In this document: positions 1-64,000 of the stretch, piece by piece
Position numbering within the stretch: position 1 is the first letter of the stretch
Layout: each line of letters opens with the position of its first letter
Assembly: GCF_024529975.1 (NCBI RefSeq)
Contig: NZ_AP024897.1
Coordinates: forward strand, 2,542,001 to 2,606,000
Direction: 5' to 3'
Length of the DNA stretch: 64,000 nucleotides
From: Vibrio quintilis
GTDB lineage: Bacteria > Pseudomonadota > Gammaproteobacteria > Enterobacterales > Vibrionaceae
Translations under genes and position numbers: made by a program
The notes under the pieces: generated by a model
What the model saw: the letters and a program-made list of their open reading frames with translations, nothing else
Told to the model about the DNA's origin: nothing
Database searches by the model: none

Positions 1-729
1 CATCGTTGCAGTCCTGACAGTGACGCCAAGCTTGGTCAGCTCATGATGCGCTGCTCCGGAAATCCGGGAAGGCAAGGCAGGAAGAATTCTTTCACCAGCT
101 TCAATCAGGTTGACATTCAGCTTACTGGAATCCAGATCCCCAAAACCATAATTTCGCAATTCTTTCACAGCATTGTGTAACTCAGCGGACAACTCAACAC
201 CCGTTGCGCCACCACCAACAATCGCAATATCAACGGTTCCCTGACCATGATGAGCATGAAGCTTCAGAAACTCATTATTCATTTCCGTTCTGAAACGGTG
301 CGCCTGTCCCGGACTATCAAGAAAAATACAATGATCTCTGACTCCCGGTGTATTAAAGTCATTCGATGTAGAACCAATGGCTAATACCAGAATATCATAT
401 TCAACTTCTCTTCTTGGCAGTAACAGCTCATCATTCTCATCTCTCAGTTCAGCAAGGTGAATAACCTTCCGCTCCCGGTCAATATTTTCCAGACTACCCA
501 TCTGAAAATCAAAATGATGATTTTTGGCATGCGCACGATAACTCAGGGCATCAACACCTTCATCAAGTGAACCAGTAGCAACTTCATGCAATAAAGGCTT
601 CCATAAATGACTGGCATTTTTATCCACCAGCGTCATGTGAGCACGTTTTTTTCTTCCCAGGGTTCTGCCAAGTTTAGTGACGAGCTCTAAACCGCCGGCA
701 CCACCGCCTACAACTATAATTCGAGTCAC
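1..729 (-). CDS. ndh: NADH dehydrogenase, type II (NDH-2), N-terminal part
   Basis: Single-subunit, non-proton-pumping NADH:quinone oxidoreductase on the inner face of the cytoplasmic membrane. The gene starts at a GTG (727-729) and runs off the left edge of the window, so only the first 243 residues are visible and the membrane-associated C-terminus is missing. Seen: an FAD-binding Rossmann loop right at the start ([10 protein letters not shown]), the family stretch [18 protein letters not shown] at about residue 43, the [11 protein letters not shown] stretch, and the second NADH-binding Rossmann loop ([15 protein letters not shown]) at about residues 165-180. These match NDH-2 of E. coli and vibrios closely. 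The upstream region is long and holds an inverted repeat 25 bases before the start. Identification is near certain. Confidence 0.95.
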
Positions 730-1030
730 GAAATAAATCCCCAATACACACGTACCTGGAATTTCCAGGTCAAAGTTTTAATAAATGGATGTCAACAGCA
801 AAATCCAAATCATGAATTAAACAGTAAAAACACGAGCACCGGAAATTGGTGAAGGATAAGCTGACACTTTACTTTTTTGTGTCTGCTTGAATGAATCAAA
901 GATCATTCCCTCAGGCTTTTTCTCTGAGGCAATTCAGCAGACATCTGAATTTTATAATTATCGATATTATAAGGAGCTATTCTATCCATGCAACCTATGA
1001 TTATTCACCCCAGAACAGCTCAAATATGCA
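730..1030. other. ndh / ycfP intergenic region with hairpins
   Basis: No gene is visible here. It should hold the ndh promoter and the end of the ycfP transcript, both read on the minus strand. A perfect inverted repeat ACCTGGAA-T-TTCCAGGT lies at 754-770, in the probable ndh leader. Two further hairpins, CCTCAG-N9-CTGAGG (909-929) and AATTCAG-N7-CTGAATT (931-951), lie nearer the ycfP end and could be a terminator, although neither is followed by a clear T run. I found no FNR-type TTGAT-N4-ATCAA site, although ndh is FNR-controlled in E. coli. Confidence 0.4.
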
Positions 1031-1573
1031 TCATTGATCGCATTTAAATGCATTCACAGCTTTTAAATGATGAGAAATTTTCTTAAATTTATGGCTTTGC
1101 TCATCATCCCAAATGATGTCGTAGTAATCGGACAGCTCACTCATGGTTTTAAGGTTATCAAGAAATTCATCATTTCTGGACAAAATCACCAGGCAACGGC
1201 CTTGGTTTTTAGTCCGGAACTGAGTCACACACTTGGTCGCAATATCTTCATACTCTTCAGGGCGATCAATCTTCCCATGCATATTTTCTTCGGGATGAAG
1301 ATTCGGATTAAAAATGACCTGTTTGATTCCGCATAAAAAGCCGATCCGTTCAGACCAGTATCCCCCAAGTCCAACCCCACATATTACCGGAGATGGATCG
1401 TCGCTCTGTTGAATAGCTTTATCAACTTCTTTCAACAAATGTTGCATATCATGCTTGGGATGCAACGTACTATAATTGATAAACCGGACATCATCGTCAA
1501 TAAACTTCAGCTGTAAGACTTTTTCATGATTACCCGGACTGGTAGAGTCAAAACCATGTAAGTAAATAATCAT
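1031..1573 (-). CDS. ycfP: YcfP / UPF0227 alpha/beta-hydrolase-like protein
   Basis: A 180-residue protein of the UPF0227 family, the same length as E. coli YcfP and very similar throughout (opening [42 protein letters not shown]). The fold is alpha/beta-hydrolase-like, but the nucleophile elbow reads GVGLGG, with glycine where an active esterase has serine, as in the E. coli protein. Catalysis by the usual triad is therefore doubtful and the function is unknown. It sits in the conserved hinT-lpoB-thiK-ycfP-ndh neighbourhood, all on the minus strand. In E. coli nagZ lies between thiK and ycfP; here the gap is only 66 bases and nagZ is absent from this spot. Confidence 0.9.
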
Positions 1574-1639
1574 CTCAACCTCTCACAATTAATAGAAAAA
1601 CTGCACAAAATACCAGAGCCTCTGGCAGAGATATTTCAA

Positions 1640-2512
1640 TTATCGTTCCAAATCAGAGTCCGAAAGAACCTGCTTAATTTTTTCAGCTTCCTGCCCCATA
1701 ATCTGATTATCCCACACTATTTCAGCTATAAAATACCATAGCATAGCCAGCATTTGTGCGCGTGGGACCCATTGTTTTACGCCTTCAATCCAATCATCTG
1801 TATTCGCTATACCCCGATAATGGCAATAGTCCGTCACAATTGTTTCAAGCTTACTTTCAGAACCGAAGCTCATCGCTAAATCAAGCCGGGGATCGGACAA
1901 AGCGGCATATTCCCAGTCAATGATTTTAAAACCAGAAACTGTTTCAATAATGTTATGTGCACCAAGGTCAAAATGGCACAAAGTATCAGGAATATCCGTA
2001 ATATTCGGCATGACTCGCCAGCGTTCATACAGTAACTGCAGAGCATCGGTAGAAAAGCCCAAAGACTGCAGCCGGAACCAGTAATGATCTAATCGGGCAA
2101 TATATGAAAAAGGGATGACAGGTAAATGGCTGACAGGAAACTGATGAACCCGGGCAAACAACCCGACTAACAGGTTTCTGTCCTCTTGTTTTAATGGTGC
2201 TCCTTCAATCCATTCAACAATCAATCCTTGCTCAGATATACAGAATGGTTTGGGAGATAAAAGAAAACCGGCTTTATTCAGGGCTGATAGAATCTGATAC
2301 TCCTGATGCCTGGAAACAGAAAAATGTTTCGTCACGGTCGTGGAAGGACGCCACACAACGGGTACGTGCTCATGAAACTCAACCTTCCAGCAACGATTCG
2401 TCAGGCCTCCGATCAATGTTTCGGCAATCAAAGGGGACTCTTTCATCAAACCGGAAACAGAGACTAATGACGGTTCAAGCAAACAAGCTTCCTGCCACGA
2501 CATACGTGCCAT
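1640..2512 (-). CDS. thiK: Thiamine kinase-like phosphotransferase
   Basis: APH/choline-kinase-fold small-molecule kinase of 290 residues. Seen: the Brenner-type catalytic motif CHFDLGAHNII at about residues 179-189 (catalytic Asp, metal-binding Asn) and the metal-binding IIDWEYAALSDPRLDLA stretch at about 198-214. Gene order (lpoB upstream, ycfP downstream) matches E. coli thiK, whose product phosphorylates thiamine to thiamine monophosphate in salvage. The overall sequence is divergent, so the substrate rests mainly on position. A second in-frame ATG at residue 4 is an equally possible start. Confidence 0.75.
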   Translation of the reverse strand: MARMSWQEACLLEPSLVSVSGLMKESPLIAETLIGGLTNRCWKVEFHEHVPVVWRPSTTVTKHFSVSRHQEYQILSALNKAGFLLSPKPFCISEQGLIVEWIEGAPLKQEDRNLLVGLFARVHQFPVSHLPVIPFSYIARLDHYWFRLQSLGFSTDALQLLYERWRVMPNITDIPDTLCHFDLGAHNIIETVSGFKIIDWEYAALSDPRLDLAMSFGSESKLETIVTDYCHYRGIANTDDWIEGVKQWVPRAQMLAMLWYFIAEIVWDNQIMGQEAEKIKQVLSDSDLER

Positions 2513-2564
2513 TATCGTCTCCTTCCCGGCTCAGATTTAGTTACATTGACTAAAATATGAACGT

Positions 2565-3155
2565 TTAAAGGCCAAGAAATGATTTTGTCTGTTCTTTTCT
2601 GATTTCAGTTTCATCAGCCCACTCAATCAGGCCTGTTTTTAAATCCATCAGGCGCATTGTCATTTTATAGTAGACATCTTTATCACTGCCTGCATTTTTA
2701 ACAATACTGGATAAATTGCCATAAAGCATATACTGAGCTCCCAACATTTTCCCAAACTGTATAGAGCTGCTTTTATCCACTAACTGATCATTATTCTGAA
2801 AATTAAGCTGCTCCCTGACCGCTTCAACTCTGTCCATATCAACAAAGCGAAACTTACCGGAGTTCAGTAACTTTGTACTAATGGTGTCAGTAATCGACTC
2901 TGTATCAATGTGCTCACTTGTCTTATTCTTGATTCTTTCAACAAAAACAATTGGTCTGACATTATGGGTAATCACCGCAACAGATCCTGACTTCATCATA
3001 CTATCTACCATATCCGAAGCGATCGTTTGCAAGTCTGTAGAGCCAAAATCAACAGTTTTCGTCTCAACAGCCTGAGCATCACCATAATACACTTTACTGG
3101 AACAGCCGCTCATGATTGCAGCCAGCCCCAATACTAAAATCATACTCTTTTTCAT
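2565..3155 (-). CDS. lpoB: Penicillin-binding protein activator LpoB
   Basis: Outer-membrane lipoprotein that reaches across the periplasm to stimulate the peptidoglycan synthase PBP1b. The start chosen here (MKKSMILVLGL) has a strong ribosome binding site, GAGGTGG, seven bases upstream; a longer reading from a TTG would overlap that site. Seen: a lipoprotein signal ending SGC at about residues 16-18, then the LpoB/YcfM core with TDTISTKLLNSGKFRFVD and YMLYGNLSSIVK. The protein is 196 residues. It is the middle gene of a probable operon with the COG3014 lipoprotein upstream and thiK downstream. Confidence 0.9.
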   Translation of the reverse strand: MKKSMILVLGLAAIMSGCSSKVYYGDAQAVETKTVDFGSTDLQTIASDMVDSMMKSGSVAVITHNVRPIVFVERIKNKTSEHIDTESITDTISTKLLNSGKFRFVDMDRVEAVREQLNFQNNDQLVDKSSSIQFGKMLGAQYMLYGNLSSIVKNAGSDKDVYYKMTMRLMDLKTGLIEWADETEIRKEQTKSFLGL

Positions 3156-3319
3156 AAAGGTCCACCTCAACCCACTTTCATCTATTTATCAAACCTGCTT
3201 TGCCTGGTTTCTGAAAACGTTGACGAAAACAACTCATATTTCAATAACGTTCAAGTATAGACCGATTTTGAACAGCGTACACTTAATTCAATATATTGGC
3301 AGCAAAATGGGAATACAGC

Positions 3320-4720
3320 TCATAGTTTCCCTAATACTTTATGCCAGACAACTGCATTATCGCCCTGCCGGGATACCCAGACTAAAGCCGTCTCCTGCTC
3401 AGGCACATTAAAAGTATATGCCTGATGGCCAACAACAATTTTCTGTTCCCCGGATGCAACAACCTTAGTCGCACTAAAAACAGAACCAGGTAATGTTAAC
3501 CAGCTTCGTGTATCTGGTTGTTCTGTGGCAACATTCCAGACATTCATTACGAAATTTACAACACCTTTACTGTCTTCATGACTCAGTCCATGCCGCAGAC
3601 TATTTTTCGCGACTAATCGCAATATCTGACGAAATATCACAGATGGAAGCATCTCCTTCAGGTGATATCTGGCCATTAGATTCGTGTCTGCCAGCAATGT
3701 TCCATATATATTCTGCTTGTTTAGATATACAGGCTGTACTTTTGTATGATGATATGACTGATAATAAGGTAAAGCCAGAGAATACAAACCATCATGTCTG
3801 CTCTCGTGGAAAACCGGGACGAATTGCTGCCATCCCTTAAGCATATCTACAACACCCTGTTCCTGAATAATAATTACACGGCTATGACCGGAAGGCAAAA
3901 CTAAAGAAAGGTTTCCATAACGTTTGTTCAACAAAGACAGATCATCTTTCATTCCTAACTTTCTTGCACACCTTACCGCTCCCTGAATAACACTGGTATT
4001 ATCAGGCGCGACAGCAAGCGCACGGCGATAATCAACATACGCATCATTCAGATTCCCGGCGGCTTCATAGAGCAATGCTGAAAGATAAAACAAATAGCCA
4101 TTTTGCACAGCCTGCAGTTCTGCTCCGGCATCAGGATACCCGGAAAGAATGCTCCCCATATCAGGCTGAATCCCCTGTTCCTCTAATTTTTCCTGTTCGT
4201 GCGCTAACGCTTCTTCCCTTAATTTTTTAGCTTGCTCCTGAACCTGATTTGCCTGCCTCAGTTCTACCAGTGCATCCTGCAATTGATTGTCATATACATA
4301 CGAGAGAGCCAAATAAAGGTGGAGAAAGCCGACTTCATAATCCGCCGGAACATAATCATTCATATTATCATTAACAAACAATGATCCCAGATTTGTCGCT
4401 TCCCTTGTCAATGAAATAGTTGCAAGTTGTTGTTGACGCAGAATCGCTTGATGGCCTTCATCAAAAAAAAGACGACTTTGCTGATAATCATGATTGAGTA
4501 AAGCTATTCGTCCTTTTTCCATTGGGCTCAGGATATCATCTGCTTCAGGATCACGACTTAAGATGTTCTGAGCATCCGGGTAGTTTCCCTGCTGCAACAT
4601 CAGGTGAAGTTCACTGTTTTGGGTAGCATAATCACTAAACAGGTTTTCGGCCGAAAAACTGGCACAAGCATTCACCATAAAGATCATAAGAAAAATAGAA
4701 ACGTACCGAAAAAAATTCAT
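3320..4720 (-). CDS. COG3014-type lipoprotein with TPR-like repeats
   Basis: A 466-residue predicted lipoprotein: signal peptide ending VNAC at residues 16-19, so Cys19 would be lipidated. The first 250 residues are helical, with TPR-like character (GNYPDAQNILSRDPEADD; GNLNDAYVDYRRALAVAPDN). A predicted beta-rich C-terminal domain follows. It lies directly upstream of lpoB, where vibrios carry an uncharacterised COG3014 family gene, so a role in cell-envelope assembly or PBP1b control is suggested by context only. The enteric neighbour ycfL is not present between hinT and lpoB here. Confidence 0.75.
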   Translation of the reverse strand: MNFFRYVSIFLMIFMVNACASFSAENLFSDYATQNSELHLMLQQGNYPDAQNILSRDPEADDILSPMEKGRIALLNHDYQQSRLFFDEGHQAILRQQQLATISLTREATNLGSLFVNDNMNDYVPADYEVGFLHLYLALSYVYDNQLQDALVELRQANQVQEQAKKLREEALAHEQEKLEEQGIQPDMGSILSGYPDAGAELQAVQNGYLFYLSALLYEAAGNLNDAYVDYRRALAVAPDNTSVIQGAVRCARKLGMKDDLSLLNKRYGNLSLVLPSGHSRVIIIQEQGVVDMLKGWQQFVPVFHESRHDGLYSLALPYYQSYHHTKVQPVYLNKQNIYGTLLADTNLMARYHLKEMLPSVIFRQILRLVAKNSLRHGLSHEDSKGVVNFVMNVWNVATEQPDTRSWLTLPGSVFSATKVVASGEQKIVVGHQAYTFNVPEQETALVWVSRQGDNAVVWHKVLGKL

Positions 4721-4806
4721 TCAAATTTCGCCTGATTTTATCAACTTACTGACTATATCTACCCAAATAAAGTCCAATATATAACCCGGATAATTTTCCG
4801 GAAATA

Positions 4807-5157
4807 CTAATCCATCAGTAAAGGTCCTAACGGCTTACCACCCAACAAGTGCATATGAACATGATAAACTTCTTGTCCACCATGAGAATTACAATTCACA
4901 ATCAATCGATAACCATCCTCCGCAATATTTTCTTGCTCCGCCAGTTTTCTGGCTACTGTAAACAAGCGCCCTAAAGCTAATTCATCACTCTCTTCAACAT
5001 CGTTGATAGTGGGAATCAGTTTATTTGGAATAATCAGAATATGGCTTGGCGCTCTCGGTGTTATATCCCTGAATGCAGTGACCAAATCATCCTGATAGAG
5101 AATATCAGCAGGGATTTCTTTACGAATGATCTTACTGAATATAGTTTCTTCAGCCAT
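4807..5157 (-). CDS. hinT: HIT-family purine nucleoside phosphoramidase HinT
   Basis: Small cytosolic histidine-triad hydrolase of 116 residues that cleaves purine nucleoside phosphoramidates. Seen: [19 protein letters not shown] at the N-terminus, the central [16 protein letters not shown] stretch, and the C-terminal histidine triad HVHMHLLGG, whose middle His is the catalytic nucleophile. Length and sequence match E. coli HinT (YcfF). It is the first gene of the minus-strand group running toward ndh. Confidence 0.95.
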
Positions 5158-5605
5158 AATTGCTCCTAGTATTTCATATGTTGTTATTTGGGGTACAGTT
5201 AAAAAGATCGGGGACTCCCGGACAAAAGCCCATGTCCCTGAAAGGCATACATTAACATAGCAAAAGTACTTCTCATGTACCGGCTACCCTCTTCAAATTT
5301 ATGCGGGGTTAAATCAAAGCATATGTCCGGATAAAGTATGCTCTTTTTAAAAATGAAGCTCAATCAAAACTCTTCTTTCAAAATCATCAAGCAGGACAGA
5401 TTGCGATAGTAAAAAACACCTCCAGATATGCAACAAGACAAATACCCACTAAATCATATCTGGTTATATCCTGTAAAAAACTGGTTATATTTCGGTACTT
5501 ATTATGTTGAACCTCTTGTTTTTTGTCGGTTTCATCATATATATGTTAAAAGCAACCTGCACCTCTTTCCGTTCACTTTTTGCAGGTACGCATGAGGGGA
5601 AACCT
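5158..5605. other. Divergent promoter region, hinT / CARF gene
   Basis: About 450 bases with no supported gene. It separates hinT (minus) from the CARF-nuclease gene (plus) and must hold both promoters. An open frame continues upstream from the CARF gene to 5504, but the ribosome binding site and family length favour the start at 5606, so I treat 5504-5605 as leader. Repeated CTGGTTATAT boxes are listed separately. Confidence 0.4.
5460..5490 (+). repeat. Pair of direct repeats upstream of CARF gene
   Basis: The 10-mer CTGGTTATAT occurs at 5460-5469 and again at 5481-5490, exactly 21 bases (two helical turns) apart. Each also resembles an extended -10 element (TGGTTATAT). They may be an operator pair or alternative promoter elements for the CARF gene. 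Significance is unproven. Confidence 0.35.
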
Positions 5606-6766
5606 ATGATTATTCATGTTGGCATCATTGACCAGGATCCTGTTCGGCTTGTCACTCCACTACTGGATCACAGGAATGTGAGTTCGCATATTATCTTGCT
5701 TGGCGATAGTACTCAGGAAACAATGTATCACCGTATTCATGCGGTACTTGAACAACACCAGATTACAAGTGAATTTTACGAGATTCCTTCCGGAAGTAAT
5801 ATTATCTCGATTAAAAGTGCAATCTATAAATTAGCCAATGAGTTAAAACATAAAGGTCAACATATTCAGCTGAATGCAAGCTGTGGTTTGAGACACAGAC
5901 TGTTATCTGTTTATGAAGTATTCCGCAGCTTTCAGTGGCCGATTTTTGTCGTTGAGCCAGATTCTGACTGCCTGTGCTGGCTTTATCCTGATAATTTTCA
6001 AGACACTCAGGTACAGGATCGTATTACTATTTCTGATTATCTGACAATCTTTGGTGCCAGAGGAGAGTTTGCAGAACAAAAACTAACGCCATCAATGGAT
6101 ACCAAACTATGCAAACTTGGAGAATACTGGGCCGGTAATGCGCTTGAGTTAGGACCGGGCCTTGCAACACTAAATTACCTTGCAACAACCTGCCGTAAAG
6201 AACAAAAGCTATCCGTTTCTTTGACTGAAAAACAGCAGGGATACAAAGAACTCAGCATACTTATCAGTGACCTGGTTAATGCTGAATTAGCCTTTTATGA
6301 TAAAGGAATACTTACATTTGCCAATGAGGACGCCAGAAGATTTGCTAATGGTGAGTGGCTGGAGACATTAGTCAATAATGTTGTCAGACAAATTCAGGAT
6401 GATATGCCGACCATTCAGGATCGTTCACTCAACGTCCAGGTTTACCGGCAACTGGGTGACAGAGAAGTCAAAAATGAGCTTGATATAGCAACGGTTGTAA
6501 ACAACAAACTCCATATCATTGAGTGTAAAACCAAGGGAATGAGAGACGACGGAGATGACACCCTCTATAAACTGGAATCTCTCCGCGATCTTCTTGGGGG
6601 ATTACAAGCCAGAGCAATGTTAATTAGTTTCAGACCTCTCAGACAAAATGATGTAACAAGAGCTCAGGATTTAGGCCTGGCGCTGATTGGCCCTGAAGAA
6701 TTAAAAACTTTAAAAAGCCATTTAACATGCTGGTTCAAACAGGCAGGTGGTCAGGAAAACCTTTAA
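5606..6766 (+). CDS. CARF-domain nuclease of the VC1899 (DUF1887) family
   Basis: A 386-residue protein matching the DUF1887 family, whose V. cholerae member VC1899 has a known structure with an N-terminal CARF (Rossmann-like) domain and a C-terminal restriction-endonuclease-like domain. Start at 5606 is chosen because GAGGGGA lies five bases upstream and the resulting length fits the family. Seen: CARF half at about residues 1-140 with the loop LNASCGLRHR; nuclease half with the PD-(D/E)xK signature spread over NELDIATVV and HIIECKTKG at about residues 290-315. Relatives (Can2/Card1) are activated by cyclic oligoadenylate made by type III CRISPR complexes, but no CRISPR array or cas gene is present in this window. 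Likely a defence or stress nuclease; the activator here is unknown. Confidence 0.85.
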   Translation: MIIHVGIIDQDPVRLVTPLLDHRNVSSHIILLGDSTQETMYHRIHAVLEQHQITSEFYEIPSGSNIISIKSAIYKLANELKHKGQHIQLNASCGLRHRLLSVYEVFRSFQWPIFVVEPDSDCLCWLYPDNFQDTQVQDRITISDYLTIFGARGEFAEQKLTPSMDTKLCKLGEYWAGNALELGPGLATLNYLATTCRKEQKLSVSLTEKQQGYKELSILISDLVNAELAFYDKGILTFANEDARRFANGEWLETLVNNVVRQIQDDMPTIQDRSLNVQVYRQLGDREVKNELDIATVVNNKLHIIECKTKGMRDDGDDTLYKLESLRDLLGGLQARAMLISFRPLRQNDVTRAQDLGLALIGPEELKTLKSHLTCWFKQAGGQENL

Positions 6767-6769
6767 TTA

Positions 6770-6799
6770 AAAAAGAAAGGGCTTGCCCTTTCTTTTTTA
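6770..6799. terminator. Bidirectional intrinsic terminator
   Basis: A GC-tipped hairpin, AAAGAAAGGGC-TT-GCCCTTTCTTT, lies between the convergent ends of the CARF gene (6766) and fadR (6817). It has a T run on the plus side and an A run upstream, so it can serve both strands. Confidence 0.85.
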
Positions 6800-6816
6800 T
6801 CAGATTAATCAATTTT

Positions 6817-7653
6817 CTAGCAATCATCTTCAGTAAAGCTGGTCGGTAAAGAACGCTTCATTTCATTCCAGATTTGACCACTTTCTATACCATACTGACG
6901 AATCAGAGCAGGTAATTGTTCCCGGTTTTCTGAACAACATAAAACCAACAAATCTTTGTAGAAATTCAGTGCCAGATCCCGGGCTTCCGGATTTGAAAAA
7001 TAATAGGAGCCCACACGATCATAAAGCTTCTTCAATCCATTAAAAATCAGTCCATATATCTGATTTCCCGAATGAAATGCCAAACGCTGAAATAACATGT
7101 AGTCATAAAAATTGAAAGTCTTGGCGATTAACTTCTGCTCTCTTTCTTCCAGATCTTCTTCTTCACTTTTAATGTGATGAAGAATCTTCCCGGCATACTG
7201 TGAGTTCTCAATAAAGTCATCCCAGGATTCAGCATTCAGTAACGATTCACAGGACTCAATAACTCTCTGAATCGTTTTTTGTGACTGACTTTGATTCACT
7301 TTAAATGCATAACGCATAAAAATTGGACTGATGTTAGTTCGTACCGCAAGTAAATCTTCAACAATACTCGTTGCATTGTCTGCATCGAGCGTCATCAGGG
7401 TATCCAGAATATGTAGTCCTGAAGTCTCCATAAACTGATTAACCTTAGTCGGTTTTCCATGCTGAATCGTTAACCAGCCATCACGGGCTAAACGTTGTAA
7501 AACTTCCCGTAAAGTCGTTCTCGTAACACCAATTAGTTCTGACAGTTCTCTTTCGGCAGGGAGAATAGAACCTGGAGGAAAACGTCCATTCCAGATACTT
7601 TCTATAATATATTTTTCTGCAAAACCAGCCGGGCTTTTTGCCTTAATGACCAT
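6817..7653 (-). CDS. fadR: Fatty acid metabolism regulator FadR
   Basis: GntR-family regulator that represses fatty acid degradation and activates unsaturated fatty acid synthesis, and is released from DNA by long-chain acyl-CoA. Seen: N-terminal winged helix ([42 protein letters not shown], residues about 29-70) and the all-helical acyl-CoA domain. At 278 residues it is about 40 longer than E. coli FadR. The extra segment lies around residues 138-175 (acidic stretch [11 protein letters not shown]), as in V. cholerae FadR, where the insert contributes to a second ligand site. Divergent from nhaB, as in E. coli. Confidence 0.95.
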
Positions 7654-7868
7654 TCAGTACTTTTCCAGTTAAGTTTTTGTAAGACAAGTGGCCCATATGA
7701 TACCACCAGTTGTTGCAATGCGGAAATTTCACATCCAGTTATTTTTCTGGTATTACTCTTACCGATCATTGATAAGACGAATAACTTATTGCAGATTTGA
7801 TTTAGCTTAAGATTACCATTCTGAAATTCAAATACAATGAAATCGTCATCAATTGAGTATCTATTCAA
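7602..7868 (-). CDS. Possible small ORF upstream of fadR
   Basis: An 88-codon open frame from a TTG, overlapping the first 52 bases of fadR in another frame. The first 70 residues look protein-like ([17 protein letters not shown], then [17 protein letters not shown]), loosely recalling the start of a ToxR-type winged helix. There is no convincing ribosome binding site and the tail is dictated by fadR coding sequence. It may be a gene remnant or chance. Low confidence. Confidence 0.2.
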
Positions 7869-8275
7869 TAAATGGCATTAAAATTATTAATAAAATTACA
7901 TAATTGTAAATTTACTACATATTTATTAACCTAACCGGAATCATTGAAGATCACTATTGAGGCCGGGATCACGTAACGAGTGTGAAGTTGTTACACTTTT
8001 TATACTAAAACAATTATATTTGATGCGTTTTATATGTGAGAATCTTCAGTAATAGCGCATTATTTTTTATCTACGAGTCATAACCTAATATAGGAATATG
8101 GTTTTCAAAAATGGAAACCACACCTTTTTTTTGTTTGGGAGTAGCAAGTTGATTGTTCAAAAAGAAACCTGTTACTGTGAAATGTATAATTTTTGAATAG
8201 ATAATACCGTATATCTTACGGGCAATAGCAGTGGTTATAAATATCTGTTCATAACAAATAATAAGAGTAATCATC
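7869..8275. other. fadR / nhaB divergent promoter region
   Basis: AT-rich non-coding region that must carry the fadR and nhaB promoters. A near-dyad GTGTGAA-GTTG-TTACAC is present near 7980-7997 and could be a regulator site. I see no clear FadR operator. The nhaB start is preceded by ATAAGAGTAATC, a modest ribosome binding site. Confidence 0.35.
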
Positions 8276-9871
8276 ATGCCTATTTCATTAAGAAATGCTT
8301 TTATTAAAAATTTCCTTGGAAAGGCGCCAGACTGGTATAAGCTGGCAATCATCGCGTTTCTTATCATCAACCCTATCGTCTTCTTTTATGTGAGCCCATT
8401 CGTTGCAGGCTGGTGCCTTGTCGCAGAATTCATCTTTACTCTGGCAATGGCTCTGAAATGTTACCCCCTTCAACCCGGGGGATTACTTGCTATAGAAGCA
8501 GTTGCAATAGGAATGACCAGTCCGGAACAGGTCAAACATGAATTAGTTGCAAATATTGAAGTACTCCTTCTCCTGATCTTTATGGTTGCGGGTATCTACT
8601 TCATGAAACAACTGCTGCTTTTCATATTCACGAAAATACTTTTAGGCGTACGTTCAAAAGTAAAACTTTCACTGGCATTTTGTGTCGCGGCTGCGTTTCT
8701 TTCCGCATTCTTAGATGCACTGACAGTTATTGCTGTCATTATTAGTGTCGCTGTCGGTTTCTATGCGATATACCATAAAGTGGCTTCCGGCCGCGGGGAG
8801 CATCATTCTCATGATCACACCCGTGATGAGCATATCTCAGATCTCACAAGAGATGACCTGGAAAACTACCGTTCTTTCCTCAGGTCTCTTTTGATGCATT
8901 CTGGTGTTGGAACTGCCTTAGGTGGCGTAATGACAATGGTGGGCGAGCCTCAAAACCTTATCATTGCAGATCAGGCCCACTGGCATTTTGGTGAGTTCCT
9001 GATTCGGATGTCTCCGGTGACATTCCCCGTTTTCATTTTTGGTGTTTTCACATGTATTCTTGTCGAAAAAATGAAAATCTTTGGCTACGGAGCTACGCTC
9101 CCTGAAAACGTACGAAAAATTCTGGTTGATTATGAAACAGAACAGAAAAAACATCGTACAAATCTTGATGTAGCAAAACTCTGGATACAGGGACTGATTG
9201 CGGTTTGGTTGATCGTCGGTTTAGCTGTTCATGTCGCAGCTGTTGGTCTAATCGGGTTGTCAGTCATAATTCTTGCGACAACATTCACCGGAGTCATTGA
9301 CGAACACGCGATCGGTAAAGCATTTGAAGAAGCATTGCCATTTACAGCTTTGCTTGCAGTCTTCTTCTCTATTGTTGCCGTCATCATCGACCAACATCTG
9401 TTTAAGCCGGTAATAGAAGCGGTGCTACATCTGGAAAACGCAGATCTGCAGCTGGCAATGTTCTATATAGCGAATGGTTTACTTTCAATGGTGTCTGATA
9501 ACGTCTTTGTCGGAACTGTTTACATCAACGAAGTGAAGACAGCGCTTAATGAAGGTGTTATCACACGTGATCAGTTCGACCTGCTTGCTGTCGCTATTAA
9601 CACCGGAACTAACCTGCCATCCGTAGCAACCCCGAATGGACAAGCTGCATTCCTGTTCTTGCTGACTTCAGCATTAGCACCTTTGATCAGATTATCTTAT
9701 GGGCGAATGGTTATCATGGCTCTGCCTTATACCATCGTACTGGCAATTATCGGTTTACTTGGCATTATGTTCCTTGTTGAGCCAATGACAGCAGCTTATT
9801 ACGATCTGCACTGGATATCTCACCATGTGCCTCAGGCCCTTTCTCCTGTAACATCTGGCGGCGGTCACTAA
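8276..9871 (+). CDS. nhaB: Na+/H+ antiporter NhaB
   Basis: Inner-membrane sodium/proton antiporter of 531 residues with about a dozen hydrophobic segments. It exports Na+ using the proton gradient, important in salty habitats. Seen: family stretches such as [38 protein letters not shown], the polar loop [14 protein letters not shown], and the conserved [18 protein letters not shown] and [20 protein letters not shown] regions. Followed by its own terminator, then dsbB on the same strand. Confidence 0.95.
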
Positions 9872-9902
9872 TTACCTCTTGAGTCCGGAACTATTTCGCG
9901 TT

Positions 9903-9935
9903 AAAAAGCTCTGTAATACAGAGCTTTTTATTTTT
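9903..9935 (+). terminator. Terminator after nhaB
   Basis: Perfect 11-bp hairpin AAAAAGCTCTG-TAATA-CAGAGCTTTTT (9903-9929) running into further T residues. It lies between nhaB and dsbB, inside the upstream extension of the dsbB frame, which supports the later dsbB start at 9951. Confidence 0.85.
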
Positions 9936-9950
9936 ACAGGATATAAAACA

Positions 9951-10469
9951 GTGACACTAATAACTAAACTAAATCAATTTTCCCAGCGTCGGGTTTCCTG
10001 GCTTGTATTATTTCTATCCGTTATATTCTTTGAGTTATGTGCACTTTTCTTTCAACATGGATTAAAACTGGCGCCATGTGTCATGTGTATTTATGAAAGA
10101 ATAGCAATGTTAGGTATCGCGGGAGCTGCATTAATTGGATTAATCGCTCCGGGAAATATCTTCTTCAGAGGGATAGGGTTACTTGGATGGGGATACACCG
10201 CATTCCGGGGATTCACTCTGGCAAATCAGCATGTAGAATATCAATTACACCCTTCACCATTTGCCACTTGTGATGCATTTGTTCAACTACCACACTGGGC
10301 ACCTTTAAACCAGTGGATGCCATGGATGTTTAAAGCCTATGGCGATTGTAGTGAAATTTCCTGGCAGTTTCTGAATCTTTCAATGCCACAATGGCTGGTG
10401 ATTATCTTTGCAGCCAACATTTTAATCGCAGTGATATTTATTCTTTCTCAGCTAAAAAGTAGTCGTTGA
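9951..10469 (+). CDS. dsbB: Disulfide bond formation protein DsbB
   Basis: Inner-membrane quinone reductase that reoxidises periplasmic DsbA. The GTG start at 9951 gives 172 residues, the usual length. A longer frame from 9879 would have to read through a terminator hairpin. Seen: four hydrophobic segments, the first redox pair CVMC (Cys43/Cys46, from the GTG) and the second pair in the loop CDAFVQLPHWAPL...YGDCSE. Convergent with ftsK. Confidence 0.93.
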   Translation: MTLITKLNQFSQRRVSWLVLFLSVIFFELCALFFQHGLKLAPCVMCIYERIAMLGIAGAALIGLIAPGNIFFRGIGLLGWGYTAFRGFTLANQHVEYQLHPSPFATCDAFVQLPHWAPLNQWMPWMFKAYGDCSEISWQFLNLSMPQWLVIIFAANILIAVIFILSQLKSSR

Positions 10470-10483
10470 ATTAATACCGTTGG

Positions 10484-10520
10484 ACAGCCAGTTTATAGCA
10501 CTTTAGTCACAACTGGCTGT
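10484..10520. terminator. Inverted repeat between dsbB and ftsK
   Basis: Perfect 10-bp inverted repeat ACAGCCAGTT...AACTGGCTGT with a 17-base loop, placed between two convergent genes. It may stop transcription from both sides, but there is no T run, so this is tentative. Confidence 0.4.
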
Positions 10521-10528
10521 TCAAATTC

Positions 10529-13345
10529 TTACTCTCCGACCGGTGCAGGTGCCAAAACTTCCCGGTTACCATTGTGTCCGGGAGCACTGACAATCCCCTG
10601 AGCCTCAAGCTGTTCAACAATCCTTGCTGCACGGTTATAACCTATTTTAAATCGCCGCTGAACTCCGGAAACTGAACCTCGCCGGGTTTCAACGACATGA
10701 GCAACAACCTGGTCAAACAATGGATCTACATCTTCATCAGCATCTGGTTGCTCCCCTGGCAGTAAAGCGTCAGGGCCCTGCTCACCATGAGTAATCTCAG
10801 CTATATAATCAGGTTTACCTCTGGCTTTCCAGTTATTGACTACCGCGTGAACGTCATCGTCTGATGCAAATGCACCGTGCACCCGGGTTGTATGGTTGGA
10901 ACCTGGAGGTAAATACAGCATGTCCCCCATACCCAACAGTGACTCCGCCCCACCCTGATCCAGAATCGTTCTGGAGTCAGTTTTTGTTGAAACCGTAAAT
11001 GCCACTCTTGTTGGAATATTTGCTTTAATCAACCCGGTGATGACATCAACAGAAGGCCGTTGAGTTGCAAGAACAAGATGTATACCAGCGGCTCGGGCTT
11101 TCTGAGCAAGCCTCGCAATTAATTCCTCGACTTTCTTACCAACGACCATCATCAGGTCGGCAAATTCATCAACAATAACAACGATAAACGGTAATTTTTC
11201 CAGGCGCGGAGGTTCTGAATCCATACTATCTCCCTCTTTCCACAGAGGGTCGTGTATCGGATGACCAGCTTGTTCAGCCTGATCCAGTTTTTCATTGAAG
11301 CCTTTGATATTTCTCACACCCAGCACTGACATCAACTTATACCGGCGCTCCATTTCAGCAACACACCACCGTAGTGCATTTGAAGCATCTTTCATGTCTG
11401 TCACAACTTCAGTCAGTAAGTGCGGTATTCCTTCATACACTGATAATTCCAACATTTTAGGGTCAATCATAATAAACCTGACTTCATCTGGCGTTGATTT
11501 ATACAACATACTCAGAATCATCACGTTAACACCAACTGACTTCCCTGACCCCGTTGTACCCGCAACAAGCACATGCGGCATTTTCGCTAAGTCAGCGACA
11601 ACTGCTTCTCCGGCAATATCCTGCCCTAATACGACAGTTGTTGGTGAAGACGAACGTTGAAATTTTTCACTGCTAATGACATCGGAAAGATAAACGGTTT
11701 GACGCGTCAGATTTGGTAATTCAAGACCAACATATGGTTTTCCGGGAATGACTTCCACGACGCGAACAGCAGATGCCGATAAAGAACGAGCTAAATCCGT
11801 TGATAAACCAGATATACGGCTTACTTTCACTCCTGGAGCTAAATCCAGCTCAAAGCGGGTAATCACAGGCCCAGGATAAATACCCACAACGTTTGCTTTA
11901 ATTTTATAGTCTGCCAGCTTAGACTCAACCAAACGCGCAATACGCTCCAGCATATCCTGATCGATGAAGTCATCACGTTGTTCCGGGTGATACAAAAGCT
12001 CCAATGTTGGCAAAGGCTCTTCAGGCTTGGGCAAGTCGACATTTTTCTGAACTAAAAAAGGATTCTGCATAGACACTTCAGCTTCTTTGGCCTCAGCAAT
12101 GATATTTTGAAATGCCACGACATCTTCATCAAGATCAACGTCCCTGCCTTCATCAAGGACATGCTCAGCATCATAGGGTTCATTCATTTCAGCTTCAGTT
12201 GCATTTTCTATATCAGAGTGATGAATACTTTCGTCATCGTCAAACACATCCAAATCAGAAATTACAGGTTCAGGTTGATGATCAATTTCTATCGAATCAA
12301 TCGATATTCCGGCAGACTGAATCGTTTCGGGCACTGCTGGCTCACTATAAGCCTGCAGATTTTCTTCTTCTGAAACAGCTTCATGAGAACAGGATAATTC
12401 AGAAACGGAGATTTCATCCTGCCTGTTTTCGCAGGTTGAATTGATATCATGAACAAGATCACCCATGTCTGCGAAATCTTCCCCCTGAAAGTCTTGCCCA
12501 TTTTCAGTGTGATTCAACGATTGAGGTAAGTGTATATTGTAATCTCGTTTTTCAGTGATAATTGATTCAGGGATGACATTCTCTTGTGACTCTTTGACAA
12601 AGTCAGCCTCTCTTTCACTTTTTACGTCTGAGACCCTATCAACAGAAAAATCAGCTTTCTGAACAGAAGGCTTAAGAATTACCTCAGATGAATCTTTACG
12701 AATCCTCGCCAATATTTTTGTAGTACAGGAAATACTGAAGTCACCAAGCCATTCCACAATCGTAAGCCACGAGATTCCGGTCAGCAAAGTGAAACCAGCT
12801 CCCCACAGGAACAAAAATATCAGAGTACTTCCAAGAATATTGAATGTTGGCAATGCCAGGTTACTTAATACATCACCAACAACACCACCAGAAGAAAAAT
12901 ACCATAAATCGTCAAAATTGATGTTTGCCAGTCCGCAGCTTGTCAGTAAGAGGATGACAAACCCAAGTAAACGTGTTCCCCACAGCATGAAATCAACAGC
13001 TGAAGGTTGTGCTTCACGTTTTCGAAGCATAATCCAGGCAATAACGGTAATAAAGACAGGAAGAGGGTAGGCAATGAATCCAAATATAAAAAAGAGTGTA
13101 TCCGCAATCCAGGCCCCTATGTAACCGCCGGCATTGTGTAGCTCTCCTCCCCAGGAAGTTTGCGACCATGACGGATCTGCCGGACTAAAAGTAAAAAGAG
13201 CAACAGAAAAAAAAACGGATAAAAGTACAGCCAAAATCAAAGCACATTCCCGTAACCGCTGGATACCATTTAAGCGAGATGACCGGGAGACCTCTGCCCT
13301 AGTTTTAATCAGAGTCTGAACTGTACTCTTGCTCTCTTTTAACAT
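10529..13345 (-). CDS. ftsK: DNA translocase FtsK
   Basis: Septum-located DNA pump that couples chromosome dimer resolution and segregation to division. Seen in order: four N-terminal membrane segments within about residues 35-215, an acidic linker of about 230 residues (many D/E), the hexameric RecA-like motor with Walker A GTTGSGKS at about 596-603 and Walker [12 protein letters not shown], and the C-terminal gamma winged helix ([22 protein letters not shown]) that reads KOPS sequences and activates XerD. At 938 residues the linker is much shorter than in E. coli (1329). The lrp gene lies upstream on the same strand. Confidence 0.95.
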
Positions 13346-13412
13346 AGCTTATCTTTAACCAGTAATAACAATTCAATTTTACAGTAACTATAAATTTTCC
13401 GTAACTATAAAT

Positions 13413-13441
13413 AGTCCGAGCGGCTAATTGCCGCTCGGACT
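13413..13441 (-). terminator. Hairpin after lrp
   Basis: Perfect 12-bp GC-rich stem AGTCCGAGCGGC-TAATT-GCCGCTCGGACT between lrp and ftsK. It lies downstream of the lrp stop on the minus strand, where a terminator is expected, but has no T run. Two copies of GTAACTATAAAT (13384-13395, 13401-13412) lie just beyond, in the ftsK promoter region. Confidence 0.55.
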
Positions 13442-13528
13442 GCATTACCATCATTTAATCATACCGACACTTAAAACCCAATAAACTTCAGTCAGAATAT
13501 AGAAAATTCCAAGTCATGATGCTAAGTA

Positions 13529-14023
13529 TTATCTTGTTTTTATCACCAATTGATTGGTCTGTTTCACTTCTTCCATGACCACATAAGTTCGGGTGTCGTT
13601 GACACCAGGCAAACGAAGCAGTGTGTCACCCAATAATTTACGGTATGCGCCCATATCAGATACCCGGGTTTTAAGCAAATAGTCAAAATCACCTGACACC
13701 AGATGACATTCCTGAATATCATCCAGTTTCTGAACAGCATTATTGAACTGCTCAAAGACATCCGGGGCACCACGATTTAAAGTAATTTCCACAAAAACCA
13801 GCAAAGACGCATCAAGATACTGTGGGTTTAACAGCGCGGTATAACCCATAATATAGTTTTGTCGTTCGAGACGCCTGACCCTCTCAAGACACGGCGTTGG
13901 AGACAAACCGACTCTTTTCGATAACTCAACGTTCGAAATTCTTCCGTCTCGCTGTAGTTCATTCAAAATATTGCGATCAATACGATCTAAATCCTTAGAT
14001 GGCTTTTTATAGTTGTCTGCCAT
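13529..14023 (-). CDS. lrp: Leucine-responsive regulatory protein
   Basis: Global feast/famine regulator of 164 residues, nearly identical to E. coli Lrp over the core (DLDRIDRNILNELQ; helix-turn-helix ISNVELSKRVGLSPTPCLERVRRL; RAM domain VFVEITLNRGAPDVFEQF). The start at 14023 (MADNYKKPSKD) has AAGGTGGAATAAGT in front and matches the family; an ATG ten codons earlier is less likely. Controls amino-acid metabolism and surface functions in a leucine- or alanine-dependent way. Upstream is a long AT-rich region, typical of autoregulated lrp. Confidence 0.95.
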   Translation of the reverse strand: MADNYKKPSKDLDRIDRNILNELQRDGRISNVELSKRVGLSPTPCLERVRRLERQNYIMGYTALLNPQYLDASLLVFVEITLNRGAPDVFEQFNNAVQKLDDIQECHLVSGDFDYLLKTRVSDMGAYRKLLGDTLLRLPGVNDTRTYVVMEEVKQTNQLVIKTR

Positions 14024-14385
14024 ACTTATTCCACCTTTATCACTTCCTTGCAATTACACTAAAAAAATATAAAAAATCTTAGCTTTCTAGATTAGAACTA
14101 TATCAGCCATTAATTCGTTATATTACACAAGCACCCAGTGAATACAACTAAATAGACTGACTATAATCAATATCAAATAATCTTAACAGACTATTTTTTT
14201 CCTTTGATTATTCCAATAAGATGTCATTATTATCATAAAAAATCAAACAAAAACAATAAGTTAAACAAAAAACAAATCACAATAAAAACGTGTACCAGCC
14301 TGTTTCATTTCGAACTGGCTTCTGGGCCCGTCCAAAAGAACTGATAGCAGGAAGGATGCTCCAAGCTCCACATCAATGTGAAAGA
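14024..14385. other. AT-rich lrp upstream region
   Basis: About 360 bases with no gene. Very AT-rich, with several A and T tracts suited to Lrp or H-NS binding. In V. cholerae I recall an alanine dehydrogenase gene between lrp and cysB; no trace of it is seen here. The last 60 bases next to the cysB stop are more GC-rich. Confidence 0.4.
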
Positions 14386-15405
<1,020 letters not shown>

Positions 15406-15651
15406 TTATATAATCATTAGTTATAATGTTTAATGATGTGAATTAATACCCCCGAAGTAGCAACTTCCGGAAAATTATTGAATGTAGCTCTGGAATTAGT
15501 GTTTTTCAGCCCAGATTTTCACTTTTGTCCCGGAATGTGTAATCATTCACTAGTAAGACATGTCAAATTCTGTCATGTTGTTATGAAGTTATTGTCAGGA
15601 ATGCTATATTCTTGACTGTGTTTTAGCGAATTACGGTTGAATACAAGATAT

Positions 15652-16416
15652 ATGAGTATTGGATTAATCATCACCTTGGTTGGATTATTACTGTTTTTAG
15701 TACTCGGCTATAACATGATGCTGCAGTACAAGATTAAAGTTGATGCAGCTAAAAAACACGAATCGGCTCGTTATATCGCAATAATCGATGCAACTGAAGA
15801 ACTTATAAGCAATGCACACCATATCCCTTTTAGTAAAGCTCTTTTAGTGTGCCTCAATAACAGAATATTGGATGCCCTCCAAAGTATGCATGAGCTGGAT
15901 CCTAAGAATAAACCCTTATCTCAGAGGGTTCAGGATATGCAGAGACAGGTTAAGCACCTGAAAGAGAATCATCCCGATAAAGACAGTACTCCTTTCAAAG
16001 TTCCGTCGAGTGATAAACAGGCGATTGTCATGTTGAAACTTGTAAAACGTTTAAGAGACACTATTCGCACGGAACATAATAAAGGCCGGCTTGATACCCA
16101 GTCGTATGTGAACGAAAATGCCCGTTTGGAAACAATGCAAATACGTATCAATATTGAAAACGTAATCAAACGGGCTAAAGATTCAATTAACAGGGGTCAG
16201 GCGGGCACTGCAACTCAGTTGCTTAAAAAAGGAATTGATGTGCTCAGTGCAAGGAATGACACTTATTCTGTACAGGCTAAGGGAAAGCTTCAGGATATGC
16301 TTGAAGAACTGGAAAACAAGCGCCAGAAAACCCGAGCTGCCGAGCAGCAAATGCAGAATGAAAACGAACGAGACAATGATATTGATGCATTGTTTGGTGA
16401 AAAGAAAAAATGGTAA
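15652..16416 (+). CDS. Membrane-anchored coiled-coil protein, function unknown
   Basis: A 254-residue protein (start ATG 15652; a TTG five codons earlier at 15637 is also open). It has one N-terminal membrane segment (IGLIITLVGLLLFLVLGYNMM), then a charged, strongly helical body rich in K, E, Q and R with coiled-coil character, ending NDIDALFGEKKKW. No enzyme motif is seen. Position beside cysB and miaE matches an uncharacterised gene in other vibrios as far as I recall. It has its own terminator. I cannot assign a function. Confidence 0.75.
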   Translation: MSIGLIITLVGLLLFLVLGYNMMLQYKIKVDAAKKHESARYIAIIDATEELISNAHHIPFSKALLVCLNNRILDALQSMHELDPKNKPLSQRVQDMQRQVKHLKENHPDKDSTPFKVPSSDKQAIVMLKLVKRLRDTIRTEHNKGRLDTQSYVNENARLETMQIRINIENVIKRAKDSINRGQAGTATQLLKKGIDVLSARNDTYSVQAKGKLQDMLEELENKRQKTRAAEQQMQNENERDNDIDALFGEKKKW

Positions 16417-16440
16417 CATTTCTTTATTAAAGTTTATTTC

Positions 16441-16464
16441 AGGCCGCATCATGCGGCCTTTTTT
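16441..16464 (+). terminator. Intrinsic terminator
   Basis: GC-rich stem AGGCCGCA-TCA-TGCGGCCT followed by a T run, 24 bases after the coiled-coil gene and just before miaE. Confidence 0.9.
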
Positions 16465-16478
16465 AGGTACAAAACATC

Positions 16479-17249
16479 ATGTTAAGCAATTTAGAAATTT
16501 CCTCGATACTGCAGCCAATACAGACATTTCTCCAGTGTGACACACCAAAAGAATGGCTTGCCAAAGCCCAAAAACCAGAAAATCTGGCTATCATTTTAAC
16601 AGACCACCTCCTTTGTGAGTTAAAGGCTGGTCAATCAGCAATGCTTCTGGTTAAAAAATATGCAGCCGACAAAAGTAGTGCCTTGTTTTTACAGGATTGG
16701 CTCAAACCCTATGAAGAATTTGCTTATAAAAACATTGGGAATATAGAAACCTTAAAAGATAAAAATAACTTTTCAAAGAGTATCATCGTCAAATCTGATT
16801 CTTCATACAGCCAACAGCTTATTGATAAAATGGTATTACTGATTAAAGAAGAACTGCACCATTTCTATCAGGTACTTGAAATCATGGCGCTGAAAGGAAT
16901 TCAGTACCAAAGTGTTCCTGCGAGCAGATATGCAAAAGGCATGTTTTCTCATGTTAAAACGTATGAACCAGATACATTAGTGGATAAACTGATCATCGGC
17001 GCTTATATCGAAGCTCGTTCGTGCGAGCGATTTGCCAGATTAGCACCATATATGGATGCTGATATATCCAGCTTCTATGTTTCTCTGCTTCGTTCAGAAG
17101 CAAGGCATTTTCAGGATTATCTTAATCTGGCACAGTCAATCACACAGAAAGACATCTCAACCCGAATACAAGAATTTGGTCAGATTGAAGCTGAATTAAT
17201 CTCAAGCCCTGATCAAGATTTTAAGTTTCATAGTGGTTTACCTGAATAA
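16479..17249 (+). CDS. miaE: tRNA 2-methylthio-N6-isopentenyladenosine hydroxylase MiaE
   Basis: Di-iron monooxygenase that hydroxylates the isopentenyl group of ms2i6A37 in tRNAs reading U-starting codons, using O2. 256 residues. Seen: the ferritin-like four-helix bundle with carboxylate/histidine iron ligands in LLCELKAGQSAM, IKEELHHFYQVLEIM, GAYIEARSCERFARL and RSEARHFQDYLNLA. Convergent with pyrF and separated from it by a shared terminator. Confidence 0.93.
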   Translation: MLSNLEISSILQPIQTFLQCDTPKEWLAKAQKPENLAIILTDHLLCELKAGQSAMLLVKKYAADKSSALFLQDWLKPYEEFAYKNIGNIETLKDKNNFSKSIIVKSDSSYSQQLIDKMVLLIKEELHHFYQVLEIMALKGIQYQSVPASRYAKGMFSHVKTYEPDTLVDKLIIGAYIEARSCERFARLAPYMDADISSFYVSLLRSEARHFQDYLNLAQSITQKDISTRIQEFGQIEAELISSPDQDFKFHSGLPE

Positions 17250-17280
17250 AAGGTTGTATTGATATATACAACCTTTTTAT
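17248..17280. terminator. Bidirectional terminator miaE / pyrF
   Basis: Perfect 12-bp stem AAAAGGTTGTAT-N6-ATACAACCTTTT at 17248-17277, with A and T runs on both sides, between the convergent ends of miaE and pyrF. Its first bases overlap the miaE stop codon. Confidence 0.9.
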
Positions 17281-17316
17281 ATGGCTCTCAATACGAATCA
17301 GAAAAAGGACAAAAGA

Positions 17317-18012
17317 TTAAACGAGTGAAGCATTAATTTGAGAAAGAACAACTGATGGCTCTTTCGCTTGAGTAATTGGGCGCCCGATAACCAGATAATC
17401 AGAGCCGGCCTGTATCGCTTCTTGCGGTGTCATTACACGTTTTTGATCACCTTTGTCAGAGCCTGCTGGTCTGATTCCGGGTGTAACCAGTTTAAACTTT
17501 TCGCCAAATTCTGATTTCAGATAGTTTGCTTCCTGTGCTGAGCAAACAATACCATCTAAACCCGAATTTTTTGTTAGCTTAGCTAATCTGGAAACATGTT
17601 CCTGAAGTGTTACATCCACACCAATACTTTTCAGGTCTGATTGAGACATACTTGTCAGAACTGTCACACCAATCAATAAAGGTTTATCATCTCCATAAGA
17701 AACTAAAGCTTCACGGGCTGCAGTCATCATCTGCTCACCACCACTCGCATGAACATTCACCATCCATACGCCAAGGTCAGCTGCGGCCTTGACTGCCTTT
17801 GAACAGGTATTCGGAATATCATGAAACTTTAAGTCTAAAAATACAGAAAAGTCACGTTGGTGCAATTGACGAACAAAATCAGGCCCAAACAGCGTAAACA
17901 TCTCCTTTCCAACTTTCAAACGACAACTTGTTGGATCAATCCTATCGACAAAACGAAGTGCCTCAGACTGATTATTATAATCTAACGCCACAATCACTTT
18001 TGGGTCGTTCAT
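17317..18012 (-). CDS. pyrF: Orotidine 5'-phosphate decarboxylase
   Basis: Last step of UMP synthesis: OMP to UMP and CO2. 231 residues in a TIM barrel. Seen: [10 protein letters not shown] at the start, the catalytic loop [10 protein letters not shown] (Lys/Asp network) at about residues 60-69, and the phosphate-binding end [10 protein letters not shown]...[11 protein letters not shown]. Downstream of lapB on the same strand, the usual order. Confidence 0.96.
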
Positions 18013-18071
18013 TTTGACTCCTCTGAATTAGTATAAATTATAGTTACAATAACAAACGTTACGTAGTGGAA

Positions 18072-19241
18072 TTACTCTCCATCCAAACCACGAATAGGTT
18101 TCACCTTTCCCCAGCTCTTGCAGGAAGGGCAATACCAATATAAAGAATGAGAAGAAAACCCACACTTTCTACAGCGATAATCAGGTTTAATTCTCATTTG
18201 CTCACCAACCATACTCTGAAGAGCTGAGAGACTTTCTTTCGCCCGTCCTTCCTCAGCTTCAGCCAGATGGTAATCCATCAAACGATAAAACCCTTTCATT
18301 GTTGGGTTCTTCGCCAGCTGTTTTGTTAATAAATCCAAAGCAGCCCCAGTCCCTTCATGGTGAGCAACCAACTGGGCCAACATCAATTCTGAAGAAGCAC
18401 CCGCATGAGCATTTATACAACGCTTTAAAAATTGAATTAATTCTTGTTCTTGCCCAAGGTGATGATAACAATCAGCAAGAGTAGATAAAATTTCACCCAC
18501 AAAGTCAGCATCTTGTTCAAGAACATTCTCCATATAATGAATCGTCTGCTTATAATCTTCTTTTTCCAGATATAGCTTACCTAACTCAATACTGGCTCTG
18601 ACACACTGTGGGTCTTCAGATAAAGCTTTTCTATAGAGCTGAACCGCTTTCACCTCATCTCTTAAAGCATAAGCATCTGAAGCTAATTCACACCAAAAAT
18701 GAGCAATACTGCTTCGCATTTTTTTTCTTCCAAGCCTGACTAAAGCATGAGCACAATCAATAGCTTTTATCCATTCCCGGGTTTGCTGGTAAATAGAAGT
18801 CAATTGGAGTAACGCTGACTCTCGGTGCTCAGGCTCATCTAACAACTGTTCAAATATTCGCTCAGCCCTATCTAAGAAACCAGCAACCATGTAATCTTTA
18901 GCCAGCTGTTGAAGTGCCAGATTCTTTTGTTCAATCGTGAGCCCTGAACGAGAAATCAAATTTTGGTGAATACGAATAGCCCGATCAACTTCCCCCCTGG
19001 AACGAAATAAGTTCCCAAGAGCTAAATGCGTATCAATTGTTTCATCATCAACCTGAAGCAACTCAATAAAATGATCGACTGCCTTATCAGATTGATCAGA
19101 AAGTAACAGATTTAAACCCGCAACATATTGACGAGAAATTTGGTGTGACTGTTTCTGCTTATCTTGCTGAGCACTACGATGCCCCATATACCAACCATAT
19201 GCGGCAGCAATGGGCAATAGCAGGAAGAGTATTTCTAACAT
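18072..19241 (-). CDS. lapB: LPS assembly protein B
   Basis: Inner-membrane TPR scaffold (YciM) that sets LPS levels by presenting LpxC to FtsH. 389 residues: an N-terminal membrane anchor (ILFLLLPIAAAYGWYMGHRS), about nine TPR-like helix pairs, and a C-terminal rubredoxin-type metal site CRKCGF...YWYCPSCKSWG with four cysteines. Follows lapA with nine bases between. Confidence 0.95.
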   Translation of the reverse strand: MLEILFLLLPIAAAYGWYMGHRSAQQDKQKQSHQISRQYVAGLNLLLSDQSDKAVDHFIELLQVDDETIDTHLALGNLFRSRGEVDRAIRIHQNLISRSGLTIEQKNLALQQLAKDYMVAGFLDRAERIFEQLLDEPEHRESALLQLTSIYQQTREWIKAIDCAHALVRLGRKKMRSSIAHFWCELASDAYALRDEVKAVQLYRKALSEDPQCVRASIELGKLYLEKEDYKQTIHYMENVLEQDADFVGEILSTLADCYHHLGQEQELIQFLKRCINAHAGASSELMLAQLVAHHEGTGAALDLLTKQLAKNPTMKGFYRLMDYHLAEAEEGRAKESLSALQSMVGEQMRIKPDYRCRKCGFSSHSLYWYCPSCKSWGKVKPIRGLDGE

Positions 19242-19250
19242 TGACAGAGA

Positions 19251-19529
19251 CTATCCAATATTATTTTTAGTGTCCAGACTCTTATTTTCATACTGCTTTA
19301 ACTGTTTGTTCAACTTTCTGACCTGCAATCTGGACTTAAGATGTAAACTTCCGAAAATGAACCAGGCGATGATAAAGCCCACGACAAAGATAACTCCCAT
19401 CAACCAAGATAAGTGAAAGTCACCCTTAGCTATTAAATAATTAAAGGTCACCGTCTCCTGATTTTGGGCTCCCAGGGCAAGTGCAATGAGGAAAAGAACA
19501 ATGATAGATAATATTTTTATAATTCTCAT
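19251..19529 (-). CDS. lapA: LPS assembly protein A
   Basis: Small inner-membrane protein (YciS, 92 residues) with two hydrophobic segments (IIKILSIIVLFLIALALGAQN; LSWLMGVIFVVGFIIAWFIFG) and a basic cytoplasmic tail with coiled-coil character. Works with LapB in LPS homeostasis; the two genes form an operon. Confidence 0.92.
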   Translation of the reverse strand: MRIIKILSIIVLFLIALALGAQNQETVTFNYLIAKGDFHLSWLMGVIFVVGFIIAWFIFGSLHLKSRLQVRKLNKQLKQYENKSLDTKNNIG

Positions 19530-19622
19530 AATATAAAAACCTGCATCAGTTACCAGCAGCCCTGATTATGCAAGAAAATCACCGCCTACACCATGAATAT
19601 TTCAAAGCGTTCAGTCCAACCT

Positions 19623-19653
19623 AAAAAAAACGGCATATCAAAAGATATGCCGT
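19623..19653 (-). terminator. Terminator after ihfB
   Basis: 10-bp stem ACGGCATATC-AAAA-GATATGCCGT, followed on the minus strand by a run of eight T, 24 bases past the ihfB stop. Confidence 0.9.
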
Positions 19654-19676
19654 CTATTCATAATAAGCAAAATGAT

Positions 19677-19961
19677 TTACAGGTTGCTGTTCACACGTTC
19701 TCGAAGCTCTTTTCCAGGTTTAAAATGAGGTACATATTTACCCTCAAGTTCAACCTTATCTCCAGTTTTTGGATTTCGTCCGATACGTGGTTCACGATAG
19801 TGTAAAGAGAAACTGCCAAAGCCTCGAATTTCTATTCTATCGCCTTGTTCTAACGAAGAAGCCATGTGTTCCAGAATATCCTTCACTGCATCTTCAATCT
19901 CTTTTGCGGACAAGTGAGTTTGCTCTGCACATAATCTTTCAATCAATTCAGACTTTGTCAT
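19677..19961 (-). CDS. ihfB: Integration host factor subunit beta
   Basis: DNA-bending nucleoid protein that pairs with IHF-alpha. 94 residues. Seen: the DNABII fold with [51 protein letters not shown]; the proline that intercalates DNA is in the IGRNPKTG arm. Follows rpsA, as in most gammaproteobacteria. Its presence is relevant to the sigma-54 promoters in the window, which often need IHF. Confidence 0.96.
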
Positions 19962-20007
19962 AGTGTCCCTCTTTTTACTCTAGGAATATCAGAACTTAGT
20001 TCTAACA

Positions 20008-20034
20008 GAAAAAGGAGCCTACCGGCTCCTTTTT
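20008..20034 (-). terminator. Terminator after rpsA
   Basis: Stem AAAAAGGAGCC-TACC-GGCTCCTTTTT between rpsA and ihfB, 12 bases past the rpsA stop; the T-rich side follows on the minus strand. Confidence 0.85.
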
Positions 20035-20046
20035 CGGCGAGTCTGA

Positions 20047-21717
20047 TTATTCGCCTTTAGCAGCCTTAAATGCATCAGCCATTGCACTACCAAACGAAGA
20101 TTCATCTTGCTTGTTCAGTGAAGCCATTGCTTCTTGCTCTTCTGCTTCATCTTTTGCTTTGATTGAAAGGTTAATTACACGATTCTTACGGTCAACACCA
20201 GTAAATTTCGCTTCAAGACTATCACCCACATTCAAAACAAGAGACGCGTCTTCAACACGGTCACGGGATACTTCAGAAGCACGAATGTAACCTTCAACGC
20301 CATCTTCTAGTTCAATTGTAGCACCTTTCGCATCAACTGCAGTTACAGTACCATTGACTAATGCACCTTTTTTGTTTTCAGATACATATGCGTTAAATGG
20401 ATCACTTTCCATCTGCTTAACACCAAGAGAGATGCGCTCACGCTCAGCATCAACTGCAAGTACAACAGCTGAGATTTCATCACCTTTCTTGTATTCACGG
20501 ACAGCTTCTTCTCCAGGGACATTCCAGGAAATATCAGACAGGTGAACAAGACCATCAATGCCGCCTTCAAGACCAATAAAGATACCAAAGTCAGTAATAG
20601 ACTTGATCTTACCAGTTACTTTGTCACCTTTAGTCTGACCTTCAGCAAATTCTTGCCAAGGATTAGCTTTACATTGCTTCAGACCAAGAGAAATACGACG
20701 ACGTTCTTCATCAATATCAAGAACCATGACTTCAACTTCATCGCCAACATTCACAACTTTTGAAGGGTGAATGTTCTTATTCGTCCAATCCATTTCTGAA
20801 ACGTGAACCAAACCTTCTACGCCTTCTTCGATTTCAACGAAACAGCCGTAATCAGTCAGGTTAGTGACACGACCCGAAAGTTTATGCCCTTCAGGGTAAC
20901 GCTTAGCAATAGCTACCCATGGATCTTCGCCTAATTGCTTCAGGCCCAGAGAAACACGAGTACGGTCACGATCAAACTTCAGTACCTTCACTAAAATTTC
21001 ATCACCAACATTCACGATTTCAGATGGATGTTTAACACGTTTCCACGCCATATCAGTGATGTGAAGCAGGCCATCAACACCGCCTAAATCTACGAATGCA
21101 CCGTAATCAGTCAGGTTCTTAACAATACCTTTAACTTCAGTACCTTCTTGGAGAGTTTCAAGAAGCTCATCACGCTCAACACTGTTTTCTGATTCGATAA
21201 CAGCACGACGAGATACAACAACATTATTACGCTTTTGATCAAGTTTAATTACTTTAAACTCGAGCTCTTTGTTTTCTAAATGAGTTGTATCACGAATAGG
21301 ACGTACGTCTACAAGAGAACCAGGAAGGAAAGCACGGATACCATTCAGTTCAACAGTAAAGCCACCTTTAACTTTTCCGTTGATAACACCAACAACAGTT
21401 TCTGCTTCTTCATAGGCTTTCTCAAGAACAATCCAAGCTTCATGGCGTTTTGCTTTCTCACGAGAAAGCTGAGTTTCACCAAAGCCATCTTCTACGGCAT
21501 CAAGTGCAACATCGACTTCAGAGCCAACTTCAACTTCAAGTTCGCCAGATGCATTTTTAAATTGTTCTGCAGGGATAGCCGATTCAGATTTCAATCCAGC
21601 GTCTACAAGAACAAAGCCATTTTCAATAGCGACAACAGTACCTTTAACAATAGTACCGGCCTGGAACTCAGTCTCACTTAGAAACTCTTCAAAGAGTTGA
21701 GCAAAAGATTCAGTCAT
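20047..21717 (-). CDS. rpsA: 30S ribosomal protein S1
   Basis: Essential mRNA-binding ribosomal protein. 556 residues with six S1 (OB-fold) domains; the repeat signature ([65 protein letters not shown]) is plain. Length equals the E. coli family (557). Between cmk and ihfB, the standard order. Confidence 0.97.
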
Positions 21718-21826
21718 TTATTTAATCTTCAATAATTTAAACGTCCACGGGCTTCCTACCACATGGGGTTATTAACTTCGCTAATCATCATCCTTGCGAT
21801 CAACGTTCTCTGAAATAATTAAGTTA

Positions 21827-22516
21827 TCATTCGATATCCGTAACCAGTTCAGATTTTATATATTGCATAGATATATCAAAAACCTGCACAACGTCCATCG
21901 ATGTTGAATCAACAATCAATGCGTCATCTGCCGGTTTTAACGGCGCAACAAGTCGATTTCTGTCTCGCTCATCACGCACTTTTATTTCGCTTAAAAGATC
22001 ATCGAATTTAACATCCAGACCTTTATTTTGCAACTGATTAAAACGTCTTTTTGCACGTTCTTCGGCACTTGCGTCTAAAAATATTTTCACTTTGGCATCT
22101 GGAAAAACAATCGTCCCCATATCCCGGCCATCAGCAACCAGACCTTTGTTGTTGGCAAAAGATCGCTGACGTCTTAACAAGGCTTCCCTGACTCGTGGCA
22201 AAGCTGCAATTCTGGAAGCTGCCATTCCAGTGTCTTCTTTACGTAATTCATGGGAAACATCCTCGCCTTCTAAGAATACTTTCACCAAATCCCCATCGGC
22301 AATAAATTCAACATCAAGATGAGTCGCTAACGGAACAAGAGCTGTCTCTGACTCAGTATCAACACCATGATGGATCGCAGCTAATGCAAGAACACGGTAT
22401 AAAGCCCCCGAATCCAGAAGTTCAAAGCCAAGCTTTTTAGCCAACATCATGCATAGTGTGCCCTTTCCGGCTCCACTTGGTCCATCTACAGTTATTACTG
22501 GTGCATCAAAGGACAT
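21827..22516 (-). CDS. cmk: Cytidylate kinase
   Basis: Phosphorylates CMP and dCMP. 229 residues from the ATG at 22516 ([12 protein letters not shown]), which has GGAG six bases upstream; an ATG four codons earlier overlaps that ribosome site and is rejected. Seen: P-loop GPSGAGKGT at about residues 11-19, the CMP-specific insert, and [24 protein letters not shown]. Upstream of rpsA. Confidence 0.96.
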
Positions 22517-22652
22517 GGTTTTCTCCATTATACAAGACAGCTATATTTACGATTCTAAAGTTTCAGGATTTCACTCAGCGGACAATTATAATGTGTATAT
22601 TTTTACGGGGCTACCAAAGATTTCTAAAAGCTTAAATTCTTCAAAAAACATG

Positions 22653-22692
22653 ATAAAAGCGGGGCTTATGTATTCATAAGCCCCGCTTTTAT
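22653..22692 (-). terminator. Terminator after comEA
   Basis: 18-bp perfect stem (ATAAAAGCGGGGCTTATG arm, loop TATT) 20 bases past the comEA stop. The paired A and T flanks would let it act in both directions. Confidence 0.9.
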
Positions 22693-22711
22693 TGTTCACA
22701 TTTTCTTCAAA

Positions 22712-23014
22712 TTACTGTAAATGAATATAATCGCTGTTTCTTTCAAGCAAAGATAATCCAATGCCTTTGACATTGGTCAGCTCTTGAGCAGATTTAAATG
22801 AGCCATGTTCATTTCTGTAATCAACAATTGCCTGAGCTTTTTTTAATCCTATTCCTTTAAATATAGCAGCCATTTCTTCCGCGGATGCGGTGTTCACATC
22901 CACAGCTAACAACTCAGACTGCCCAACAGTTTCGCCCTCTGTTGAAGATTGGGCATATGACACTTGACAAGGCAGGTACAGAGCAAAAAAGATAATCAAT
23001 AAATTTTTTAACAT
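22712..23014 (-). CDS. comEA: ComEA-type helix-hairpin-helix DNA-binding protein
   Basis: A 100-residue secreted protein: signal peptide ending near VSYAQS (about residue 23), a short linker, then two helix-hairpin-helix motifs (VNTASAEEMAAIFKGIGLKKA and LTNVKGIGLSLLERN). In V. cholerae the equivalent periplasmic ComEA binds incoming DNA and ratchets it in during natural transformation. Here it lies between ppiD and cmk and has its own terminator. Confidence 0.88.
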   Translation of the reverse strand: MLKNLLIIFFALYLPCQVSYAQSSTEGETVGQSELLAVDVNTASAEEMAAIFKGIGLKKAQAIVDYRNEHGSFKSAQELTNVKGIGLSLLERNSDYIHLQ

Positions 23015-23145
23015 ATGTTTTCTCCTGGTTAAACAACAAGTTCATCTTATTTAACCGGAGAAGAAGATCGATAGTAATCCCTGAAATACAGCACGGGCTG
23101 CACTCGCAGCCCGTACAAACAAACATATCAATTACATAAAAAACG

Positions 23146-25002
23146 CTACTGAGCAGTAAGATAATATTCGATATCTGTATTAGAACGTAATACTTCTAAT
23201 AGATCTTTCATATCTTGCTGGCTTCCGGACCGAACCATCTGAGCTGCTAAGCTTTTACTGAACTGCTCATTGACTTCTGTCGTAACTTTTATCAGTTCAA
23301 CGAAAACAATATCACCATTCTGATCTTTCGTTTGTCCATAAACAACACCACCATTTTCAGGTTTTTTCATTGCAAATACGGCATGAGATAGCGGAGAGCT
23401 CCTGTCGATTGATGATGATTTACCAAAAGCAAGCTGATTTTTTTTCAGTAGGGACTGATCACCCTGCTGTAAAGATGCCAGTAGTTTCTGAGCAACTGAA
23501 GAAGCTTCCTGCTCGCCCTTGATACGAGACAGTTTAGCAACAACTTTGTCATGAACTTTATCTAAAGCAAGCACTTGTTCTGGCCGAACTTCTTCAACCC
23601 GGACAACAACAACATCTTCAGGTGCAATTTCAATCACAGATGAATTAAGCCCTTCATCTTTAACTTCAGGATTATTCATCAAGGCATCTTTTACTTTAGA
23701 AGAGCTAATTACTTTTGGTAATTCATTTATAGAAACAAAGTCTGTCGTCTGAGCTTTAGAGTCAATCACCTTCGCAGCATCATCTAAAGAGTCCGGACTT
23801 TCAAATGCAACTTTTTCTAACTCACTTTGTAGCTTGTAAAAACTATCAGCGGCCTTCTCATCGCTCAGGGTTGAAGCAATGTCAGATTTAACTTCATCAA
23901 ATGGTTTTACCACCGATGGCTTCATACCATCCAGACGAATAATGTGATAACCAAATGTTGACTTGACAACATCAGATAATCCACCAATTTTCTTTAGAGC
24001 AAATGCGGCTTTTTCAAATGCCGGGTCCATAACACCATGTTCGAACCAATCTAACTGCCCGCCCTGTTTTGCACTACCTGGATCCTGAGATTTATCTTTA
24101 GCTAATGCAGAAAAATTTTTTCCCGCTTTTAACTGCTTGAGAATGTCTTCAGCTTCGTTTTTATCCTTCACCAAGATGTGACTGACTTTCAGTTGTTCCT
24201 GTGTTGAGTATTGATCTTGATGATCCTGATAATATTTCCGGGATTCTTCATCAGAAACTTTGATTTTTGCTTTAAGTTTCTTTGCTGATAATTCGATATA
24301 AGAAACCTTAAATTGTTCTGGACGCATGAAATCATTTTGATGAGTTTTGTAATACTCATTAATTTCATCATCGCTTAATTTAACTTTCTTAGCATAATCA
24401 TCCACACGCATAACCGCAGTACGGATGTCTCTCTTTTGAGAAAAAAGCGAAGCCTGAGCAGTCACTTCACTCTCCAAAGAAAATTCACTTGTCTGAATTG
24501 CATCGATAATTTGACTTTTTAACATATCACTGCGCATCTGCTCAGCAAAAGAGTCAGGCGTAAATCCGTTAGCACGCAGAAGTGATTGATATGTTTCCTG
24601 ATTAAACTTGCCATCTGACTTAAACTGAGGAATATCAAGTATAGTCTGCCGAATATGGCTATCACTAATTCTCAGCCCCAATGACTGGGCATACTGCTTG
24701 ATCAGGACATCATTAACCATTTTTTCTAATACAGAGCGTTTAAATGACGCCACATAACCAGGATCTGAGATCATATTTGAGAAATAATCACCCAGTTGCG
24801 ACTGCATTCGATTACGTTCAGTCTGATAGGCTTTATCAAATGCAACCCGGCTAATTTTTGTATCGCCAACTTTGGCAGCAGAATTATTCTTTCCACTAAC
24901 GAGATAGCTACTCACGCCAGCAAAAACAAATGAAAGAATAATAACTCCAAGGATAATCTTAATCGCGATGCTATTCACACCTTCGCGTAACCGATCCATC
25001 AT
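23146..25002 (-). CDS. ppiD: Periplasmic folding chaperone PpiD
   Basis: Inner-membrane-anchored SurA-like chaperone that helps proteins leaving the Sec translocon. 618 residues: N-terminal membrane segment (IAIKIILGVIILSFVFAGVSSYLV), chaperone N-domain, a parvulin-type domain at about residues 265-360 (LKVSHILVKDKNEAEDILKQLKAG...FGYHIIRLDG), then a second degenerate parvulin region. Position after hupB is standard. Confidence 0.95.
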   Translation of the reverse strand: MMDRLREGVNSIAIKIILGVIILSFVFAGVSSYLVSGKNNSAAKVGDTKISRVAFDKAYQTERNRMQSQLGDYFSNMISDPGYVASFKRSVLEKMVNDVLIKQYAQSLGLRISDSHIRQTILDIPQFKSDGKFNQETYQSLLRANGFTPDSFAEQMRSDMLKSQIIDAIQTSEFSLESEVTAQASLFSQKRDIRTAVMRVDDYAKKVKLSDDEINEYYKTHQNDFMRPEQFKVSYIELSAKKLKAKIKVSDEESRKYYQDHQDQYSTQEQLKVSHILVKDKNEAEDILKQLKAGKNFSALAKDKSQDPGSAKQGGQLDWFEHGVMDPAFEKAAFALKKIGGLSDVVKSTFGYHIIRLDGMKPSVVKPFDEVKSDIASTLSDEKAADSFYKLQSELEKVAFESPDSLDDAAKVIDSKAQTTDFVSINELPKVISSSKVKDALMNNPEVKDEGLNSSVIEIAPEDVVVVRVEEVRPEQVLALDKVHDKVVAKLSRIKGEQEASSVAQKLLASLQQGDQSLLKKNQLAFGKSSSIDRSSPLSHAVFAMKKPENGGVVYGQTKDQNGDIVFVELIKVTTEVNEQFSKSLAAQMVRSGSQQDMKDLLEVLRSNTDIEYYLTAQ

Positions 25003-25188
25003 AATCTAATTGTTCTCCAGGCTCTAAAGCCTCATGCTTCATCAGTTTTAAATTGAATAAACTTAAATAACTTTATTGGGTCTGGCGATGATGATACCAA
25101 AAAAAAAGAAATGCGCATCACCATGATGCGCATAATTTCATAAACTTCTACTTAATTTTGTTTCAAAATCACAAAATTCCAAACCAGA

Positions 25189-25461
25189 TTAATTACACGC
25201 ATCTTTTAACGCTTTTCCAGCTTTAAAAGAAGGTACTTTCGCTTCTGCAATTTGAATTTCTTCGCCCGTTTTTGGATTACGGCCAGTACGAGCGGCACGG
25301 GTACGCACACTGAAGGTCCCAAAACCTACAAGGGCAACTTGATCATCAGATTGTAACGCTGTACCAACCGCCTCAATGAATGCATCAAGTGCACGTCCTG
25401 CGGCTGCTTTAGAAATATCTGCATTTGATGCAATTTGTTCTACTAACTGAGTTTTATTCAC
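25189..25461 (-). CDS. hupB: DNA-binding protein HU-beta
   Basis: Nucleoid protein of 90 residues, DNABII fold. Seen: [28 protein letters not shown] start and the arm [18 protein letters not shown]. Sits between lon and ppiD, as in E. coli. Confidence 0.96.
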
Positions 25462-25580
25462 TGTGATTCCCCTTTGCCACCTATATCATTATTAATTGCG
25501 GTGTATATATTCCATGAGTTAAAAATGCCCCAAGCCTTATCATTAAAGGGCTTAAGCCATAATAAGTAAAGTTAACGTTC

Positions 25581-25620
25581 AAAAAAAACGCTGACAAGCC
25601 TTTTTTTTGCTAATCAGCGT
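25581..25620 (-). terminator. Terminator after lon
   Basis: Stem ACGCTGA...TCAGCGT with a T-rich 19-base loop and, on the minus strand, a following T run (25581-25587), 30 bases past the lon stop. Confidence 0.7.
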
Positions 25621-25649
25621 AAACAATTAGTTATTTTTGCTATATATCA

Positions 25650-28001
25650 CTATTTTTGAGCATTAAACTCAACTCCGGAAGGATCTTTTTCCAGTGCGAT
25701 TGTCAGGACTTCGTCAATCCATTGCACAGGAATAACCTTCAGGTCGGCGATAACATTTTCCGGAATCTCTTCCAAATCACGCTCGTTGTCTTTAGGAATT
25801 AATACCGTCTTAATCCCCCCACGATGCGCTGCGAGAAGTTTTTCTTTCAATCCGCCAATAGGTAAAACTTCTCCACGTAAAGTGATCTCACCAGTCATTG
25901 CAACTTCTGCTTTTACCGGATTTCCAGTCAGACTTGAAACCAGGGCTGTACACATAGCAATACCAGCACTTGGGCCATCTTTCGGCGTCGCACCTTCGGG
26001 AACGTGGACATGAATGTCTCTCTTCTCATGGAAGTCTTCATTAATTCCAAGTTTTTTCGCCCGGGAACGAACAACCGTCATTGCCGCCTGAATTGACTCT
26101 TGCATCACATCACCAAGTGAGCCTGTCTGAATCAGCTTACCCTTACCCACCATAGACTGAGTTTCTATAGTCAGTAAATCACCGCCAACTTCAGTCCATG
26201 CTAACCCTGTCACCTGACCAATTCGATTATTGTCCTCAGCTTTTCCGTAATCAAATCTTTGAACCCCTAAAAACTCTTTCAGGTTATCTTGATTTACAGT
26301 GACTTTACTCACACCTTTATCCAACAGAATATTCTTGACCGCTTTCCGGCAAATTTTAGAAATTTCCCGTTCCAGACCACGAACTCCCGCCTCACGGGTA
26401 TAGTAACGAATGATACCTATAATCGCTGAGTCATCCAGTTCAATTTCAGGAGCTTTCAGCCCATTACGCTCAATCTGTTTAGATACGAGGTGTCGTTTAG
26501 CAATATTCAGCTTTTCATCTTCGGTATAACCAGATAAACGTATCACTTCCATACGATCCAACAAAGGACCCGGAATATTCATTGAGTTTGAAGTTGCAAC
26601 AAACATAACATCAGACAAGTCGTAATCAACTTCTAAATAATGATCGTTAAATGAATTATTTTGTTCCGGATCCAAAACCTCTAACAGAGCTGATGCAGGG
26701 TCACCCCGCATATCCGAAGACATTTTATCAATTTCATCAAGCAAAAAGAGCGGATTCTTCACGCCAACTTTTGCCATTTTCTGGATAAGTTTACCCGGTA
26801 GAGATCCAATATAAGTCCGGCGATGACCTCTGATTTCAGCTTCATCACGCACGCCACCCAAAGCCATACGGGTATATTTACGGCCAGTGGCTGCAGCAAT
26901 TGAACGACCAAGAGAAGTTTTTCCGACACCAGGTGGCCCAACCAAACACAAAATCGGCCCCTTCAACTTCTGGATACGATTCTGAACAGCTAAATACTCC
27001 AGAATACGCTCTTTGACCCTTTCCAGACCATAGTGATCTTCATTAAGCACATCTTCAGCTTTAGATAAATCTTTCTTAACTTTAGAACGCTTGCTCCAGG
27101 GAACATTAACCATCCAGTCAATGTAGCTACGTACAACAGTTGCTTCAGCAGACATCGGTGACATCATTTTCAGTTTCTGCAACTCTTGTTCTGTCTTTTC
27201 TTTTGCCTCTTTCGGCATTTTGGATGCATCAATTTTTTGTTTTAGAGCTTCAAACTCATCTGGTGCATCATCCATTTCTCCCAACTCTTTTTGAATCGCT
27301 TTCATTTGCTCATTCAAATAATATTCGCGCTGGGATTTCTCCATTTGTTTTTTCACCCGGTTCCGGATGCGTTTTTCAACCTGGAGCAAATCAATTTCAG
27401 ATTCCATCTGCCCCATCAAAAATTCCAGTCGTTCAGTGACATCCAGAATTTCCAGAACATGCTGTTTATCTACCAACTTCAGAGGCATGTGAGCAGCGAT
27501 TGTATCTGCAAGGCGCGCAGCTTCATCAATGCCATTCAAGGCAGTTAAAACTTCAGGTGGAATTTTCTTATTTAGTTTAATAAAACCTTCAAATTGATTA
27601 ATTGCGCTGCGAACAACAACTTCCTGCTCTCTTTCATCTAATTCAGGTGTTTCAAGATACTGAGCCTGAGCTGAGAAAAAATCTCCTTCGATGAAAGAGT
27701 CGATTCTTGCCCGCTGTTGTCCTTCAACTAATACCTTTACTGTACCATCCGGTAATTTCAATAATTGTAAGATAGTTGCAACCGTACCCACTTCGAATAA
27801 GTCATCAATCGCTGGCTCATCGGTCTCCGCTTCCTTCTGAGCGACAAGAAGGACTTGTTTGTTGTTATCCATTGCCGCTTCCAAACACTGGATAGACTTC
27901 TCACGACCAACAAATAAAGGAATGACCATATGAGGGTATACCACTACGTCTCTGAGTGGCAGCACGGGAATTTCTATACGCTCGGAATGTTCCAAGTTCA
28001 T
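25650..28001 (-). CDS. lon: ATP-dependent protease Lon
   Basis: Cytosolic AAA+ serine protease for damaged and regulatory proteins. 783 residues, family length. Seen: N-terminal substrate domain, AAA+ module with Walker [10 protein letters not shown] and Walker [13 protein letters not shown], and the C-terminal protease with catalytic Ser678 in GPSAGIAM and the Lys of the dyad in [14 protein letters not shown]. Between clpX and hupB. Confidence 0.97.
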
Positions 28002-28074
28002 ATTCTTCTCTCTTCCGCTTCAGTCTGTTATGGCAGTATATGGGGGTTAAATCACTGGATTCAATCATATAATA

Positions 28075-28107
28075 AAAAAAAGGAGGTAATGATTACCTCC
28101 TTTTTTA
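28075..28107 (-). terminator. Terminator after clpX
   Basis: Stem AGGAGGTAA-TGA-TTACCTCCT with long A and T runs on either side, 12 bases past the clpX stop on the minus strand. Confidence 0.9.
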
Positions 28108-28118
28108 TTTTTGCTTAA

Positions 28119-29393
28119 TTATTCAGCACCAGCAGCTTGATTCTCACTACTGGAATAGATTAGCAATGGTTCAGACTCACCTTTAATAACCGACTCATCG
28201 ATAACCACTTTAGTCACGCTTTCCATAGAGGGAAGTTCGTACATCGTTTCCAGCAAAACAGCTTCAAGTATTGAACGCAAACCACGTGCACCTGTTTTAC
28301 GATTCATTGCTTTATTAGCGATTGCCCGTAGCGCATCTTCCCTTAATTCAAGTTCAACATCTTCCAGCTCGAAAAGTGCACCATACTGTTTTGTGAGTGC
28401 ATTTTTCGGTTCACAAAGAATTTTGACTAAAGCATCTTCATCCAATTCAGTTAACGTAGCTGTCACTGGCAAACGGCCAATAAACTCAGGAATAAGCCCA
28501 TATTTAACTAAATCTTCAGGTTCAACCTTTTTAAACAGTTCACCAACTGCCGTACTTTCATCTTTCGAACGAACTTCAGCACCAAATCCGATGCCGGTAC
28601 CCGTCGCAACCCGTTGATCAATCACTTTGTCCAGTCCGGCAAATGCACCGCCACAAATAAACAGGATTTTCGATGTATCAACCTGCAAAAACTCTTGCTG
28701 AGGATGCTTTCTTCCACCCTGAGGCGGAACAGAAGCTACAGTGCCTTCAATCAACTTCAACAGAGCCTGCTGAACACCTTCGCCAGAAACATCACGTGTA
28801 ATCGAAGGATTCTCTGATTTACGGGAAATTTTATCGATTTCATCGATATAAACGATACCACGTTCAGCTTTCGCTACATCATAATCACATTTCTGCAGAA
28901 GTTTCTGGATGATATTCTCAACATCTTCGCCGACATAACCAGCCTCGGTGAGTGTGGTCGCATCGGCCATTGTAAACGGCACATCTAAAAAACGGGCTAA
29001 CGTTTCTGCAAGTAATGTTTTTCCGCTCCCTGTAGGACCAATCAGCAGAATATTACTTTTGCCCAGCTCAACACCGTCACTGGTTTTATCACCATTTCTT
29101 AAGCGCTTGTAATGGTTGTAAACTGCAACAGCTAAAACCTTCTTCGCATGTTCCTGACCAATCACATAGTCGTCCAGATGCTCACGAATTTGTCTTGGCG
29201 TTGGTAACGCAGTTGACTCTTTCTTTGGCAGAGCATCTTTAATTTCTTCCCGGATGATATCGTTACATAAGTCAACACATTCATCACATATATAAACAGA
29301 AGGACCTGCGATCAGTTTGCGAACTTCGTGTTGGCTTTTGCCACAGAAAGAGCAGTACAACAACTTTCCGCTCTCTTTGCTTGTATCTGTCAT
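28119..29393 (-). CDS. clpX: ClpX, ATPase subunit of ClpXP protease
   Basis: AAA+ unfoldase that feeds tagged proteins into ClpP. 424 residues. Seen: N-terminal zinc-binding domain with four Cys (CSFCGK...CDEC), Walker A GPTGSGKT, Walker [10 protein letters not shown], pore loop GYVG, and the ClpP-docking IGF loop ([10 protein letters not shown]). Downstream of clpP with about 200 bases between, so it may have its own promoter. Confidence 0.97.
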
Positions 29394-29594
29394 TCGCTAA
29401 CCTCTTAGCCTTTACTCGTTATGAGTGAGTGTATAACAATTTAGTAAAAATTGCGTCATTCTATCTGTGTGTACCCCACATAATTGGAATTGCAGCAATA
29501 CAACCTGTATACAACCATAACTCTGCCCAACGCATCAGGGCAAATTAATAAACACAGCTACACTTTCAAATATGAATTATAAGTTTAACACGAA

Positions 29595-30221
29595 TTAATC
29601 ATTACGATGTGTGAGAACAGCGTCAACCAGACCATAATCGACTGCTTCCTGCGCGGACATAAAGTTATCCCGGTCGGTATCGCGCTCAATCACTTCCAGC
29701 GGTTGACCTGTATGCTCAGCAAGCAATTGATTCAGTTTTTTCTTGATAGACAAAATTTCCTGTGCATGAATCTGAATATCAGACGCCTGCCCCTGGAATC
29801 CACCTAATGGCTGATGAATCATGACTCTTGAGTTTGGTAACACGAAACGCTTGCCAGCTGTTCCGCCAGCCAGTAAAAATGCGCCCATAGAACACGCTTG
29901 CCCCATACAGACAGTGCTGACATCAGGCTTAATAAATTGCATCGTATCATAAATGGACATCCCGGCAGTGACGCTTCCGCCTGGAGAGTTGATATATAGA
30001 AAGATATCTTTGTCCGGATTTTCTGATTCCAGAAAAAGTAACTGAGCAGCAACCAGGTTAGCCATTTGGTCTTCAACCTGACCCGTCAAAAAAATGATTC
30101 GTTCTTTCAATAAGCGCGAGTAAATATCGTAAGAACGTTCACCGCGAGAGGTCTGTTCAACCACCATTGGTACAAGTGCATCAACAACTGGCGACATTAC
30201 GTTTTTTTCTTGGTAGCTCAT
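29595..30221 (-). CDS. clpP: ClpP protease subunit
   Basis: Serine protease barrel of ClpXP and ClpAP. 208 residues including a short propeptide. Catalytic Ser111 in GQACSMGAF and His136 in VMIHQPLGG are seen, with the Asp in the [10 protein letters not shown] region. Between tig and clpX. Confidence 0.97.
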
Positions 30222-30325
30222 ATTCTTATGTCCCTAAAATAATGGTCCGGATGACGGATATCATACGGACCATTGTTAGCAGAATAGTTAACTGGAAGTC
30301 AACCTTCTATGATAGATATTGCTTA

Positions 30326-31630
30326 TTAAGCTGCAGACTGAGAATTCATCAGCTCTGTAAAACCAAATTCTTTCTCAGAAATTTTCGCTTTATCAACCAG
30401 CGCATCAATCGCCTGCTCTTCCAGAGCAACATTACGCATGTTGTTCATCATTTCTTCATTCTGCTGATAATACTCAACAACTTCAGCAGGATCTTCATAA
30501 GCAGTTGCAACATCTTCAATTAATGCTTTAACTTTCTCGTCATCAGCTTCCAGCTCTTCTGACTTGATCACTTCACCAAGAAGAAGGCCAACAACGACGC
30601 GGCGCTTCGCCTGCTCTTCAAACAGTTCCCGTGGCAGTTGAGCCGCAGCTTCAGGGTTACCACCAAAGCGTTGAGCTGCCTGCTGACGCAGAACCTGAAT
30701 TTCCTGTTCAATTAATGCTTTTGGCACATCAATTTCGTTTTCTTTTACCAGGCCATCAAGCACTTGCTGCTTAATGCGTTGTTTCACAGCCTGCTTCAGT
30801 TCACGTTCCATATTCTTGCGAACTTCAGTTTTCAGACCTTCAACACCGCCGTCACCTACACCGAATTTTTCTACAAATTCATCGTTTAATTCAGGCAGTT
30901 CCTGTTCTTCAACTTTGATCACTTTAATAGCAAACTTAGCAGCTTTACCTTTCAGGTTTTCAGCATGGTAATCTTCAGGGAAAGTGACATCAATATCAAA
31001 TTCCATACCTGCAGTTTTACCTGCAACGCCATCTTCAAAACCAGGAATCATGCGGCCAGCGCCCATTTCCAGCGGGAAGCTTTCAGCTTTACCGCCTTCA
31101 AACTCTTCACCATCCACAGAACCAACGAAATCAATTGTGACACGCTTACCGTCTTCAGCTGCTGCATCAACTTCTTTCCACGTTGCCTGCTGCTTACGCA
31201 ACGTTTCCAGCATTTCAGCAACATCTTCATCTTTCACTTCAACACTTGGCTTTTCTACCTCGATATTATCAAGGCCTTTCAGCTCAACTTCTGGGTAGAC
31301 TTCAAAAGTCGCATTGAATACAAGATCCTGTTTTTCTTCATTGTCAACAGGAGCAAATGTTGGTGAGCCCGCCGGGTTAATTTTTTCCTGAACAATCGCT
31401 TCAATAAAATGACGGTGCATCACTTCGCCAAGGACATCCTGACGAACTGCCTGACCATACATTTTCGCAACCATTTTCAAAGGAACTTTACCTTTACGGA
31501 AACCATCGAAACGACGGTTTTTTGCGATGTTGCGTAGTTCCGCAGTAACAGCGTCTTCGATGTTAGCAGCAGGAACAGTAATATTCAGACGGCGCTCCAG
31601 GCCTTCTAGCGTTTCAACAGTAACTTGCAT
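30326..31630 (-). CDS. tig: Trigger factor
   Basis: Ribosome-bound chaperone and prolyl isomerase. 434 residues. Seen: ribosome-binding signature [10 protein letters not shown] near residue 44, central FKBP-like domain ([41 protein letters not shown] at about 149-190), and the helical C-terminal chaperone arms. First gene of the tig-clpP-clpX-lon-hupB-ppiD series. Confidence 0.97.
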
Positions 31631-32071
31631 TGTATTATAAACCTCAAAAATAGCTCAGAAATCCTGAGCATTATGAATCTGTATCAAAAACTTGATCCGG
31701 ATTGCATCCATGTACTGTACCTGCAACAGGTACATCATAACTAAACTTGTGAGCAGTGATGTCATTGACTCAGCTAACACCACGACAGAACCATTTATCG
31801 GATATGCTTCCGTCAAACTCAGGACAATTTTTTCAGACGCAACATTCTAACGATCAGAAATACAACTGTCGAGTTTATCTGGAGGCTGAAGTGCCTTGCT
31901 GCACAATTTTCTAGCAAAGATAACAAAATTATCCGGATTCATTTTTCCATAGCAAAAATGAATTGGGGCTAAATAATATATTTCAAGGCTATAATGACTT
32001 TTTTTATGTTAAGTGTCCAAAAAGAGATCTTGCTCTGAATTTCACACAACACTCCCTACTGTTACAGGGAT
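31631..32071. other. tig / dctB divergent region
   Basis: About 440 bases with no gene or tRNA that I can see. It holds the promoters for tig (minus) and dctB (plus). A small hairpin GCTCAG-N6-CTGAGC is at about 31653-31670, in the tig leader. A repeat GTACCTGCAACAGGTAC lies near 31717-31733. Confidence 0.4.
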
Positions 32072-33928
32072 TTGCACCATAAAATTGATGCCATCATACG
32101 GTTCTATCTGAAAATGAGTATCATGTCGTCAAATTTTCTCCGCATTCATCTGCCAATTTTTATACTGTTTATTTCGATCACCGGCTTTGGTGCGCACTGG
32201 GTATGGAAATCAGGCTATCAGAGCCAACTGAATGAACAGCGCTCTCAAATTGAGCAATACGCCAGCTATATACTGACGAAACTGGATAAATTCGCGCATA
32301 TCCCGCGCTTGTTATCAAAAGATCAGCGACTCATCAAAGCATTGCAAAACACGAATAATCCGGCTCAAGCAGATTTGACTAACCGGTATCTGGAAGAAGT
32401 GAACAAGTTGATCCGGGCGTCTGATACCTATTTACTGGATCGGGAAGGCAATACGGTTGCCGCAAGCAACTGGAATCAGGAACTTTCATTTATTGGCAGA
32501 AATTTCAGCTGGCGCCCTTACTTTCAAAAAGCTGTTCAGGGAGAAGAAAGCCACTATTATGCATTGGGTTCGACTTCCGGAAAAAGGGGTTACTATTACT
32601 CTTACCCGATCATTTATGCCGGTGATATTCTCGGTGTTGTGGTGGTAAAAATGGACCTTTCAGCGATTGAAGAGCACTGGGAAGACAAAACCAGCTATTT
32701 TATTGCCACCGACCCGAACCAGATTATCTTTATGTCCAGCCAGCCTGAATGGCTGTTTAAAAGTGTGACGCCGCTGACTCTCAGGACTCAGCTAAAATTG
32801 CATCACTCAAAACAGTATCTGGACAAACCCATCAGGTCACTGAATCTCACCGGCGATTTTAAGGCAACCACAACAGAATGGTTCGATCCGTCCCGCATAT
32901 GGATCAGCGGAGACTATCTGGTCACCAGCCGTCATTTAGACAATATTCCCCTCACGATTCGGGTCATTTCACCTAAAATCACGATTTTCTGGAACAGTTT
33001 TGGTTTCATCCTGATCACCATCATGTTGTTTACAATTCTCTACCTCTCCGGACTGCTTATTCTGCACAGAAAATCCAGACAAAAACAATTTGATCAGATT
33101 CAGCATGAAGCAAAACAGAAGCTTGAATTTCAGGTGATGGAAAGAACGGCCAAACTCAATACAGAAATTGAAGAAAGAAAGAAAACGGAACAGCAATTGA
33201 TTCAGACCCAGAATGAGTTGATTCAGGCAGCGAAGTTAGCGGTCCTCGGCCAGATGTCTGCAAGCATCAGTCATGAGCTGAATAATCCTCTGGCTGCCAT
33301 ACGCAGCTTTGCTGACAACGGACGACGATTTATCTCCAGCGGCAAACCGGAACGTGCCGATGAAAATCTCGCCAGAATCGCATCCCTGACAGAAAGAATG
33401 GCAAAAATCAGTACCCAGCTGCGCTCTTTTTCCAGAAAAACCGATCAGGATGAATTTGTTGTCGCACAAATATTTCCGATTATTCTTTCAATCAAAGAAT
33501 TGATTCAGTCACAACTGAAAGCTCATCAGATTCACCTGGAGTTAAATCCGCCGGAGGAACCAATATGGCTCAATGTCAATCCGATTCAGCTGGAACAGGT
33601 CCTGCTGAATCTGTTAACCAATGCAATACAGGCGTTGGCAGAACAACCACAGAAACAAATCAATATTGCTGTCGCAACTTATCAGGCACAACTCTATCTG
33701 CATATTGATGATAACGGGGATGGCCTGGATGAAATAAACCTCACCAAGTTATTTGATCCGTTTTACACCACCAGAAAAAACGGACTTGGACTTGGACTTT
33801 CCATCTCCCAGCAAATTATCCAGAATATGAATGGACATATTGAAGCGACCCGGTCACCTTTTGGCGGAGCCCGCTTCACGATTGTCTTACCGACCGTCCC
33901 TGCACCAGTGACCGAATCAACCTCATAG
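32072..33928 (+). CDS. dctB: C4-dicarboxylate sensor histidine kinase DctB
   Basis: Membrane sensor that detects periplasmic C4-dicarboxylates and phosphorylates DctD. Two membrane segments (about residues 25-45 and 310-335) frame a double-PAS-like periplasmic domain (SWRPYFQKAVQG, YYYSYPIIYAGDILGVVVVKMD). Then a coiled coil, the HisKA motif with phospho-acceptor His401 (SISHELNNPLAAIRSFADN), and HATPase boxes (NLLTNAIQAL; DDNGDGLD; GLGLGLSISQQI). The first codon is uncertain: TTG 32072 has CAGGGA just before it, and ATGs at codons 15 and 18 lack a good ribosome site. dctD starts eight bases after the stop. Confidence 0.92.
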   Translation: MHHKIDAIIRFYLKMSIMSSNFLRIHLPIFILFISITGFGAHWVWKSGYQSQLNEQRSQIEQYASYILTKLDKFAHIPRLLSKDQRLIKALQNTNNPAQADLTNRYLEEVNKLIRASDTYLLDREGNTVAASNWNQELSFIGRNFSWRPYFQKAVQGEESHYYALGSTSGKRGYYYSYPIIYAGDILGVVVVKMDLSAIEEHWEDKTSYFIATDPNQIIFMSSQPEWLFKSVTPLTLRTQLKLHHSKQYLDKPIRSLNLTGDFKATTTEWFDPSRIWISGDYLVTSRHLDNIPLTIRVISPKITIFWNSFGFILITIMLFTILYLSGLLILHRKSRQKQFDQIQHEAKQKLEFQVMERTAKLNTEIEERKKTEQQLIQTQNELIQAAKLAVLGQMSASISHELNNPLAAIRSFADNGRRFISSGKPERADENLARIASLTERMAKISTQLRSFSRKTDQDEFVVAQIFPIILSIKELIQSQLKAHQIHLELNPPEEPIWLNVNPIQLEQVLLNLLTNAIQALAEQPQKQINIAVATYQAQLYLHIDDNGDGLDEINLTKLFDPFYTTRKNGLGLGLSISQQIIQNMNGHIEATRSPFGGARFTIVLPTVPAPVTESTS

Positions 33929-33936
33929 GAAAGCGT

Positions 33937-35283
33937 ATGTGTGACGTATTTTTTATTGATGATGAGCCAGATATCCGCATTGCAATTGAGCAAAGTTTTG
34001 AACTGGCAGACATAAAAGCACGCTTCTTCGATTGTGCTGAAAATGCTTTGCTTGCGGCAAAAGAAGATGATTATCCTCTGGCGATTGTCACCGATATTCG
34101 TCTCCCCGGACTCAGCGGACAAAACCTGCTCCATTCAGTCCGGCGTCATGACCCGGATATCCCGGTGATCCTGATCACCGGCCACGGGGATATTTCGATG
34201 GCTGTGCAGGCAATGCACGATGGTGCTTATGACTTTATTGAAAAACCTTTTTCACCGGAACGCCTGACAGAAACAGTTTTCCGGGCCATCGATAAACGCC
34301 GCTTAACCCTGGAAAATCAGCAGCTGAAGAGAACGCTGAAAACCAGTCAGGTGCTTGGCCCACGGATTATTGGTGAAACTCAGGGAATGAAAAATCTCAA
34401 GGAAACCATTGGTCAGGTCGCAGATACCAGCGCAGACATTCTGTTATTTGGTGAAACAGGCACCGGTAAAGAACTTATTGCCCGCTCACTCCATGAGCTT
34501 AGTTCCCGCAGGGAACATAACTTTGTTGCGGTCAACTGTGGCGCAGTTCCGGAACACTTAATCGAAAGTGAACTCTATGGTCATGAAAAAGGCGCCTTTA
34601 CCGGCGCTGAAAGTCAGCGCATCGGTAAATTTGAACATGCGCAGGGCGGCACGCTGTTTCTGGATGAAATCGAGTCCATGCCCATGCCGGCGCAAATTCG
34701 TCTTTTACGTGTGCTGCAGGAACGGGTGATTGAACGGGTCGGCTCAAATGAGTTAATTCCTCTCGATATCCGGGTGATTGCAGCAACAAAGGCGGATCTG
34801 AATGAAGCCTCACTTCAGGGCAGTTTCCGGCAAGACCTTTATTACCGGCTCAACATAGTCACTTTGGATATTCCGCCTCTCAGAGAAAGAAAAGAAGATA
34901 TTCCGGCACTATTTCACCATTTTCTGCTGGTCGCAGCAGCACGCTACGGAAAAGCGGCTAACTCGATATCCAAACAGGATTTACAGCAGTTAATCAGCCA
35001 TACGTGGCCGGGAAATGTCCGGGAACTGAGAAACTCAGCTGAAAGATACGTCTTACTGGGGAAGCTGATTCAGCCCGGTACAGAAAACCCTTCAGGTTCT
35101 CAGGCTCCGTCAGGATTATCCGAACAGGTAGCTGAATTTGAAAAGTCAGTGATTGAACAGGCATTAATTGAATGTGGCGGCAGTATCAAAAACACGATGG
35201 ACACGCTCCATATTCCCCGCAAAACTTTATATGACAAAATGCAGAAATATCAGCTCGATAAAGACAATTACAAACACGAATAA
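33937..35283 (+). CDS. dctD: C4-dicarboxylate response regulator DctD (sigma-54 activator)
   Basis: NtrC-class regulator of 448 residues: receiver with phospho-acceptor Asp53 (VTDIRLPGLSG), AAA+ domain with Walker A GETGTGKE (172-179), the sigma-54 contact loop GAFTGA (219-224), and a C-terminal Fis-type helix-turn-helix (ALIECGGSIKNTMDTLHIPRKTLYDKM). Expected to switch on the TRAP transporter dctPQM. A matching sigma-54 promoter and upstream palindrome lie before dctP at 47065-47199, about 12 kb away. Confidence 0.94.
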   Translation: MCDVFFIDDEPDIRIAIEQSFELADIKARFFDCAENALLAAKEDDYPLAIVTDIRLPGLSGQNLLHSVRRHDPDIPVILITGHGDISMAVQAMHDGAYDFIEKPFSPERLTETVFRAIDKRRLTLENQQLKRTLKTSQVLGPRIIGETQGMKNLKETIGQVADTSADILLFGETGTGKELIARSLHELSSRREHNFVAVNCGAVPEHLIESELYGHEKGAFTGAESQRIGKFEHAQGGTLFLDEIESMPMPAQIRLLRVLQERVIERVGSNELIPLDIRVIAATKADLNEASLQGSFRQDLYYRLNIVTLDIPPLRERKEDIPALFHHFLLVAAARYGKAANSISKQDLQQLISHTWPGNVRELRNSAERYVLLGKLIQPGTENPSGSQAPSGLSEQVAEFEKSVIEQALIECGGSIKNTMDTLHIPRKTLYDKMQKYQLDKDNYKHE

Positions 35284-35288
35284 AAAAG

Positions 35289-35318
35289 ACAGCACCGGAA
35301 ATCCCGGTGCTGTTTCAT
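35289..35318 (+). terminator. Terminator after dctD
   Basis: 10-bp GC-rich stem ACAGCACCGG...CCGGTGCTGT followed by TTTC, five bases past the dctD stop. Confidence 0.75.
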
Positions 35319-35407
35319 CTCAAGAATGAAAAGTACAACATGGAGTATAGAAATACATTCAGGCCACCGGAAAGATTCCCGGCCACCTGAAATAAGGAGG
35401 AAGCAGA

Positions 35408-38017
35408 CTAAACAGCTTGCTTATGAATCACCTGATAGGATGGCTTTTCATAAGCTTCCATTTGGTCAAACTGTAAATATGAATAGATGTCAGCAGCTCC
35501 GCCTGACAACACCTGCATCGCTTGCAGATACTCGTCTTTGGTCGGCAAAGCGCCTTTGATGGCAGTAATCGTTGCCAGTTCAGCTGAAGCCAGATAAACC
35601 TTTGCTCCCTGACCGAGACGGTTCGGGAAATTACGGGTTGAGGTTGAAACCGCCGTACAATTCTCTGCAACTCTGGCCTGATTTCCCATACACAAAGAAC
35701 ATCCGGGTTGCTCAGTCCGGGCACCTGTGAGCGCAAACCGGTTGAATACCCCTTCCAGCTTGAGCTGATCTTCATCCATCCGGGTCGGCGGCGCGATCCA
35801 CAATTTTGATTGTGTCGTCCCTTCGCAGGCTTTCAGCAGTTCAGCGGATGCCCGGAAATGGCCGATGTTCGTCATACATGAGCCGATAAAACACTCATCA
35901 ACCGGCGTGTTTGCTTCTTCAGATAACAGACGAACATCATCCGGATCATTCGGACAACATAAGATAGGTTCGTGAATTGCTGCCAAATCAATCTCAATCA
36001 CTGCGGCATACGCTGCATCATCATCAGCAGCTAAGAGCTCAGGGTTTGCCAGCCACATATTCATGGCATCAACCCGGCGTTGTAATGTTTCAGCATGGCC
36101 GTAACCCTGGGAAATCATCCACCGCAGCAAAGTGACATTCGATTCAGTATGCTGAATAACAGCATCCTGTTCCAGCGCAATCGTACATGCAGCCGCAGAG
36201 CGCTCTGCTGACGCATCGGCCAGCTCAAATGCCTGATCAACACTAAGTCCTTTCAGACCCTGAATTTCCAGAATCCGTCCTGAGAAAATATTCTTTTTGC
36301 CTTGTTTTTCAACAGTCAGCAGACCTTGCTGAATGGCGAAATACGGAATGGCATGAACTAAATCACGTAATGTAATGCCCGGGTTCATGTCGCCTTTAAA
36401 ACGAACCAGAACAGATTCCGGCATATCCAGTGGCATGGTGCCGGTCGCAGCAGAAAACGCAACCAATCCTGAACCTGCCGGAAATGAAATTCCCACTGGG
36501 AAGCGGGTATGACTGTCACCACCGGTACCAACCGTATCGGGAACCAGCATCCGGTTCAGCCAGGAATGAATCACTCCATCTCCGGGACGCAGCGCAATAC
36601 CTTCCCGGCTTTCATAAAATTCTGGCAGTGTGGCATGTAAAAGACTGTCGATTTTCCGCGGATAAGCGGATGTATGACAGAAAGACTGCATCACCAGCTC
36701 CGCACTATATTTCAGACAGGCCAGATCCTTGATTTCGTCCCGGGTCATTGCACCCGTTGTATCCTGAGAACCTACAGTTGAGATTTTCGGCTCGCAGTAT
36801 TGTCCCGGACGAATGCCATCAGTACCGCAGGCCTTACCCACGATTTTCTGAGCCAGTGTAAAGCCGCCGGATTTTTCTTCAACCGTCGCACCAGCCCGGA
36901 AAACCTCTGATTCAGGTAAATTCAGCGCCTGACGGGCTTTAGCGGTCAGTTTCCGGCCAATAATCAACGGAATCCGCCCACCGGCACGGACTTCATCCAG
37001 CAGTACTTCTGTTTTCAGAGTAAACTGGCTCAACACAGCCCCGGTTTGCCGGTTCCGGATAATCCCTTCATATGGACGGACTTCGATTTCATCCCCCATA
37101 TTCATGGCTGTCACATCGATATTTTCTATCGGCAATGCACCTGAATCTTCCATGGTATTAAAAAAGATAGGTGCAATTTTTCCGGCCAGACAGAGACCAC
37201 CAAACCGTTTATTCGGCACAAATGGAATATCCTGTCCCATATGCCAAAGCACAGAGTTGGTCGCAGATTTACGTGATGAACCGGTCCCGACCACATCACC
37301 GACATAAGCTAACGGCAATCCCTTTGCTTTCAGGGATTCAATCAGTTGAACCGGACCTTTTTTCCCCGGTTCATCAGGTTCAATGCCATCCCGTGACATT
37401 TTAAGCATTGCCTGAGCATGCAGCGGAATGTCAGGTCGTGACCATGCATCCTGAGCAGGAGACAGGTCATCGGTATTGGTTTCACCGGTCACTTTAAAAA
37501 CAGTCAGCGGAATGGATTCTGCAACCGCCGGGCGGGACAAAAACCATTCTGCATCAGCCCAAGATTGTAAAACAGCAGCAGCATAAGAATTGCCCGCGTC
37601 CGCTTTCTCTTTGACCGTATCAAACGCATCATAAACCATGATGGTCATTTTTAAGGCAGCAGCAGCCAGTTCTGCCAGCTGTGAATTTTCCAGCAAATCA
37701 ATCAGGCTCATCACGTTATAGCCGCCCTGCATGGTGCCGAGCAATTCAACCGCTTTTTCCGGACTGATGGCATGACACGCGAGTTCACCATTGGCAATTT
37801 GCGTTAGATAATCAGACTTTACCTTCGCGGCATCATCCACACCTGCGGGGGTAAAATAAGTAATTAAACTTAGCAACCGGGTTTCATCAGCGTTGTTTTC
37901 ATTCAACAGTAATTCAAACGCGGCCTGAGTCTGCTCAGCGGTCATTGCTTGTGGGTTCACACCCATATCGGTTCTTTCTTTTGCCTGTTTTTCATATTCG
38001 GCAATTAATTCGTACAT
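35408..38017 (-). CDS. AcnB-type aconitate hydratase
   Basis: Iron-sulfur dehydratase of 869 residues with AcnB architecture: N-terminal HEAT-like domain, swivel domain ahead of the core (VFKVTGETNTDDLSPAQDAWSRPD; GDVVGTGSSRKSATNS), and 4Fe-4S ligands Cys714 (FIGSCMTNIGHF), Cys773 and Cys776 (GCSLCMGNQ). It would interconvert citrate, aconitate and isocitrate or related tricarboxylates; AcnB also handles 2-methylaconitate. Vibrios normally carry the housekeeping acnB elsewhere (inference), so this is probably a second, pathway-specific copy. Grouped with a PrpF-family isomerase and a carboxylate carrier on the same strand, and divergent from a CitA/CitB-type system. Confidence 0.88.
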   Translation of the reverse strand: MYELIAEYEKQAKERTDMGVNPQAMTAEQTQAAFELLLNENNADETRLLSLITYFTPAGVDDAAKVKSDYLTQIANGELACHAISPEKAVELLGTMQGGYNVMSLIDLLENSQLAELAAAALKMTIMVYDAFDTVKEKADAGNSYAAAVLQSWADAEWFLSRPAVAESIPLTVFKVTGETNTDDLSPAQDAWSRPDIPLHAQAMLKMSRDGIEPDEPGKKGPVQLIESLKAKGLPLAYVGDVVGTGSSRKSATNSVLWHMGQDIPFVPNKRFGGLCLAGKIAPIFFNTMEDSGALPIENIDVTAMNMGDEIEVRPYEGIIRNRQTGAVLSQFTLKTEVLLDEVRAGGRIPLIIGRKLTAKARQALNLPESEVFRAGATVEEKSGGFTLAQKIVGKACGTDGIRPGQYCEPKISTVGSQDTTGAMTRDEIKDLACLKYSAELVMQSFCHTSAYPRKIDSLLHATLPEFYESREGIALRPGDGVIHSWLNRMLVPDTVGTGGDSHTRFPVGISFPAGSGLVAFSAATGTMPLDMPESVLVRFKGDMNPGITLRDLVHAIPYFAIQQGLLTVEKQGKKNIFSGRILEIQGLKGLSVDQAFELADASAERSAAACTIALEQDAVIQHTESNVTLLRWMISQGYGHAETLQRRVDAMNMWLANPELLAADDDAAYAAVIEIDLAAIHEPILCCPNDPDDVRLLSEEANTPVDECFIGSCMTNIGHFRASAELLKACEGTTQSKLWIAPPTRMDEDQLKLEGVFNRFALTGARTEQPGCSLCMGNQARVAENCTAVSTSTRNFPNRLGQGAKVYLASAELATITAIKGALPTKDEYLQAMQVLSGGAADIYSYLQFDQMEAYEKPSYQVIHKQAV

Positions 38018-38082
38018 ATTGCTCTCACTATCTTTTTATCTGGGCCATCGCTGGTTATCCGGGCAATGGCCGGAAGTGTTCT

Positions 38083-39234
38083 TTATGCAAATGTGGTTTT
38101 GGTAAAGACCTGCCCCGCCATCAGAATCCGTGCTGTCCGCTCAACGGTAATCGCACTGATATGTTCTCCGTCCGCTTTAATAGCGGCACGCATAACACCG
38201 CCCGGATGTCCGAGGAACACCTCATCACTTTCAGAGGTCACAATCTCACTCACTAAACTGCCCTGAACTCTTGCTGCATTCGCCGTACAGACAGCACCGG
38301 TGATTGCCAGCGCCTGATGCGGCTTTTGCATCGACATCATGCGGATTAATAAGTCCATCTTTTCAGCAGGCTGAACCCGGCCGGACATATCGGTATAGTC
38401 TTGTGGCTCTGCAATGACCGTTGCTTTCGGCACAGCCGGCGATAAACGCGTCGCATCTTCGCGGGAAGCAAAACCGCACAATTCACAGGCAATCGAGCGG
38501 ATTTCTTCGATCAGAGTCAGATCTTTCTCAGTAAAATCTGTATGCAGCTCTTTGCCGGTCAGCCCTAAATCTTTTGCCCGCATGTAAACCAGAGGCGCTG
38601 CAGAATCAATGATTGAGATTTCAATCTCACCGGCAGAAGTCTGAATCGTTTGCTTTGCTTCTCCGGTCGGTAACAGTTTTCCGGTGGAGGCACCCTGCGA
38701 CTCATAGAAGCTTAAATCCAGCTTGGCTCCGGTTCCCGGAACGCCTGGAATCTCACAGTCACCGTCAACAACCAGTTCACCATCTTTGACCTGAACTTCG
38801 GCTTCAATCAGCCGGTTGCTGTTGGTGTTATTAATCATCACCCGGGTCAATGGCTCTTGTACCTGAACCATGCCGGTTGCAATAGCGAAAGGTCCGACAC
38901 CAGAAGAAATATTGCCGCAGTTACTGTTGAACGCGACGGTTTCTGTATCAATACTGACCTGAGCGAAGGTATAATTGACATCAATCCCTTCCTGCTCTGA
39001 CGGGCCAACAATCGCCACTTTACTGGTCAGCGAATTAGCACCACCCAGACCGTCAATCTGGCGCTTATCCGGACTTCCCATCACTTCAAGCAGAAACGGA
39101 CCCCAGTCGTCCCGGTTAGATGGCATATCTTTTTCTGAGAAGAAAACACCTTTACTTGTACCTGCACGCAGAATCATGCAGTTTGTTTTTAAAACAGAAT
39201 TCGTTTTCATGATGACCTCGTTATTCAGAAGCAA
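38083..39234 (-). CDS. PrpF-family isomerase (aconitate-type)
   Basis: A 383-residue protein of the PrpF family, two diaminopimelate-epimerase-like domains with a shared active site. Seen: MILRAGTSKGVFFSEKDMP, the DGLGGANSLTSKVAIV stretch, the Cys loop SNCGNISSGVGPFA, and HPGGVMRA. Family members catalyse cis/trans isomerisation of 2-methylaconitate, aconitate or oxalomesaconate. Beside an AcnB-type aconitase, an aconitate or methylaconitate isomerase is the likely role, but no prpB/prpC genes are here, so methylcitrate cycling is less likely than trans-aconitate or citrate use. The ATG nine codons in (MKTNSVLK) with GAGGTCATC before it may be the true start. Confidence 0.8.
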   Translation of the reverse strand: MLLNNEVIMKTNSVLKTNCMILRAGTSKGVFFSEKDMPSNRDDWGPFLLEVMGSPDKRQIDGLGGANSLTSKVAIVGPSEQEGIDVNYTFAQVSIDTETVAFNSNCGNISSGVGPFAIATGMVQVQEPLTRVMINNTNSNRLIEAEVQVKDGELVVDGDCEIPGVPGTGAKLDLSFYESQGASTGKLLPTGEAKQTIQTSAGEIEISIIDSAAPLVYMRAKDLGLTGKELHTDFTEKDLTLIEEIRSIACELCGFASREDATRLSPAVPKATVIAEPQDYTDMSGRVQPAEKMDLLIRMMSMQKPHQALAITGAVCTANAARVQGSLVSEIVTSESDEVFLGHPGGVMRAAIKADGEHISAITVERTARILMAGQVFTKTTFA

Positions 39235-39277
39235 GCCAAACAGGCTACCGGAGTAGCCTGTCAGTTCCCGGATGGGA

Positions 39278-40660
39278 TTAAATAGGTAAGTGGTTCATGA
39301 CAATGGTGAAGAGCACCATACAAACCAAAGCGAATGGATAGGTAGCGGCATATCCTGCCCCGGCTTCTTCAGATTCAACCGCTTCAATTGCAGCACCTAA
39401 ACCAGGTGTGGAAGTCATCCCGCCACAGATGGCACCGGATAACATAACCCAGTTAATTTTGAAGACGTATTTACCGACAACAAAACCGACAACCATACAG
39501 ATAAATGCAACAGCAACAGACAACATTGCAATGTAAAGACCCGTACTGCTGAACAGCGCTGCAATCACCTTGTTGCCGTAAGTCAGACCAATAATGCCGA
39601 CAAATGCACCAAGCCCTAATTTTTTCAGCACGTTTAGTGTTGCAGGCTCCATACGGAAGTTCTGGCCGGCAATTTCACCGATATGGCCAAGGATAAGAGA
39701 GGCAACCAGAATGCCACCGGTTGAACCCAGGCTGAAATAACCGATAGGTCCGAGATATACCTGAACAGAACCAAGCAACAGCCCTGAGAAAATGCAGCAT
39801 GCAAATGCAATCATGTTGAATTTTCCAATCGGCTTCTGATTTGCTTCATCCGCTTTCATGGATTCAAGCTCGATCTTGAACGCAGCCTGTTCTTTTTCTA
39901 AATCAACCCGGAACAGCTTCGGCAGGAAGCTCATGGCCAGAATCACCATGATCACTCCAAAAGGGAAACCTATTGCATTTGCAGCACCCGTGCTGGCAAC
40001 GGCTTCATGAACAAAGGCATCTTTCTGTGCTTTTGTCAGGTCAGTGGTATTGAAATGCGTTAACTGATGAGACGGATCAATCACCTTCAGGATTTTATCT
40101 TTTGTCGCATCAGGCAGATTCGGGAAATTATCAACAACGGCATAAGATGAATCTTCTGTGGTTTCCAGTGCTGCAGCAACGCCCGGAGAGCTGGTCAATG
40201 CAGCGGTGTAAACACCAGACATTTCATACAAACCATCGCCAATATTATCCCGGAGCAGATAAACAGACAGGCCACCGGTTGCCGTCAGGATGACTGACAG
40301 CAAGACAAATTTTGCTCCATATTTCTTCAATACTTTTCCAAGGTCTTTTGCAGATGCAAGACCTACAGCAGCAATGAAAAGGTAGAGGAAGAAATGAGCC
40401 ACGTTATGCGGGACCAACCCGTGGTGAAGGATTTTCTGAACCCCGGCATAATATTCACTGTCCGGCCCGACACCTTCCAGTAAATTCAGCACAGCCCAAC
40501 CAAAGAATAAACCGGTAAACAGGTTGCCGGAAATACCCAATTTAAATTTCCCTATTTTTATATTCTCAATACGGGAACCAATCATCAGTACCAGAAATAT
40601 CAAGGTATAGGGATTTGAAAGAAACTTCAAAATCTCAAACTTCATTGTATTTACTCTCAA
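39278..40660 (-). CDS. AspT/YidE-like carboxylate antiporter
   Basis: Integral membrane protein of 460 residues with ten or more hydrophobic segments and an internal duplication: ALTSSPGVAAALE in the first half and GGMTSTPGLGAAIEA in the second, the hallmark of the aspartate:alanine exchanger (AAEx) family. A hydrophilic loop lies between (about residues 245-280). The substrate is not readable from sequence; linkage to an aconitase and a PrpF protein suggests a di- or tricarboxylate such as citrate or trans-aconitate. First gene of the minus-strand operon of carrier, isomerase and aconitase. Confidence 0.75.
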   Translation of the reverse strand: MRVNTMKFEILKFLSNPYTLIFLVLMIGSRIENIKIGKFKLGISGNLFTGLFFGWAVLNLLEGVGPDSEYYAGVQKILHHGLVPHNVAHFFLYLFIAAVGLASAKDLGKVLKKYGAKFVLLSVILTATGGLSVYLLRDNIGDGLYEMSGVYTAALTSSPGVAAALETTEDSSYAVVDNFPNLPDATKDKILKVIDPSHQLTHFNTTDLTKAQKDAFVHEAVASTGAANAIGFPFGVIMVILAMSFLPKLFRVDLEKEQAAFKIELESMKADEANQKPIGKFNMIAFACCIFSGLLLGSVQVYLGPIGYFSLGSTGGILVASLILGHIGEIAGQNFRMEPATLNVLKKLGLGAFVGIIGLTYGNKVIAALFSSTGLYIAMLSVAVAFICMVVGFVVGKYVFKINWVMLSGAICGGMTSTPGLGAAIEAVESEEAGAGYAATYPFALVCMVLFTIVMNHLPI

Positions 40661-40827
40661 TTATTGTTTCAGCTAAAGGTAATAAATAAAAAACTTATTT
40701 ATTTTTTATCTTTGGGTATCAAGCCAATATGAATATATTTTCCCATCAAAAGAATAGAGAGTAATAACCTGATGAATGAAATAAAAACTTATCATTGAGG
40801 TTAAACTTATAATGGTTTGTGTATTTA

Positions 40828-40850
40828 TGTTTCATCAATTTTATGAAACA
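40828..40850. promoter_or_regulatory. Inverted repeat, candidate operator for carrier operon
   Basis: Perfect 8-bp arms TGTTTCAT and ATGAAACA spaced by seven bases, about 170 bases upstream of the antiporter gene. A good candidate binding site for the adjacent response regulator, although I know of no consensus to match it to. Confidence 0.4.
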
Positions 40851-41280
40851 CATCAATCATACAATTCAATCTGTCATCATTACGGAAAGGCTGGCATTCG
40901 AACCATTGAATTCAGCAATCGTGTTTGATGATAAGCAAATAATTATCACAATTAACACCAGAGCCTAATTTATCAGGTACTGTGTTAACAACACATCCCC
41001 TTTCCACCGATACAGAGAGCCTTACAACGTCTCTTTATTCATTTTCATGGCGGCTAATACACCCGTAACTAACATGTATTATCTGTATAAATGATGAATA
41101 AGGTAATGTTTAGAACATTAATTTCATTTAAGTAATAAAGTCAGAAAATTTAAATTTTTACTAGTAAACACTTATTTGATTTAGATTAATAAAAAATATA
41201 TTAGCCGTCACAAAATAAATATCAAATAGAAACTCACCTATTAATAATTATGTTTAATTCTCTACAAATAAAAATATAAA

Positions 41281-41294
41281 TTGATATATATCAA
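41281..41294. promoter_or_regulatory. FNR-type box
   Basis: TTGATATATATCAA fits the FNR consensus TTGAT-N4-ATCAA exactly and is the core of a 20-bp perfect palindrome (41278-41297). It lies about 275 bases before the sensor kinase gene and 620 before the carrier gene, implying oxygen control of this carboxylate unit. CRP-type sites are related but have a different core. Confidence 0.65.
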
Positions 41295-41569
41295 TTTATG
41301 ATGCAGGCTCAATAGTTTAAATAAAATTAATGTTTTTAACTCCGAATCTATTGCTTCATCACTTCTGTTTGATATGCTCTGCAGTGGACAAAATGTTTTT
41401 AATGAAAGAAATGTTTTTTAATCAATAACCCGGCTTCAGATCATTTTTTTGGCTGAAAATATTGAGTGTTTTCTTTGATACCGGTAATACCCGCAATCAA
41501 TCAGATAAAAATAAGCAATCAAAGTTATATTAACGCGATAGCATAAACTAAAGGCAATCAAGAAAGAAG

Positions 41570-43153
41570 ATGGAATTCAGAGGACGTATTTTTTTAATCC
41601 AGTCAGTTATCGCATTCATCATCGCACTCTTTTTTATTGTGACCACCATCCTCGCCATTGAAAAAGTGATAACGAACGATAAATTTCATGAGACACGAAA
41701 TCTGGCTTCCTTTATAGCAAGTAATCCAACCATTCAAAAAGCAGTTGAAAAGCAGGATACATCAGCCTTTGATCAAGTGTTACGCGGCCAGAAAAATTTT
41801 GATGTTGATTTAATCGTTATCGCCTCAACCACCGGAGAACGTCTGTTTCATACCGAAGAAGACAATGAAGGCGGCTTTACGCATAACCCTGGTTTCCAAA
41901 AAGCCTTGCAAGGTGAGACAGTGACTGAAATCCAGCGGGGTCTGACCGGGTTAGCCATTAAGAGCCGGGTTCCGGTTTATGCATCGGGTAAAGTGATTGG
42001 TGTCGTGACTGTCGGTTTTTGGGAATCTCACGTCCAGATCATGGTCACCCATTATATTGAGCAGGCGATTGTGGCAACGCTGGTGATGCTGATTCTGATG
42101 CTTTATGGCTCCAGTATCTTCAGTAACTATATTCAACGCCAGCTTTCAGGGATGACGCCGGAACAAATCGCCCGGGCTTATCAGCTGCGCAAAGGCATTC
42201 TCAATAGTGTCGCTGAGGGCATGATTGCCGTTGATCCTCAGGGCATCATCATGATCATTAACCGTCAGGCGGTTGACCTGCTCGGTATCGAATGGCCGAA
42301 TCATAAATTGTTTGGCACGCATATCAGCCAGGCCTGCTACCCTTATGACTTTTTCATGCCTCAAACCGAAGAACAACTGGGTGAAACGACGATTAATGTC
42401 AACGGCGAAACATTTCTGGCTTCCAGAACCATGATGAAAGATGAAGAAAAGCTGATTGGTTACGTCATCAGCTTCCGCCGCCGGGATACTTCGGCGATGT
42501 TACAACTGATGGCCAGACAAGCTGAAAAAGAGCGGGACGGGCTGCGGGTCATCACCCATGAATATGCCAATAACATGGCGGTTGTATCCGGTATGCTGGA
42601 AATGGGGTTTTATCAGAAAGCCAGAGAGTTTATCCATAAAGAAAACAGCGGATTGCAAACAGAAATATCAAGGCTGACCAATGACTTCCATCCGACAATA
42701 GCTGCACTGATTCTGGGTAAAAAACGCAAAGCGAATGAACTGGGATTCAATTTGACGATCGTGGACGGTTCAGCCCTTTCTTTGAAAGAGATATTGCTCA
42801 CTGCCGATGAAGTCGCAGCAATCATCGGCAACCTGCTGGATAATGCCTTTGAAGCTATCTCAAAAACTGAAAGAAAAGGCAACATTGAGCTGTTTGCCAC
42901 CGATTCAGGCAAAGAATTAATTATAGAAGTTTCAGATAATGGCATCGGTATCGCAGATGAAGATAAAGATTCCATTTTTGTCAGTGGGTTTACCAGCAAG
43001 AATATCAATCCTTCGATGCATGGTGTTGGCCTTGCATTGATTTACAGCCTGACCGAAAAAGCCCAGGGAGAGATTGTGGTCGAGGATAATGACCCGGACG
43101 GTACGGTGTTTAGTTTGTTTATACCTAAGTCAGGAGAAAAAAATGAGCAATAA
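41570..43153 (+). CDS. CitA/DcuS-type sensor histidine kinase
   Basis: Membrane kinase of 527 residues. Seen: two membrane segments (about residues 9-30 and 165-185) around a single PAS-like periplasmic domain with the family features ERLFHTEED and GLTGLAIKSRVPVYASGKVIGVVTVGF, which bind carboxylates in CitA and DcuS. Then a cytoplasmic PAS domain (GILNSVAEGMIAVDPQGIIMIIN), phospho-acceptor His330 in ITHEYANNMAVVSGML, and HATPase boxes NLLDNAFEAI and SDNGIGI. Overlaps the regulator gene by 11 bases, so the two are co-translated. Confidence 0.88.
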   Translation: MEFRGRIFLIQSVIAFIIALFFIVTTILAIEKVITNDKFHETRNLASFIASNPTIQKAVEKQDTSAFDQVLRGQKNFDVDLIVIASTTGERLFHTEEDNEGGFTHNPGFQKALQGETVTEIQRGLTGLAIKSRVPVYASGKVIGVVTVGFWESHVQIMVTHYIEQAIVATLVMLILMLYGSSIFSNYIQRQLSGMTPEQIARAYQLRKGILNSVAEGMIAVDPQGIIMIINRQAVDLLGIEWPNHKLFGTHISQACYPYDFFMPQTEEQLGETTINVNGETFLASRTMMKDEEKLIGYVISFRRRDTSAMLQLMARQAEKERDGLRVITHEYANNMAVVSGMLEMGFYQKAREFIHKENSGLQTEISRLTNDFHPTIAALILGKKRKANELGFNLTIVDGSALSLKEILLTADEVAAIIGNLLDNAFEAISKTERKGNIELFATDSGKELIIEVSDNGIGIADEDKDSIFVSGFTSKNINPSMHGVGLALIYSLTEKAQGEIVVEDNDPDGTVFSLFIPKSGEKNEQ

Positions 43154-43856
43154 AATCAGAACACTCGTTGTTGAAGACAAACTGGAACTTGCAGAAATGG
43201 TTGGCGCATATATAGAAAAAAATCCCTATTATGAGCTTGTCGGTATCGCCTCAAATTTAGCCGATGCCCGGTTTATGCATAACACACTCCGGCCGGAGCT
43301 GATCATCCTTGACAATTACCTGCCCGATGGTTCAGGGATTGACTGGCTGAGACGATTACGTTCAGAGCAATCCCAGAATGTTGATGTGATTATGATGACA
43401 GCCGCCGTTGATGCGCAAACCGTCACCTCCGGTATTCGCCTTGGTGCCTTTGATTATCTGATTAAGCCCCTTGCTCTGACTTCATTTAATGACGTATTGC
43501 ATCGTTTCAGAGATTATCACCGGACCATTTCTTCAAAAACCAGATTTAAGCAGTCGGAAATTAACCGGGTTTACGGGGTCAGACGCGATCCCAAAGTGAT
43601 TGATGAACTTCCTAAAAACATTGATCCAATCACATTGCAGCGGGTTATGGGCGAATTTGAAAATAACCAGATTCAGACTTCTGACTCGATCGGCAAACAA
43701 ATCGGGGTGAGTAAAACAACGGCAAGACGCTATCTGGAATACGCAGTCACGATGGGTTTTTTAGAGGCGAACATTAATCATGGCAGTATCGGCAGGCCGA
43801 CCCGCCAGTACACAAAAAATATGAAAGAATATAATGAACCTCAGGCGCAGCGGTGA
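43143..43856 (+). CDS. CitB/DcuR-type response regulator
   Basis: A 237-residue regulator from the ATG at 43143, which has AGGAGAAAAA in front and overlaps the kinase stop. A longer frame upstream is only the kinase read in another phase. Seen: receiver with Asp57 (LIILDNYLPDGSG), conserved Lys in the IKP turn (DYLIKPLAL), and a C-terminal helix-turn-helix (TSDSIGKQIGVSKTTARRYLEYAVTMGFLEA), as in CitB and DcuR. Probably controls the divergent carrier-prpF-acnB operon. Confidence 0.88.
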   Translation: MSNKIRTLVVEDKLELAEMVGAYIEKNPYYELVGIASNLADARFMHNTLRPELIILDNYLPDGSGIDWLRRLRSEQSQNVDVIMMTAAVDAQTVTSGIRLGAFDYLIKPLALTSFNDVLHRFRDYHRTISSKTRFKQSEINRVYGVRRDPKVIDELPKNIDPITLQRVMGEFENNQIQTSDSIGKQIGVSKTTARRYLEYAVTMGFLEANINHGSIGRPTRQYTKNMKEYNEPQAQR

Positions 43857-43875
43857 GAGGCTACAGCCTCTCACC
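43852..43875. terminator. Hairpin between convergent regulator and dctM
   Basis: Arms GGTGAGAGGCT and AGCCTCTCACC with a tight two-base loop, overlapping the regulator stop codon and 17 bases from the dctM stop. There is no T run, so terminator function is probable but not certain. Confidence 0.5.
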
Positions 43876-43891
43876 TCAACAATGACTGATT

Positions 43892-45253
43892 TTATCTGGT
43901 GATAATTTCAGGCCCCATCAGCCAGTTTGGCAACGCTGTAGACACTGCAGGTACATAAGTGACGATGAGTAAGAACAGGAACATTACAGCCACCCAGGGT
44001 AATGCGGCTTTCACGACCTGAATCATCGACATCCTGGCAACCCCGGCGGTGACAAACAGATTCAATCCGACCGGCGGCGTAATCATCCCTATTTCCATGT
44101 TCACCACCATCATGATCCCCAGATGAATCGGATCGATGCCAAGCTGAATCGCAATCGGGAAAACCAGTGGCGCCACAATAATCAACAACCCTGAGGGTTC
44201 CATAAACTGCCCGCCAATCAGCAACAGCAGGTTCACGACAATCAGGAAAGCAATCGGCCCAAGTCCGGCAGACAGCATCGATTCCGTGATCATCTGCGGC
44301 ACCCGCTCTTCCGTGAGCACATGTTTAAGAATCAATGCATTAGCAATGATAAATAACAGCATGATCGTCAGCTTACCGGCTTCACATAATGTCTTCTTGG
44401 TATCCGGGTGAACAAAGGTCTGACATATTTTGACCAACACCGGCAAACGGTTCTCTTTATCCGCGAATGGCCCCATGTCTTTGTAGATAAAATTCGCAAT
44501 AAAAAAGGAGTAAACCGCTGCAACTGCCGCAGCTTCTGTCGGCGTGAAAATCCCGCCGTAAATCCCGCCGAGAATAATCACTATCAGGAATAGTCCCCAA
44601 ACGGCATCGCGCGCTGATGCCAGAAGTTCACCCCAGCCGACAAATGGCTGTTTCGGAAGATTCTTGACCCGGGCTGCAATATAAATGGCAATCATCAGCA
44701 TGACGCCCGCCAGAATACCGGGAATGACCCCGCCTAAGAACATCCGGCCGACAGAAACATCTGTCGCTGCAGCATAAACAACCATCACAATAGAAGGCGG
44801 AATTAAGATACCCAGTGTACCTGCGTTACAAATCACCCCGGCGGCAAACTCTCTTGAGTAGCCATTCTTCACCATACCTGCAATCACAATTCCGCCGATG
44901 GCAACCACCGTCGCCGGAGAGGAACCGGATAACGCTGCAAACATCATACAGGCCATGACAGAAGCCATCGCCAGACCACCACGGAACCAGCCGACAACCG
45001 CAATGGCAAAACGAATGATTCTTTTCGCCACACCACCGGTCGACATAAAACTGGAAGCCAGAATGAAAAACGGAATCGCTAACAGTGTGTAGTGACCGGC
45101 AAACGCATTAAACAAAGTCTGCGCAACCGATGCGAGCGAGGCATCCGAGTGCAACAATAAAAACACAATACTGGATAAACCCAGTGACACAGCAATCGGC
45201 ACCCCGAATAACATCAGACCGATGACCATTAAGAAAAGAAAAAAGACTGCCAT
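43892..45253 (-). CDS. dctM: TRAP dicarboxylate transporter large permease DctM
   Basis: Twelve-helix ion-coupled permease, 453 residues, that moves solute delivered by DctP using the Na+ gradient. Seen: typical DctM stretches MACMMFAALSGSSPATVVAIGGI, GTLGILIPPSIVMVVYAAATDVSVGRMFLGGVIPG and GMITPPVGLNLFVTAGV. Last gene of dctP-dctQ-dctM. In V. cholerae this operon directly follows dctBD, as I recall; here about 8 kb of other genes intervene. Confidence 0.94.
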   Translation of the reverse strand: MAVFFLFLMVIGLMLFGVPIAVSLGLSSIVFLLLHSDASLASVAQTLFNAFAGHYTLLAIPFFILASSFMSTGGVAKRIIRFAIAVVGWFRGGLAMASVMACMMFAALSGSSPATVVAIGGIVIAGMVKNGYSREFAAGVICNAGTLGILIPPSIVMVVYAAATDVSVGRMFLGGVIPGILAGVMLMIAIYIAARVKNLPKQPFVGWGELLASARDAVWGLFLIVIILGGIYGGIFTPTEAAAVAAVYSFFIANFIYKDMGPFADKENRLPVLVKICQTFVHPDTKKTLCEAGKLTIMLLFIIANALILKHVLTEERVPQMITESMLSAGLGPIAFLIVVNLLLLIGGQFMEPSGLLIIVAPLVFPIAIQLGIDPIHLGIMMVVNMEIGMITPPVGLNLFVTAGVARMSMIQVVKAALPWVAVMFLFLLIVTYVPAVSTALPNWLMGPEIITR

Positions 45254-45258
45254 AATGA

Positions 45259-45933
45259 TTACTCCTTCCGGTCTGATGTCTGGTGATGCGATGCCTGTCC
45301 GTGCTCTTCCTGCATGACCCCGGCTTTTAACGCATCTAAGTCTTCTTCAGCTTCATGACCGGAAATCAAGCGATCCATCTTACCGGTGATCACCTGATAA
45401 GCCGCCTGAGCAAAGCGAATCGTTAACAACCCCATTCCCAAAGGCAAAGCCATATACGGAATAAAGCGGGGAAGCTTTTCATAGGCTTCACCTTCATTGA
45501 ACCAGTCCGCTAAAAACTGCAGCATGTCCGGCATCGGAATGTCGTCAGTCTCGTACCAGGCACGCTCGGTAATAAATGGATACCAATAGTTCCACGAACC
45601 GATCAGGAGCAAAACCGCAAATGCCAGACAACCGGAAACCGAAATCAGCGCAAATAGCTTTCTCATTCCCTGTGGTGCCATGTTGATCACCACATCCACC
45701 CCGATATGGAAATGCTTTTTCACTCCATATGAGGCACCAACCAACACCATCCAGGCAAACATAAACACCGTCAGTTCCAGTGCCCAAAGGATGTTATCAT
45801 TAAATACATAGCGAAAGATCACGTTAGCAAATGTCAGTAACGTCATCGACCCGAGAAAAAAGGCAATCAGAAATTCTTCCACGAAATCGGTGAATTTACC
45901 GGCCTTTGAAACAAAAGAAGTCCATCCCATCAT
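45259..45933 (-). CDS. dctQ: TRAP transporter small permease DctQ
   Basis: Four-helix membrane protein that links DctP and DctM. 224 residues from the ATG at 45933, which has AAGAGTGA upstream; a GTG 11 codons earlier is possible but lacks a good site. Seen: LTVFMFAWMVLVGASYGVKKHFHIGVDV, the DctQ signature. The C-terminal tail is charged and His-rich. Five bases separate it from dctM. Confidence 0.9.
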   Translation of the reverse strand: MMGWTSFVSKAGKFTDFVEEFLIAFFLGSMTLLTFANVIFRYVFNDNILWALELTVFMFAWMVLVGASYGVKKHFHIGVDVVINMAPQGMRKLFALISVSGCLAFAVLLLIGSWNYWYPFITERAWYETDDIPMPDMLQFLADWFNEGEAYEKLPRFIPYMALPLGMGLLTIRFAQAAYQVITGKMDRLISGHEAEEDLDALKAGVMQEEHGQASHHQTSDRKE

Positions 45934-46005
45934 TTGTTCACTCTTGTTGTTCTGAACAGGAAGCACCCGACAGGCGGGTGCTCATTCATCGGTTAAACAG
46001 AATCA

Positions 46006-47007
46006 TTACTGATTGGATTTCAGGGCAGCTTCGATTAAGTCTGAGCCCACATTTTTCTCAAATTTTTTCCAGACAGGCTTCAGCGTATCAACCCACTTCT
46101 GACGCTGTTCAGGCGTTAAAGTGCGTACGACACCACCGGCATCGATGATATTCTGCTTATTCACCAGATTCACTTTGGTGGATTCAGCATTACGCAGTTG
46201 AGTCACTTCTTCCAGAATCTGCGCAAACTGAGTCCGGACATCATCGGGTAACCCCTGCCAGAACTTAGTCGATGTCACAACCAGATAATCCAGTACACCA
46301 TGATTGGTTTCAGTAATACCGTCCTGAACTTCAAAGAACTTTTTGCCGTAGATATTGGACCAGGTGTTTTCCTGCCCATCGATAACTTTTGTCTGAAGTC
46401 CGCCGTATACTTCTTTGAATGACATTTTCTGCGGATTCGCGCCTAACTGCTCAAACTGAGCCACCAGTACATCAGAAGCCTGTACGCGGAATTTGAGACC
46501 CTTCGCATCTTCTGGCTCCAGCAACGGTTTATTTGCCGACAGTTGCTTCATCCCGTTATGCCAGAATGCTAACCCCTGAAGTCCGCGACGCTTCATCGCA
46601 TTTTTCAGCTTTTCACCCGAAGCAGAGTTCTGGAAACGGTCGACGGCATCAATGTCTTCAAACAGGAAAGGAAAATCAAACAGGCGATACTTTTTGGTGA
46701 ATTTCTCAAATTTTGACAAAGAAGGGGCTGCGAGCTGAACATCACCATTCAGTAGTGCTTCAAGCACTTTATTATCATCGTATAAGGTTGAGTTAGGGAA
46801 AACCTGCATACAGGCTTTACCATTCATTTCCTCATTTACCCGTTTTTCAAGCAATGAAGCCGCGATGCCTTTCGGGTGTTTATCCGTATTGGTGACGTGA
46901 CTGAATTTAATCACGATCTCACCCGGATCACAGGCAGACGATGCATTGGCATTCAGCGCAGAAAGCGCAAGTACAGAGGTTGTGAGCAGAGTCAAAGGCT
47001 TAATCAT
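46006..47007 (-). CDS. dctP: TRAP C4-dicarboxylate-binding protein DctP
   Basis: Periplasmic receptor for C4-dicarboxylates, 333 residues. Signal peptide cleaved near NANA-SSAC (about residue 22). Seen: IVIKFSHVTNTDKHPKGIAA, the carboxylate-binding Arg region GLKFRVQASDVLVAQFEQLGANP, and VIDGQENTWSNIYGKKF. Preceded by a sigma-54-type promoter, as expected for a DctD target. Confidence 0.95.
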   Translation of the reverse strand: MIKPLTLLTTSVLALSALNANASSACDPGEIVIKFSHVTNTDKHPKGIAASLLEKRVNEEMNGKACMQVFPNSTLYDDNKVLEALLNGDVQLAAPSLSKFEKFTKKYRLFDFPFLFEDIDAVDRFQNSASGEKLKNAMKRRGLQGLAFWHNGMKQLSANKPLLEPEDAKGLKFRVQASDVLVAQFEQLGANPQKMSFKEVYGGLQTKVIDGQENTWSNIYGKKFFEVQDGITETNHGVLDYLVVTSTKFWQGLPDDVRTQFAQILEEVTQLRNAESTKVNLVNKQNIIDAGGVVRTLTPEQRQKWVDTLKPVWKKFEKNVGSDLIEAALKSNQ

Positions 47008-47064
47008 TTAATGTTCTCCTTATTATTTACAGAATACATTCTTCGCATTCATGACATTAACAAG

Positions 47065-47079
47065 GCAATAAATAAGCCA
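47065..47079 (-). promoter_or_regulatory. Sigma-54 promoter for dctPQM
   Basis: Read on the minus strand: TGGC-TTATTTA-TTGC, with GG and GC separated by exactly ten bases, as the -24/-12 rule requires. Transcription would start near 47053, about 46 bases before the dctP start. The match to the most conserved bases is complete, but the -24 extension (CACG) is poor. Confidence 0.7.
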
Positions 47080-47173
47080 GACTATTAATATTTTTATAAC
47101 ATTGCAGTAACAACAATAACTTGAAGATAAAATGATGAAAAAATAATCTGTATATTATTTCATCAACCCTGTG

Positions 47174-47199
47174 TTTATGGGTGGATATCCACCCATAAA
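47174..47199. promoter_or_regulatory. Palindrome, candidate DctD enhancer site
   Basis: A perfect 26-bp palindrome with half TTTATGGGTGGAT, centred about 133 bases upstream of the predicted dctP start point. That is the usual distance for an NtrC-class enhancer. The alternative is a terminator for selO, which ends at 47241 on the same strand, but no T run follows. Confidence 0.6.
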
Positions 47200-47240
47200 A
47201 TTCTGACAAATGTGTCATTAACAGCCAATTTGTTAAAAAA

Positions 47241-48710
47241 TTATGAAGAACAGGTTAAAACCATGCCTTTACCCCACTCTGGCGGTGCCAGCGCATAGTG
47301 TTCATACTCCGGGTGTTCATCAAATGGCTCACGTAAAACAGAGGCCAGCTGGTGTAACGGGGAAAAATCACCCTGTTCAGCCGCATCAATCACTTGCTGT
47401 GCCAGATAATTACGCAAAATAAACTTAGGGTTAACCTGTCTCATTTGCTCACAGCGGGATACAGCTGGAACTGCGGTGCCGGTTTCATCCACATTCTTGT
47501 CACAACGGCGCTGATACTGTTCCAGCCAGGATGTCACAACCAGATGATCAGAAAATAATCCGGTAACCTCATCAGCAGAAGCGTTATCCAGCAAAGATAG
47601 CTGCCTGAAAAACAGTGTGTAATCAACCTTTTCTGCCGCCATTAATCCAAGAATGTCATGACACAGTTCACTGTCTCCGTCCTGCTGACCATATAAACCG
47701 AACCTGCGGCGAATCAAGCGGCTGTAGGCCTGATTCAACAGTGATTCATAATTATCCAGCACCTGCTCCAGCGCCGGTTTTTCCACCAAAGGAGTTAAGG
47801 CCTGAGCGAGTGCGGTAAGATTCCACAAACCGATGCCCGGCTGCATATCAAATGCATAGCGGCCCTGATAATCAGAGTGATTACAGATGAAGTGCGGATC
47901 ATAACCGTCCAGAAAACCAAACGGTCCATAATCAAAAGTCTGGCCGAGAACCGACATATTGTCTGTATTCATCACGCCATGCGCAAAACCATACGCCTGC
48001 CAGAAAGCAATCATCTCAGCAGTTAAGAATGTGATTTTCTCAAACATTCCCAGATAAGCATTGTCATGCGCTGACACCTGTGGGAAGTACCATTCAATCA
48101 CTTTATCCGCCAGTAAACGCAGCTCACCCAGCTGTCCGGTATAGAAAAAATGTTCAAAATGACCGAAGCGGATATGGGTTTCCGCCAGCCGGATTAACAT
48201 CGCGCCGGTTTCAGCGCTTTCCCGGAATACCGGTGAATCACTGGTCATGAACCCTAAAGCACGGGTGGTCGGCCCGCCAAGGGCATGCATTGCCTCACTG
48301 CACAGATATTCACGAATCGTCGATCGTAATACGGCTCTGCCATCTCCCATTCTTGAATAAGGTGTCCGGCCGGAACCTTTAATATGCATATCAAAACAGC
48401 GGCCTTGTTGATCGGTAATTTCTCCGAGCAACAATCCTCTGCCATCCCCCAGATCCGGGTTATAAACACCAAACTGATGTCCCGCATATTTCATCGCGAT
48501 CGGATTAAGCTGAGGTGGTATGTCGACACCGGAAAAAGCATGAAGCAGAGTGTCATCAGGGGTTTCCGGAAGTCCCAGCGAACGGGCAAGTGATGAGTTC
48601 CAGCTCCCCCACCGGCACTGCGTCAGAGGATCGGGCTGTATTTTTGTATAAAATGATGCAGGTAATTGTGCATAGCGATGGCTGATTTTCAGCTGTTGCC
48701 AGAAAGACAT
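47241..48710 (-). CDS. selO: Protein adenylyltransferase SelO (YdiU)
   Basis: Pseudokinase-fold enzyme that transfers AMP from ATP to protein hydroxyls and takes part in redox stress responses. 489 residues from ATG 48710, which has GGAAAG upstream; a start four codons earlier would overlap that site. Seen: YAGHQFGVYNPDLGDGRGLLLGEI (nucleotide loop), DMHIKGSGRTPYSRMGDGRAVLRS with the catalytic Lys, GVMNTDNMSVLGQTFDYGPFGFLDGYDP (metal-binding Asn/Asp). The C-terminus ends TCSS, the conserved Cys position where eukaryotic SelO has selenocysteine. Confidence 0.95.
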   Translation of the reverse strand: MSFWQQLKISHRYAQLPASFYTKIQPDPLTQCRWGSWNSSLARSLGLPETPDDTLLHAFSGVDIPPQLNPIAMKYAGHQFGVYNPDLGDGRGLLLGEITDQQGRCFDMHIKGSGRTPYSRMGDGRAVLRSTIREYLCSEAMHALGGPTTRALGFMTSDSPVFRESAETGAMLIRLAETHIRFGHFEHFFYTGQLGELRLLADKVIEWYFPQVSAHDNAYLGMFEKITFLTAEMIAFWQAYGFAHGVMNTDNMSVLGQTFDYGPFGFLDGYDPHFICNHSDYQGRYAFDMQPGIGLWNLTALAQALTPLVEKPALEQVLDNYESLLNQAYSRLIRRRFGLYGQQDGDSELCHDILGLMAAEKVDYTLFFRQLSLLDNASADEVTGLFSDHLVVTSWLEQYQRRCDKNVDETGTAVPAVSRCEQMRQVNPKFILRNYLAQQVIDAAEQGDFSPLHQLASVLREPFDEHPEYEHYALAPPEWGKGMVLTCSS

Positions 48711-48801
48711 GATTCTTTCCATATCCGGTATATTTAGCTTAACCGTACCAAATACCCGACAAACTTACTAGGTTATATTATCCGTAACCCCGGAACAGAA
48801 T

Positions 48802-48827
48802 CTGAGGCGCCATATCTGACGCCTCAG
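48802..48827 (-). terminator. Hairpin after nagE
   Basis: Arms CTGAGGCG and CGCCTCAG around a ten-base loop, about 40 bases beyond the nagE stop. No T run; probable terminator or transcript-end stabiliser. Confidence 0.45.
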
Positions 48828-48867
48828 GACTGTCTCAGAAAAACAACCCAAAGACAATTGCTGTCAT

Positions 48868-50367
48868 TCAGACCCGTTTTCCTTTCATCACACCTGCAAT
48901 AATTTCGGCCTGAGGCCCCAGAACAATCTGCAGATCCTGTTGATTCAGTTTTACAATACCACTGGCACCCAGCGCCTTGATCTGTGATTCATCAACTTTA
49001 CTGATATCCTGCACTTTCAGCCGAAGCCGGGTAATACAGGCATCAATTTGCGTCAGATTATCAAAACCACCCAGGGCTTCGGTGTACTGCGCTGCCAGCG
49101 ACTGTATATCCTCCGGTGCTTTCACCTGACCAGTCTGGCTCTGTTGTTCTTTTTCTCTGCCCGGTGTCGGAATATCAAACCACTTGATTGCAAAGTAAAA
49201 GATACAGAAATAAACCACACTGAAACACAGACCAACAACAATCAGCAAACCAGGTTTTGTTGCCAGTCCCCAGTTAATGACAAAGTCAAACAGCCCGGCA
49301 GAGAAGCCGAATCCATCGAGAATGCCCAGAGAATTAGTCACGACCAGAGAAAGACCGGTCAATAAAGCATGAATGATGTACAACACCGGGGCCAGAAACA
49401 TAAACATGAATTCCAGCGGCTCTGTCACTCCGGTCAGAAATGCCGTTAACGCAACCGAAAACAGGATACCACCGACCTGAGCCCGGCGACCTTTGGGTGC
49501 TGCCAGATACATGGCAAAAGCAGCCCCTGGCAAGCCAAACATCATGATCGGGAAAAAGCCAGTCATGAACACTCCGGCATTTGGATCGCCGGCAAAGAAA
49601 CGATGCAGGTCACCCCGGGTTACCTGTGCAGCAATTTCTTTAATCATCGATCCATCAACACCGGGCACACTGCCGCCGACAATCAGAGATTTTGCGACAT
49701 CAGGTGCCAGACAGACATTATTCAGCGTGTTCGCGACTTCATAAGTCACCTTGGTACAATCACCCAGACCAAACCAGAAAATAGAATTTAAAATGTGATG
49801 TAGTCCGACCGGGATCAGTGCCCGGTTGAGTGTGCCGTAGGTAAACTGCCCCAAAGCACCAGCGTTGGCCACGCCATGCCCGAAAGCATCAATCGCATTC
49901 TGTACCGGTGGCCAAACAACCCCCGCAATGCCCGCAAGCACCAGCGTGAATAAACCCGTCATAATCGGAACCAACCGTTTTCCGCCAAAAAAGGCCAGAT
50001 AGTTGGGTAATGTGGTTTGATGGAAACGGTTATAGACATGCCCGGCCACCACCCCGGCAATAATCCCGCCAAAGAAAGACATATTTATATCGGCATTGAT
50101 GGTCTTCGCTGCCTCCGTGAGAACAAAATATCCGATGGCACCGGCCAGCCCGGCAGCACCGGCATCATCCTCTGATAAGCCAACCGCAATCCCTATCGCA
50201 AATAAGAGAGGAAGCTGACCAAATATTGCCCCTCCGGCCTGTGCCATAAAGGCAATATTCAACATATCCGGCTGCCCTGATCTCAACAGAATTGCAGCAA
50301 CAGGTAAAATCGCAATCGGCAGCATAATCGCTTTACCGAGCTTTTGCAGATATCCCAGTACGTTCAT
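48868..50367 (-). CDS. nagE: PTS N-acetylglucosamine transporter, EIICB
   Basis: Membrane permease and phosphoryl-transfer protein that brings GlcNAc in as GlcNAc-6-phosphate. 499 residues from ATG 50367 (GGAGG five bases upstream). Seen: the EIIC domain with about ten membrane segments (GYLQKLGKAIMLPIAILPVAAILLR; GTLNRALIPVGLHHILNSIFWF; GVTEPLEFMFMFLAP) and a C-terminal EIIB domain with phospho-Cys in DACITRLRLKV. There is no EIIA domain, unlike E. coli NagE, so a separate EIIA must serve it. Divergent from nagBAC. Confidence 0.94.
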   Translation of the reverse strand: MNVLGYLQKLGKAIMLPIAILPVAAILLRSGQPDMLNIAFMAQAGGAIFGQLPLLFAIGIAVGLSEDDAGAAGLAGAIGYFVLTEAAKTINADINMSFFGGIIAGVVAGHVYNRFHQTTLPNYLAFFGGKRLVPIMTGLFTLVLAGIAGVVWPPVQNAIDAFGHGVANAGALGQFTYGTLNRALIPVGLHHILNSIFWFGLGDCTKVTYEVANTLNNVCLAPDVAKSLIVGGSVPGVDGSMIKEIAAQVTRGDLHRFFAGDPNAGVFMTGFFPIMMFGLPGAAFAMYLAAPKGRRAQVGGILFSVALTAFLTGVTEPLEFMFMFLAPVLYIIHALLTGLSLVVTNSLGILDGFGFSAGLFDFVINWGLATKPGLLIVVGLCFSVVYFCIFYFAIKWFDIPTPGREKEQQSQTGQVKAPEDIQSLAAQYTEALGGFDNLTQIDACITRLRLKVQDISKVDESQIKALGASGIVKLNQQDLQIVLGPQAEIIAGVMKGKRV

Positions 50368-50448
50368 TGCATCCTCCATTAAATTTTTCGTACATCGACT
50401 ATCATCTTAATTCATCCTTTGAACTAATAGCGATTATTTATGTCACAA

Positions 50449-50484
50449 AAATAATTATTTTGCAAAAAAAATGCACAATTATAT
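50449..50484. promoter_or_regulatory. Candidate NagC operator, nagE/nagB
   Basis: AT-rich imperfect dyad in the 185-base divergent region: ATAATTATTTTGC on the left and TGCACAATTAT on the right. NagC sites are AT-rich dyads with G/C near the arms' inner ends, which this resembles. nagC itself is three genes away. Tentative. Confidence 0.35.
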
Positions 50485-50552
50485 TGAACGTACGCCGATG
50501 TTTATTCAATATATAAAATAAGTAATTTGTAAAAATTTGCCGGAGAAAGAGA

Positions 50553-51365
50553 ATGAGATTATTACCACTGAAAAATCCCGGACAGGCCGGTTTATGGACC
50601 GCAAACTATATTGCTGACAAAATTAATGCATTTCAGCCAACGGCTGAACGTCCATTCGTTTTAGGACTACCGACCGGGAGCACGCCCCTGCCAACCTATC
50701 ATGCCCTGATTGAGCTGTTCCGTCAGAAGAAGGTCAGTTTCCGGCATGTTGTCACATTTAACATGGATGAATATGTCGGCATATCCGCCTCGCATCCACA
50801 GAGCTACCATCATTTTATGTTTGAAAATTTCTTCAGGCACATTGATATTCCTGTCGAAAACATCAATATACTGGATGGAACAGCCGAAGATCTGGCAGCT
50901 GAATGTGCTGCCTATGAAGAAAAAATAAGGACATCCGGTGGTATTCACCTGTTTCTCGGCGGTGTTGGCAGTGACGGCCATATTGCTTTTAATGAACCGG
51001 CATCTTCACTTGCTTCCCGGACCCGGATCAAAACGCTGACACAGGAAACCAGAATCGCGAATGCCCGTTTTTTTGACAATGATATCCATTCAGTTCCCGA
51101 ACTGGCCCTGACGGTTGGTGTCGGTACATTACTGGATGCAAAAGAAATTTTAATTCTCGCCACAGGTATTCATAAAGCAACCGCTGTTCAGGCGGGTGTT
51201 GAAGGCTGTGTCAATCACTTATGGACGGTTTCTGCACTGCAGCTTCACCCCCGCAGCATTATCATTTGCGATGAACCCGCAACGATGGAACTGAAAGTCA
51301 AAACCCTGCGTTACTTTCAGCAGCTTGAGGCCGGAGAGATTAATCAATTTGAAGGAATAGAATAA
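50553..51365 (+). CDS. nagB: Glucosamine-6-phosphate deaminase
   Basis: Converts glucosamine-6-phosphate to fructose-6-phosphate and ammonia. 270 residues. Seen: [28 protein letters not shown] with the catalytic Asp (residue 72), and [19 protein letters not shown] with the catalytic His. The stop codon TAA shares its last base with the nagA ATG, so the two are translationally coupled. Strong site GGAGAAAGAGA before the start. Confidence 0.96.
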
Positions 51366-52516
51366 TGTACGCGCTTTATCATTGTGAGCTTCTGACCGGC
51401 TATCAAAAGCTCACTGATACCGCTGTCATCATTGATGACGGAAAAATCCATTCACTGGTCAAAGAGTCTGAACTTCCGGATAATATTGAGCGATTTGATT
51501 TAAACGGGAACAGACTGACCGCCGGGTTTATTGATCTGCAACTCAACGGCTGTGGTGGCGTGATGTTTAACACCGCACCCACCGCTGACACACTGGCACA
51601 TATGCATCAGACCAACCTGAAAACCGGCACAACCAGCTTTCTGCCGACATTAATCAGTGATACGGATGACATCATTTATCAGGCTGTCGACGCAACCCGC
51701 ATTTATATGAGTCAGCATCAGCATCAGGTACTGGGGGTGCATCTTGAAGGGCCATTTACCAATCCGGTCAGAAAAGGCATTCATCCGGAACAACAGCTCA
51801 GACAGCCCAATGATCAGATGATTCAGTGGCTGGCGGAACAGGCACCGTGGCTGAAAAAAGTCACACTGGCCCCGGAAGTCAATCAGGATAGTCATATCCG
51901 CCGGTTGTGTGATGCCGGGATCACAGTCAGCCTCGGTCACTCGGCTGCCACTTATGAACAGGCCATGGCTGGTTTTGACCAGGGCATCACCTTTGCGACC
52001 CACCTGTTTAACGCCATGACTTCAATCGCAAACGGACGCAGCCCCGGCGTTGTCGGCGCAGTATTTGACCGGGAGAACATCTATGCCGGAATCATTGCCG
52101 ATGGCTGTCATGTTCACTGGTCAAACATCAGAATGGCTAAAAAAATCATGGGCTCCCGGCTCTGTCTGGTGACCGATGCCACTGCTGCTGCCACGCCACC
52201 ACCCGGCCTGACACAGTTTGATTTCTGTGGCACGCCTGTATTCCTTGAAAACGGTCAGTGTGTTGATGAAAATGGCACTCTCGGTGGATCAGCACTCACC
52301 ATGAATCAAGGGATCAAACTGCTGGTTGAACAGGCAGGCATCGCACAGGAAGAAGCCTTCCGGATGGCAACACTTTATCCGGCTCGCGCAATTGGCATGG
52401 ATCACTTGATTGGGGCGATGCAGCCGGGTATGGTAGCCAATCTGACAATCACCGATCCACAATATCAGGTGGTTAACACCATCGTTAACGGCCAGTGGAC
52501 TAACCAAAACATGTGA
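51365..52516 (+). CDS. nagA: N-acetylglucosamine-6-phosphate deacetylase
   Basis: Amidohydrolase that removes acetate from GlcNAc-6-phosphate, the step before NagB. 383 residues. Seen: GFIDLQLNGCGGVMFN, metal-ligand stretches GVHLEGPFTNPVRKGIH and SLGHSAATYEQAMAGFDQGITFATHLFNAM, and the catalytic Asp in LVTDATAAATPPPG. It overlaps nagB by one base and nagC begins five bases after its stop. Confidence 0.96.
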   Translation: MYALYHCELLTGYQKLTDTAVIIDDGKIHSLVKESELPDNIERFDLNGNRLTAGFIDLQLNGCGGVMFNTAPTADTLAHMHQTNLKTGTTSFLPTLISDTDDIIYQAVDATRIYMSQHQHQVLGVHLEGPFTNPVRKGIHPEQQLRQPNDQMIQWLAEQAPWLKKVTLAPEVNQDSHIRRLCDAGITVSLGHSAATYEQAMAGFDQGITFATHLFNAMTSIANGRSPGVVGAVFDRENIYAGIIADGCHVHWSNIRMAKKIMGSRLCLVTDATAAATPPPGLTQFDFCGTPVFLENGQCVDENGTLGGSALTMNQGIKLLVEQAGIAQEEAFRMATLYPARAIGMDHLIGAMQPGMVANLTITDPQYQVVNTIVNGQWTNQNM

Positions 52517-52520
52517 GAGA

Positions 52521-53732
52521 ATGGCAAAGCGTAAAGAGCGGGTCACCAACCATGAGCAACTGAAACTGGTCAATGCCGCACTGGTCTACCAGCTGATTGA
52601 TTTAGATGGCCCGGTGTCCCGGGTCAGTATTGCTCAGCGAAGCGCGCTGGCACCTGCCAGCGTGACCAATATCACCCGCCAGTTACTTGATCACCATTTA
52701 ATCAGCGAAGTCGCCCAACAGGCTTCCACCGGTGGACGCCCGGCCATCTCACTGACAACCCAAAAGAGCAGTTTTCATTTTGTGTCCTGTCGCCTTGGGC
52801 GGGATATGATTCAGTGCGCAGCGATGGATCTGTCAGGGCAGAGTCTCTTCGAGCAGCAGACGGACATAGAGGAACATGACAAGCAGGGGATTGTTCACAC
52901 ACTGTTTGAGCAAATTCAGCAAATCATTGATCGTTTTCCCCAAAAACGTTTTATTGCCATTGCCGTTACGATGGCTGGTTTGGTTGACCCGGCATCCGGT
53001 ATTATTCATTACTCACCAAACCATAGTATTTCAGGTCTGAAGCTCTCCGAGGTTTTAAAAGATTTTTCATTACCGGTCTACATCGGCAACGACATCAGAG
53101 CACGGGCGTTATCAGAGTTTTATCTCGGTGCTGCACAACAGTGTGATGATTTTATTCTGGTCAGTATTCACAATGGTGTGGGTGCCGGTATTATCTCTGA
53201 CGGGCAGCTATTGCTCGGCAAACACCGGCCGGTCGGGGAAATCGGCCATGTGCAAATCGATCCGTTCGGTAAGCAGTGTCACTGTGGAAGTTTTGGCTGC
53301 CTTGAAACCGTGGTGTCCAATCCGGCCATCATTGAGCAAACCCGTGAATTACTGGAGCGCGGCCACCCGAGTTGTTTAGCAGCAGAACCTTTGACGATTG
53401 AGTCCATCTGCCATGCTGCAACTCAGGGCGATGCCGTTGCAACTCACATCATGGAACAGGCTGCCAAATCTCTGGGACAGGTACTGGGGATGCTGGTGAA
53501 TGTATTTAATCCGGAAAAGATTCTGCTCTCCGGTGAAATAGCCCAGAGCAGCCCGGTGTTGTTCCCACTACTGATGCAGCAAATCAAGCGCCAGACGCTG
53601 CCGAGTTTTTCAGGTAACCTGACACTGGATCGCGCCACATTCCAGCATCAGGATACCATCGGTGGCTACGCGCTGATTAAACGCGCTTTACACGAGAGCG
53701 ATTTACTCCGGCACATTATGCAGGCTCAATAA
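52521..53732 (+). CDS. nagC: ROK-family repressor NagC
   Basis: Repressor of GlcNAc genes released by GlcNAc-6-phosphate, and a wider regulator of amino-sugar use. 403 residues: N-terminal winged helix (VSRVSIAQRSALAPASVTNITRQLLDHHLI), then the sugar-kinase-like ROK domain with the zinc motif CHCGSFGCLE at about residues 253-262 and GEIGHVQID. The ribosome site GAGAGA overlaps the nagA stop, so nagBAC is one operon. Confidence 0.95.
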   Translation: MAKRKERVTNHEQLKLVNAALVYQLIDLDGPVSRVSIAQRSALAPASVTNITRQLLDHHLISEVAQQASTGGRPAISLTTQKSSFHFVSCRLGRDMIQCAAMDLSGQSLFEQQTDIEEHDKQGIVHTLFEQIQQIIDRFPQKRFIAIAVTMAGLVDPASGIIHYSPNHSISGLKLSEVLKDFSLPVYIGNDIRARALSEFYLGAAQQCDDFILVSIHNGVGAGIISDGQLLLGKHRPVGEIGHVQIDPFGKQCHCGSFGCLETVVSNPAIIEQTRELLERGHPSCLAAEPLTIESICHAATQGDAVATHIMEQAAKSLGQVLGMLVNVFNPEKILLSGEIAQSSPVLFPLLMQQIKRQTLPSFSGNLTLDRATFQHQDTIGGYALIKRALHESDLLRHIMQAQ

Positions 53733-53736
53733 TCCC

Positions 53737-54405
53737 TCACACACCAACCAAGAGAAACACAGCCATCAGGCAGAGCACCCCACCGGCAATTTGCTCAATC
53801 CGGTGAATTTTCCTGCTCAGCAGATGCTGGACCCGCGAGTGACCCAGAAAAGAAGCCACCGCCAAATCCCAGATCAGCACAACACCGACCATCCAGACAC
53901 CACAGAAAATCTGCTGCGCGGCTGAAACATCCCTGCCGAGAATCACCGTCATTAAGCTCATATAAAACAAGGAATTCTTCGGGTTCAGTAATGCAGATGC
54001 AAGGCCAAGAAAAAATTGTTTCCCCTTTGAAACCCGATCTTCACTGACGGTATGCCAGTTTAAATCTCTCTGCCGGCTCCTGAGTAAATGATATCCAATA
54101 TAAAGCAGATAAGCCGCCCCGGCCCACTGAATTATCAGAAACAACGCATGATTATCCTTCATGATCTGCCAGCCCCCAATCACCAATGCAATGTAAACCG
54201 CATTCCCACTGGCAATGCCGAAACAAATCAGTGCACTCCCCGCCAGCCGGTAGCGGATGGCATAACCGGTAATTAAAAAGAAATCAGGGCCAGGAGAAAG
54301 CAACGCCATAAAATGGGCAAGGGCCAGCAGGAAGAAAGCCGGAGGAATCAGGGACGACAACATGCGCAATATCTCTTTACTTTTCTGTTTCAAAGCAAAG
54401 AGCAT
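53737..54405 (-). CDS. LysE/RhtB-family amino-acid exporter
   Basis: Inner-membrane exporter with about six hydrophobic segments, 222 residues, or 208 if translation begins at the ATG at 54363, which has AGAGAT upstream. Seen: the RhtB signature LSPGPDFFLITGYAIRYRLAGSALICFGIASGN and the LNPKNSLFYMSLM motif. Family substrates are homoserine, threonine and other amino acids; the specific one is unknown. The AraC gene upstream ends 13 bases before the longest start, so the two may be co-transcribed. Confidence 0.82.
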   Translation of the reverse strand: MLFALKQKSKEILRMLSSLIPPAFFLLALAHFMALLSPGPDFFLITGYAIRYRLAGSALICFGIASGNAVYIALVIGGWQIMKDNHALFLIIQWAGAAYLLYIGYHLLRSRQRDLNWHTVSEDRVSKGKQFFLGLASALLNPKNSLFYMSLMTVILGRDVSAAQQIFCGVWMVGVVLIWDLAVASFLGHSRVQHLLSRKIHRIEQIAGGVLCLMAVFLLVGV

Positions 54406-54417
54406 AACCAGCGGTCG

Positions 54418-55275
54418 TCAGGATTTATTGTCAAAAATTGACATCACCTGCCGATATTGATTCGGCGTCGCCGCCGTGTACTGAACAAAAGCCTTATGAA
54501 AATGGCTTTGATCGCTGAACCCGAGCGTCAGTGCGGTATCCGCAATCGAATAACCAGCCCGGAGTAATTTTTTCCCTTCTTCGACCCGCAGGTTATTGAT
54601 CAACGCTTTGGGCGTCATCCCATAGTCACGGGAAAAACGCCGGATAACGGTCTCAGGGCGCTGTTGAAACTCTTCTGCGAGCTCATCCAGTGAAGGCGGT
54701 GAACTGAGACGTGTCATCAAGGTTTGCTGAATACGATCACTGCTTTCCGGCCCGCTTCCCTGCTCTGCCGCATGACGGATGACCCGCGTTTCAGACGAAT
54801 CAGACTGATACAGTGCGATCAGAGACTGACAGAAAGACCGCACCAGGTCAGGTATTTCCATCGCAGATGACTGATTTGAAATCGCATCAACAATTGCCAG
54901 ATATTGCCGGAACAATCCGGGAGACTTGAGAACCGTCAGGGAAGGACCAAAATGAACCGGAGATAACCCGTTCAGCTGACAAAGCCAGTCCGGGTCGATA
55001 TACAGCATATGATAGCTCCGGTGCATCCCGCCAACCGGATTGCAGGCATGCACCACCTCAGGCGGAATAATCACCACATCACCGGTATTGAGAATTTCCC
55101 GCCGGTCATTGAAACTGACGCAGGTTTGCCCGCCGACAATCGCACCAACAGACAGCTCCGCATGCCGGTGAGCTTTATAAGGCCGCAGGCTCCGGAAAGT
55201 ACTTCTCAGTTCCAGAGGGACTGCATCATCAATGGTGTAAAAATGTTGGGAGATTTTATTTGCTGAACTCATCAT
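54418..55275 (-). CDS. AraC-family regulator with cupin domain
   Basis: A 285-residue regulator. N-terminal cupin-like sensing domain (YKAHRHAELSVGAIVGGQTCVSFNDRREILNTGDVVIIPPEVVHACNP, residues about 33-82) and two C-terminal helix-turn-helix units (PSLDELAEEFQQRPETVIRRFSRDYGMTPKALINNLRVEEGKKLL; IADTALTLGFSDQSHFHKAFVQYTAATPNQYR). GGGGAGG precedes the start. Probably regulates the adjacent exporter. Confidence 0.88.
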   Translation of the reverse strand: MMSSANKISQHFYTIDDAVPLELRSTFRSLRPYKAHRHAELSVGAIVGGQTCVSFNDRREILNTGDVVIIPPEVVHACNPVGGMHRSYHMLYIDPDWLCQLNGLSPVHFGPSLTVLKSPGLFRQYLAIVDAISNQSSAMEIPDLVRSFCQSLIALYQSDSSETRVIRHAAEQGSGPESSDRIQQTLMTRLSSPPSLDELAEEFQQRPETVIRRFSRDYGMTPKALINNLRVEEGKKLLRAGYSIADTALTLGFSDQSHFHKAFVQYTAATPNQYRQVMSIFDNKS

Positions 55276-55344
55276 GCCTCCCCTTCAATGCTTCCAAATA
55301 TGATTATCACTGACATACTTGTTTATTATTATCTCATGATTCAA

Positions 55345-55399
55345 TTGAAACCAGATACTGATAAATATATAGAAATTATAAAAAATCTGTTAAAACAGA
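55345..55399 (+). promoter_or_regulatory. Promoter and palindrome before recombinase
   Basis: A sigma-70-like pair TTGAAA (55345-55350) and TATAGA (55368-55373) with 17 bases between. Just downstream, at 55386-55399, is the inverted repeat TCTGTT-AA-AACAGA, which would cover the first transcribed bases. The same 12-base core, CTGTT-N2-AACAG, recurs at 60132-60143 on the other side of the module. Promoter calls by eye are tentative; the repeat is certain. Confidence 0.5.
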
Positions 55400-55429
55400 C
55401 ACATAAATTCATTTATCAGAGACAATAAA

Positions 55430-56371
55430 ATGATAGTGCTTGGTCAGGTTGTACAAGACTACCTACTCTTTTGTGAAAAAAACAGAGGATTATCCACACA
55501 TTCAATCAAAGCTTATCACTGTGATTTAAAACAGTTTATATCCTGTCTGGGGATACAAACTGAAATTTATCACATCGATAAAGTGGCTTTAGGCCGGTTT
55601 CATCAACACCTGGTCAGCCGTGAACTCAACCCGGCATCCATCAAAAGAAAGTTTGCCTGTATCAGAGCCATGTTTAAGTGGCTGGAGCAGGAAGAAATTC
55701 TGGATAGCAATCCGTTTTACAAATTTCATACAGAAATCAAACTCCCGAAGCGATTGCCGCGCAATGTTCCCCGGTCAGATTTGAAGCGAATGCTGCTTCA
55801 GGGACATTCACATGTGAAAGATAAAGTATCGGCACACCTCACCCACAAGAGACAGTTAAATCATCTGACTAAATTACTGTCGGCGGAATTGATGATCGCA
55901 ACCGGTTTAAGAGTTGGTGAGTTGGCCAGTATTCACATGAGTAACATTTTTCTGGCTGAGGGAAAAATAAAAATTTTAGGCAAAGGCTCCAGGGAAAGGT
56001 TTGTCTTTTTACCAGAACAGGAATTGCGTGATCTCATCAAAAATTATCTGTACGCCCGGCAAATCACAGAGCCACAGACAGATCATCTGCTGGTTAACAG
56101 TCGCGGACAACAGGCATCAACTCAATTTTTGCGCAAGCTGATTCGGGACTTATCCTCTGAAGCAAAAACCCAAACCAAAGTCACCCCACATATGCTCCGG
56201 CACAGCGCAGCCTGCGAACTCCTCGAATCTGGTTTAGACATTCGCTTTGTCCAACGCTTGCTGGGACACAGCAGTATTTCCACCACCGAAATTTACACCC
56301 ATGTTTCAGACACAGCCCTGCAAGAGAAGCTGCAACAGGCACAAATAAGGAGTCGCATTATGGTTAAGTAG
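55430..56371 (+). CDS. Tyrosine recombinase, XerC/XerD-like
   Basis: Site-specific recombinase of 313 residues. N-terminal SAM-like core-binding domain (STHSIKAYHCDLKQFISCLG) and a complete catalytic domain: Arg161 (TGLRVGEL), Lys185 (GKGSRER), His254 and Arg257 (HMLRHSAA), His280 (LLGHSSISTTEIY) and nucleophile Tyr289. It is unlikely to be housekeeping XerC or XerD, because it sits beside AT-rich cargo bounded by inverted repeats and its own last codons (MVK, stop) lie inside the left repeat. Base composition is like the host core, unlike the AT-rich genes that follow. Proposed role: inverting 56360-60089. Confidence 0.88.
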   Translation: MIVLGQVVQDYLLFCEKNRGLSTHSIKAYHCDLKQFISCLGIQTEIYHIDKVALGRFHQHLVSRELNPASIKRKFACIRAMFKWLEQEEILDSNPFYKFHTEIKLPKRLPRNVPRSDLKRMLLQGHSHVKDKVSAHLTHKRQLNHLTKLLSAELMIATGLRVGELASIHMSNIFLAEGKIKILGKGSRERFVFLPEQELRDLIKNYLYARQITEPQTDHLLVNSRGQQASTQFLRKLIRDLSSEAKTQTKVTPHMLRHSAACELLESGLDIRFVQRLLGHSSISTTEIYTHVSDTALQEKLQQAQIRSRIMVK

Positions 56372-56402
56372 GGATAACTAATAATTATGGTTAAAATGAT
56401 TG
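56360..56402 (+). repeat. Left inverted repeat of the switch (IRL)
   Basis: A 43-bp repeat matching the minus strand of 60047-60089 at 39 positions. The inner part, 56370-56395 (beginning AGGGATAACTAATAATT), is identical over 26 bases. Differences fall at 56363, 56368, 56369 and 56396. It spans the last codons and stop of the recombinase gene and the ribosome-binding region, ATG and first codons of the SHMT-like gene. Inside it, TAACTA-N7-TGGTTA forms a partial dyad like a tyrosine-recombinase core site. Confidence 0.9.
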
Positions 56403-57646
56403 TACAAGAAAAATTGAGAAAATATGCGGAATTACTTGATAATTTTGAAAAAAACAACAGTAACACTATTCCGTTATGCGCCGCAGAGACCATAGTATCA
56501 AATCTTGTAAAAGCCCCTCTAAGAAGCTCCTTCTCTGAAAGATACATAAAGTCTGGAATTAAAAACTTTGATGCATCTAAAGAATTTATCGGTAGCCAAT
56601 ATATATACCCCGTTTACCAGCTTATAAGTGAGATATGCCTTGAGTTATTTGGCGCACAATATGCTGATGCACGACCTTTATCTGGAATGAATGCAGTTCT
56701 GACTTCTTTGATGTCAATAACTAACCATGGAGATAACATCTTACTTCTACATCCGGATGCAGGTGCGCATGAGTCTTATCCCCAAATATGTGATAGACTG
56801 GGACTGAAAACAACGTATATCCCTTTCGACTTAGATAATATTCGATATGATATTGATGAAACCAACAAATTACTAAATAATCAAAAATATAAGGCAATAG
56901 TAATCCCCCCTTCTGATTTAATTGACCAACCACCTTTAGATAAACTGATTATCCCTATTGAAACAATAGTATTTTATGACTGCACGCAGTCTTTTGGACT
57001 AATAGCTTCTGGCCATCATTTAAATCCAATGAAGTTATCCAATCAGGTTATTTTACTTGGTGGTACACATAAAACGATATCAGGCCCAACATGTGGTCTT
57101 ATACTCTGTAATGATAAACATTTATCAACAATCTTAGAAAATAAAATAACACCAATATACGTAAGAAATCCACACCCTCACCATATAGCTTCTTTACTAA
57201 TGGCTCTTATAGAATTTATTGAGTATGGAACTGAATATATGAAAAATATAATAACCACCTCAAATACTCTTGGATGTCTATTATCAAAACATGGTTTTTC
57301 TGTAAAAAAAATCGATAAGTTACATTATTCTAACACACATCAACTATTTATATCTTTAAATAAAAATGACGCTATAAATATGGAAAAAAACGCACGATTA
57401 CTAAATATATCTTTAGATAAGAAATCAAAAAAAATGTACGGTGATGCTGGAATAAGAATTGGTGTCCAAGCAATTACTCGACTTGGATGGGGGAAAGAAG
57501 AGTTAGATATTCTAGCGAGCATCCTTTCTAAAATGAAATATGAACATCTAAGTCCATCAATAATAAAAATGGCTAGTCAACTCAGAGGTAGAGATAAATT
57601 AATATACACAATCGATGCTAGTGCACATGAATTTCTAAATACTTAA
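56387..57646 (+). CDS. SHMT-like PLP-dependent enzyme
   Basis: A fold-type I PLP protein of 419 residues related to serine hydroxymethyltransferase. Seen: AAETIVSN near residue 32 (SHMT has an E-x-x-x-S here), LFGAQYADARPLSGMNAVL at 88-106, cofactor Asp198 in FYDCTQSFGLIASG, and the Schiff-base Lys229 in GGTHKTISGP. Odd: the His that stacks on PLP in SHMT (DMAHVAG) is Gln201 here, and the usual GPRGG after the lysine is GPTCG, so canonical tetrahydrofolate-dependent SHMT chemistry is doubtful. AT-rich, unlike the recombinase upstream. Starts 16 bases after the recombinase stop, so it is probably expressed with it in this orientation. True substrate unknown. Confidence 0.8.
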   Translation: MVKMIVQEKLRKYAELLDNFEKNNSNTIPLCAAETIVSNLVKAPLRSSFSERYIKSGIKNFDASKEFIGSQYIYPVYQLISEICLELFGAQYADARPLSGMNAVLTSLMSITNHGDNILLLHPDAGAHESYPQICDRLGLKTTYIPFDLDNIRYDIDETNKLLNNQKYKAIVIPPSDLIDQPPLDKLIIPIETIVFYDCTQSFGLIASGHHLNPMKLSNQVILLGGTHKTISGPTCGLILCNDKHLSTILENKITPIYVRNPHPHHIASLLMALIEFIEYGTEYMKNIITTSNTLGCLLSKHGFSVKKIDKLHYSNTHQLFISLNKNDAINMEKNARLLNISLDKKSKKMYGDAGIRIGVQAITRLGWGKEELDILASILSKMKYEHLSPSIIKMASQLRGRDKLIYTIDASAHEFLNT

Positions 57647-60062
57647 TACTATCCAATCCTTGCTGAACTATATTTATATCTCTATTTAATTTTAGATTTC
57701 CAAGATCGTTCAGCAAAAATTCTACAGATTCTTTTATTCCAATTTTGAATTTTTCTTGCATAAAAAATTTTATTAATCTTGCTCTGACTAAAGTTATTTT
57801 CATGTTCAATTCTCTTGCTACATTCTCCACATAAATAACCTTATTTATTAATTCTGACTCTGATCTACAAAAACATATTTCATCCGAGAATATTTCACAA
57901 ATACAAGCGCATAGAATTGCACTTGTATATAAATTTCTATCACCATTTTCTAACGTTTGTGACATTACTTGTAAATAATAATCGGAAGCTTCTTTATACT
58001 TACCAGAAAATCTTAAGTTATCTCCTTTTCCATACAATCCGTTAATTATAGTCCTTAAATTATTTCTTCTTGCTATATCCAAAGATGTTTCAAGAGCATT
58101 CTCAGCGCTAGGAATATCACCGAGCAAACGTTGACATCTGGAGTAATTTCTCCATAAAGCAGATTCTAATGAGGGACTTTCTAAGTCAAATGTATTAAGT
58201 ATCACTTTAAAAGATTCTAAAGTTACTTTTTCTCCAAGAGTAAATAAAATTGAAAACTGACTATTCAAACTACGGAGAAACATTATATCATTGTTTGACG
58301 GACACTTACCTTTAATTTCTTCGTATATCCTATAGGCTTCGAGTAGATCATCACCTATATGTCCTGTTAAATGAGCATACAGCCAAAGAGATTCCTTTTC
58401 TTCTTTTATCCATTTTAACTCTTTTGCCCGAGTAACAAGAGCCATAGCTTGCGCTCTTGATAAGTCATATTGGTTGAGTAAATGGTCTAGATCAGCAACA
58501 GCATAAAAAACATTAAACTCAAATTTGCTAGTTATATTTGACACTTGTTTATTTGAAAATTCATATAAATAAGACGATTTAGTTAACGCTTTTGCCTTTT
58601 GATAATCACCAGTAGCTAGAAGGGATAGCATGTAACCATATAGAGCTTGATTTTTTATGTTTGTATCACTATGAAAAACTGAATCATTACCAGCCCAAGC
58701 CTCTACATTTTCCCAAAAAGAAATTAAAAATATGTAATTTTGCCCAAGAATTTCTTTATTTAAAGTGTCTGTTATATCCATTATTTTATTTTTCATTAGA
58801 GCGTTAGATAAAGCATCCAATATAATTGATTCTAATTTATATTTTCTCTCAAGAAATGAAGATGCCACTTTGGACATACTGGAAATAATTTTTCTTTCAT
58901 ATTCTAAACAGATATCTCTAATAAGATCATGAGCTTTAACACAAGTCTCTTGGCCAAAATTATTTTCTATAATGGTAGATTGCTGTTTAAGTTTTCTCAG
59001 TGAAGTATCAACTCGAGAAAACTGAGCCAGATTAATACTAGAACTAGGAATATTTGTTACAACAAGATTACACAAACATATAAAAATAAGTACATCTCTC
59101 TCATCTTGAGAAAGCCCTGAATATATCTCAGAAATAAAATATGAACTAAATCCATCAATATTATCTGGAGATTTAAGCTTTGAATCTAATGTAAAAAAAT
59201 TAAGGTAAAGAGGTAGTCCTATACTTTTTATGTAAATTTTATTAAGCATAGCATCATTTATGGTTATTCCTTTTGATTCAATAAAAGTCTGACAATGATT
59301 TTCATTGAAAGGCTCTAATTTTTGTGACTGTATTGATAAATGAGGGTCCACCACTTTAAATATTGAACCAATAATAAAAAAGTCTGAAGGGCGAACATTT
59401 GTATATTGTCTAATTAGTTTTGTTAAAGACTGCATAGCCGCAACATTGTTTACATTATCTAAAATGAAACAAATTTTTTCACTTTTGTATATTTTATCGA
59501 TTTGCATTGCTAAATCAGATATACTTTCGGCTCGCTTATCACAGGCCATTTCACCTAGAACAGCTATAGAACTCTCCAGTTCAGTAGTATCAACCACATC
59601 TAAATATATCACATTATTGGTTGTTTTTTTTACCTGATCCTGATTTATTTTACTTATTAACTTATAACATTCACCTCTATTTAAAATATCGCCTATGTAC
59701 TTCAAATACTCACTTTTTCCAACACCTCTTTGACCATAAATAGATAAAATATTCCTTGTTTTTAGGTGCATAAGAGTGTTAACCACATCGTCTTTTCTAT
59801 TTATGAACTTAGATGGATTAGTATAATAGATCTTTATTGGGATGGTGCTTTTTGGAGAATTACTTTTTTCATGTATATAGCTAACTATATTTAAAGAAGC
59901 ATAAACTGCCCCAAGTAATGCACAAATTGTGGATACGAGCACTTGAATTAGTTTAAGATCGGTAACTCCTTTAGGAATTCCATACAAATACAAGACAGCC
60001 AAGGAAATTCCCATTAGTAATATAAATGTAACTAACAGTAAACGACCAATCACTTTAACCAT
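57618..60062 (-). CDS. Membrane-anchored STAND-type NTPase with repeat domain
   Basis: An 814-residue protein. Two N-terminal membrane segments (about residues 7-27 and 38-62), then a P-loop NTPase with Walker A GQRGVGKS (110-117), Walker B ICFILDN (197-203) and a sensor-like strand DFFIIGS, a winged-helix-like middle (about 300-400), and a long helical C-terminal half with TPR-like character (GDYQKAKALTKSSYLYEF; GDIPSAENALETSLDIARRNN; GKYKEASDYYLQVM). This architecture is typical of NB-ARC/NACHT-like STAND signalling proteins, many of which act in phage defence. No effector domain is obvious other than the membrane segments. The first codons, MVK, lie in the right inverted repeat. The end overlaps the SHMT-like gene by 29 bases. 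Confidence 0.78.
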   Translation of the reverse strand: MVKVIGRLLLVTFILLMGISLAVLYLYGIPKGVTDLKLIQVLVSTICALLGAVYASLNIVSYIHEKSNSPKSTIPIKIYYTNPSKFINRKDDVVNTLMHLKTRNILSIYGQRGVGKSEYLKYIGDILNRGECYKLISKINQDQVKKTTNNVIYLDVVDTTELESSIAVLGEMACDKRAESISDLAMQIDKIYKSEKICFILDNVNNVAAMQSLTKLIRQYTNVRPSDFFIIGSIFKVVDPHLSIQSQKLEPFNENHCQTFIESKGITINDAMLNKIYIKSIGLPLYLNFFTLDSKLKSPDNIDGFSSYFISEIYSGLSQDERDVLIFICLCNLVVTNIPSSSINLAQFSRVDTSLRKLKQQSTIIENNFGQETCVKAHDLIRDICLEYERKIISSMSKVASSFLERKYKLESIILDALSNALMKNKIMDITDTLNKEILGQNYIFLISFWENVEAWAGNDSVFHSDTNIKNQALYGYMLSLLATGDYQKAKALTKSSYLYEFSNKQVSNITSKFEFNVFYAVADLDHLLNQYDLSRAQAMALVTRAKELKWIKEEKESLWLYAHLTGHIGDDLLEAYRIYEEIKGKCPSNNDIMFLRSLNSQFSILFTLGEKVTLESFKVILNTFDLESPSLESALWRNYSRCQRLLGDIPSAENALETSLDIARRNNLRTIINGLYGKGDNLRFSGKYKEASDYYLQVMSQTLENGDRNLYTSAILCACICEIFSDEICFCRSESELINKVIYVENVARELNMKITLVRARLIKFFMQEKFKIGIKESVEFLLNDLGNLKLNRDINIVQQGLDSIKYLEIHVH

Positions 60063-60089
60063 AATTATTAGTTATCCCTTTTTAATCAT
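60047..60089 (-). repeat. Right inverted repeat of the switch (IRR)
   Basis: Reverse-complement partner of 56360-56402. It covers the ribosome-binding region, ATG and first codons of the STAND NTPase gene. The 26 identical bases are 60054-60079, and six more (60047-60052) match after a single mismatch. Confidence 0.9.
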
Positions 60090-60118
60090 TCTTGTGCTCA
60101 CTGCGTGAGCCATGTCTG

Positions 60119-60147
60119 GTAAAATCAAATGCTGTTATAACAGTCAA
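60119..60147 (-). promoter_or_regulatory. Promoter-like sequence and palindrome facing the NTPase gene
   Basis: On the minus strand: TTGACT (60142-60147) and, 17 bases on, TTTTAC (60119-60124), a good -35 with a weak -10. The palindrome CTGTTATAACAG (60132-60143) fills much of the space between them. It has the same CTGTT-N2-AACAG core as the site at 55387-55398 before the recombinase. A hairpin GCTCAC-TGC-GTGAGC (60096-60110) follows in the leader. If active, the NTPase gene would be expressed from here in the present orientation. Confidence 0.45.
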
Positions 60148-60607
60148 TATAAATATAGTAGCATAAAGTAACTTAGCATAGCTTATAGATACAAAATAAT
60201 TAGTGATAACCCTGTTGTTTTTTCAAAAAACTTAATAGTCATTTGTAAAAAAGCGTCATCAGTTAAGCGATAAATACAATCCCCCCCTTTCTGAATGCCG
60301 ATGCTCCTGCCAGAATTACCCAATAACGACTGACTTCGGAATCTTACCCGCAGCCATAACATCTCCCGCTAAAACAATATGAAACAGGAAAATAAACACA
60401 GAATTCGCCCCACGAAACGTTACCCGGCTCTGAACTCTCAGATGAATCGATGGTAAAATCAGGGCGGCTCAGCCAGAATAGCAAATAACAGCCTTATCAA
60501 CAGGAGTTGTTTGGTGATGCATTTTGCCTGCAGGATGCAGACCGGTGTCAGGAAGAAGCCATCAATTGTGATTCGCAGTTCCGATAAGAGACAGAGGTAA
60601 TTACCGG
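60148..60607. other. Right flank of the switch, non-coding
   Basis: No supported gene. The base composition changes from AT-rich to normal near 60245, marking the probable right edge of acquired DNA. On the minus strand a frame starts with GGGAG and ATG at 60357 (MAAGKIPKSVVIG) but stops after 13 codons; a one-base shift would continue for about 47 more codons. This may be a decayed gene start. The right part holds the promoter of the hydrolase gene at 60608. Confidence 0.4.
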
Positions 60608-61243
60608 ATGAAAGTTATTTTGATTCATGGTTTGTACATGCATGGCATGGTCATGCAACCGCTCAGCCAGCTTTTAGCCAAAAGAGGCTACGAAACCGAT
60701 GTCATCAGCTATAACTCTGTTTCCATTGAGGAAGATGACGTTTTCCAATCGATTGACTCCCTGATCGATCCGTCCGGGCCCAATATTTTAATTGGTCATA
60801 GTCTGGGTGGACTGATGATTAAACATTATCTGAAAGCCAGACAGATGACGACTGCACAGGTCTCCCATGTGGTTGCGATTGGCTCTCCCCTGCAGGGTGC
60901 TTCCATTGTCGATGCGATTCAGGCGCTCGGGCTGGGGCAGATTCTTGGCAACTCAACGGATTACGGTCTGGAAAACCACAGCGGTGAATGGAACTTCCCG
61001 CAAAAGCTGGGCTGTATTGCCGGAACCATGGCGATTGGTTTTCGACCGCTACTCATCAACAGTGCGCATCCGTCCGATGGAACCGTCACCCTTGAAGAGA
61101 CCAAAATCACCGGTATGACGGATCATCTGGAAATCAATCACACCCATACCAGCCTGATCTTCAGTAACGAAGTGGCGGAACAAATCGACTATTTTATCCG
61201 CTATAACTGCTTTTTCAGACAACCGGAAGAATCAACCGCATAG
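60608..61243 (+). CDS. Alpha/beta hydrolase, lipase-like
   Basis: A 211-residue alpha/beta-hydrolase without a signal peptide. Seen: HGLYMHG oxyanion-hole stretch near residue 7, nucleophile elbow GHSLGG (Ser about 64), Asp in HPSDGTV and His in NHTHTSL near the C-terminus. Resembles small esterases annotated as PGAP1-like or lipase class 2. Substrate unknown. GAGACAGAGG is upstream of the start. Confidence 0.8.
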   Translation: MKVILIHGLYMHGMVMQPLSQLLAKRGYETDVISYNSVSIEEDDVFQSIDSLIDPSGPNILIGHSLGGLMIKHYLKARQMTTAQVSHVVAIGSPLQGASIVDAIQALGLGQILGNSTDYGLENHSGEWNFPQKLGCIAGTMAIGFRPLLINSAHPSDGTVTLEETKITGMTDHLEINHTHTSLIFSNEVAEQIDYFIRYNCFFRQPEESTA

Positions 61244-61349
61244 GCTGCAAAAAGCATACTGCTAAAAATAGTTGTCAATTTATCGGTTGGCGTCACAGAC
61301 AAAACCCCGGTAAGGTTAGAGACAAGATTCTCTGACACTTTGATAATTT

Positions 61350-62438
61350 ATGTGCCATTCAGATCCGATTACAGATCAGGCGATCATTGATCGCTATTAT
61401 CAGGCGCTTCTGGACAGAAATGCAGATTATGCCGGTACTTTTTTCGTCGGCGTGAAAACCACCTCGGTATTTTGCATCTCTACCTGCCGGGCCAGAAAAC
61501 CTAAAAAGCAGAATGTGGTCTTCTATACCCACTTTAAAGATGCGCTGTCAGCTGGGTTCCGGCCCTGTAAAATCTGCCGTCCGACAGAAAATGCCAGTGA
61601 AGCGCCTGAGCAGGTGACTCTGGCCATCGAGCTTGTGCGACAAAATCCGAAAGAGAAAATTTCAGATGCACTGCTGACTGAGCATCAAATCCGGCCGGAA
61701 ATGATTCGGCGGTGGTTCAAAAAAAACTACGGAATGACTTTCCACACCTTCCAGCGGATGTATCGTATTAACTATGCGCTGGAAGAACTCAGGGAAGGTA
61801 AAAAGTTGCTGGATACCGCCTATGAGGCCGGTTATGAATCACTCAGTGGCTTTGGCTACACCTTTAAAAAACTGACAGGGAAAACACCTGGGATGAAAGA
61901 TGACAATCAGGTAATTTTGATCAACCGGTTTACGACGCCTCTGGGGCCGATGTTCGTCTGTGCGACCGATGAAGGCGTTTGTTTGCTGGAGTTTGTCGAA
62001 CGCAGAATGCTGGAAACAGAGTTCAGTGACCTGCAGCGCCGGTTAAACGCATCAATTATTGCCGGGGAAAACCAGCATATCAGACAGGCAAAACAGGAGA
62101 TCGCTGAATATTTTGCCGGTACCAGAACCCGGTTTGACGTGCAACTCCATACACCGGGCACCCCATTCCAGCAACAAGTCTGGCAGGCGCTGCAAAATAT
62201 TGACTATGGGACGACTGCGTCTTACCAGCAGCAGGCTGAACGAATTGGTAACCCGAAAGCGGTTCGTGCCGTCGCTTCCGCTAACGGACATAATCGCATC
62301 GCTATTATTATTCCCTGCCACCGGGTGATCGGTAAAAACGGTAAACTGGTTGGCTATGCAGGTGGATTAGAGAGAAAACGCTGGCTGCTGGAACATGAAC
62401 AGACGCATCTGCCGGAGTCAGACAAAGAAACATTGTGA
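61350..62438 (+). CDS. ada: Ada: bifunctional methyltransferase and transcriptional activator
   Basis: Adaptive-response protein of 362 residues. N-terminal zinc domain with Cys42, Cys46 (CISTC), Cys73 and Cys76 (CKIC), one of which accepts methyl from phosphotriesters. Middle AraC-type helix-turn-helix (EHQIRPEMIRRWFKKNYGMTFHTFQR; LLDTAYEAGYESLSGFGYTFKKLTGKTPG). C-terminal O6-methylguanine methyltransferase domain with Cys322 in PCHRVIG. The usual CRPSC of Ada is CISTC here. Whether it activates the adjacent hydrolase is unknown. Confidence 0.93.
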   Translation: MCHSDPITDQAIIDRYYQALLDRNADYAGTFFVGVKTTSVFCISTCRARKPKKQNVVFYTHFKDALSAGFRPCKICRPTENASEAPEQVTLAIELVRQNPKEKISDALLTEHQIRPEMIRRWFKKNYGMTFHTFQRMYRINYALEELREGKKLLDTAYEAGYESLSGFGYTFKKLTGKTPGMKDDNQVILINRFTTPLGPMFVCATDEGVCLLEFVERRMLETEFSDLQRRLNASIIAGENQHIRQAKQEIAEYFAGTRTRFDVQLHTPGTPFQQQVWQALQNIDYGTTASYQQQAERIGNPKAVRAVASANGHNRIAIIIPCHRVIGKNGKLVGYAGGLERKRWLLEHEQTHLPESDKETL

Positions 62439-62467
62439 ACTTCATAGTCCGAACCTGAGCGCAGGAC

Positions 62468-62568
62468 AAAAAAAAGCCAATTACAACGGTGTAATTGGCT
62501 AAACATGTGAATAAAAAAACTCCACTAACAACGTCAGTTGGCTAGTTAACCCTCGGCTTAAAGGGTTA
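62468..62568 (-). ncRNA. qrr: Qrr quorum-sensing small RNA
   Basis: Hfq-dependent regulatory RNA of the Vibrio quorum-sensing circuit, made when phosphorylated LuxO activates sigma-54 at low cell density. It controls master regulator (luxR/hapR-type) and aphA mRNAs. Seen on the minus strand: 5' stem TAACCC...GGGTTA, the invariant Qrr core AGCCAACTGACGTTGTTAG (about 62521-62543), a T-rich linker, and a terminator with stem AGCCAATTACA...TGTAATTGGCT followed by eight T. Length about 100 nt, as in known Qrrs. A sigma-54 promoter lies directly upstream. Which of the Qrr copies this is, and where luxO is, cannot be told from the window. Confidence 0.93.
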
Positions 62569-62578
62569 TCTATATGTA

Positions 62579-62595
62579 ATCAAGTCCCGTGCCAA
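62579..62595 (-). promoter_or_regulatory. Sigma-54 promoter of qrr
   Basis: On the minus strand TTGGCACG-GGAC-TTGAT: a perfect -24 element TTGGCACG and a -12 element that reads GA where GC is usual. Predicted start near 62568, the first base of the Qrr stem. LuxO sites would be expected upstream, in 62600-62730; I could not pick them out with confidence. Confidence 0.8.
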
Positions 62596-62733
62596 CTTTT
62601 ACATAACAAAAAATCAACATGTTACAGAAAAAACCGATTTTACGGAGAGAATACTAATTGCATAATAAAAAGTATTCAGCACAACCATTGCAATATGCAA
62701 AAGAACACAATCTACTTTTTGCAAAGCAAAGAT

Positions 62734-63273
62734 TCAGAAATTCACCCCGATTTTTACTGATACTTCCCCTGTCGTCTTCATATCAAAAGCTGAAGAACCA
62801 AACTTAACCGACTTATCACCAGCAACAGGCACATGGATACCTGCCCAGGGGTTCACATAAATATGAGGAGCAAGATAATGGACATACCCACATCCCAGCG
62901 TCGCCAGATAGGTCTGATAGCTTTTCCGGTCTGAAGACTGCTCTTCCGTGACATCGCCCCGCCACTGTTCAGCGCCGAAACCAATCCAAAAACCTTGCTG
63001 AGACGGGTCCGGATAATAATCAACGATCACTGCGCCAACATCGACCTGATGATCTTTAAATCCATTCTGAGTAAACATGTCCGGCGATTCAAACTTTGTC
63101 ACAACTCCCCGGAACTTCAAATGACCCCGACCAGCGGTCAGAGAAAAATAATGCCCATTCAACAGATAAGGCAACACATCGGCTTCAGCGCCAACATGCC
63201 AGTTATTATTTGCAGCACAGGCCGACGAAAAAAATAAAGCTGCCCATAACGCGATGTAATTTTGCTGTTTCAT
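62734..63273 (-). CDS. Small outer-membrane beta-barrel-like protein
   Basis: A 179-residue secreted protein. Start taken at 63273 (MKQQNYIALWAALFFSSACA) because GGTGG lies five bases upstream; a longer frame would run through the operator palindromes. Signal peptide cleaved near ACAA. The mature part alternates in beta-strand fashion, has many aromatic residues, and ends VSVKIGVNF with terminal Phe, typical of outer-membrane barrels. Family not recognised. Its promoter region holds two stacked palindromes. Confidence 0.75.
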   Translation of the reverse strand: MKQQNYIALWAALFFSSACAANNNWHVGAEADVLPYLLNGHYFSLTAGRGHLKFRGVVTKFESPDMFTQNGFKDHQVDVGAVIVDYYPDPSQQGFWIGFGAEQWRGDVTEEQSSDRKSYQTYLATLGCGYVHYLAPHIYVNPWAGIHVPVAGDKSVKFGSSAFDMKTTGEVSVKIGVNF

Positions 63274-63284
63274 ACATACCACCA

Positions 63285-63325
63285 TAATGTCACTAGTTGG
63301 TGACATTATTTCCGTAATACGGAAA
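63285..63325. promoter_or_regulatory. Two adjacent palindromic operators
   Basis: TAATGTCAC-TAGTTG-GTGACATTA (63285-63308) is a perfect 9-bp inverted repeat, and TTTCCGTA-A-TACGGAAA (63309-63325) follows with no gap, also perfect. They end 12 bases before the outer-membrane-protein start and lie in the divergent region shared with the solute-binding protein gene at 63441. Forms like these are typical of TetR- or MarR-type repressors; none is encoded in the visible sequence. Confidence 0.65.
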
Positions 63326-63440
63326 AATGTAAATACCTGCCGGATAAAAAACAGACAATACGTGCTTAACAGGAATGATTGTGCTTTTAAAAGAATGGCT
63401 TATTATTGGGATTCACATCAATAACAGAGAAGTAACAATC

Positions 63441-64000
63441 ATGACCCCAAAAACGATGATGAAAAAAACCATGATAAAAAACAGATCAATGTTGACCGGA
63501 AAACCAATCGTCGCCCTTCTGGCACTGACCTTACTTGGACTTCATTGCCCGGCCCAGGCTGATCTCCTGAAAAATATTCTGTCCGACGGGGTACTGAAAG
63601 TCGGTACAACGGGTGACTACAAACCATTTACCTACCTCAATCAAGATCATTACACTGGTTATGACATCGACGTTGCAAATCATATTGCCAGGCAGATGGG
63701 CGTTAAAGTTGAGTTTGTCAAAACAACCTGGAAACATCTGACAACGGGCTTACAGGCTGGGGAATATGATATTGCGATGGGCGGAATCACCAAGAGAATG
63801 AATCGTCAGCTGGTCGCTGAGATATCTCACGGCTATATGACTTTCGGCAAATGCTTTCTGGTCGCAACAGGCCTTGAAAATAAGTTTGATACGCTGGAAA
63901 AAGTGAACAAACCAGATGTCAGGGTTGGCGTGAACATCGGCGGAACGAATGAGAAGTTTGCCCGACAATATCTGCCCAATGCGCAAATCATCAGATTCGA
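63441..64000 (+). CDS. Periplasmic solute-binding protein, family 3, 5' part
   Basis: The first 186 codons of a secreted binding protein, cut by the window edge. Signal peptide (LTGKPIVALLALTLLGL, cleavage near AQA). Then LKVGTTGDYKPFTYLN, YTGYDIDVANHIARQMGVKVEFVKTTWKHLTTGLQAGEYDIAMGGIT, typical of SBP_bac_3. The TTGDYKPFTY opening is especially like cyclohexadienyl dehydratase (PheC)-type members, so it could be an enzyme or an amino-acid receptor. Several Met codons lie near the start; GAGAAGTAACA precedes the one chosen. Confidence 0.85.
   Translation, partial: MTPKTMMKKTMIKNRSMLTGKPIVALLALTLLGLHCPAQADLLKNILSDGVLKVGTTGDYKPFTYLNQDHYTGYDIDVANHIARQMGVKVEFVKTTWKHLTTGLQAGEYDIAMGGITKRMNRQLVAEISHGYMTFGKCFLVATGLENKFDTLEKVNKPDVRVGVNIGGTNEKFARQYLPNAQIIRF

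Follow-up and report, generated by a model that had tools for sequence, protein, structure and literature searches.

To our knowledge, most DNA-inversion switches described to date act on surface variants, regulators or specificity subunits. Integrons are tyrosine recombinase platforms in which interchangeable cassettes enter beside the recombinase gene. In the G segment of phage Mu, the C segment of P1 and Hin of Salmonella, inversion connects one or another gene to a single point of expression (PMC8987985; PMC12529663). In tyrosine-recombinase phase variation, the inverting segments are described as lying, for the most part, between genes or in 5' untranslated regions (PMC5903667). Vibrio also hosts strand-biased circularizing integrative elements (SEs). 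These elements, with their tyrosine recombinases, have variable cargo and motifs in inverted orientation at the termini; they form circles, and their ends enclose IntA, IntB and two other core genes (PMC9345347).

Here, we analyze two convergent genes beside a recombinase gene in the marine bacterium Vibrio quintilis; throughout, the window is the whole stretch of 64,000 nucleotides that was analyzed (Table 1). Judging from the sequence comparisons below, we consider it quite probable that the locus is a recombinase-linked cassette that is inverted at its sites, with a resulting change in gene choice, and whose contents are exchangeable.

Table 1 Features of the locus, in window coordinates
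Feature	Position	Strand	Remarks
XerD-like tyrosine recombinase, 313 aa	55430..56371	+	Pfam PF00589 5e-38, PF02899 3e-12
Left arm of inverted repeat	56360..56402	+	Core site GATAACTAATAATTA at 56373-56387
SHMT-like PLP enzyme, 419 aa	56387..57646	+	Start codon in left arm; PF00464 2e-21
AAA/STAND-type NTPase, 814 aa, TPR-like C-terminal part	57618..60062	-	Start codon in right arm
Right (outer) arm of inverted repeat	60047..60089	-	Core site GATAACTAATAATTA at 60062-60076, - strand
Outer flank up to alpha/beta hydrolase gene	60090..60607		Would hold any outer-gene promoter; none convincing

A recombinase gene and two inverted sites in V. quintilis

The recombinase reading frame is intact and encodes the catalytic R-K-H-R-H/W-Y set of the tyrosine recombinase superfamily; R161, K185, H254, R257, H280 and Y289 are invariant in all 19 full-length family members, window included. 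The protein falls outside XerD and XerC, with 205.2 and 203.4 bits in the respective NCBIfam equivalog models against cut-offs of 329.6 and 335.15. Its best other match in its own genome has 33% identity, and weaker XerC/D-type matches occur in 99 of a set of 100 relatives that counts the own genome. Nineteen relatives of the recombinase were found, and a separate contig search gave one match (36%, L003), whose reading frames were listed. There was no relative in the viral contigs searched, none above 40% among the plasmid matches listed, and, the own genome apart, none in three further sets, which comprised 394 genomes from the order, 152 from one family and 3 from a second family.

An earlier note, made from the letters of the sequence, had described a 43-bp inverted repeat around a two-gene switch, and the inverted-pair search confirmed this repeat. 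Its arms, 43 nt each and 3644 nt apart, are 91% (39/43) complementary, with a longest exact stretch of 26 nt. It is the longest of the 35 inverted pairs reported for positions 53000-63000, the best 25 of which were listed, and the runner-up measures 31 nt at 74%. The coordinates of the reading frames also agree with that description: both genes start inside the arms and converge, overlapping by 29 bp at their 3' ends (57618-57646), and the final codons of the recombinase fall inside the left arm. Inverted sites bound the segment, as in a site-specific inversion switch. The conserved site is a core of about 22 bp, and the 43-bp similarity is particular to this V. quintilis strain. The repeat is not due to chance, since the core site recurs, equally placed, in 16 other recombinase loci.

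A search for further copies of the repeat, as expected of a shufflon, had also been suggested, and it found the two arms only. A 111-base query over the left arm has two copies in the 5.85-Mb genome; a search with the core site returned two sites that share this centre and two further, unpaired matches with other centres. Thus, a multi-segment shufflon, which needs more than two sites and several segments, was rejected.

The SHMT-like protein matches the SHMT of PDB entry 4bhd at 2e-36 and keeps the lysine motif THKT, aligned with THKT. Metagenome contigs with relatives of this enzyme have lengths that peak at 3.4-4.3 kb (37 of the 119 listed); for contigs known by length alone, this is suggestive of what cassette-sized pieces would give. 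The NTPase has Pfam matches to AAA_14, ATPase_2, AAA_22 and TPR, all below gathering, and a P-loop-like GQRGVGKS read directly from the sequence. It has no NCBIfam or PADLOC match and no relative among 7996 scored candidates, those sharing most words. A PADLOC search with the three window proteins gave no match and recognized no known anti-phage system. For the promoter that the earlier note had both genes share, the scans gave no clear outer candidate: a consensus scan that started beyond the outer arm and read toward the segment met no promoter-like site, and among 16 outer flanks one gave p<0.05 against crude shuffles in which two-base blocks were moved.

Related recombinase loci hold other gene pairs

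We compared 20 recombinase loci, namely the window and its 19 relatives. Two inverted copies of the core ATAAYTAnnAATTA stand at a cassette in 17 of them, window included, and in these 17 cassettes a core site lies no more than 10 nt from the start of 33 of the 34 first genes. Fifteen cassettes are distinct. In nine of these, an enzyme (SHMT, ATP-grasp, carbamoyltransferase or PLP decarboxylase) faces an NTPase (AAA/STAND or SIR2-NACHT protein), while the other six are not enzyme/NTPase pairs. PADLOC matches among the proteins of the other cassettes include CHAT (3e-17) and a SIR2-Ago type (7e-16), followed by weaker ones from 5e-6 to 6e-4.

The centre of the site varies between loci and is equal in both sites within a locus (17/17). 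Six of the 17 loci deviate from the centre CTAGGAA, and none of 200000 shuffles matched in all loci, in a test in which three of the seven positions of the centre were unconstrained by the search pattern. Moreover, GATAACTANNAATTATG occurs in 11 of 14 carriers of the recombinase, compared with 2 of 321 other genomes of one family (Fisher 2e-16). On this genomic association, the adjacent recombinase is the presumed driver of inversion and would catalyze it. We regard it as very unlikely that inversion is the work of the host XerC/XerD acting at a dif-like site, in place of the adjacent recombinase: the core has what we take to be a dif-like layout, with two arms about an A/T-rich centre, but it tracks the adjacent recombinase gene, although the weaker XerC/D-type matches are almost ubiquitous among the relatives.

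Three of the 20 loci have a recombinase without an adjoining cassette (G1197, G1089 and G1097). The G1197 locus is empty and has a single site, while G1089 holds a solo cassette away from the recombinase, on contig C11. Closely related loci have their flanks in common, but not their cassettes; the same neighbours surround different cassettes in the window and G145, and again in G1306 and G1338. Because related recombinase loci hold unrelated gene pairs, the cassette contents are predicted to be exchangeable over evolution. No exchange intermediate was seen in this comparison of loci. A search with the hydrolase, aimed at an orthologous place without a cassette, returned 19 other hydrolase loci with 1.5-kb flanks; matches to nagC, lysE, araC or ada beside the hydrolase appeared in none of them, and no unoccupied chromosomal place was seen. 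The earlier note knew of no described switch that pairs an SHMT-like enzyme with a STAND NTPase; this pair is one among many seemingly interchangeable cassettes, and the frame is thus not dedicated to this combination of activities.

Both orientations coexist in relatives

In G189, the start of the carbamoyltransferase gene is joined to the recombinase side on one contig (C11) and to the outer flank on another (C25), with an exact overlap of 77 bp; in its sister genome, G187, the outer flank is joined to the NTPase. Of 10 drafts, 6 have a contig end at a site, against an expected 0.19. In each of G1092, G1270, G1338 and G1282, the recombinase flank, the cassette and the outer flank lie on separate contigs; exact contig overlaps measure 121 bp (G1092) and 127 bp (G1282, twice), and in G728 the flanks end in 55-bp stretches. 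No break at the sites occurs in 4 of 10 drafts and in all 7 near-complete genomes. Because G189 has a single gene start connected to either flank, it contains both orientations, and contig breaks indicate the same for five more relatives.

These breaks could be artefacts of short repeats, with the inverted arms just a duplicated translation-start region, a reading to which we give hardly any credence. A short repeat is indeed present at each locus. However, the exact repeats measure 15-26 nt, shorter than the contig overlaps and end stretches (55, 77, 121 and 127 bp), so the repeats alone should not fork the assembly graph. A static duplicated start region was rejected as well, as it does not predict the equal site centres, the empty site or the linked recombinase.

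The absence of inverted relatives, which was to count against a switch, is thus the opposite of what related genomes gave, with the G189 junctions and the site breaks in 6 of 10 drafts. Of the recombinase-driven switch originally proposed, the adjacent recombinase, the inverted sites at the gene starts and inversion in relatives stand; the V. quintilis assembly, in contrast, presents one orientation, and in this strain the segment would invert by analogy.

In all six resolved enzyme/NTPase loci (G000, G145, G187, G1346, G1140 and G1193), the enzyme adjoins the recombinase; orientation is thus not random, and perhaps inversion seldom happens or one of the states is preferred. The same arrangement would fit sites that do no more than mark the ends of an inserted, captured cassette: the recombinase would load cassettes into its own site, both genes would be expressed from both sides, and inversion would be a side reaction without regulatory role. 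The empty single-site locus, the solo cassette and the unrelated cassettes at closely related loci point the same way. Against this, single sequenced cultures contain the segment in both orientations, and almost every cassette has its start codons at the sites, as a gene-choice switch needs; we consider mere capture less likely.

Discussion

Our model is a cassette whose inversion changes gene choice. The recombinase would pair the two sites and exchange strands within their 7-bp centre (CTAATAA in V. quintilis). This exchange would swap the inner halves, each with a start codon, between two fixed outer halves, of which one follows the recombinase gene and the other faces the outer flank. Both outer halves in V. 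quintilis are GGGATAAC and include a GGGA that resembles a ribosome-binding sequence. As recorded, the assembly has the SHMT-like enzyme behind the recombinase and the NTPase read from the outer flank; inversion of the 3.7-kb segment would bring the NTPase behind the recombinase, and we infer that expression would change with it.

Judged by cassette contents only, this is probably a phase-variable conflict or defence module, because nine of the 15 distinct ones set an enzyme against an AAA/STAND or SIR2-NACHT protein. More tentatively, and at somewhat under even chances, the loci may form a widespread, undescribed flip-and-swap family of marine gammaproteobacteria. One recombinase would both invert and exchange two-gene cassettes at its own 3' end; these would hold opposed pairs, typically a small-molecule enzyme and an NTPase or effector-like protein. 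Clonal cells would be split between an enzyme state and an effector state, and lineages would exchange complete pairs, in the way that integrons exchange single genes.

What matters here is that one recombinase frame holds unrelated gene pairs across genomes, often an enzyme and an NTPase, and that both states coexist in sequenced cultures. Natural pairs are thus at hand for asking how the enzyme and its partner affect one another, and whether bet-hedging control governs defence-like proteins. The site motif is also a handle for finding more such cassettes, with unknown enzymes.

As far as the available text on SEs goes, the locus resembles them in its Vibrio host, tyrosine recombinase, inverted terminal motifs and variable cargo. 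An SE was rejected, as a single recombinase lies outside the bounded segment, whereas IntA, IntB and core genes lie within SE ends, and the sites here invert (PMC9345347). The locus shares with integrons a tyrosine recombinase platform with interchangeable cassettes beside the recombinase gene. It differs in that the recombinase is not IntI (TIGR02249, 95.4 bits against a cut-off of 265), that one cassette of two facing genes, with one short inverted site per end, replaces an array of one-gene cassettes, and that inversion takes the place of excision. Having neither an IntI-type integrase nor such an array, the locus was rejected as an integron.

With the fim switch, RecV of C. difficile and PsrA of S. 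pneumoniae, the locus shares a tyrosine recombinase and short inverted repeats; a metabolic enzyme facing a STAND NTPase was not found in the accessible literature on them (PMC5903667). With Mu G, P1 C and Hin, as the available portions of the sources present them, the locus has in common inverted sites, a recombinase and a gene-choice inversion (PMC8987985; PMC12529663). Those systems rely on serine recombinases, and the products they exchange are versions of a single type, tail fibres or flagellins, whereas here a tyrosine recombinase is linked to two unrelated genes, with whole reading frames inside the segment, and the gene pair varies from genome to genome. The inversion mechanism is of a known class, gene-choice inversion, and the two-gene frame is a new variant of it.

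A recombinase gene followed by two facing genes in the Vibrio quintilis window

The window covers positions 2542001-2606000 of contig C1 in a source genome of 5.85 Mb and three contigs. It carries the locus in the order nagC-like, LysE-like, AraC-like, recombinase, SHMT-like, NTPase and alpha/beta hydrolase genes, and the source strain's assembly shows it in one orientation. The recombinase is related to XerC and XerD, scoring well below the cut-offs of both models, while the NTPase gave only AAA and TPR matches with Pfam, all below gathering. The inverted repeat pairs at 39 of 43 positions, with 26 nt exact. A promoter scan of the window gave nothing convincing, nor did a best-match promoter test on 16 outer flanks, those on the side away from the recombinase (lowest p 0.04, in 1 of 16). 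In the related locus of genome G145, the recombinase directly follows nagC, the LysE-like and AraC-like genes being absent from between them.

Coordinates of features at the window locus and in extracted loci (L numbers) of relatives' genomes
Locus	Feature	Position	Strand	Remark
Window	LysE-like and AraC-like genes	53737-55275		between nagC and recombinase
Window	Tyrosine recombinase, 313 aa	55430-56371		keeps R-K-H-R-H-Y
Window	SHMT-like gene	56387-57646	opposite to NTPase gene	THKT lysine motif kept
Window	NTPase gene, 814 aa	57618-60062	opposite to SHMT-like gene	P-loop-like motif read from sequence
Window	Hairpin-like short sequence GCTCACGCAGTGAGC	60096-60110	-	just outside outer arm, without T run
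L084 (G1197)	Single complete dyad site	6410-6436
L103 (G1089)	Solo cassette	4776-6547
L081 (G1129)	Third site-like match	11108-11122		centre CTACGAA, about 3 kb past outer site; possibly chance
L040 (G187)	Cassette NTPase gene	7458-10002		split over three frames
L100 (G1282)	Outer-flank stretch	730-1242
L082 (G1338)	Stretch upstream of recombinase	1665-2179

The same layout recurs with the recombinase

In a protein search, at least 120 proteins related to the recombinase reached 43% identity; the named sources among the matches listed were Vibrio gazogenes (68%), Marinomonas, Pseudoalteromonas, Alteromonas, Thalassotalea and others. Whole-genome matches, taken at E <=1e-50 or <=1e-60 depending on the genome set, identified carriers in 4 of 227 genomes of the genus and 3 of 369 of the class (own genome included in each), in 1 of 394 of the order (the own genome), and in 14 of 325 of one family, chosen by its TonB receptors; two other families gave none in 152 and 3 genomes. 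With the window, this makes 20 loci. In the 100 relatives first searched, the top match beyond the own genome reached 128 bits, whereas the loci used all scored at least 210 bits.

Two inverted core sites (ATAAYTAnnAATTA) bound or flank a cassette, meaning two facing genes or gene groups, in 17 of the 20 loci. Recombinase and cassette share one contig in twelve (window, G145, G187, G189, G589, G1306, G1101, G1129, G1346, G1140, G1166 and G1193), and the cassette is a separate contig in four (G1338, G1282, G1092 and G1270). In G728 both flanks stop 37 bases beyond a site, and no contig for the cassette itself was seen. G1197 has the recombinase and then a single complete dyad site without a cassette, an empty platform. 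In G1089 the recombinase lies on contig C197 without a site, and a solo cassette with two inverted sites and facing genes (316 aa and UbiA-like, 263 aa) lies on contig C11, where the recombinase search gave no match. In G1097 the match to the recombinase is partial, covering residues 138-310, and no site adjoins it.

We read 17 cassettes: the twelve on shared contigs, the four on their own contigs and that of G1089. The genes or gene groups are convergent in all of them, and 33 of the 34 first genes begin no more than 10 nt from a core site; one G1166 gene lies 142 nt off. Two of the starts are TTG codons.

Assembly breaks provide evidence for inversion in relatives

In G189, the outer-flank contig C25 terminates in a site plus 57 bp of the carbamoyltransferase gene, and contig C11 joins the same gene start to the recombinase. 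The common end is exactly 77 bp, and the assembly holds only three sites with that centre. Since one cassette copy cannot join both flanks by the same end in one molecule, both orientations are present in G189. In its sister G187, a 3-contig genome, the outer flank is joined to the NTPase.

Four other assemblies (G1092, G1270, G1338 and G1282) are split at the sites, so that the recombinase flank, the cassette and the outer flank are separate pieces. Both ends of their cassette contigs (3915, 6241, 3698 and 6927 bp, respectively) lie at most 9 bp from a core site. In G1092 the cassette overlaps the outer flank by 121 bp, and in G1282 it has two flank overlaps of 127 bp; the flank ends of G728 are 55-bp stretches, measured from the point where both arms start agreeing. 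The lengths 55, 77, 121 and 127 all match k-mer sizes that short-read assemblers commonly use. Where contigs stop at a site, they share only that site, 16-24 bp. An assembly graph of such k-mers would not be expected to fork at a repeat of 15-26 nt, but would at two alternative neighbours. Of 10 draft loci, 6 break within 130 bp of a site, where the numbers of contigs predict 0.19. Together, the split assemblies are evidence that the segment inverts in relatives. On the other side stand the single orientation in the source strain's assembly, the absence of a break in the other 4 drafts and in 7 of 7 near-complete genomes, and the enzyme adjoining the recombinase in all six resolved enzyme/NTPase loci.

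Among the 119 SHMT relatives listed, the lengths of the longest contigs have their peak at 3.4-4.3 kb, with 37 in this range. A two-site cassette is of that size, which hints that metagenome assemblies may be broken at the sites as well.

Matching site centres, and co-occurrence of recombinase and site

Tyrosine recombinase strand exchange requires matching site centres. Here the centre is the 7 bp between the site halves (CTAATAA in the window), and both sites carry an identical one in 17 of 17 loci, with six variants overall; this set omits G189, sister of G187, and adds the G1089 solo cassette. The agreement is a further line of evidence for inversion. Full agreement was reproduced in 0 of 200000 shuffles, a test resting on three centre positions, as the search pattern fixed 4 of the 7. 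Across 335 genomes of the family, 13 contain the pattern GATAACTANNAATTATG, namely 11 of 14 recombinase carriers and 2 non-carriers (Fisher 2e-16, with about 10 of the 335 lying outside the 325 searched for the recombinase and counted as non-carriers). Because the pattern was derived from sites in the carriers, what is informative is its near-absence elsewhere; both non-carriers have one unpaired match each. This association across genomes is evidence for a recombinase tied to the site.

Cassettes may be exchanged at related loci

The window and G145 have a common neighbourhood (nagC 74.5%, hydrolase 60%, ada 77%) and recombinase (70%), and despite this their cassettes differ. Cassettes also differ between G1306 and G1338 (recombinase region 72% DNA identity over 947 bp, outer flank 69% over 959 bp) and between G1140 and G1166 (recombinase region 85%, and roughly 80 bp shared next to the outer arm). 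Identity between G1282 and G1338 is 84% at the recombinase (1125 bp) and 93% in the outer flank (1000 bp). In the G1197 site, GTAAGGATAATT-AGG-AATTATCCTTAC, two outer halves (those fixed to the flank) form a complete dyad, as cassette entry into one symmetric site would predict. These comparisons provide evidence that cassettes may be exchanged at related loci.

An outer-flank stretch of G1282 matches, at 89% identity, one that lies upstream of the recombinase in G1338; there is a larger rearrangement around this locus.

Cassettes often oppose an enzyme to an NTPase

Two cassettes are each common to a genome pair (G187/G189 and G1101/G1129), leaving 15 distinct ones. An enzyme opposes an NTPase in 9, the window to G1270 in the table, several NTPase assignments resting on weak Pfam matches (E 1e-3 to 1e-5), and 6 are not such pairs.

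Contents of the 15 distinct cassettes (assignments from Pfam)
Cassette	One side	Facing side
Window	SHMT	NTPase
G145	ATP-grasp (D-Ala-D-Ala ligase-like)	NTPase
G189	carbamoyltransferase N-domain protein	NTPase
G1346	tRNA-editing-domain protein + ATP-grasp	815-aa protein without Pfam match
G1140	ATP-grasp	NTPase
G1193	ATP-grasp	NTPase
G1338	SHMT	NTPase
G1282	PLP decarboxylase	SIR2-NACHT
G1270	NodU-type carbamoyltransferase	AAA protein + 384-aa gene
G1092	ATP-grasp + radical-SAM protein	pentapeptide-repeat protein
G589	glycosyltransferase	226 aa without match
G1166	ketosynthase-III-like	332 aa without match
G1306	CHAT-EamA protein	243 aa without match
G1101	PAP2 phosphatase	347 aa without match
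G1089	UbiA	316 aa without match

By blastp, the 815-aa protein of G1346 is a relative of the NTPase in G1140 (2e-18). Three of the four ATP-grasp enzymes are 32-35% identical, the two SHMTs 22%, and the NTPases are hardly related (two blastp pairs, 21-22%). Among the part of the cassette proteins run, the only strong PADLOC matches were CHAT in G1306 (3e-17) and SIR2 in G1282 (7e-16); weaker ones were mad8 for the G189 NTPase (5e-6), SspA for the G1282 decarboxylase (9e-5) and LmuB for the G145 NTPase (6e-4), and the window's proteins gave none. Any function read from these contents alone would be a guess. The cassette NTPase gene split in G187 is a single 848-aa frame in its sister G189; the split may be real inactivation or a sequencing artefact.

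Relation to known inversion systems

Inversion linking alternative genes to one promoter is established (PMC8987985), with Mu, P1 and Hin as examples (PMC12529663), and tyrosine-recombinase switches are common (PMC5903667). Exchangeable two-gene cassettes of the present kind were not found among the papers listed from the literature searched, outside which most subscription papers and preprints fall. Thus, gene choice by inversion is itself known, and the exchangeable two-gene cassettes would be the novel part of this system.
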